DNA from: Candidatus Bathyarchaeota archaeon | GTDB taxonomy: Archaea; Thermoproteota; Bathyarchaeia; Bathyarchaeales; SOJC01 | Reading direction: 5' to 3' | DNA length: 23,695 bases | Assembly: GCA_030608925.1 (NCBI GenBank) | Contig: JAUWDF010000001.1 | Span: 1 to 23,695 of the forward strand | Shown here: piece by piece, positions 1 through 23,695 of the stretch | Position numbering within the stretch: the stretch's first letter is position 1 | How the letters are laid out: each line of letters begins with the position of its first letter | Position numbers and translations under genes: made by a program | The notes under the pieces: generated by a model | The model's input: the letters and a program-made list of their open reading frames with translations, nothing else | What the model was told of the DNA's origin: nothing | Databases searched by the model: none

Positions 1-815
1 TTGGCAGACTCTAGTGCTATGTTTAGAAAGGTACATCCCGCGTCCTTCATTGTTTCTATTAGAGTGTGGTTTACGCTACTTGCTCTTATTGACCCACAAA
101 ACTCTAAGCCCTCTCTCTTATTTAGGTCGCAGAATTCTAGCAACCAGTCCTCGTCAGCGGCTAAGTCGTCATCATTGAAGTAGATAAGCTCAAGCCCATA
201 TTCATCCCTGACTTTTTTTATTTCATCCATCATGGTTACGGGAGCTACCCTTTGAAAGAACATAGGCTTCTCTGCCCTGTAAACTTTCTTGAATAGATGG
301 TTGAAGCAGTAAGTACAACTAAACAAGCAGTAACGGCCTGCTATAAAACGCTTCATCCTAGCCTTCCCGAACTCATCATACTTGTAAAGTATTGAACGGT
401 CTGGATGGGGCAACTCATTCACATTAGGGAGATGTCCCATAACAAATTTGTCTTTTGCTTCCCCCTCGACAATATCCAGAATGACTCCCTCTCCAGGTCC
501 CTGCACCACAAGGTCTACGTTGTCATCCTCTAGCCCCTGCTCAGGAAAGAAAGTGAAGTGTGGTCCTCCCATGACAGAAGTAAATTCAAAATTCTCCTTC
601 ATGGATTTATTGAAATCTAGAAACCACTCATGGTCGCCAGACATCACAGAGTACATAACGAAATCTGGTTTCTCTGTGTTCATGTAGCTAGGAATATTAT
701 CCACATCATCCTGTAGAAGCTCCACGCTATGTCCAGCGTCCTTCAAGATTCTTGACAGATATAGTATTCCTAATTTATCTGTTCTGAGTTTCCTCTCCGC
801 AAATAAAATTTTCAT
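1..815 (-). CDS. B12-binding radical SAM enzyme, C-terminus cut by window edge
   Basis: Translating the minus strand from ATG at 815 gives 271 codons open to the left edge, so the C-terminus is missing. The first ~110 residues look like a cobalamin-binding Rossmann domain (GGPHFTFFPE, then QGPGEG). The segment RYCLFSCTYCF carries the CxxxCxxC motif that binds the radical-SAM 4Fe-4S cluster, and YFNDDDL follows in the barrel. B12-radical SAM enzymes typically methylate or rearrange unactivated carbons of sugars, antibiotics or lipids; the substrate cannot be read from the sequence. An AAAGGA-type ribosome site precedes the ATG. The start overlaps the end of the FkbM methyltransferase gene by 41 bases, so it is probably the distal gene of the same glycan operon. 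Confidence 0.85.
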   Translation of the reverse strand, partial: MKILFAERKLRTDKLGILYLSRILKDAGHSVELLQDDVDNIPSYMNTEKPDFVMYSVMSGDHEWFLDFNKSMKENFEFTSVMGGPHFTFFPEQGLEDDNVDLVVQGPGEGVILDIVEGEAKDKFVMGHLPNVNELPHPDRSILYKYDEFGKARMKRFIAGRYCLFSCTYCFNHLFKKVYRAEKPMFFQRVAPVTMMDEIKKVRDEYGLELIYFNDDDLAADEDWLLEFCDLNKREGLEFCGSIRASSVNHTLIETMKDAGCTFLNIALESA

Positions 816-1473
816 TTGTTATCCTTTCCAGCAGAACATCAGAATAGACACCACTACTCTCAAATAACACTGTATGATATTCCGACAAATTTTTAGTAAT
901 AAATTCCTTTACATATTTTTTTAGGTGGTTGTGAAAACTAATTACAAGGTAATTAGCTTGCTTTAGTAAGTCAGAGTTTTCTATAATGTTATACTCAGAA
1001 CCCTCAACATCCACCTTTATTAAATCTACAGGTATTTTTACTACGCTCTCTAATGTAGTAAGATTGAACTTCTTTCCCTTGTATCTAATAGTTCCATGTG
1101 TCCAATCGTGCTCTTTAGTGGCATCCTCTACCATATATCCTAAAGGGCTTTTGTCTCCTGTCCCAACTACATTTGATTCTGTTATTCCATAGTATATTCC
1201 AACGTTGTGATTTTCTACTATGTGCTTATAGGCACTCGTATTCTTGACAAGTAGCCCATAGTTTTCCTCGTCTGGTTCAAAACAATAAATCTTTTCAACG
1301 CTAGGTAGCTCTAAAAACATAAGAGTAGCCAGCCCAGACGATGCTCCTATGTCTACCACAGTTTTTATATCGGCTGTATTTAGGAAATCTAGTGTACCAA
1401 TCCAAAATGGAAACTCCTTAAATTGCCGATATACTATCTTATCTATTCCTCTAGCTGTGTCTAAGGGCTTCAT
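775..1473 (-). CDS. FkbM-family SAM-dependent methyltransferase
   Basis: The product is 232 residues from ATG 1473, preceded by AGGAAAG. An upstream in-frame start at 1548 would overlap the previous gene by 98 bases and is less likely. FkbM signatures are visible: the SAM-binding VDIGASSG, the acidic loop FEPDEENY, and the C-terminal LIKVDVEGSEY. FkbM enzymes usually O-methylate hydroxyls on sugars or polyketides. It overlaps the upstream glycosyltransferase by 23 bases and the downstream radical SAM gene by 41, which suggests coupled translation. Its likely role is methylating the sugar or glycan made by this cluster; the acceptor is inferred only from context. Confidence 0.85.
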   Translation of the reverse strand: MKPLDTARGIDKIVYRQFKEFPFWIGTLDFLNTADIKTVVDIGASSGLATLMFLELPSVEKIYCFEPDEENYGLLVKNTSAYKHIVENHNVGIYYGITESNVVGTGDKSPLGYMVEDATKEHDWTHGTIRYKGKKFNLTTLESVVKIPVDLIKVDVEGSEYNIIENSDLLKQANYLVISFHNHLKKYVKEFITKNLSEYHTVLFESSGVYSDVLLERITNENFICGEETQNR

Positions 1474-2395
1474 ACTCTTTCCTGTAAAGATTGAATGCCC
1501 GTAAAGTTTTTTCAGGTAGATACTTCTGGTAATTATCCATATCAGCAAGAAACTTTGCTGTAGTCAGGTAGCCGAAAACTTCGTCTGCTAAATTCTTGTC
1601 AATGCTTTGGTCGTTCCTGTCCTGATAGGTAGTCGGCCTTGTGAATACCGGTCGAATACCAAGAATGTGTTGTGCAATATAACCTCCCCAAATGTCATCT
1701 ACTCTACCAACATGAGGGAGTACCATGTAATGAGGTAGCACCCATCGAGCAAAGAATGTGTTTTGGCTGTTGAAGGGTATAAACTTTTCAGACGTAAACC
1801 TGTTTGGACTTTCTAATTTCAGTCCGGTAGGATTGTAAATCCGTCTGCAAACAGCATCTATGTCGGGGTCGCCGTCCCACAGGTCTGCTTGTATTGCTAC
1901 CTTGACTTCCTTTATTCCGAGAAGTCTTGGATTTCTCGAAGTTGGAATCTCGTTGAGCGGAAATCCCCTGTGCCAAAGATGTGAATGGTTTGTAGCGCTC
2001 AGGGGGTCAAAGGCATGACCATCAGCAACGAAGTCGTATACCTTTGATACCTCACCTACCAACAGTTTCTTTCCCCAACTATCATACGGAATATTATCAT
2101 CATCAACCGAGGCTACAATATCTGCTCCGCGTTTATAGGCTTCGATGAAGCCGATGTTCCTACGCATGATGCAGTCCCAACCAATTGCCTCACTCAATTC
2201 TGGATAGTGTTCTTTCTGATATTCAACATCTAAATAAACTAAGTCTGGATAGTGACCAGCAAGCTCTCTATAAGAATCGTGTGGTGTTTTTCTATCGCCA
2301 ATAATAATCATTGTCCAGTCATTCATAGCGGCAAATCTTTCTGTTGCCTCTGTGGGTTCATATATAGTTGTCGTAACAATATATTTGTTTACCAT
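1451..2395 (-). CDS. Glycosyltransferase resembling STELLO/DUF288 or reversibly glycosylated protein types
   Basis: The product is 314 residues. ATG 2395 is chosen because GGAGG lies just upstream; the ATG at 2431 would add 12 residues inside the previous gene. The N-terminus IVTTTIYEPTEA, the segment IIGDRKTP, and an acidic triplet in SVDDDNIP (about residues 96-103) resemble STELLO (DUF288) and GT75-like glycosyltransferases, where the aspartates bind the nucleotide-sugar metal. WGGYIAQHI follows near residue 245. The reading ends at TAG and overlaps the FkbM gene by 23 bases. It probably transfers or interconverts a sugar in the same pathway as its neighbours. The family assignment is from motif memory and is tentative; the glycosyltransferase call is firmer. 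Confidence 0.7.
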   Translation of the reverse strand: MVNKYIVTTTIYEPTEATERFAAMNDWTMIIIGDRKTPHDSYRELAGHYPDLVYLDVEYQKEHYPELSEAIGWDCIMRRNIGFIEAYKRGADIVASVDDDNIPYDSWGKKLLVGEVSKVYDFVADGHAFDPLSATNHSHLWHRGFPLNEIPTSRNPRLLGIKEVKVAIQADLWDGDPDIDAVCRRIYNPTGLKLESPNRFTSEKFIPFNSQNTFFARWVLPHYMVLPHVGRVDDIWGGYIAQHILGIRPVFTRPTTYQDRNDQSIDKNLADEVFGYLTTAKFLADMDNYQKYLPEKTLRAFNLYRKEYEALRHS

Positions 2396-3237
2396 GTCCT
2401 TACCTCCAATTCTATGTCTGAAAATCCCCATGTTTCTAAGTTAGTTGTACCATCCATACTTAGTGATAGACCCATATCATTTACTCCTCCTGTTCCTCCC
2501 CAACCACCCTCATGACCTATATGCCATACTGGTAGTGACCTATCTACGCCGATTTTTATTCCCGCTTTAGCCGCCTTCTGTTGAATGTTTGTATCTGTGT
2601 AGCCTCTTTTATATAGGCGTTCTTCAAAGCCTCGTATCGTATACCACACATCTCTGTGAGCTATCTGGAAATCTCCAGGTGAACTTACTAGAGAGTATCT
2701 ATCATCACCGCGAATAGCTATGGGCGGTTGCTGAGTGTAGTGTGGCTCTAGCGACTCCAGTTTTTCTCTGACGCTCAATATGTCAGATGGTGTACCCAAC
2801 TCGCGTAGAATATATAAAGAAATGCTTCTTTTAGCCGTGGTTATAAATCCACTGTCGGGCTGTATTTGTCTATCTAATGCAACTCTAGAGGGGCAAATAA
2901 CATCTATGTTAGTTGATACTAGAAACTCACTTGTAAGCCTTCTTAGCCCAACATTTCTAGCCATGACCTCACATACCGACTGTGCCGCAGGGTCATGCCC
3001 TGTCCATTCGCTTGCTTGTTCACTTGTAACTCGTATCCACTTTATTTTAGGAGACTTCTTTACAAAATCTTTAGCTTCCTCAATAAGTGATACCTTATCA
3101 TCTGGAGTATTCCAGTCTACATATATAATCTCATCAAATGTTTCTACTAAAGAATTTAAACAATAACCTGCCCGTTCTGTTAAGTTACCGCCGTAGTCAT
3201 CATTTCTGGCAATAACTACTGCCCCAAAATTACTCAT
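2389..3237 (-). CDS. Glycosyltransferase, GT-A fold (GT2/galactosyltransferase-like)
   Basis: The product is 282 residues from ATG 3237, which has GGAG 10 bases upstream. An upstream start at 3339 lies inside the DUF4254-like gene and was not used. The N-terminus AVVIARNDDYGG with LNSLVETFDEIIYVDW matches the start of a GT-A nucleotide-sugar domain. STNIDV near residues 108-113 takes the DxD position in the reduced form N-I-D. GDFQIAHRDVW followed by GFEERLYKRGYTDT resembles the C-terminal galactosyltransferase segment that closes over the acceptor. The gene overlaps the upstream small gene by 8 bases and the next glycosyltransferase by 7. Donor and acceptor are unknown. Confidence 0.75.
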   Translation of the reverse strand: MSNFGAVVIARNDDYGGNLTERAGYCLNSLVETFDEIIYVDWNTPDDKVSLIEEAKDFVKKSPKIKWIRVTSEQASEWTGHDPAAQSVCEVMARNVGLRRLTSEFLVSTNIDVICPSRVALDRQIQPDSGFITTAKRSISLYILRELGTPSDILSVREKLESLEPHYTQQPPIAIRGDDRYSLVSSPGDFQIAHRDVWYTIRGFEERLYKRGYTDTNIQQKAAKAGIKIGVDRSLPVWHIGHEGGWGGTGGVNDMGLSLSMDGTTNLETWGFSDIELEVRTW

Positions 3238-3457
3238 AGCTTTTCTCCGTTGGTGATGCATCTCCTTGTCCAAGTGCTTCGTCAATAGCACGAATAAGTT
3301 GGTTCCTTCTACCGTTAAATTCTTGGGCTTTTTTAGCACCTACTAATGCTACATCACCTTTTCCATGCATTACATCCTCTTGTGCAAACCAGCATTTTAT
3401 GTCAGTAGTAATAAGCTCGTCTATTAAAACACCAATGCTTTTCAATCTTATATCCAT
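3230..3457 (-). CDS. Small DUF4254-like protein of surface-glycan clusters
   Basis: The product is 75 residues from ATG 3457, preceded by AAAGGATGG. The longer reading from 3568 lies in the methyltransferase gene and is probably not used. The pattern IDELITTDIKCWFAQED, then AKKAQEFNGRRNQLI and IDEAL resembles DUF4254, whose members share a WH-x-ED-like segment and an N-x-x-R-N helix and sit in polysaccharide and LPS biosynthesis clusters. Its biochemical role is not established. It is probably all-helical and soluble. Short overlaps on both sides (10 and 8 bases) place it in the same transcript as the sugar genes. Confidence 0.6.
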   Translation of the reverse strand: MDIRLKSIGVLIDELITTDIKCWFAQEDVMHGKGDVALVGAKKAQEFNGRRNQLIRAIDEALGQGDASPTEKSYE

Positions 3458-4677
3458 GTCTTTCCATCCTTTGTTATAAGTGCGGGTCTTGGACATGGGA
3501 CTATAAATCCACCACCAGCATCCAAGTACTCCTTGTTGTTCTTTACAAACCCATCTATGAAGTGCCACGGTAAAACTAAGAAGTAATCTGGTTGAGCTAC
3601 CAGTGCCGCTTCTTCTGCAACAATCGGTATGTTTGTTCCAACTGTTTTCAGGCCATACTTGGCTTCGTTTATCTCTGCTATGGCTACAATTTCATTCGAT
3701 GATAAACCAAAATATTGTAGGAGTGTGTTACCTTTTGTAGATGCTCCCATACCATAAATACACTTACCTTTCCCAAGCTCCTCGCGTATAAATTTCATCG
3801 TGGTTTTTTTAATGTTTTCTACGCGTTCAGTAAATGCTTCCCAAGGATTTTCAAATGAAGCCATATACTTATATTCTCGTCTAAGGGCATCGAGAACTCT
3901 GACTGATGTAAGTCTGACTCCAGCATGTCCTACATATATTCTAATGCTTCCTCCGTTTACACTGTTGTATGATACATCAAAAATGTGTAAGTCATTTAGC
4001 TTCATTAACTCTCCTAGAACTTCGAGAGAATAATATTCTAAGTGTTCATGCACAATAGTATCAAAGGCATTTATTTTTAGCATGGATAGTAAGTCAGTTA
4101 ATTGTATTACCCAAATTCCATTGTCTGCTAGAATACTTTTGACATCCTGAATAAATTTATTCGGGTCCTCCAAGTCATAGAACATGGCTATGCTTGTTAC
4201 AATCTTTGCCCCTTCTTCTAAAGGGTAATTGTCTGCTGTGAAGTAATCGTTTATAAAATGTGTGCACCGTGAGCTTGCTACATCTTTAAGATTATTTGCA
4301 GGGTCAAACCCTACGGTAGTAGTATACTTAGGAAACATTGATAACATGGTTCCGTCGTTTGCACCGATGTCTACAACTATGTCTCCAGCAAATAGTTTTA
4401 TTTTATATTGTACCTGTTTAACAATATCCCTTAAAGATTCCACCATAGAAGCATTTAAATCTGACCTGTACCAGTAGTTTCTATAGAGAATATCCCTGTC
4501 TATCGTGTGCTTTAGCTGTACCAAATTAGATACACTTCCTTTGCACAGCACTAGGGGAACTTCCACCTTAGAGTTGTTGTTGTCTACAAAATTTGATGGG
4601 TATATACTGCCGAAATCTAATACCGTTTCCAGCTTACTTCCATCCATCCTACAGGTATCTCTTTCAAGATAATTCAT
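3448..4677 (-). CDS. Sugar C-methyltransferase (NovU/TylCIII-like, three domains)
   Basis: The product is 409 residues. The N-terminal ~70 residues resemble the zinc-binding domain of sugar C-methyltransferases, ending in LVQLKHTID, but only C9 and C45 are clear, so zinc binding may be lost. The central SAM domain has VDIGANDG (about 102-109) and the characteristic HEHLEYYS. The C-terminal domain has YGMGASTKGN and LPWHFIDGF, as in the C-terminal domain of this family. Such enzymes C-methylate a keto-deoxysugar nucleotide, using SAM. The gene overlaps the epimerase upstream by 14 bases. With the epimerase/dehydratase it implies that a branched-chain sugar is made. Confidence 0.85.
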   Translation of the reverse strand: MNYLERDTCRMDGSKLETVLDFGSIYPSNFVDNNNSKVEVPLVLCKGSVSNLVQLKHTIDRDILYRNYWYRSDLNASMVESLRDIVKQVQYKIKLFAGDIVVDIGANDGTMLSMFPKYTTTVGFDPANNLKDVASSRCTHFINDYFTADNYPLEEGAKIVTSIAMFYDLEDPNKFIQDVKSILADNGIWVIQLTDLLSMLKINAFDTIVHEHLEYYSLEVLGELMKLNDLHIFDVSYNSVNGGSIRIYVGHAGVRLTSVRVLDALRREYKYMASFENPWEAFTERVENIKKTTMKFIREELGKGKCIYGMGASTKGNTLLQYFGLSSNEIVAIAEINEAKYGLKTVGTNIPIVAEEAALVAQPDYFLVLPWHFIDGFVKNNKEYLDAGGGFIVPCPRPALITKDGKTWI

Positions 4678-5497
4678 TTTCTACCCACCTATATAGTCTA
4701 TCCATCCCGTAATCGAATTTTATTCTAGGTTCCCAATCTAATTTGTTTGGTGTGGGATAATATCCTACAACATCTGCCGCATCCCTTGTCCAAATAACTC
4801 CCATTTTCTTTCCACTGATTCCTATTATTGTATCTATTAACTGCTCAAAAGTAATCGAAGCATTTCCAGCAAGGTCACACCTAACTACGTCTGATTTCAT
4901 ATGTGCTACAAGACCTCTTATAGCATCATCTATATGAAGAAAGTACCTGGTTTGAAATGGGTGTCCGTCTATTATTATGTTCTCTCCGAGTTTCTTTTCT
5001 ATAACCCGCCTACAAAAAGCCGTAGTAACTTTCTCTCCAGAAGAATTTAACCTTTCTCCAGGACCATAGACACTGAATAGTGTAGGAATTCTTACGTCCA
5101 TTCCGGACTCTAAATAAAGAGCCTCGTTGTAAAGTTTCTCCAGACCGTACCTGTTTTCTACATCAACTGTATAAAAAGAACTCGGAAATAAAATTTTACC
5201 TTTAAAACTATCTTCTTTCAAGGCCTTTATTACATTTAAGTTTATAAGCGTAGAGTCTCCGTAAGAATACTCCTCAGACAGTAAATAATCTATGCTTCCA
5301 GAATCAGCGGCTAATTGGTAAATCTCGTCAAATGGGTCTATAGATGTCAAAAACATTTGAAAAGCTAAAATATCCATCAGGTCAATATCATGCTTATCAA
5401 TCTTATATATCAAATTAGATGGATTTCTACTAAGCATGTTTACTAAATGTTTTCCTAAATACCCGTCCGCTCCAAGTACTAAAATCCTTTTTATCAT
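4664..5497 (-). CDS. NAD-dependent epimerase/dehydratase (extended SDR)
   Basis: The product is 277 residues. The Rossmann nucleotide-binding motif GADGYLG is at residues 9-15, the catalytic pair sits in Y117-x3-K121, and a serine at 106/107 completes the triad. LFSVYGPGE and HIDDAIRGL are typical extended-SDR segments for nucleotide-sugar binding. Members such as UDP-glucose 4-epimerase or GDP-mannose dehydratase alter sugar nucleotides; the exact reaction is not readable. It is somewhat short for the family (usually 300-340). Start and upstream stop form an ATGA overlap with the preceding gene. It likely supplies the modified sugar for the methyltransferase and glycosyltransferases that follow. 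Confidence 0.85.
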   Translation of the reverse strand: MIKRILVLGADGYLGKHLVNMLSRNPSNLIYKIDKHDIDLMDILAFQMFLTSIDPFDEIYQLAADSGSIDYLLSEEYSYGDSTLINLNVIKALKEDSFKGKILFPSSFYTVDVENRYGLEKLYNEALYLESGMDVRIPTLFSVYGPGERLNSSGEKVTTAFCRRVIEKKLGENIIIDGHPFQTRYFLHIDDAIRGLVAHMKSDVVRCDLAGNASITFEQLIDTIIGISGKKMGVIWTRDAADVVGYYPTPNKLDWEPRIKFDYGMDRLYRWVENELS

Positions 5498-6153
5498 GGT
5501 AAGGCTACGTCCTCCACGTTTACATTCCCCGTATCATACAATTCTTTAAGGTCTACCTCAAAGGATTTTTTACACCTTTTACAATACCAGAAAATCGAGT
5601 TGTCTGCTTCTGGATACAATAGCCAAATGCTTCCTAAAAACATTCTACAGTCAGGGCAAAAGATAGATAGCGTCTTTTCTGTATAAAATTCTACGGCTCT
5701 CTCCCTCATCTTATCGAGCCAAGCTAGGAATGATTCCTCCTTACCTTCTTTCCGCAGTTTTCTTGTGAGCTTGAGGTCATTCTGCATATCGGAGATGTCT
5801 TTTCTTAGCTTAGACATTACTCCAGCAAGCCTATCAAACATGAGCACGTTACCTTCTCGAATATCCAGCCTCATATTCGCAAAGGTTTCCTCAAGTTCCT
5901 CAAGAGAAATGATAGATATAATTAAATTGCGGAGAACCAACCTGTCATTTATCTTCATGTCTGTCAGGTCGTAATCTTCTCCGAAATCTTTCATCTTTGA
6001 TTCTATTTTTTCTTCGATGTCATTAGTTTCTTCTTCCTTACTACCATATAACTCATCGAAAACTTCATCGAATTCGTCATCCGTCATATCTCTATACTGT
6101 TTTAGGTTACGAATTTTCTTCCTACTAGGTGAAACTAACCTTTCTTTTACCAT
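5494..6153 (-). CDS. Unknown coiled-coil protein with C-terminal zinc ribbon
   Basis: The product is 219 residues from ATG 6153; a GTG two codons upstream (6159) is also possible. The N-terminal ~60 residues are highly charged (segment DDEFDEVFDELYG). Residues ~80-160 are predicted helical and rich in charged residues, a likely coiled coil. The last ~55 residues hold CPDC and CKRC separated by about 25 residues, a four-cysteine zinc ribbon. I do not recognise a named family. It is the first long gene after the small zinc proteins and runs by ATGA overlap into the sugar epimerase. It could be a DNA- or RNA-binding structural protein; a small-terminase-like role is only speculation. Confidence 0.75.
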   Translation of the reverse strand: MVKERLVSPSRKKIRNLKQYRDMTDDEFDEVFDELYGSKEEETNDIEEKIESKMKDFGEDYDLTDMKINDRLVLRNLIISIISLEELEETFANMRLDIREGNVLMFDRLAGVMSKLRKDISDMQNDLKLTRKLRKEGKEESFLAWLDKMRERAVEFYTEKTLSIFCPDCRMFLGSIWLLYPEADNSIFWYCKRCKKSFEVDLKELYDTGNVNVEDVALP

Positions 6154-6335
6154 GCACACTTACTCCATCCACAGTTTATACAAGTTATACAACGTCCCTC
6201 TACAATAAAATTATCCCCGCTACCTTTACAGCTTGGACAAATCGTATTGTCGTTTCTTTTATTATACAATATCGTCGGTGATTCTTGGTCTTTTTTCATC
6301 GTTTTTGATAATTTCTTCGATTTTCGCTTGGTCAT
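6147..6335 (-). CDS. Small zinc-ribbon protein resembling the tail of B12-dependent ribonucleotide reductase
   Basis: The product is 62 residues from ATG 6335 (AGAGGA upstream). A shorter start at 6299 lacks a good ribosome site. The first 30 residues are very basic. C33, C36, C49, C52, C55 and C60 form the pattern CPSC ... CITCINCGWSKC, which closely resembles the C-terminal zinc ribbon of adenosylcobalamin-dependent ribonucleotide reductases. No reductase catalytic domain is present here. It overlaps the upstream small gene by 74 bases in another frame and the downstream gene by 7. It is either a free-standing metal-binding adaptor or a relic of a lost reductase. Confidence 0.6.
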   Translation of the reverse strand: MTKRKSKKLSKTMKKDQESPTILYNKRNDNTICPSCKGSGDNFIVEGRCITCINCGWSKCAW

Positions 6336-6483
6336 AACATCCTCTGTGTATATATAAATTGATTGGTCTATGCCACCCATCTAATGCCACCAGATATCTA
6401 CTATCTGTTTTCTTTAGTTCTTTTTCACAAATAAAGCAGGTATATTTACTTCTCCAATCAAACGCCTTTGTTTTTCTGCTCAC
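6262..6483 (-). CDS. Small zinc-binding protein, unknown function
   Basis: The product is 73 residues from GTG 6483. CFIC near residue 17, followed ~28 residues later by HRGC, forms a C-C-H-C metal-binding set. In between lies a short beta-rich stretch (RYLVALDG). I do not recognise a named family. It overlaps the preceding zinc protein by 26 bases and the next by 74, so its translation is probably coupled. It is likely an early phage protein because it is close to the divergent promoter region. Confidence 0.6.
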   Translation of the reverse strand: MSRKTKAFDWRSKYTCFICEKELKKTDSRYLVALDGWHRPINLYIHRGCYDQAKIEEIIKNDEKRPRITDDIV

Positions 6484-6712
6484 GTTGATGTCTCCTTAAT
6501 ACTTCTTGCAGTAAAGGAACAAATTTAACATCCCTAAGTAGCCTAGTATCTCCAGAGAAAACAAAATTCAAAAGAGCGTTAGCATCTTTAACTGAAAGGG
6601 GCAGATAAACTAAGTCGTGGTCGTTACGACATTCATCTGCTTTCTCAGGGTGAGTATAAACTTTTCTACAATACGAACAGGCATAATCACCTGTCTTGGT
6701 TTTAACTGCCAC
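6458..6712 (-). CDS. Small zinc-finger protein, first gene of leftward operon
   Basis: The product is 84 residues from GTG 6712. The start is supported by TAGGAGG 7 bases upstream. A CxxC...C...H set is visible in CSYCRKVYTHPEKADEC followed by NDHD, a C2CH-like finger. The C-terminal half is helical and ends in a basic stretch. Small phage proteins of this kind are common and mostly uncharacterised. It is the first gene downstream of the leftward consensus promoter at 6786-6814. The spacer between its ribosome site and start codon overlaps the -35 box of the rightward promoter at 6713. Confidence 0.7.
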   Translation of the reverse strand: MAVKTKTGDYACSYCRKVYTHPEKADECRNDHDLVYLPLSVKDANALLNFVFSGDTRLLRDVKFVPLLQEVLRRHQREQKNKGV

Positions 6713-6741
6713 TTGACAACCTCCTAGAAGTATGCTATAAT
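6713..6741 (+). promoter_or_regulatory. Perfect sigma70-type promoter, rightward
   Basis: TTGACA (6713-6718), a 17-base spacer and TATAAT (6736-6741), with an extended -10 TGC directly before the -10 box. All twelve core positions match the sigma70/sigma-A consensus. Transcription would start near 6748 and read toward the DNA polymerase gene. It faces the leftward promoter at 6786-6814, so the two initial transcripts overlap. Confidence 0.85.
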
Positions 6742-6785
6742 GTAGACATTACTAGAAATCTCCGTAGGTCTGATACACTGACCAC

Positions 6786-6814
6786 ATTATAGCCTATTTT
6801 AGAGTTCTTGTCAA
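6786..6814 (-). promoter_or_regulatory. Perfect sigma70-type promoter, leftward
   Basis: On the minus strand TTGACA (6814-6809), a 17-base spacer and TATAAT (6791-6786) match the consensus at all twelve positions. Transcription would start near 6779 and run through the rightward promoter into the zinc-finger gene starting at 6712. It is the only strong leftward promoter I found, so it probably drives the whole minus-strand operon. Confidence 0.85.
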
Positions 6815-6830
6815 TAGGACTAGGGTACTA

Positions 6831-6859
6831 TTGACAACGTATCCAATTTGCTGTATCAT
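6831..6859 (+). promoter_or_regulatory. Near-consensus rightward promoter
   Basis: TTGACA (6831-6836), a 17-base spacer, and TATCAT (6854-6859, one mismatch). It is the second rightward promoter before the DNA polymerase gene. The resulting leader of ~110 bases would contain the AGTACATATAT repeats. Confidence 0.65.
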
Positions 6860-6886
6860 ACTGACAGGAAACGTTCTTCCTTTAAC

Positions 6887-6967
6887 AGTACATATATTAG
6901 TGTTCTTTAAATGGTTTACTATGTTAACTGGGAGTACATATATAATATAAATATGTTACACAGTTAA
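6887..6967 (+). repeat. AT-rich region with direct and inverted repeats ahead of the polymerase gene
   Basis: AGTACATATAT occurs twice as an exact 11-base direct repeat (6887-6897 and 6933-6943). TTAACTG (6924-6930) and CAGTTAA (6961-6967) form a 7-base inverted repeat. The stretch also contains TATAATATAAA. The region is much more AT-rich than its surroundings. It could be an operator or an origin-unwinding element; neither is shown by sequence alone. The rest of the 262-base gap between 6712 and 6975 holds only the promoters listed. Confidence 0.4.
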
Positions 6968-6974
6968 AGAGGAA

Positions 6975-8903
6975 ATGGTCTTAAAGGGAAAAATGGCAAA
7001 GCCACCTGTAAAATTTATTGGTAGTGATAATTCCTATGCGGAGAGTATCTCTGACCTACTTGAACTAGGAAAAGAACAGCCTGTATATCTGGACTTAGAG
7101 GCTTCAAGTCTCGACCCATTTACAGGCACTTTAATTTTACTACAAATTGGTACAGAGTCGTGGGTTAACATTTATGATGTTAGACATTTATCTGAGGATA
7201 AGGTCAAACATTTACTTGCCTTAGTAGAACAACATGAAGTTGTGGGACACAATATAAAGTTTGATATGTTGTATATCTATGAAAAGTACGGAGTACTTCT
7301 TCCTAGAGTATACGACACCATGCTTGTAGAAGCTATACTGGTCGCCGGAATCGGCGACCCATACGCTTCTTTAGAAAGTCTCATAAAAAAGTATTGTAAC
7401 GCAGAAGTTGATAAGGGTCTTAGAGATGCATTCATAGATAACCCGACGGTGCAAATTACACCAGAGTTAATTGAATATGCCGCCGATGACGTTATGTATC
7501 TTCCATTTATTCGTAAAGACCAGAAGGAAGCAATCGTTGAAAAGAAGTCTGCAAATGTATTCAAATTAGAGATGAGACTTCTGCCAACCGTAGTCAGAAT
7601 GGAACATCGGGGAGTTTTGTTAGACAAGGATTTGTGGAAAAAATTATCGAAGATAGCCACAGAGAAAGCCAGCGAGTTGTCTGAAACCATTATAGGAGAA
7701 ATTCTAAAGACTGTTGAGAAGGAAATTCACGACCAGCAGTTTGAAAATGGTAAAGACATGCTGGATTTTTTCAAGGTGACATTAAGAGGAGAGCACAAAA
7801 GAGTAGCATATTCCAGAGAATACCTTGGGTCTGTAACTGATGAAGCCGAGATGGTGAAAGTTTTCTTTGATGATTTCAACCCATCCAGTAGCCATCAGAT
7901 GCGAAGAATTATGAATTTGATGGGAATTCCGTGTGATACCACAAATTCTAAATATCTAAAGAGAGATTTTGGCGATAACGAATTCGTAGCCCTGCTCATT
8001 TCTTATAGAGAGTGGTTGAAACTGGCAACATCGTTTGGAGAAAACTTTTTTGCACATATCAATCCAAAGACAGGAAGAATTCACTCTAGCTTTGACCAGT
8101 TAGCCACTAGAACAGGAAGGTTTGCATCGTCAAAACCTAACCTGCAAAATATTAAAAGGGAGTCAGACTATAGACATAGTTTTATAGCCCCCGATGACCA
8201 TGTAATAGGAACGTATGATTATTCTCAGATAGAATTGCGGTTAGCGGCACAGTGTAGTCAAGATGGTAGGATGTTGTCTATCTTTAATGAAGGTAGAAAC
8301 ATGCACACTGAAACCGCTGTAGCAGTTTTTGATATGTCCGAGACTGAGGAAGATAAGGAAGTTTATACAAACGCAAAGAGTTTAAACTTCGCTATCTTAT
8401 ATGGAACATCAGCTAGAGGAATTGCCTATAACTTTTCTCTCCCACATTCCAGAGGGTTTGAAATTTTAGAGGCACATCAAGAGCTTTTCCCTGACTTGCA
8501 TAGATTTATTGATGACTCTAGAGAGATTATTCTTGAGAGGGCTTATTCAGCAACACCGTTTGGTAGACGAAGATACTTTACTGTTCCTTATAGATTTAAA
8601 ACGAAGAATGATTTGAAGGCTAAGTTTAAGATTTATAAGGAAGGCTTCAACCACATAATTCAGGGAGGTAGTGCGGATATGTTGAAGATTGCTATGGTAA
8701 AAATACATGAGCAGAATCCCTTTGGGGAAAAGCTGTGTCCTATCATACAGGTACATGATGAAATCGTATTCGAGATTCATGAGAGTATACAGGAGGAGGC
8801 GGATAAATTTATACGAGAGCAGATGATTGAAGCTGGAGAGATATTTATAACAGATGTTCCTGTCGAGGTAGACGGACATCTAAAACCATATTGGGAGAAA
8901 TAA
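6975..8903 (+). CDS. polA: Family A DNA polymerase with 3'-5' exonuclease
   Basis: The product is 642 residues and replicates phage DNA. The exonuclease domain comes first: Exo I LDLEAS (D40, E42), Exo II GHNIKFD (N93, D97), Exo III EYAADD (Y168, D172), so proofreading looks intact. The polymerase domain has motif A DYSQIELR (D415, E420), motif B KSLNFAILYG (K468, F472, Y476) and motif C VHDE (D595). There is no 5' nuclease domain, as in many phage PolA proteins. Phe at the 762-equivalent position is the common form. A second start at 6993 has better ribosome-site spacing (AAAGGG) and would remove six residues. The gene ends in TAATAG, four bases before recA, so the two are probably co-transcribed. 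Confidence 0.95.
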   Translation: MVLKGKMAKPPVKFIGSDNSYAESISDLLELGKEQPVYLDLEASSLDPFTGTLILLQIGTESWVNIYDVRHLSEDKVKHLLALVEQHEVVGHNIKFDMLYIYEKYGVLLPRVYDTMLVEAILVAGIGDPYASLESLIKKYCNAEVDKGLRDAFIDNPTVQITPELIEYAADDVMYLPFIRKDQKEAIVEKKSANVFKLEMRLLPTVVRMEHRGVLLDKDLWKKLSKIATEKASELSETIIGEILKTVEKEIHDQQFENGKDMLDFFKVTLRGEHKRVAYSREYLGSVTDEAEMVKVFFDDFNPSSSHQMRRIMNLMGIPCDTTNSKYLKRDFGDNEFVALLISYREWLKLATSFGENFFAHINPKTGRIHSSFDQLATRTGRFASSKPNLQNIKRESDYRHSFIAPDDHVIGTYDYSQIELRLAAQCSQDGRMLSIFNEGRNMHTETAVAVFDMSETEEDKEVYTNAKSLNFAILYGTSARGIAYNFSLPHSRGFEILEAHQELFPDLHRFIDDSREIILERAYSATPFGRRRYFTVPYRFKTKNDLKAKFKIYKEGFNHIIQGGSADMLKIAMVKIHEQNPFGEKLCPIIQVHDEIVFEIHESIQEEADKFIREQMIEAGEIFITDVPVEVDGHLKPYWEK

Positions 8904-8906
8904 TAG

Positions 8907-9950
8907 ATGGCAAAAAGAAAAATGACTTTTATAGAAGAAATCAAAGAGGAATTTGGAGATGATGTCTTGGCTAAATCCAAAGTAGACTATGTTATTCCAA
9001 CAAGCTCAACGGCACTTAATATCTCTACTGGAATTGGAGGCATCCCTAAAGGTAGGTTTACTCACATCTTTGGACCTGAATCATCTGGTAAAACAACGCT
9101 TGCTCTTGACATCACGAAGAATGCATTGCAATATGGTGGGAAGGTATTATATCTAGACGTAGAGCAGACTTTAGATGGAGACATGGCACAAAGAATATTG
9201 GGAGACTTGGTTGAGGGAGATAACTTCGTAGTAATTCTACCCGATACCGCTGAGAATGCGTTTCTTATCTCAGAGAAAGCTATTAATGAGGGAAACTTTG
9301 ATGTTATCATTCTAGATTCAGTAGCGGCACTTTCTCCTGAGAAGGAACAAGAAGATGCTTTTGAGGATGCCCACTATGCTCTCACTCCGAGAGCACTAAC
9401 AAAGTTTTTTAGACGGAATGCTTTTAAGGTACGGAAGGCTGACATTGCCTTTGTTTTACTAAATCAAATTAGAGCAAACATCGGGAGTTTCTTCAAAGAC
9501 TTTGAAATTCCAGGCGGGAATGCTTTGAAGCACTATGCTTCAATTAATATATCGTTGTTTGCGCTATCGAGCGATAAGAATAGAATCAAAATAAAGGTTG
9601 ATGACAAGGAAGTTTCTATTGGAAATCCTATAAAGTTTTCTATTCCCAAGAACAAGGTTGGTATCCCACACCGCTCTGCAAAATTTCCGATTATTTGGGG
9701 AGAGGGTGTAGACCCCGTTAGAGATATTTATATGTTCGCTAACGACCTAGGAGTTATCAAAACCAGAGGACCTTACAAAGCCTACGGTGATGACACCATT
9801 GGTTTAGGGGCGAGCAAGACAATAGAGGTTTTAGAAAAGGACGAGGAACTACTTGACAAAATCAAAAAAGAGTGTTATACTATAGGCGGAGTTGAACCCA
9901 AACCTTATGTAAAAGAAAAGGAGGAGGAAGATGGCGGGACGGAGGATTGA
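8907..9950 (+). CDS. recA: RecA-like recombinase
   Basis: The product is 347 residues, close to normal RecA length. Walker A is GPESSGKTT (about residues 56-64), the catalytic glutamate is in YLDVEQTLD, Walker B is VIILDS, and the L2-like region is QIRANIGSFFKDFEIPGGNAL. The C-terminus is strongly acidic (KEKEEEDGG), as in bacterial RecA. It should bind ssDNA and drive strand exchange in phage recombination and replication restart. It sits four bases after the polymerase gene and overlaps the next small gene by 20. An internal promoter lies within its 3' end (9853-9881). Confidence 0.95.
   Translation: MAKRKMTFIEEIKEEFGDDVLAKSKVDYVIPTSSTALNISTGIGGIPKGRFTHIFGPESSGKTTLALDITKNALQYGGKVLYLDVEQTLDGDMAQRILGDLVEGDNFVVILPDTAENAFLISEKAINEGNFDVIILDSVAALSPEKEQEDAFEDAHYALTPRALTKFFRRNAFKVRKADIAFVLLNQIRANIGSFFKDFEIPGGNALKHYASINISLFALSSDKNRIKIKVDDKEVSIGNPIKFSIPKNKVGIPHRSAKFPIIWGEGVDPVRDIYMFANDLGVIKTRGPYKAYGDDTIGLGASKTIEVLEKDEELLDKIKKECYTIGGVEPKPYVKEKEEEDGGTED
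9853..9881 (+). promoter_or_regulatory. Intragenic near-consensus promoter at end of recA
   Basis: TTGACA (9853-9858), a 17-base spacer, TATACT (9876-9881, one mismatch), with TGT directly before the -10 box as an extended -10. It lies inside recA, 50 bases before the gene at 9931. It would allow separate expression of the small protein and SSB genes. Confidence 0.7.
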
Positions 9951-10233
9951 TTATAATAGAACATACTTCTTAGGGCAATTCAAAAACCTCAAGATTAACC
10001 ATGCTCTTGAGGACTTGCCTGAGCACATCTGGACAAATCCAGATGCAATGGATTTACTTAGTTATTCTTTACTGATTGCCACGGAGAGAGACTTCCGAAG
10101 GTATCAGATATTAGTAAAGGAGGTAGGAGAATTAACATTAGAAGATGGATTAGCGTACCTTAGTGACCTTAGAGATGAAACATATAAAGAAATACAAAAC
10201 CTATTGAAAAACGGAGAAGAAGAAAATGCCTAA
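9931..10233 (+). CDS. Small helical protein, unknown function
   Basis: The product is 100 residues, starting 20 bases inside the end of recA with a very strong ribosome site (AGGAGGAGG). It looks all-helical and acidic toward the C-terminus, with no recognisable motif, membrane segment or cysteine. I do not recognise a family. It lies between recA and SSB and shares the transcript from the internal recA promoter, so a role as a recombination or replication accessory is plausible but unproven. Its end overlaps the SSB start by 8 bases. Confidence 0.75.
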   Translation: MAGRRIDYNRTYFLGQFKNLKINHALEDLPEHIWTNPDAMDLLSYSLLIATERDFRRYQILVKEVGELTLEDGLAYLSDLRDETYKEIQNLLKNGEEENA

Positions 10234-11083
10234 GTTTGTTGAATTTCCAAAGACAGAAGAATTCCAAACCTTCGAGAGGCCAAAGTACCTCACATTTGTA
10301 GAAGGAAAACCTTCAATCGTCAGAATCTTAGATGTTCAGGCATATCACAAAAAGGTTCATTGGATTAATAGACAGAGAATTAGTGTGCTGTGCTTGGGAG
10401 ATGTCTGTCCAATCTGTGCTAATAACGCAAAGATTCGGAAAGAAAATCCCAAGAATTTTAGAAATGTAAAGGGTTATCTCCCTTATCAGAATCGCTACAT
10501 GATTAATGTACTAGACCGCACCCCCGTTAAGATTGACGAGGAAACCAGCGAAGAATATCAATCCTTCAAAGGTGAATTTCCTAGTGTTACATCTGATGGA
10601 AACCGTAGTCTAGCAAATGTTCAAGAAGTTCCTTCTAACACAATCAAAATTCTTGAGCGTGGTAGAACGCTATTTGAACAGCTTCTCGCTTTACACATGG
10701 AAACAGGCGAGTTTGATGACGAAGAAAATCTTACTAGCGGAGGCTTATCATCCTTCGATATTAAGTTTGTAACAATGGGCGAAGGACGCGATAAAGTAGT
10801 CTCACCCATTCCGATTACTCCGAATAACGACGATGTAGCTCCTATTCTGGAGGAGAACGATTTGCATAAGCACGTTCTTTCTACAGTCGGTTTGCAACTT
10901 TCCCCTGCTGAGATGGACCAAGTGGCTTACGCCAATGTGCCACTGAGCGATATCTTTGCTCAGAGGAGAGCAGAGGATACTACAGATTCCGAATCGGAAG
11001 TAAGAACACTCTCTGATGCCAGCGAAGCTGTGAAGGCTTTGTTTAAGGAAGGAGAGGGTGATGAGGTAGAAGTGAGTTACTAA
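10226..11083 (+). CDS. Single-stranded DNA-binding protein, T4 gp32-like
   Basis: The product is 285 residues. A zinc site typical of gp32-like proteins is seen near H45, C56, C61 and C64 (segment CLGDVCPIC), within an OB-fold-like N-terminal half. The C-terminus is acidic (EGEGDEVEVSY), as in SSBs that recruit partners through their tails. It is similar in length to T4 gp32 (301). It should coat ssDNA at the fork and cooperate with the neighbouring polymerase, RecA and helicase. The start overlaps the previous gene. A structured RNA candidate follows immediately after its stop; T4 gene 32 is known to autoregulate through an RNA pseudoknot, but there the element is upstream. Confidence 0.85.
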   Translation: MPKFVEFPKTEEFQTFERPKYLTFVEGKPSIVRILDVQAYHKKVHWINRQRISVLCLGDVCPICANNAKIRKENPKNFRNVKGYLPYQNRYMINVLDRTPVKIDEETSEEYQSFKGEFPSVTSDGNRSLANVQEVPSNTIKILERGRTLFEQLLALHMETGEFDDEENLTSGGLSSFDIKFVTMGEGRDKVVSPIPITPNNDDVAPILEENDLHKHVLSTVGLQLSPAEMDQVAYANVPLSDIFAQRRAEDTTDSESEVRTLSDASEAVKALFKEGEGDEVEVSY

Positions 11084-11092
11084 CCCTTAGAT

Positions 11093-11173
11093 GTCCAGCC
11101 CTCGGCAATGCACAATAGGTGCATGACGTTTCACTGGACTAGACCATACCGAACAGAGGGCTGTGGTATGGTC
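11093..11173 (+). ncRNA. Structured RNA candidate with pseudoknot, between SSB and helicase genes
   Basis: Three perfect stems fit together: GTCCAG (11093-11098) with CTGGAC (11134-11139), ATGCAC (11108-11113) with GTGCAT (11119-11124), and GACCATACC (11142-11150) with GGTATGGTC (11165-11173). In addition CAGCCCTC (11096-11103) can pair with GAGGGCTG (11156-11163) in the loop of the last hairpin, making a pseudoknot; it shares three bases with the first stem, so five base pairs can form at the same time. No uridine run follows, so it is not a standard terminator. No known riboswitch or ribozyme consensus is apparent. It lies upstream of the 52-residue gene and the helicase. Confidence 0.5.
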
Positions 11174-11184
11174 ACAAAAATATT

Positions 11185-11343
11185 ATGAGTAAACGACCAG
11201 ATAATAAATGGGACAAGCGCGACAAAAAACGACATAAGCAACGACACGGAATGAGAATTACGGGTCGAAGTGTTTTCATCTTGGATGATATAATCAAGAA
11301 GAAATCAAAGGAAGCCGAGGAGAAAAAAGAAAATGAGCAATGA
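11185..11343 (+). CDS. Small very basic protein, 52 residues
   Basis: ATG 11185 to TGA 11343. The sequence is packed with lysine, arginine and histidine in the first 24 residues (segment KRDKKRHKQRHG), then ITGRSVFILDDII and a charged tail. The pattern of basic residues followed by GRSVF-like segments occurs in small phage proteins I have seen near replication genes, but I cannot name a family. The stop overlaps the helicase start by 11 bases, which suggests translational coupling. No strong ribosome site precedes it; the RNA structure just upstream may control its translation. A nucleic-acid-binding role is inferred from charge. Confidence 0.55.
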   Translation: MSKRPDNKWDKRDKKRHKQRHGMRITGRSVFILDDIIKKKSKEAEEKKENEQ

Positions 11344-12673
11344 CCTATTCCTCTCCGGTCATGAGGATAGCCTACTGGCTATTCTTATGCGGGATGGAGA
11401 TAAAATTTACGACGCTATGGGTGTTGTTACACACGAAATGTTTTCTTCAAACATAGCAGGACAAATCTATTTAGCTATGTCGGAATTAGTAAAAAACGAC
11501 CACGCACCAACACCTGTAAATGTTATTGGATACCTAGAATCTAAGAAAAGAATAAATTTGGCTGGCGGAAAAGGGCATGTTGAGATGCTTGCCAGCAAAG
11601 AAGTAGATGTATCAGGATATGGAATTTTTCTAAATAGCGTTATAGATTCATACAAGGCTAGGGTACTTCATCAGCTGGCGGTTGATTTACCTGTGCTGAT
11701 TCAAAATCAACCAGTTGATGAGGTAATTGCTAAGGCACAAAGTCAAATTACAGGGCTTGACGAACAAAGACCTAATGGTGGTGTAAAGAGTATTGAGGAA
11801 CTATTAATTTCTGCTTATGATATTATTAAGGTAAAGAAAGATAACCCTGGAATTGTGGGAGCTACCACAGGCTTTCCGACCCTAGATTTTGCAACAAACG
11901 GGTATAATGAAGGTACTCAATAGATTTATAGTGGAAGGCCCGGTTCAGGAAAAACTACGGTAATGATTCAGTCATTCAAAAATGCGGCACAGAAAGACGT
12001 TCCATCTTTGATTTTCAACAGGGAGATGGGACCTATGGAATTGATGTTCAGGTTTCTTGCTATGGATGAGAGTATTCCATATCAGGAAATTGTAACAGGC
12101 GTAGATTTGAGCGATAGCAAGGTGGAAAGACTTGGACGTTCAAGAAGAAGGTTGGGCAAACTACCCATCTATCTAGACTCAAATTATTACGGAGATATTC
12201 GTCAGGTTGTTAGTACAATACGAAAATATCATAGAACACATGGCATACGACTTGTTGGGATTGACTACGTTCAATTACTTGCCGAGAGACAGCATGACCA
12301 AGTGGCAGAGCTTGGACGTATTTCCAGAGAGCTAAAACTATTATCCCTTGACTTGGGTATAACGGTAGTTATTCTGTCTCAACTAAATAGAAAGGTAGAG
12401 GACAGGGATGATAGACGACCTATTCTATCAGACCTGAGACAGAGCGGTAATCTCGAAGAGGATGCTGATGTGGTTATAGGGTTATACCGAGATGATATGT
12501 ATAAAGAAAACTCTCCTCAAGCTGGAACAGTTGAATTTCTTATACTCAAGCAGAGGAATGGACCCACTGGTAGCTATCCAATGAAGTTTCATGGGAAGTA
12601 CCTACAGGTGCAGGATATTCAAAGCGAGGAAGAAGTTTTTAGATTTGGGAAAAAAGATGACAATAAACAGTAA
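11333..12673 (+). pseudogene. dnaB: DnaB-like replicative helicase interrupted by an in-frame TAG
   Basis: The frame from 11333 to 12673 would encode 446 residues, the usual DnaB length, but codon 197 (11921-11923) is TAG. Before it lies a complete DnaB N-terminal domain and linker (GFPTLDFATNGY). Right after it comes Walker A GRPGSGKTT, then Walker B VGIDYVQLL, the sensor ILSQLNRK, SDLRQSGNLEEDADVV, and the finger segment KQRNGPTG. Everything is intact apart from the amber. The next ATG (11963) would lose Walker A, so a re-initiated product would be inactive. The gene may be read through or suppressed, or the base may be a sequencing error or a real mutation. It should unwind the fork 5'-3' and bind the DnaG-type primase encoded at 19188. 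Confidence 0.85.
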
Positions 12674-13121
12674 AGATAAAGGCGCTAGATGGGAACGAGA
12701 TGCAGTAGAATTACTCAATTCACTGTATGAGGGAACGTGGAGAAAAATTCCAGGTTCAGGTGCTTTCGGAGCAATCCTAGATATCCCTGAGCTAAGGGGA
12801 GATTTGGTTGGACGCTATTACTTTATGCCAATATCTTTTCGAGTGGATGCTAAGACCGGATATGGTGGAGCTACACAGCTTACTGTAAAAAGAGAGTGGC
12901 TAGAAAAAATTAGATTAGAAGCAGAGGCTTTAGACAGGTATGAAATTCCTTGTTTACTATGTAAATTTTCCGGCTCACGCACCGAGGTAAAGCATTTCTT
13001 TGTCTTTGATACAAGTGCTTTTCACGATGTCATTGAGGTTATAGAGGACTTGTATAATGAAAATATAAGACTTCGTGAGAAATTGGAGAACTATAATTAT
13101 GGAATTGACGAGGATGTTTAG
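12657..13121 (+). CDS. Hjc-like Holliday junction resolvase / PD-(D/E)XK nuclease
   Basis: The product is 154 residues from ATG 12657, overlapping the helicase end by 17 bases. The start KDKGARWERDAVELL and IPGSGAFGA are characteristic of archaeal Hjc-like and phage resolvases. The catalytic signature appears as ELRGDLV followed by FRVDAKTG, a D...DxK form of the PD-(D/E)XK site (canonical: D...ExK). The C-terminus is helical and likely dimerising. It should cleave branched DNA during recombination or before packaging. The gene ends in TAG followed directly by TGA. Confidence 0.75.
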   Translation: MTINSKDKGARWERDAVELLNSLYEGTWRKIPGSGAFGAILDIPELRGDLVGRYYFMPISFRVDAKTGYGGATQLTVKREWLEKIRLEAEALDRYEIPCLLCKFSGSRTEVKHFFVFDTSAFHDVIEVIEDLYNENIRLREKLENYNYGIDEDV

Positions 13122-13557
13122 TGATATAGATTTAAATAAAATAGCAGAGGATATCTGGAGGAGAAAAGGTAAGAGTGCTACTCTGTGGGATGTGCTCGTA
13201 GAAGTACTAGCTCAAAAAGCAGATACCGAACCTTTTATTATATGGATGATGTCAGACTTCGCTGTTATTGAGTTGGTGGCTAGAGGTCACGGCGTTGATT
13301 ACATCGTGGATGTTCTCGATATTCCAAAGAAAGAGATAGCGAGTACTTGCAAAACTTGGGGCATGTTTTGTCTCAAAGAAACCCTTGACTTTGACCCTGT
13401 TTTAGTGTATAATGAGGGCATGACAATGTTGGAATACAAAGAAAAGCTACGACCAATCTTGTATTATGTGCCCGATGATGAGGATTTAGAGGACACCGTT
13501 ATCAATGTGGAGAAGTATAGGAGTGTCAAGAAACTACTTGACGAGTGGAGGAAATAA
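13099..13557 (+). CDS. Unknown protein with helix-turn-helix-like segment
   Basis: The product is 152 residues from ATG 13099 (GGAG upstream); a start at 13075 is less well placed. Residues ~67-90 (segment GHGVDYIVDVLDIPKKEI) look like a helix-turn-helix, as in proteins that decide binding at a DNA site. The rest is helical and acidic toward the end. I do not recognise a family. It overlaps the resolvase gene by 23 bases and meets the next gene in TAATG. A promoter-like element at 13385-13413 sits inside it, followed by an in-frame ATG at 13420 that would give a ~45-residue C-terminal product. Confidence 0.7.
   Translation: MELTRMFSDIDLNKIAEDIWRRKGKSATLWDVLVEVLAQKADTEPFIIWMMSDFAVIELVARGHGVDYIVDVLDIPKKEIASTCKTWGMFCLKETLDFDPVLVYNEGMTMLEYKEKLRPILYYVPDDEDLEDTVINVEKYRSVKKLLDEWRK
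13385..13413 (+). promoter_or_regulatory. Intragenic near-consensus promoter
   Basis: TTGACT (13385-13390, one mismatch), a 17-base spacer and TATAAT (13408-13413). Transcription would begin at about 13420, exactly where an in-frame ATG lies. It could drive the genes from 13557 onward or a short form of the surrounding gene. Confidence 0.6.
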
Positions 13558-13868
13558 TGAGCGCAGATAACTTGATTGCTATTCAGAAAATAGGAGATTG
13601 GTATTATGTATGGCACGAGTCAGCATCTAACGAATGTCCTATGCCCGACCTTCAAACCTATAAAACCTTGAGGGCGGAAACAGCTAAGGCATACGCACAC
13701 GAATTGCATGACGAGTGTATGATTGTAGAGTATGGTGTCGTAACGTTTCCTGAGGTAGATAATGAAGTGCTTTGGTTTGCTGACATTCTCAGGAGACAGA
13801 CGGAATGGATTTTTGACATGCTGTTAGAGATTAGACGTTTGGCAAGGAAAATTAGTAAGGAGGAGTAA
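13557..13868 (+). CDS. Small unknown phage protein, SADN family type
   Basis: The product is 103 residues from ATG 13557, sharing its A with the previous stop (TAATG), and preceded by GGAGG with five-base spacing. It begins MSADNLIAI, a start I have seen in many small phage proteins of unknown function. Aromatic-rich WYYVWHE follows, then a helical C-terminal half. No catalytic motif is visible. It lies in a run of small genes between two nucleases. Confidence 0.7.
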   Translation: MSADNLIAIQKIGDWYYVWHESASNECPMPDLQTYKTLRAETAKAYAHELHDECMIVEYGVVTFPEVDNEVLWFADILRRQTEWIFDMLLEIRRLARKISKEE

Positions 13869-13869
13869 T

Positions 13870-14244
13870 ATGGCTAAGGAATTACAGCTACCTGATTTTG
13901 ATGAGATGTTAGATATGGCTGGCGGTATTGGAGGGTTGACTAGAGATATATCCCTCCAGAAAAATCAACTAGACGCTGAACTCGCGGCTGTTACTAGAGT
14001 TATTATGAATGACGAGAAGCATTGGGCTGGCAAAACTAAGCCTCCTGCCATGAATTATATTCAGGCAACTTTCCATAAGGAAGGTTACAACAAGGAAACC
14101 GAGCGAAGGATTGTGGAGTTACGAAATAGTATCGCTGGCATGGAAGGGGACTTAGAATATATGAAAAGAAAGTTTCAAATTTACGCGGCTATGATTGATG
14201 TATGGAAAGCGTCGCAGTATAATTTGAATCAGAGTACATACTAA
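13870..14244 (+). CDS. Unknown coiled-coil protein
   Basis: The product is 124 residues from ATG 13870 with AGGAGG five bases upstream. Two long helical stretches (about 25-50 and 80-120) are rich in charged residues and hydrophobic heptads, suggesting a coiled-coil hairpin. There are no cysteines and no recognisable catalytic motif. I do not recognise a family. It runs directly into the Cas4-like nuclease by a TAATG overlap, so a structural or partner role with that nuclease is possible but only inferred from position. Confidence 0.7.
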   Translation: MAKELQLPDFDEMLDMAGGIGGLTRDISLQKNQLDAELAAVTRVIMNDEKHWAGKTKPPAMNYIQATFHKEGYNKETERRIVELRNSIAGMEGDLEYMKRKFQIYAAMIDVWKASQYNLNQSTY

Positions 14245-15032
14245 TGGTTGATGAAATTAGACTTAGCTATTCATCTATGAAGGATGCGGGGGCTTGTTTG
14301 AAGCGATACTGGTATCGTGTCAAGAAGCCGAAATCAGCTATACCCAATGAGCACATGATATTTGGGAGCATTGTGCATACCTCTATCGAGAGACTAGAGA
14401 AGAAGGACAGAGAAATTGGTAAGCTAATCGGGTGGTCATTGCATGAGTGGGAAAGAAGAATGGCTTCATCTGGAAGGGGCTTTTTAGCCAAGCTACCTAG
14501 ACCTCCTAAGTCTTTCAAACGGATGTATGAAAACTACGCGGAGCTTATTAGACCTAGGTTACAAACTCCTGCTGAGGAAGATGGTGTCGAGAAATTCTTC
14601 AAGATTAAGCTAGACTATCCTACCTTGGGAGATAATATCTATTTCGTAGGAAAGATAGACAGGATTGACAACGAGAATATCTACGATTGGAAAACAAACG
14701 GAAGATTGCCCGATACCTATGACCTGCATGACACACAGTTTTATGCATACTGGTGGGCATACCGTCAGCTATTCAAACGTAATCCAAAGGAAATTCTCTA
14801 TGGACATCTCAATAGCGGAAGCGTGTATAATATTAGTATGGACACTACTCTATTAGAAAACTTTGAAGTGCTACTTGACAATAGAGCAGAAACATTGTAT
14901 AATGCATGGAAGCACAACGAATTCCCTCGTGATATGGGGTATCAATGTAAAGGTTGTGTGTATAGAACGGCATGTTATGGAGACTTGGTGCAGGAACACA
15001 TAGAAGAAAGCGCAAGTGAAGCATGTCGCTAA
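14244..15032 (+). CDS. Cas4/RecB-like PD-(D/E)XK exonuclease with iron-sulfur cysteines
   Basis: The product is 262 residues. Motifs in order: C18, GSIVH (H45), GKIDRID (D139), YDWKTN (D148, K150), QFYAYWW (Q165) and C235, C238, C244. This is the RecB/AddB/Cas4 nuclease layout, with one N-terminal and three C-terminal cysteines likely holding a 4Fe-4S cluster. Here the catalytic triad reads D...DxK. It should process DNA ends during recombination. It has no independent ribosome site and relies on the TAATG junction with the upstream gene. A perfect promoter lies in its 3' end, 120 bases before the next start. No cas1, cas2 or repeat array is nearby, so a CRISPR role is not supported. Confidence 0.85.
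   Translation: MVDEIRLSYSSMKDAGACLKRYWYRVKKPKSAIPNEHMIFGSIVHTSIERLEKKDREIGKLIGWSLHEWERRMASSGRGFLAKLPRPPKSFKRMYENYAELIRPRLQTPAEEDGVEKFFKIKLDYPTLGDNIYFVGKIDRIDNENIYDWKTNGRLPDTYDLHDTQFYAYWWAYRQLFKRNPKEILYGHLNSGSVYNISMDTTLLENFEVLLDNRAETLYNAWKHNEFPRDMGYQCKGCVYRTACYGDLVQEHIEESASEACR
14875..14903 (+). promoter_or_regulatory. Perfect sigma70-type promoter inside the Cas4-like gene
   Basis: TTGACA (14875-14880), a 17-base spacer and TATAAT (14898-14903) match the consensus at all twelve positions. Transcription from about 14910 would read the sigma-like gene starting at 15023 and everything downstream. Confidence 0.75.
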
Positions 15033-15394
15033 TAGTAGAAGAATATCTCAAGTCATTATATCGTATCTTAGATGCTGGTAATATTGAAAGCGACCAATTC
15101 AATAACGCTCTCAGCATTCAAACAACCGTAGAGATGCTAAAAGAGAAGGGTAATATATCGGAATTTGATATTGGAGTGTTACACGGAATTGCAAGTGGAT
15201 TTAACTTTTCGGAGATTTCCACGCTGTTCTGTGCTGACCGAAAACGAGTAGCCAAGTCTTTTAGAAGTTCATGTAGAAAGATAGCTTTCATTCTAGGGAA
15301 CGAATTTACAGACACAGGATTTATGTACAACGTTGCCGCTAGACATGCGGTAGGAAGTGAAAAACAAGAGAGGTTGAAAGAGTTTTTTAAATGA
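15023..15394 (+). CDS. Sigma-region-4-like / helix-turn-helix protein
   Basis: The product is 123 residues. The middle (segment EFDIGVLHGIASGFNFSEI, then ADRKRVAKSFRS) resembles region 4 of sigma factors: a helix, a turn and a recognition helix, then a coupling helix. It lacks an obvious region 2, so it is not a full sigma factor. It could be an anti-sigma, a partial phage sigma or a DNA-binding regulator. It overlaps the Cas4-like gene by 10 bases and the next zinc gene through ATGA. It lies directly downstream of a perfect promoter, so it might be expressed early. Confidence 0.65.
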   Translation: MSLIVEEYLKSLYRILDAGNIESDQFNNALSIQTTVEMLKEKGNISEFDIGVLHGIASGFNFSEISTLFCADRKRVAKSFRSSCRKIAFILGNEFTDTGFMYNVAARHAVGSEKQERLKEFFK

Positions 15395-15570
15395 GAAGGT
15401 GTATTCTTTGTGGAGAGGAGTTGCACTCAGACGAGCATTCTATTTGCTCATTGTGCGACCCCAACGGAAATTTAAATTATCGTGGAGTGACTAATGCTGG
15501 AAAAACTAAAAGAAACATTAGAAAACAAAAGCGGTTTGAAAAGGACAGTGAGGTAAGAGATGATTACTAA
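15391..15570 (+). CDS. Small zinc-finger protein, 59 residues
   Basis: ATG 15391 overlaps the previous TGA (ATGA) and the gene ends at TAA 15568-15570. C4, C7, C19 and C22 (segment CILCGEELHSDEHSICSLC) form a treble-clef-like zinc site, with two histidines between. The C-terminal half is basic (KTKRNIRKQKRF). It resembles HNH- or ribbon-type small zinc peptides but has no nuclease residues. It overlaps the Myb-exonuclease gene by 11 bases. A nucleic-acid contact role is likely from charge; no family name is claimed. Confidence 0.65.
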   Translation: MRRCILCGEELHSDEHSICSLCDPNGNLNYRGVTNAGKTKRNIRKQKRFEKDSEVRDDY

Positions 15571-16264
15571 ATGGACTGAGGAAGAAGATAAGTTACTTAT
15601 CCAACTCAGGAAGAAGAACATCCCTTATAAAGCACTACCCGAATTCTTTAAAAACAGGAGTCAAGATGCCTGTAGGAATAGGGCATGGGTGCTTCAAAGT
15701 CAGACAAGTAATACTTGGCTAGACGATGAAATAATCGGTGTGTACGATATTGAAACGACCAATCTCAAAGCGAATGTTGGATTTTGTCTGTCGTGGTATA
15801 TGATTTGTTCTGACGGAAAAGAAATTGGTAGTTGTATAAAGCGCAAAGAGATACTGAACGGTAAGACGGATGAAAGAGTAATCAAAGAGTTTCTCGAAGC
15901 ACTAAAGAATGTTGATGTGCTTGTGGGCTATTACAATACAAACTTCGACAATACTTTTATGAGAACTCGTGCAGAGGTTCACGGCTATGATTTCCCGTCT
16001 TTTGGAAGTCTGAAAAATCTAGACCTTTTCTATACTGTACGGTCTAAACTAAACTTGACAAGAAAAAGTCTTGGTGCGGCATGTGAAGCTCTTGGAATAG
16101 GTGAGAAAACTCATGAGCCAATAGCCGTATGGAATAAAGCTAGGATAGGTCATCAAAAAAGCATAGATGCCATTTATAAATATAATAAAAATGACGTTAG
16201 ACTTACATATGAACTCTTTGAAAGATTGAAGAAATACCGCAAGTTTATCCGCAGAAGCATCTAA
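15560..16264 (+). CDS. Myb/SANT-like domain fused to DEDD 3'-5' exonuclease
   Basis: The product is 234 residues. Residues 1-48 (KWTEEEDKLLIQLR ... RSQDACRNRAW) resemble a Myb/SANT-like or homeodomain-like DNA-binding helix bundle. Residues ~58-228 are an RNase H-like exonuclease: VYDIETTN (D63, E65), GYYNTNFDNTF (N and D), and the third motif IYKYNKNDVRL (Y, ND). The exonuclease type is close to those in YprB or the proofreading part of family B polymerases. It would remove nucleotides from 3' ends, perhaps at sequences bound by the first domain. GAGG precedes the start. No polymerase domain is attached. Confidence 0.8.
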   Translation: MITKWTEEEDKLLIQLRKKNIPYKALPEFFKNRSQDACRNRAWVLQSQTSNTWLDDEIIGVYDIETTNLKANVGFCLSWYMICSDGKEIGSCIKRKEILNGKTDERVIKEFLEALKNVDVLVGYYNTNFDNTFMRTRAEVHGYDFPSFGSLKNLDLFYTVRSKLNLTRKSLGAACEALGIGEKTHEPIAVWNKARIGHQKSIDAIYKYNKNDVRLTYELFERLKKYRKFIRRSI

Positions 16265-16283
16265 TCGGAAAAGGAGATAGTTG

Positions 16284-16670
16284 GTGGACACAAATGCGCA
16301 AAAATCTGTAGAGGAACGGTTGACTGAGATGTATGAACAGTCAGTGGAACGGGAATATAAGGGTCGTGTCATGGACGTTAGAGTTGAATCTACTACTGAT
16401 GATATGAAGATGTATAAGATTACTGGAAAGTTAACGTTATCTGTATCTGAAAACAACGACGAGACATGGCAAGCGAAAGACTTTGAAGTTATGACCTATG
16501 AGAACGACCCTGATATGGGCGTTGCTCAGGTGTTTGCATACCTTAACTCAATACCTATGGAATATGGTGATATGATATTTGAGGAAGGTTTCGATGAACT
16601 TATTAGCGGTTTATTGGAGAGTGCAGATGGGAAAGCCGAAATGCCACAGGAGAAAACGCCCGTCCAGTAA
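16284..16670 (+). CDS. Small acidic protein, unknown function
   Basis: The product is 128 residues from GTG 16284 (AAGGAG seven bases upstream); a TTG at 16281 is an equivalent start. It is acidic, with a beta-strand-rich middle (MYKITGKLTLSVSE) and a helical, acidic end. No cysteines or catalytic motif are apparent. I do not recognise a family. It lies in a cluster of four small genes after the exonuclease and overlaps the next small gene by 44 bases. Confidence 0.65.
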   Translation: MDTNAQKSVEERLTEMYEQSVEREYKGRVMDVRVESTTDDMKMYKITGKLTLSVSENNDETWQAKDFEVMTYENDPDMGVAQVFAYLNSIPMEYGDMIFEEGFDELISGLLESADGKAEMPQEKTPVQ

Positions 16671-16821
16671 GTCAAAATTAGGAAATGGGCGAAAACGATT
16701 TAGAAGTACAGAAAGTTTTCTTAGGCGGATACTGGATAAAGCAGTAGAGGAGTGGAGAGATGGAAGTACAGATTACTTATCTCGAAGGAGTCAATTCCAT
16801 CGTCATCAAGGGGACGAATAA
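16627..16821 (+). CDS. Small basic protein overlapping both neighbours
   Basis: The product is 64 residues from ATG 16627, preceded by GGAGAG at good spacing. It is strongly basic (segment CHRRKRPSSKSKLGNGRKRF) with a helical middle. It overlaps the acidic gene upstream by 44 bases and the next gene by 62 in other frames. The ribosome site and low alternative coding content support it, but such heavy overlap makes it uncertain. Nucleic-acid binding is inferred from charge alone. Confidence 0.45.
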   Translation: MGKPKCHRRKRPSSKSKLGNGRKRFRSTESFLRRILDKAVEEWRDGSTDYLSRRSQFHRHQGDE

Positions 16822-16957
16822 AGCCTTCATTACAACAAAAGACTCAGTCATTTTCAATCGAGATATGCTAACTCATATCATTATAGCAATGTTAAACAAA
16901 GGCTATATTGACTATAAAGTGTTTGAAGGTGCATTGGAACAAATCCATACCGCCTAA
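16760..16957 (+). CDS. Small unknown protein, 65 residues
   Basis: ATG 16760 follows AGAGGAG and TGGAGAG. The N-terminal half is predicted beta (VQITYLEGVNSIVIKG), the C-terminal half helical. There are no conserved motifs I recognise. It ends 14 bases before the next gene. Of the overlapping pair at 16627-16957 this has the more protein-like composition. Confidence 0.6.
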   Translation: MEVQITYLEGVNSIVIKGTNKAFITTKDSVIFNRDMLTHIIIAMLNKGYIDYKVFEGALEQIHTA

Positions 16958-16971
16958 CTGGAGATAGAGAA

Positions 16972-17274
16972 ATGGAATTAAAAGCTAAAAGTGAGTGGGA
17001 CTTGAATGAAATGTCTCGCGACGAGTTAGTTTATATTTGGAAAACCTTTTACAAAAGGACTCTTAGTGACCTAAGTAGTGGCTATGTATCTGCTAAAGCT
17101 CTTAGAGAAGCAATTGCTTCTGAATTAGAAGCCGAAAAAGAAGGCGTAGCTAGTACAACCAGTAGCTTTGAGTTTGTAGACATAGAAGAAGCCGAAGCAA
17201 TAGATGAGGATGCTGAATACGAGTGGTATACAGCACCAGGTTCTAGTGCTAGACAGCGAAGGAGAAAGACATAA
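16972..17274 (+). CDS. Small unknown protein with acidic linker and basic tail
   Basis: The product is 100 residues with GGAG upstream. The first half is helical (DLNEMSRDELVYIWKTF), followed by a long acidic stretch and a basic end (SARQRRRKT). The start resembles SAP-like or small phage DNA-contact helices, but not enough to assign one. It joins the membrane-protein gene by TAATG, so the two are probably translated together. Confidence 0.6.
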   Translation: MELKAKSEWDLNEMSRDELVYIWKTFYKRTLSDLSSGYVSAKALREAIASELEAEKEGVASTTSSFEFVDIEEAEAIDEDAEYEWYTAPGSSARQRRRKT

Positions 17275-17585
17275 TGTTTGTATTGACCCCTGAACAACTG
17301 TTTGCATTTGCCCTTTCGGGCGTGATTGTTGCGTTGGTGCTTGAATACTTCCCCAAAGTGGCGGATTGGTATAACGCACTCGCAGATAATATTCAGAGAT
17401 TGATTGTTCTTGGCTCAGGTTTAGTAGTCGTATTAGGTGCGTTTGGTTTGACCTGCTTAGAAATTATAGCTCTGCCGTGGGTTTGTACATGGCCGGGACT
17501 TTATGATGCTACGTTAGCTTATGTAGCTTTCATCGTTGCAAGTCAGTCTGCATATCTAGTGTTACCGAAACCAGATAGAAGCTAA
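17274..17585 (+). CDS. Membrane protein with three predicted helices, holin-like
   Basis: The product is 103 residues with hydrophobic segments at about 9-27, 42-64 and 80-96, and a short hydrophilic C-terminus (PKPDRS). The size and three-helix topology fit class I holins, which form lesions in the inner membrane at lysis. No endolysin is recognisable next to it, so the holin call rests on topology only. It could instead be a generic phage membrane protein. GAAGGAG lies nine bases before the ATG, and the start overlaps the previous stop. A secreted protein gene follows 86 bases later. Confidence 0.6.
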   Translation: MFVLTPEQLFAFALSGVIVALVLEYFPKVADWYNALADNIQRLIVLGSGLVVVLGAFGLTCLEIIALPWVCTWPGLYDATLAYVAFIVASQSAYLVLPKPDRS

Positions 17586-17607
17586 GTAATAGAATAAGGT
17601 GACGACT

Positions 17608-17619
17608 ACCTTTAAAGGT
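17608..17619. promoter_or_regulatory. 12-base perfect palindrome upstream of secreted protein gene
   Basis: ACCTTTAAAGGT is its own reverse complement. It sits in the 86-base gap between the membrane-protein gene and the secreted-protein gene. It could be an operator or a weak hairpin. A G-rich stretch (GGGGTGTGGTGGTGGGG) follows directly. Confidence 0.3.
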
Positions 17620-17671
17620 CGGGGTGTGGTGGTGGGGCAAATCTACCCTTCTCTTAGTGATGAGGAGGTAT

Positions 17672-18361
17672 ATGCTAAAAAGATTTTTGCTAGCCATTGT
17701 TATGATTATTTTAACAATGTTACTAGGAGGTAGTACACTACGTCAGGGGGAAGAATGTGTAGCATACTACGGGGCAGAGATGTTCTGTATCCCCGATAAC
17801 ATTACCTTAAAAACATGGTTTACTCCTGCGCCTGAGTATATGAAAGGGAATGCTGTATGGTATTCTCCTCAGCTAATGGAGGCAACCGCTATATATAGAG
17901 GACTCGACTTAAAAGGCTATTTAGATGGAGTGAGTTTGATGTCTCCCGCAGACATTGGTAAGACGGTCTGGATAAACCATCCTGATTTGGGATGGGAGGG
18001 ACCATATCTTGTTGTTGACTGTGCTCAACAGAATCATATGTACGGAGTAATAGTCTCTCGCGATGAAGTGGTTGAAGTAGGTTATACCACAGCGGTGCGA
18101 TGGGGTATGGTAAATAACTATAAAGTATATGAGTATCGTATAGATGGTGTCGAAGTCTATGTTGGAGAGACACTCCCATACTATATTGAACATGCTTCAA
18201 GATGGTCATGGAAGTTTGATATTGATATTTCTCCTGTAAATTATAGACAGCAGTTTTTAGACACCCTTACATTCACTAGCATAGATGAGGGTAGACCCAT
18301 CATAATAGGTCCGACAACATGGAAGATGCCTGATGGGACAATTTTTGAAAACTTAAAATAA
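17672..18361 (+). CDS. Secreted protein of unknown function, possibly double-psi-barrel-like
   Basis: The product is 229 residues from ATG 17672, with GAGGAGG seven bases upstream. The GTG at 17624 would put a hydrophilic extension before the signal and is unlikely. Residues 2-20 (LKRFLLAIVMIILTMLLGG) form a signal peptide or N-terminal anchor with no lipobox cysteine. The mature part has MSPADIGKTVWINHP and WEGPYLVVDCAQ, then a segment ending TAVRWGMV. These recall cell-wall-associated double-psi beta-barrel proteins, but I cannot confirm the family. Together with the upstream membrane protein it may act at the envelope, in lysis or exclusion. Confidence 0.65.
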   Translation: MLKRFLLAIVMIILTMLLGGSTLRQGEECVAYYGAEMFCIPDNITLKTWFTPAPEYMKGNAVWYSPQLMEATAIYRGLDLKGYLDGVSLMSPADIGKTVWINHPDLGWEGPYLVVDCAQQNHMYGVIVSRDEVVEVGYTTAVRWGMVNNYKVYEYRIDGVEVYVGETLPYYIEHASRWSWKFDIDISPVNYRQQFLDTLTFTSIDEGRPIIIGPTTWKMPDGTIFENLK

Positions 18362-18365
18362 TAAC

Positions 18366-18474
18366 TAACCCGCCCGCATTGAGGGCACAGGCACGCCTTG
18401 TAAGTAATGATAAGCCTTCGGGTATACATGAAAGCAACTAACGGCTTAGTGAGCGACCTGAACGGGCGGGATTA
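18366..18474 (+). ncRNA. Structured RNA candidate closed by a GC-rich stem
   Basis: CCCGCCCG (18369-18376) pairs exactly with CGGGCGGG (18463-18470), and TAA (18366-18368) can pair with TTA (18472-18474) past one bulged A, giving an 11-pair closing stem. Inside, CATT (18377-18380) pairs with AATG (18406-18409), enclosing a hairpin ACAGG/CCTTGT with loop CACG. TAAGCC (18411-18416) pairs with GGCTTA (18443-18448). This is a multi-branched RNA in a 129-base gap with no gene. No uridine run follows, so it is not a simple terminator. It does not match a riboswitch consensus I recall. It lies 16 bases before a zinc-ribbon gene and the methyltransferase array. Confidence 0.5.
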
Positions 18475-18490
18475 GAAATAAAGGCGTGGC

Positions 18491-18643
18491 ATGAAGTGTC
18501 CAGTTTGTAATGGCTGTTTGAAAAACAAGGGTCTTATTGTTGTTGGAAGTAAACGACAGCAGAGTCGCTACTGTAGTTTTTGCAAGAAAACTTTCACAAG
18601 GGAGAGAGGAAAGCCGTGGACAGAGCTTATAAAATCATCTTAG
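18491..18643 (+). CDS. Small zinc-ribbon protein, 50 residues
   Basis: ATG 18491 to TAG 18643. CPVCNG at residues 3-8 and YCSFCKKTF at 27-35 form a four-cysteine ribbon like those at the N-terminus of IS1 InsA and of many small phage regulators. The C-terminus is short and basic. It overlaps the MT-A70 gene start by 28 bases, so it may be translated together with it. Function is unknown; DNA contact is likely from the fold. Confidence 0.6.
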   Translation: MKCPVCNGCLKNKGLIVVGSKRQQSRYCSFCKKTFTRERGKPWTELIKSS

Positions 18644-19173
18644 CAGACCCCCCGTGGACTTTCAAGGTGTGGTCTGACAAGGGCAAAGGTAGGTCAGCAG
18701 AAAATCACTATCCAGTTATGAGTCTAGATGATATAAAATCTTTAGACATTGCAAGTATAGCAGACGAGGATAGTGTTTTGTTTCTATGGGCTATTGACCC
18801 CATGTTAGATAGAGCCTTTGAGGTTATTGAAGCATGGGGATTTACTTATAAAACCGTGGGGTTTTATTGGATAAAAACTAATGTTAAAACAGATGGATTT
18901 TTTACAGGGCTTGGATACTACACCAGAGCAAATCCTGAGCAATGCCTACTCGCAACAAGAGGAAAAACTTTGGAACGACTTGATAAGGGCGTTAGAAAAC
19001 TGGTCGTCGCACCAAGAGGAAGGCACTCTCAAAAGCCTAGAGAAGTACAGGATGGAATTACAAGACTGTTTGGTGATTTACCGAGGGTTGAATTATTTGC
19101 TAGAGAAAGAGTAGCTGGTTGGGACTCTTGGGGGAATGAGATAGATTCGGACTTGACAATTCTCAGAAAGTAG
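18616..19173 (+). CDS. MT-A70 family N6-adenine methyltransferase
   Basis: The product is 185 residues from GTG 18616, preceded by AGAGG; a TTG at 18580 is possible but inside the zinc gene with poorer context. The catalytic motif DPPW (residues 11-14) follows KIILA, with FLWAIDPML and HSQKP later and a C-terminal RVELFARERVAGWDSWGN, all typical of phage MT-A70 enzymes. It should transfer a methyl group from SAM to adenine N6 in DNA, probably to protect phage DNA. It is the first of five methyltransferases. The stop TAG is inside the promoter at 19153-19181. Confidence 0.9.
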   Translation: MDRAYKIILADPPWTFKVWSDKGKGRSAENHYPVMSLDDIKSLDIASIADEDSVLFLWAIDPMLDRAFEVIEAWGFTYKTVGFYWIKTNVKTDGFFTGLGYYTRANPEQCLLATRGKTLERLDKGVRKLVVAPRGRHSQKPREVQDGITRLFGDLPRVELFARERVAGWDSWGNEIDSDLTILRK

Positions 19174-19181
19174 GGTATAAT
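19153..19181 (+). promoter_or_regulatory. Perfect sigma70-type promoter at the primase start
   Basis: TTGACA (19153-19158), a 17-base spacer and TATAAT (19176-19181) match the consensus at all positions. The expected transcription start is about 19188, the A of the primase ATG, so the message would be leaderless or nearly so. Confidence 0.8.
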
Positions 19182-19187
19182 AAAGGC

Positions 19188-20039
19188 ATGAGAATTGAGG
19201 ATGTTGTCTCTCAGGATTATAGATTGAGGGGAAGCGGACGCTATCTCAAGGGTGTCAAGCACGACAGTCTAGTGGTTGACCGTGAGAAGCAAATCTTCTT
19301 CTGGAATTCTAAGGAAATCGCCGGAGATATTTATGCGTGGCTCACAAAGATAAAGGGCTACGCTCCTGAGAGTGCGAGAGAATACATTAGAGAAAACTTC
19401 CCCACCTTCGAGGTTAGTTACAAACCTAGAATGAGGGGGGATGATGTAGTAGTAAATCCTAATTTAGTGGATGCTTTTTTTAACTTAGGTAAGCGTCATA
19501 GGGAATACTGGTACAGTCGTGGATATAACGACACTACAATTGATATGTTTAGATTGGGATACAGCGGAGATTGGTATGTAATCCCAATTTTTATCGGTGG
19601 TAAGTTTAGAAACTTTCAGTGCAGGACACCTGATAAGAAGATGAAGCACTGGTACTCAGGGATTGGTCCTCTGCCATACAACATGGATTACGTCAAAAAT
19701 AAGCCTTGGTTTGTCTTGACAGAAGGTCCAGTTGATGCTATAATGTGTATGCAGAATGGCATTTCTGCCATGTCTACCAACACAGGGGCAGGGTATTTCG
19801 AGCCTCAGTGGATTGGAGAGCTACCTTTGCTAGAAAGGATGTATGTAGCCTATGACAATAATGAAGCGGGGCGAAAGGGAGCGAAGGGTATTGGAAAACT
19901 TATCGGCAACCGTGTCAAAATTTACACATTCGACGGGTATGATGACGGATACGATGTGTCAGACTACTTTAACAATGGAGGAGATGCGGAGGAGCTTATG
20001 CGAAGGCTTGAAGAAGGAAAGTTCTGGTTTCAACTATGA
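19188..20039 (+). CDS. DnaG-type primase with toprim domain, zinc-less N-terminus
   Basis: The product is 283 residues. The N-terminal ~75 residues have the CHC2-like fold pattern (DSLVVDREKQIFFWNSKEIA, then GDIYAWL) but no zinc cysteines. The toprim domain has LTEGPVDA (E179) and AYDNNEAGRKGA (D223, with N225 where Asp is common), and YDVSDYF follows. It should make RNA primers for lagging-strand synthesis, with the DnaB-like helicase. It is far from the other replication genes and lies within the methyltransferase array. The ribosome site is very close to the ATG, and the promoter at 19153 would give almost no leader. Its stop overlaps the next start by ATGA. Confidence 0.85.
   Translation: MRIEDVVSQDYRLRGSGRYLKGVKHDSLVVDREKQIFFWNSKEIAGDIYAWLTKIKGYAPESAREYIRENFPTFEVSYKPRMRGDDVVVNPNLVDAFFNLGKRHREYWYSRGYNDTTIDMFRLGYSGDWYVIPIFIGGKFRNFQCRTPDKKMKHWYSGIGPLPYNMDYVKNKPWFVLTEGPVDAIMCMQNGISAMSTNTGAGYFEPQWIGELPLLERMYVAYDNNEAGRKGAKGIGKLIGNRVKIYTFDGYDDGYDVSDYFNNGGDAEELMRRLEEGKFWFQL
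19716..19744 (+). promoter_or_regulatory. Perfect sigma70-type promoter inside the primase gene
   Basis: TTGACA (19716-19721), a 17-base spacer and TATAAT (19739-19744), with TGC immediately before the -10 box, like the promoter at 6713. All twelve core bases match. It would drive the cytosine methyltransferase and later genes from about 19751. Confidence 0.75.
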
Positions 20040-20755
20040 AATTCGGTAGCCTTTTCTCAGGGGTAGGGGCTTTTGACCTAGGTTTTCATCTAGCAGGTTG
20101 GGATTGTCGTTGGCAAGTAGAAGTAGATGACTACTGTAGACAAATACTAGAGCTTAGATTTCCTTGGACAACGAAGTATGGAGATATAAAAAATGTCAAG
20201 GCGGAAGAACTTGAAACGGTCGACGCAATCGTGGGAGGATTCCCCTGTCAACCTGTTTCGTTTGCGGGGAAGCTCAAAGGCGAAAGTGATGAAAGATGGC
20301 TCTGGAAAGAATTTGCGAGAGTTGCGTTTGCCCTTAGACCAACGTACATCGTCATCGAGAACGTTAGAGGGCTACTCAATAGAGGAGGAACAACTGTCCT
20401 CTTTGATATTGCCAAAGCAGGGTACGATGCAGAATGGCAAACTATCCCTGCATCAGCCTTTGGTGCAAACCATAAACGGGAGAGACTCTTTATCGTTGCC
20501 TACGATAAGAGCGTCGGAATGGAAAGGCTGTGGTCCAACGGGGTCGAAATCACACCGACATTGGATAAAGAGATATTATCTGTCCGCGATAGTGACGGGG
20601 AGTGGAAAGTTGAACCCGACATTCGCAGAACTTCTGATGGGAATTCCTTTAGGGTGGACAGACTTAAATCAATCGGAAATGCGGTTGTTCCCCATATCGG
20701 ACACTGGTTAGCGAGGCAAATAAATGGACACTTGGCACTCAACAGGTGGGTATAA
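20036..20755 (+). CDS. C5-cytosine DNA methyltransferase, short form
   Basis: The product is 239 residues. Motif I is SLFSGVGAFDLGF, motif IV GGFPCQPVSFAG (catalytic C71), motif VI ENVRGLL, motif VIII ANHKRERLF, and motif X SIGNAVVPHIG. It should methylate cytosine C5 in DNA. The target-recognition segment between VIII and X is only ~65 residues, so it is short for the family. In the +1 frame the same DNA reads RASEWKGCGPTGSKSH and LMGIPLGWTDLN, which look like the usual C-terminal segments of phage Dcm enzymes. The start overlaps the primase stop and the end overlaps the next methyltransferase by 32 bases. Confidence 0.88.
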   Translation: MKFGSLFSGVGAFDLGFHLAGWDCRWQVEVDDYCRQILELRFPWTTKYGDIKNVKAEELETVDAIVGGFPCQPVSFAGKLKGESDERWLWKEFARVAFALRPTYIVIENVRGLLNRGGTTVLFDIAKAGYDAEWQTIPASAFGANHKRERLFIVAYDKSVGMERLWSNGVEITPTLDKEILSVRDSDGEWKVEPDIRRTSDGNSFRVDRLKSIGNAVVPHIGHWLARQINGHLALNRWV

Positions 20756-21464
20756 TGTCCTATTCAGGACAGACTGTGTTCCCTATATGTACAGTCGCCT
20801 GATGTATACAAACGGTGGAGGTCATTTTGACTTGGTGTATGCAGATATGCTCTATGATGATTTCGACTTTGATAGGTGGCTACCGCTGTGCCGTGAGTTA
20901 CTAGCGGATACTGGTAGTATTTTTGTTCAGACAGATTATCGTAGTGTTGCAGAATTGAAATTGTATTTGGACAATCTATTCGGCAAAAAGAATTTCGTAA
21001 ACTGGATTGTTTGGCCGTATGATTGGGGAGGTAGACCTAAAAATGCGTTTGGGAGAAAGCACGATGATATACTTTGGTATGCAAAAACTAGCGATTATGT
21101 ATTTTATCCAGAGCATGTCCAGATTCCAAAGAAAACTACTGGAAGTGTCCTTAACCCTTCGGGTAGGGATACAAAAACCCCCACGGACGTTTGGACGGAT
21201 GTTGGGAATTTTCACACTATGTCGTCTGAACGCGTTAGCGGAACGAAGTGGCAAAAACCCGAAAGACTTGTACGAAGAATTGTTGAAGCTGTCACAGAAA
21301 GAGGAGGCACGATTCTCGACCCCTTTGTAGGTAGTGGTACAACAGTTGCCGTGTCTATGAAAACTGGAAGGAAGTCTGTAGGGTGTGAGATAGATAAGGA
21401 TATATTCAAGAATGCTAAGGAGAGGTTAAAGGAGCTTGATAATGAATTATACAAGCAATTTTGA
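20724..21464 (+). CDS. N4/N6 DNA methyltransferase, beta-type, with altered motif IV (DMLY)
   Basis: The product is 246 residues from ATG 20724, with GAGG at seven-base spacing. Motif order IV...I is the beta class. Motif IV reads YADMLYDD (residues 39-46), where DPPY would be standard. Motif I is ILDPFVGSGTTVA near the C-terminus. The middle has IVWPYDWGGR and TDVWTDVGNF, which I recall in phage amino-methyltransferases of this sort. The loss of both prolines may reduce or change activity or may mark a subfamily. It probably methylates an exocyclic amino group in DNA. It overlaps the preceding gene by 32 bases and the next by 23. Confidence 0.85.
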   Translation: MDTWHSTGGYNVLFRTDCVPYMYSRLMYTNGGGHFDLVYADMLYDDFDFDRWLPLCRELLADTGSIFVQTDYRSVAELKLYLDNLFGKKNFVNWIVWPYDWGGRPKNAFGRKHDDILWYAKTSDYVFYPEHVQIPKKTTGSVLNPSGRDTKTPTDVWTDVGNFHTMSSERVSGTKWQKPERLVRRIVEAVTERGGTILDPFVGSGTTVAVSMKTGRKSVGCEIDKDIFKNAKERLKELDNELYKQF

Positions 21465-21810
21465 TTTGGATTTGAAGGACGGAGAGATAGCAGAGGAAAT
21501 AGTTAGACGACTGTTAGGGTCTAAGAAGGTAGAGGTAAAGTGGGATAAGTTGGCTATGTTTACAGGAAACCTTGCCATAGAGATAGAAAGCAGGGGTAAG
21601 CCATCAGGACTTTCTACTACCGAGGCTGATTGGTGGTGCTTCGTTTTAGGAAGTGACCTGTCTAAGATAAAGCGTTTTGTATTTATTGAAACAGATGAAT
21701 TGAAACAGTTAGCAGAAATGCATCCCTCAGTTGTTGGGGGAGACAATAATACATCGGTAATAAAACTGATTCCATTGGAAGGAGGACCTTTGTGGAGAGG
21801 AATAGTGTAG
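21442..21810 (+). CDS. PD-(D/E)XK-like protein, possible restriction-type nuclease
   Basis: The product is 122 residues from ATG 21442 with AAAGGAG seven bases upstream. An acidic start (DLDLKDGEIAEEIV) and KKVEVKWDK (E-x-K), with IEIESRGKPSG and STTEADWW after it, match a compact PD-(D/E)XK-like fold. I recall similar small phage proteins, but without demonstrated activity. It lies between two methyltransferases, an arrangement that would suit a restriction partner or a DNA-repair nuclease. It ends in TAG and overlaps the next gene by 19 bases. Confidence 0.55.
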   Translation: MNYTSNFDLDLKDGEIAEEIVRRLLGSKKVEVKWDKLAMFTGNLAIEIESRGKPSGLSTTEADWWCFVLGSDLSKIKRFVFIETDELKQLAEMHPSVVGGDNNTSVIKLIPLEGGPLWRGIV

Positions 21811-22820
21811 TCTGTGTAGGCTACGAAGAAGGCATGGCACAGTTGGATGACGATAGCATTGATATGATAATGACCTCGCATCCATACTGGCAAGCCAGAG
21901 ACTACGGATTCCATTCTACATTAGGTTTTGAGAATTCTCCACAAGAGTATGTGAATAGTCTTACTTCATTTCTTGAGGAATCCTTACGAGTTTTGAAGCC
22001 CACTGGCGGATTGTGGTTGAATATTGGAGATGCCCGTTCGCAAGGTAAGCGTAGGCAAAGGGGCAGGAGAGACACCGTTGAAGCAACAAAAGGTAGTAAC
22101 TTTGCAGGTTGGGATGGTTGGGATGGTGACTTAGAAGTTGTAGATGTGGACATGGATGTTCCACCTAAAAGTTTTATTGGAATACCTGAGATGGTAATGT
22201 TTAGAGCTATGGAAACGGGCTTCATTGTAAGGAACAAGATTGTTTGGGCTAAGGGAATGATGAAATATACGGGCGAATCTTATGGTGGAACTACTCCTGC
22301 CCCTCACCTAGATAACTTCCTGATGGTATGGGAACCTTTATTCTATTTGACAAAGAGTCAACACAATTACTTTAACATGGATGCGGCACAGATACCTGCC
22401 AATACGCACGATGGCATGAAGTCACCGCTGAATGTGTGGGTAGTGCCTCCTAGTGCTGGAAGGGAAAGATTTAAATATAAAGAAAAGAAGAACTTCGCAA
22501 CCTATCCTCCAGCTTTAGTGGAGATTGCTTTGAATGCTGGTTGTCCTCCTCTGGTCTGCGGAGACTGTGGAAAACCTGCCCCGATGCTTCCCCACTATAA
22601 AAATTTTAAGCATTGTGAAAAGTTTGAAAATCAGTGGGCAGGAATGTGGAGAAGAGGGGTGGTATTAGACCCCTTTGCAGGAAGTGGTACAACAGCGGTA
22701 TCAGCAGTTAGAAACGGTTTTGATTACCTGATGATGGACATTAGCCCTGAGCAGTGTGAATTTGCGGAAGCAAGGATAGAATATAACGTTGAAAGATACG
22801 TTAAAGGAGGAAGCACATGA
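21792..22820 (+). CDS. DNA amino-methyltransferase with altered motif IV (SHPY) and zinc ribbon
   Basis: The product is 342 residues from GTG 21792, preceded by AAGGAGG. Motif IV reads TSHPYWQARDYG (residues 28-39) where TSPPYW is standard. Motif I is LDPFAGSGTTA at about residue 292. Between them lie IGIPEMVMFRA, a WVVPPS segment and a cysteine cluster CGDCG ... HCEKF, a probable zinc ribbon. S-x-P-Y-W enzymes usually methylate cytosine N4 or adenine N6. The histidine in place of the first proline is unusual. It overlaps the preceding small gene by 19 bases and meets the next by ATGA. Confidence 0.85.
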   Translation: MERNSVVCVGYEEGMAQLDDDSIDMIMTSHPYWQARDYGFHSTLGFENSPQEYVNSLTSFLEESLRVLKPTGGLWLNIGDARSQGKRRQRGRRDTVEATKGSNFAGWDGWDGDLEVVDVDMDVPPKSFIGIPEMVMFRAMETGFIVRNKIVWAKGMMKYTGESYGGTTPAPHLDNFLMVWEPLFYLTKSQHNYFNMDAAQIPANTHDGMKSPLNVWVVPPSAGRERFKYKEKKNFATYPPALVEIALNAGCPPLVCGDCGKPAPMLPHYKNFKHCEKFENQWAGMWRRGVVLDPFAGSGTTAVSAVRNGFDYLMMDISPEQCEFAEARIEYNVERYVKGGST

Positions 22821-23677
22821 GTTATAAACTAAACACAGCACACCACGAAAATTTTTTCAAGGCATTTTCAAGAGTCCCCGATAATTCCTTTGACCTGTGT
22901 GTGACATCTCCTCCCTATTACAACGCCAGAAAATATGGCTCTGAGTGGGATGGCTTTCAAAGTCCTACTGACTGGTTTCATTTCTGTGATGACATGCTTG
23001 CGTGTGTGGCACAAGTCATGAAACCCGAAGGTATAATTTGGTGGAATACTGCATCAGGCTACGAAAGTGGTAAGAGACTCACAGTAGTGGAGCAGTTGAT
23101 TGTGTCAGCGGAGAGGAGAGGTCTTTATTTAATTGATAAGATTCCTTGGTGCAAGACATCATTTCTTCCCAAGAATTATCAGAACAGACCTTACCCCGCT
23201 AGGGAGGAAAACCTTATTTTTTCTAAGGCTCCTGTATTAGCGGTATATTATCGTGACCAAGTACGCAGACCATATGCTGAATCTACTCTCAAGAGGCTAG
23301 AGTATCCTGTGGGTAATCTACAGGCTGATGAGAAGGGTGAGTTTACTAAGCGAAAGATGGTAAAACCTCATCCTGATGGAAAGACCGTGCCTAATTATTT
23401 GGTAGGTAGAGTGGACGTTAGCAAGCGCGACCATCCTGCTCCTATGGCAACATGGGTTGCAGAATTCGCAATCAACGCCTATAGTAAGAAAGGAGATTTT
23501 GTCTTAGACCCGATGTGCGGTATCGGCACTACTCTAGTAAAAGCCATAGAGTTAGATAGATTCGCTCTCGGTTTCGATGCTAACGAAGAATATGTAGACA
23601 AGGCGAATGAAGCTATATGGGCAATTACTATGATGACCACGCCGGTGCCGATGTCGCCGCTGTCGGAGCCGATGTAG
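22817..23677 (+). CDS. DNA amino-methyltransferase, canonical SPPY
   Basis: The product is 286 residues as read, from ATG 22817 (AAAGGAGG upstream). Motif IV is TSPPYYNARKYG (S31-Y34), the motif I equivalent is VLDPMCGIGTTLV, followed by FALGFDANEEYVDKANEAI. Both are intact, so this is the array member most likely to be active. The final ~15 residues (from about 23634) come from a GC-rich segment that may not belong here, so the true C-terminus is uncertain, and the TAG stop may be artificial. The family usually ends soon after the last helix, so little is likely missing. Confidence 0.85.
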   Translation: MSYKLNTAHHENFFKAFSRVPDNSFDLCVTSPPYYNARKYGSEWDGFQSPTDWFHFCDDMLACVAQVMKPEGIIWWNTASGYESGKRLTVVEQLIVSAERRGLYLIDKIPWCKTSFLPKNYQNRPYPAREENLIFSKAPVLAVYYRDQVRRPYAESTLKRLEYPVGNLQADEKGEFTKRKMVKPHPDGKTVPNYLVGRVDVSKRDHPAPMATWVAEFAINAYSKKGDFVLDPMCGIGTTLVKAIELDRFALGFDANEEYVDKANEAIWAITMMTTPVPMSPLSEPM

Positions 23678-23695
23678 ACCGGCTCGGCCCAGCTT
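23634..23695. other. GC-rich terminal segment, possibly foreign or chimeric
   Basis: The last ~62 bases are about 70% GC by count, against about 40% in the rest of the window. The change is abrupt, after GCAATTACTATG. In one reverse-strand frame the segment reads WAEPVYIGSDSGDIGTG, which looks more protein-like than the forward tail. This would fit a chimeric read or a misjoined contig end. A short recent insertion cannot be excluded. Confidence 0.6.

Follow-up and report, generated by a model that had tools for sequence, protein, structure and literature searches.

A contig binned with an archaeon carries sequences that closely resemble bacterial promoters, several of them inside genes. The DNA analysed (the window) is the whole of contig C190, 23,695 bases in length, from a bin of 1,194,217 bases and 246 contigs that is 65% complete. 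PHROG matches revealed a phage replication and modification region encoding PolA, RecA/UvsX, DnaB, an exonuclease, a Toprim primase and several DNA methyltransferases, together with a leftward block containing an epimerase-like and a methyltransferase-like gene; the majority of the genes overlap or abut. Between 18580 and 23677, five genes of DNA methyltransferase families are packed into 5.1 kb, with only the primase and one small gene between them. The gene for the DnaB-type helicase (11333–12673) is broken by an in-frame TAG at 11921–11923; its two pieces align with successive parts of a single PHROG profile and the copy in the related phage G059 is uninterrupted, and the TAG may represent a sequencing error, a mutation or recoding.

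Eight promoter elements had been reported in a preliminary description, and a search for TTGACA and TATAAT hexamers, allowing no more than one mismatch and spacers of 15–19 bases, recovered all eight at the reported coordinates, each with a spacer of 17 bases; five are perfect and three carry one mismatch (Table 1). The same description placed five of them in coding sequence, which is accurate for the four lying wholly inside genes (9853, 13385, 14875 and 19716), while the fifth, at 19153, straddles the stop codon of gene 18580–19173. If transcription is assumed to start 7 bases past the −10 hexamer, the next gene in the same direction lies 43, 125, 113, 0 and 285 bases downstream of the elements at 9853, 13385, 14875, 19153 and 19716, respectively. 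A leaderless primase transcript from 19153 was considered and dropped, as it depends solely on that assumed start.

Table 1. Promoter-like elements of the window and the genes around them (positions in the window).
Feature	Position	Strand	Remarks
P+1, perfect	6713..6741	+	TGn before −10; −35 abuts start codon of leftward gene 6458–6712
P−, perfect	6786..6814	−	towards leftward block
P+2, one mismatch (TATCAT)	6831..6859	+	towards polA
Site inside recA, one mismatch (TATACT)	9853..9881	+	69 bases before recA stop codon
Site inside gene 13075–13557, one mismatch (TTGACT)	13385..13413	+	
Site inside exonuclease gene, perfect	14875..14903	+	
Site across end of MT-A70 gene, perfect	19153..19181	+	−10 ends 6 bases before primase ATG
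Site inside primase gene, perfect	19716..19744	+	in codons for LTEGPVDAIM, a Toprim motif
Small gene with CxxC motif	6458..6712	−	no Pfam match; relatives in G059, G060 and G063
DNA polymerase A gene (polA)	6975..8903	+	PHROG
RecA/UvsX-like recombinase gene (recA)	8907..9950	+	PHROG; holds 9853 site
Gene 13075–13557	13075..13557	+	no family match; holds 13385 site
Exonuclease-family gene	14244..15032	+	PHROG; holds 14875 site
MT-A70 methyltransferase gene	18580..19173	+	19153 site across its end
Toprim primase gene	19188..20039	+	holds 19716 site
DNA methyltransferase gene behind 19716 site	20036..20755	+	no match in searched G059 and G060 stretches

The number of elements was compared with that in randomized sequences. 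In 2000 synonymous-codon shuffles, in which codons were permuted within each gene and dinucleotides were kept in the gaps, the mean was 0.043 perfect sites and 0.70 sites with at most one mismatch (maxima 1 and 4), and neither five perfect nor eight near-perfect sites were ever reached (0/2000). Shuffling the dinucleotides of the whole window 1000 times gave means of 0.008 and 0.28 (maxima 1 and 3). An equal density in codon-preserving shuffles, the outcome named beforehand as refuting, did not occur. When spacers of 14 to 20 bases were compared, perfect sites were found at 17 only; spacers of 14, 15, 16 and 18 yielded no sites with zero or one mismatch, and 19 and 20 yielded one 1-mismatch site each. 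Together, the shuffles and the spacer control rule out chance or base composition as the source of the sites. A loose rule (9 of 12 matches, spacer 16–18) showed no excess over bases 5000–23695 (51 versus 44.7 ± 7.7), and because this count is ordinary, the excess concerns only near-perfect sites with the 17-base spacer. Taken alone, each intragenic site has a P value of 0.006 to 0.08 given its protein (synonymous-codon shuffles), which is not very improbable; the case is carried by the number of sites and their conservation.

The surrounding bin and other genomes provided a wider background. The 1.19-Mb bin contains six perfect sites, of which five are in the 23.7-kb window and one in the remaining ~1.17 Mb. 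Across 40 related genomes (~66 Mb by rounded sizes), 15 perfect sites were found, distributed over 11 genomes, and the pattern read backwards occurred nine times; the density of perfect sites in the window is ~900 times that of these genomes. Among 149 loci, comprising 148 viral loci (some contigs counted twice) and one Clostridia contig, perfect sites were absent from 135, and three per contig were found only in two relatives of this phage.

Five independent related phages were identified in IMG/VR: G041 (3300028398_000015, locus L007), G059 (3300001751_000007), G060 (3300009034_000007), G061 (3300031539_004811) and G063 (3300050335_000039). Identity to the window is 61% (near copy of G059), 44% (G060), 37% (G063), 36% (G041) and 33% (G061) for PolA, and 70%, 51%, 45%, 36% and 45% for RecA of G059, G060, G063, G041 and G061, respectively. 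G059, G060 and G063 (the last analysed in two stretches) follow the gene order of the window for most of the region, whereas the primase of G061 is on the other strand and G041 stops after recA and the next gene. Collinear replication genes, for most of the region, are shared with the window by all of these phages except the truncated G041; promoters at homologous places are common to all five, and their cargo genes are different. All eight elements of the window have the geometry of the sigma70 consensus. TGn precedes the −10 hexamer in 10 of the 17 sites of the window, G059 and G041. Left out as non-independent were L185/L196, 99.6% identical to G059 over 17 kb, and L190 (G062), whose promoter sequences and primase identity do not differ from those of L189 (G061). 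Scans of viral contigs with RecA alone gave no confirmed relatives, those with the exonuclease recovered only G059, and those with gene 13075 nothing beyond G059 and its near copy. Among phage records, none was close to the window at the DNA level and none was found by the SSB-like protein, while PolA, RecA and primase gave only matches below 60% identity. At the place of the leftward block (775–5497 in the window), G041 carries packaging- and capsid-like proteins (by eye); G060 (96.7 kb) has two more perfect promoter sequences, at 76214–76242 and 77506–77534, far from its replication region.

Between the two gene blocks of the window, the elements follow one another as P+ (6713), P− (6814–6786) and P+ (6831), and this order is present in three of the six phages (the window, G060 and G063). 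All three sites are perfect in G060; in G063 both P+ sites are perfect and P− has one mismatch. The divergent region of G059 contains P+1 with one mismatch, a perfect P− and, by eye, a weak P+2, that of G041 a P− and a P+, both perfect, and that of G061 two 1-mismatch sites towards polA. The −35 hexamer of P+1 abuts the start codon of the leftward gene in G059 as well; in G063, it overlaps what is probably the start codon (by eye). P+1 and P− are convergent, with predicted transcripts that overlap by ~30 bases in the window. The back-to-back −35 boxes create an inverted repeat (arms 6808–6817 and 6828–6837, by eye), which was rejected as an operator, as its right arm is not kept in G059. A palindrome, TAGTACTA, lies upstream of polA in G041 (L007, 9743), G059 (L182, 10498) and G060 (L197, by eye) and is absent from the window.

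The intragenic sites were then located in the homologous genes. At the same codons of recA, a site with zero or one mismatch is present in five of the six phages (one mismatch in the window and G061, none in G059, G060 and G041) and absent in G063. The exonuclease site is perfect at the same codons in three of five phages (the window, G059 and G060) and absent in G061; in a low-identity alignment, a 1-mismatch site of G063 lies 16 bases upstream of the window position. Likewise, the primase site is perfect at the same codons in three of five (again the window, G059 and G060) and absent at those codons in G061 and G063, whose motifs are similar and not identical. The TTGACT-17-TATAAT site of gene 13075 occurs in two of three phages, the window and G059; in G060, this gene has kept the LDFDP residues and lost the promoter. 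The 19153 element was found only in the window, with no 0–1-mismatch counterpart at the matching place in G059 or G060.

To separate protein constraint from DNA constraint, codons were compared at residues identical between two phages in four genes, excluding Met and Trp. Between the window and G059, codons under the hexamers were identical in 17/17 cases, spacer codons, which are thus somewhat conserved too, in 9/13 and all others in 281/589 (hexamer versus rest, P=4.5 × 10−6; hexamer versus spacer, P=0.026); the G059 codons were unselected for because the sites had been picked from the window alone. Against G060, the three site-keeping genes gave 12/12 versus 171/390 (P=6 × 10−5); gene 13075 had 2/4 identical hexamer codons, and all four genes pooled gave 14/16 versus 195/445 (P=5 × 10−4). 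The recA comparisons with G061 and G041 yielded 4/4 versus 42/147 and 3/3 versus 43/114, respectively. In a pseudo-site test between the window and G059, ~16 of 308 random places were as similar as the recA site (0.052, the 5% level), while the values for the other three sites were 0 of 120, 0.5% and 0.4%. Same-codon recurrence and hexamer codon identity rule out protein constraint alone as a full account of the sites. Furthermore, the codon identity and the homologous positions indicate, as far as sequence comparison goes, that the sites are kept by selection, with the exception of 19153. A methylation motif behind this conservation, considered in view of the methyltransferase genes, was set aside; we know of no type of methylation motif that is bipartite with a gap of 17 bases.

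It is very unlikely that the intragenic sites merely reflect conserved protein motifs and preferred codons and have no promoter function. Protein-keeping shuffles never reach the total, the codon identity under the hexamers exceeds that of the same genes elsewhere, gene 13075 of G060 does without the promoter while keeping its motif, and three sites of the divergent region lie outside genes; these points stand against the fair likelihood of single sites given their proteins, the position of the 19716 site within a Toprim motif and the case of a 2-mismatch site at 14195, which is kept in G059 and is fully explained by protein and codons (P=0.50). We give slightly less credence to the proposal that the sites bind a phage protein, be it a repressor, a phage sigma factor or an RNA polymerase, or that they are sigma-dependent pause sites. 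A pause site requires no −35 hexamer at 17 bases, and the bases that are conserved match the housekeeping consensus, at the spacer length it prefers; among the PHROG results for 30 window proteins there was no phage RNA polymerase or sigma gene. Features that would fit binding of a phage protein or pausing are the C that precedes the −35 hexamer in 14 of the 17 sites of three phages (the window, G059 and G041) and the −10 motifs within genes that have been proposed to cause pauses (PMC1939733).

The least probable reading takes the contig as a virus of the co-binned archaeon, in which case the sites could not be sigma70 promoters. TFIIB domains were matched four times in the bin, on two contigs (in a control set, TFIIB matched only the four archaea), and sigma70 region 2 was not matched; the 16S and RpoB models were unmatched as well, which points to the incompleteness of the bin, and because it is 65% complete, the missing sigma gene by itself proves little. 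G+C content is also alike, at 0.405 in the window and 0.405–0.444 in the 15 readable of 20 sampled bin contigs. Against this, perfect sites are ~900-fold denser than in the related genomes and are common to other phages, and the tetranucleotide correlation of the window with the bin (0.30) is at the low end of that of the sampled contigs (0.28–0.58), all of which are shorter than the window. The bin is probably archaeal, and the window probably belongs to a bacterial phage that was misbinned; this assignment is based chiefly on the promoters, and tetranucleotide usage agrees weakly. A host search of genome contigs with the SSB-like alignment returned no relatives, and one with PolA returned a single 29% match (L186, from a Clostridia bin), whose 21 kb contain two 1-mismatch sites and none that is perfect.

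We therefore regard it as highly probable, judging from the DNA sequence, that the elements are host sigma70/sigmaA promoters of a bacterial phage, organized as a divergent control region and internal re-initiation points. Host RNA polymerase would start both the leftward and the rightward block from the P+, P−, P+ region, and the promoters in recA, gene 13075, the exonuclease gene and the primase gene, together with that at the MT-A70 gene end, would restart transcription ahead of the genes that follow; polymerase binding, the time of activity and re-initiation are all three what we infer. The preliminary description is upheld in that near-perfect promoter sequences are scattered among the replication and methylation genes far above chance. 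Modular expression instead of one long operon, its further proposal, is a possibility: most genes overlap or abut, the 18 terminator-like sites on both strands (versus 12.4 ± 3.2 in shuffles) form no clear pattern, and the internal promoters may do no more than supplement read-through. Downstream of 13385 and 19716, the gene content differs between the window and G059 while the promoter in the core gene stays; the distance to the next shared gene behind 13385 is ~0.3 kb in the window versus 1.4 kb in G059. Because gene content varies there and the promoter does not, re-initiation points beside exchangeable cargo are suggested. As a tentative extension, about which we are more doubtful than confident, perfect host promoters could be dual-coded in core replication genes of this uncultured phage lineage and selected as fixed re-initiation points, so that adjoining cargo (methyltransferases and others) might be swapped and still be expressed.

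It is generally known that promoters can occur inside phage genes. Phages with promoters of the host type, including some placed between divergent blocks, have also been described, as passages of two reports illustrate (PMC12282133, PMC4331800). In the lytic Listeria phage CKA15, early SigA-like promoters were mapped by ONT-cappable-seq, and, like those of the window, these early-gene promoters are near the housekeeping consensus (TTGAC, TATAMT); in contrast to the window, their starts were measured, and the passages concerned do not mention same-codon intragenic promoters (PMC12282133). Phage 7-11 resembles the window in its predicted host-type sigma70 promoters, mostly with 17-base spacers in the part of the list considered, and in its two divergent blocks; it differs in that the motif search covered intergenic regions plus 30 bases of upstream gene ends and in that the sites in this part are less perfect than those of the window (PMC4331800). 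What is unusual here is a perfect consensus at the same codons even though the RecA proteins are only 36 to 70% identical to that of the window, and a literature survey by title or abstract start revealed nothing on intragenic phage promoters that are conserved at identical codon positions. Searches for phage promoters restricted to intergenic regions, of the kind described in the passages on phage 7-11 (PMC4331800), may miss promoters written inside genes, for which synonymous conservation under the hexamers offers a sequence-only test. Furthermore, the promoters found here strongly suggest that a contig assigned to an archaeal bin belongs to a bacterial virus, and for a phage group without a close relative in the searched phage records, the sites predict a transcription map.
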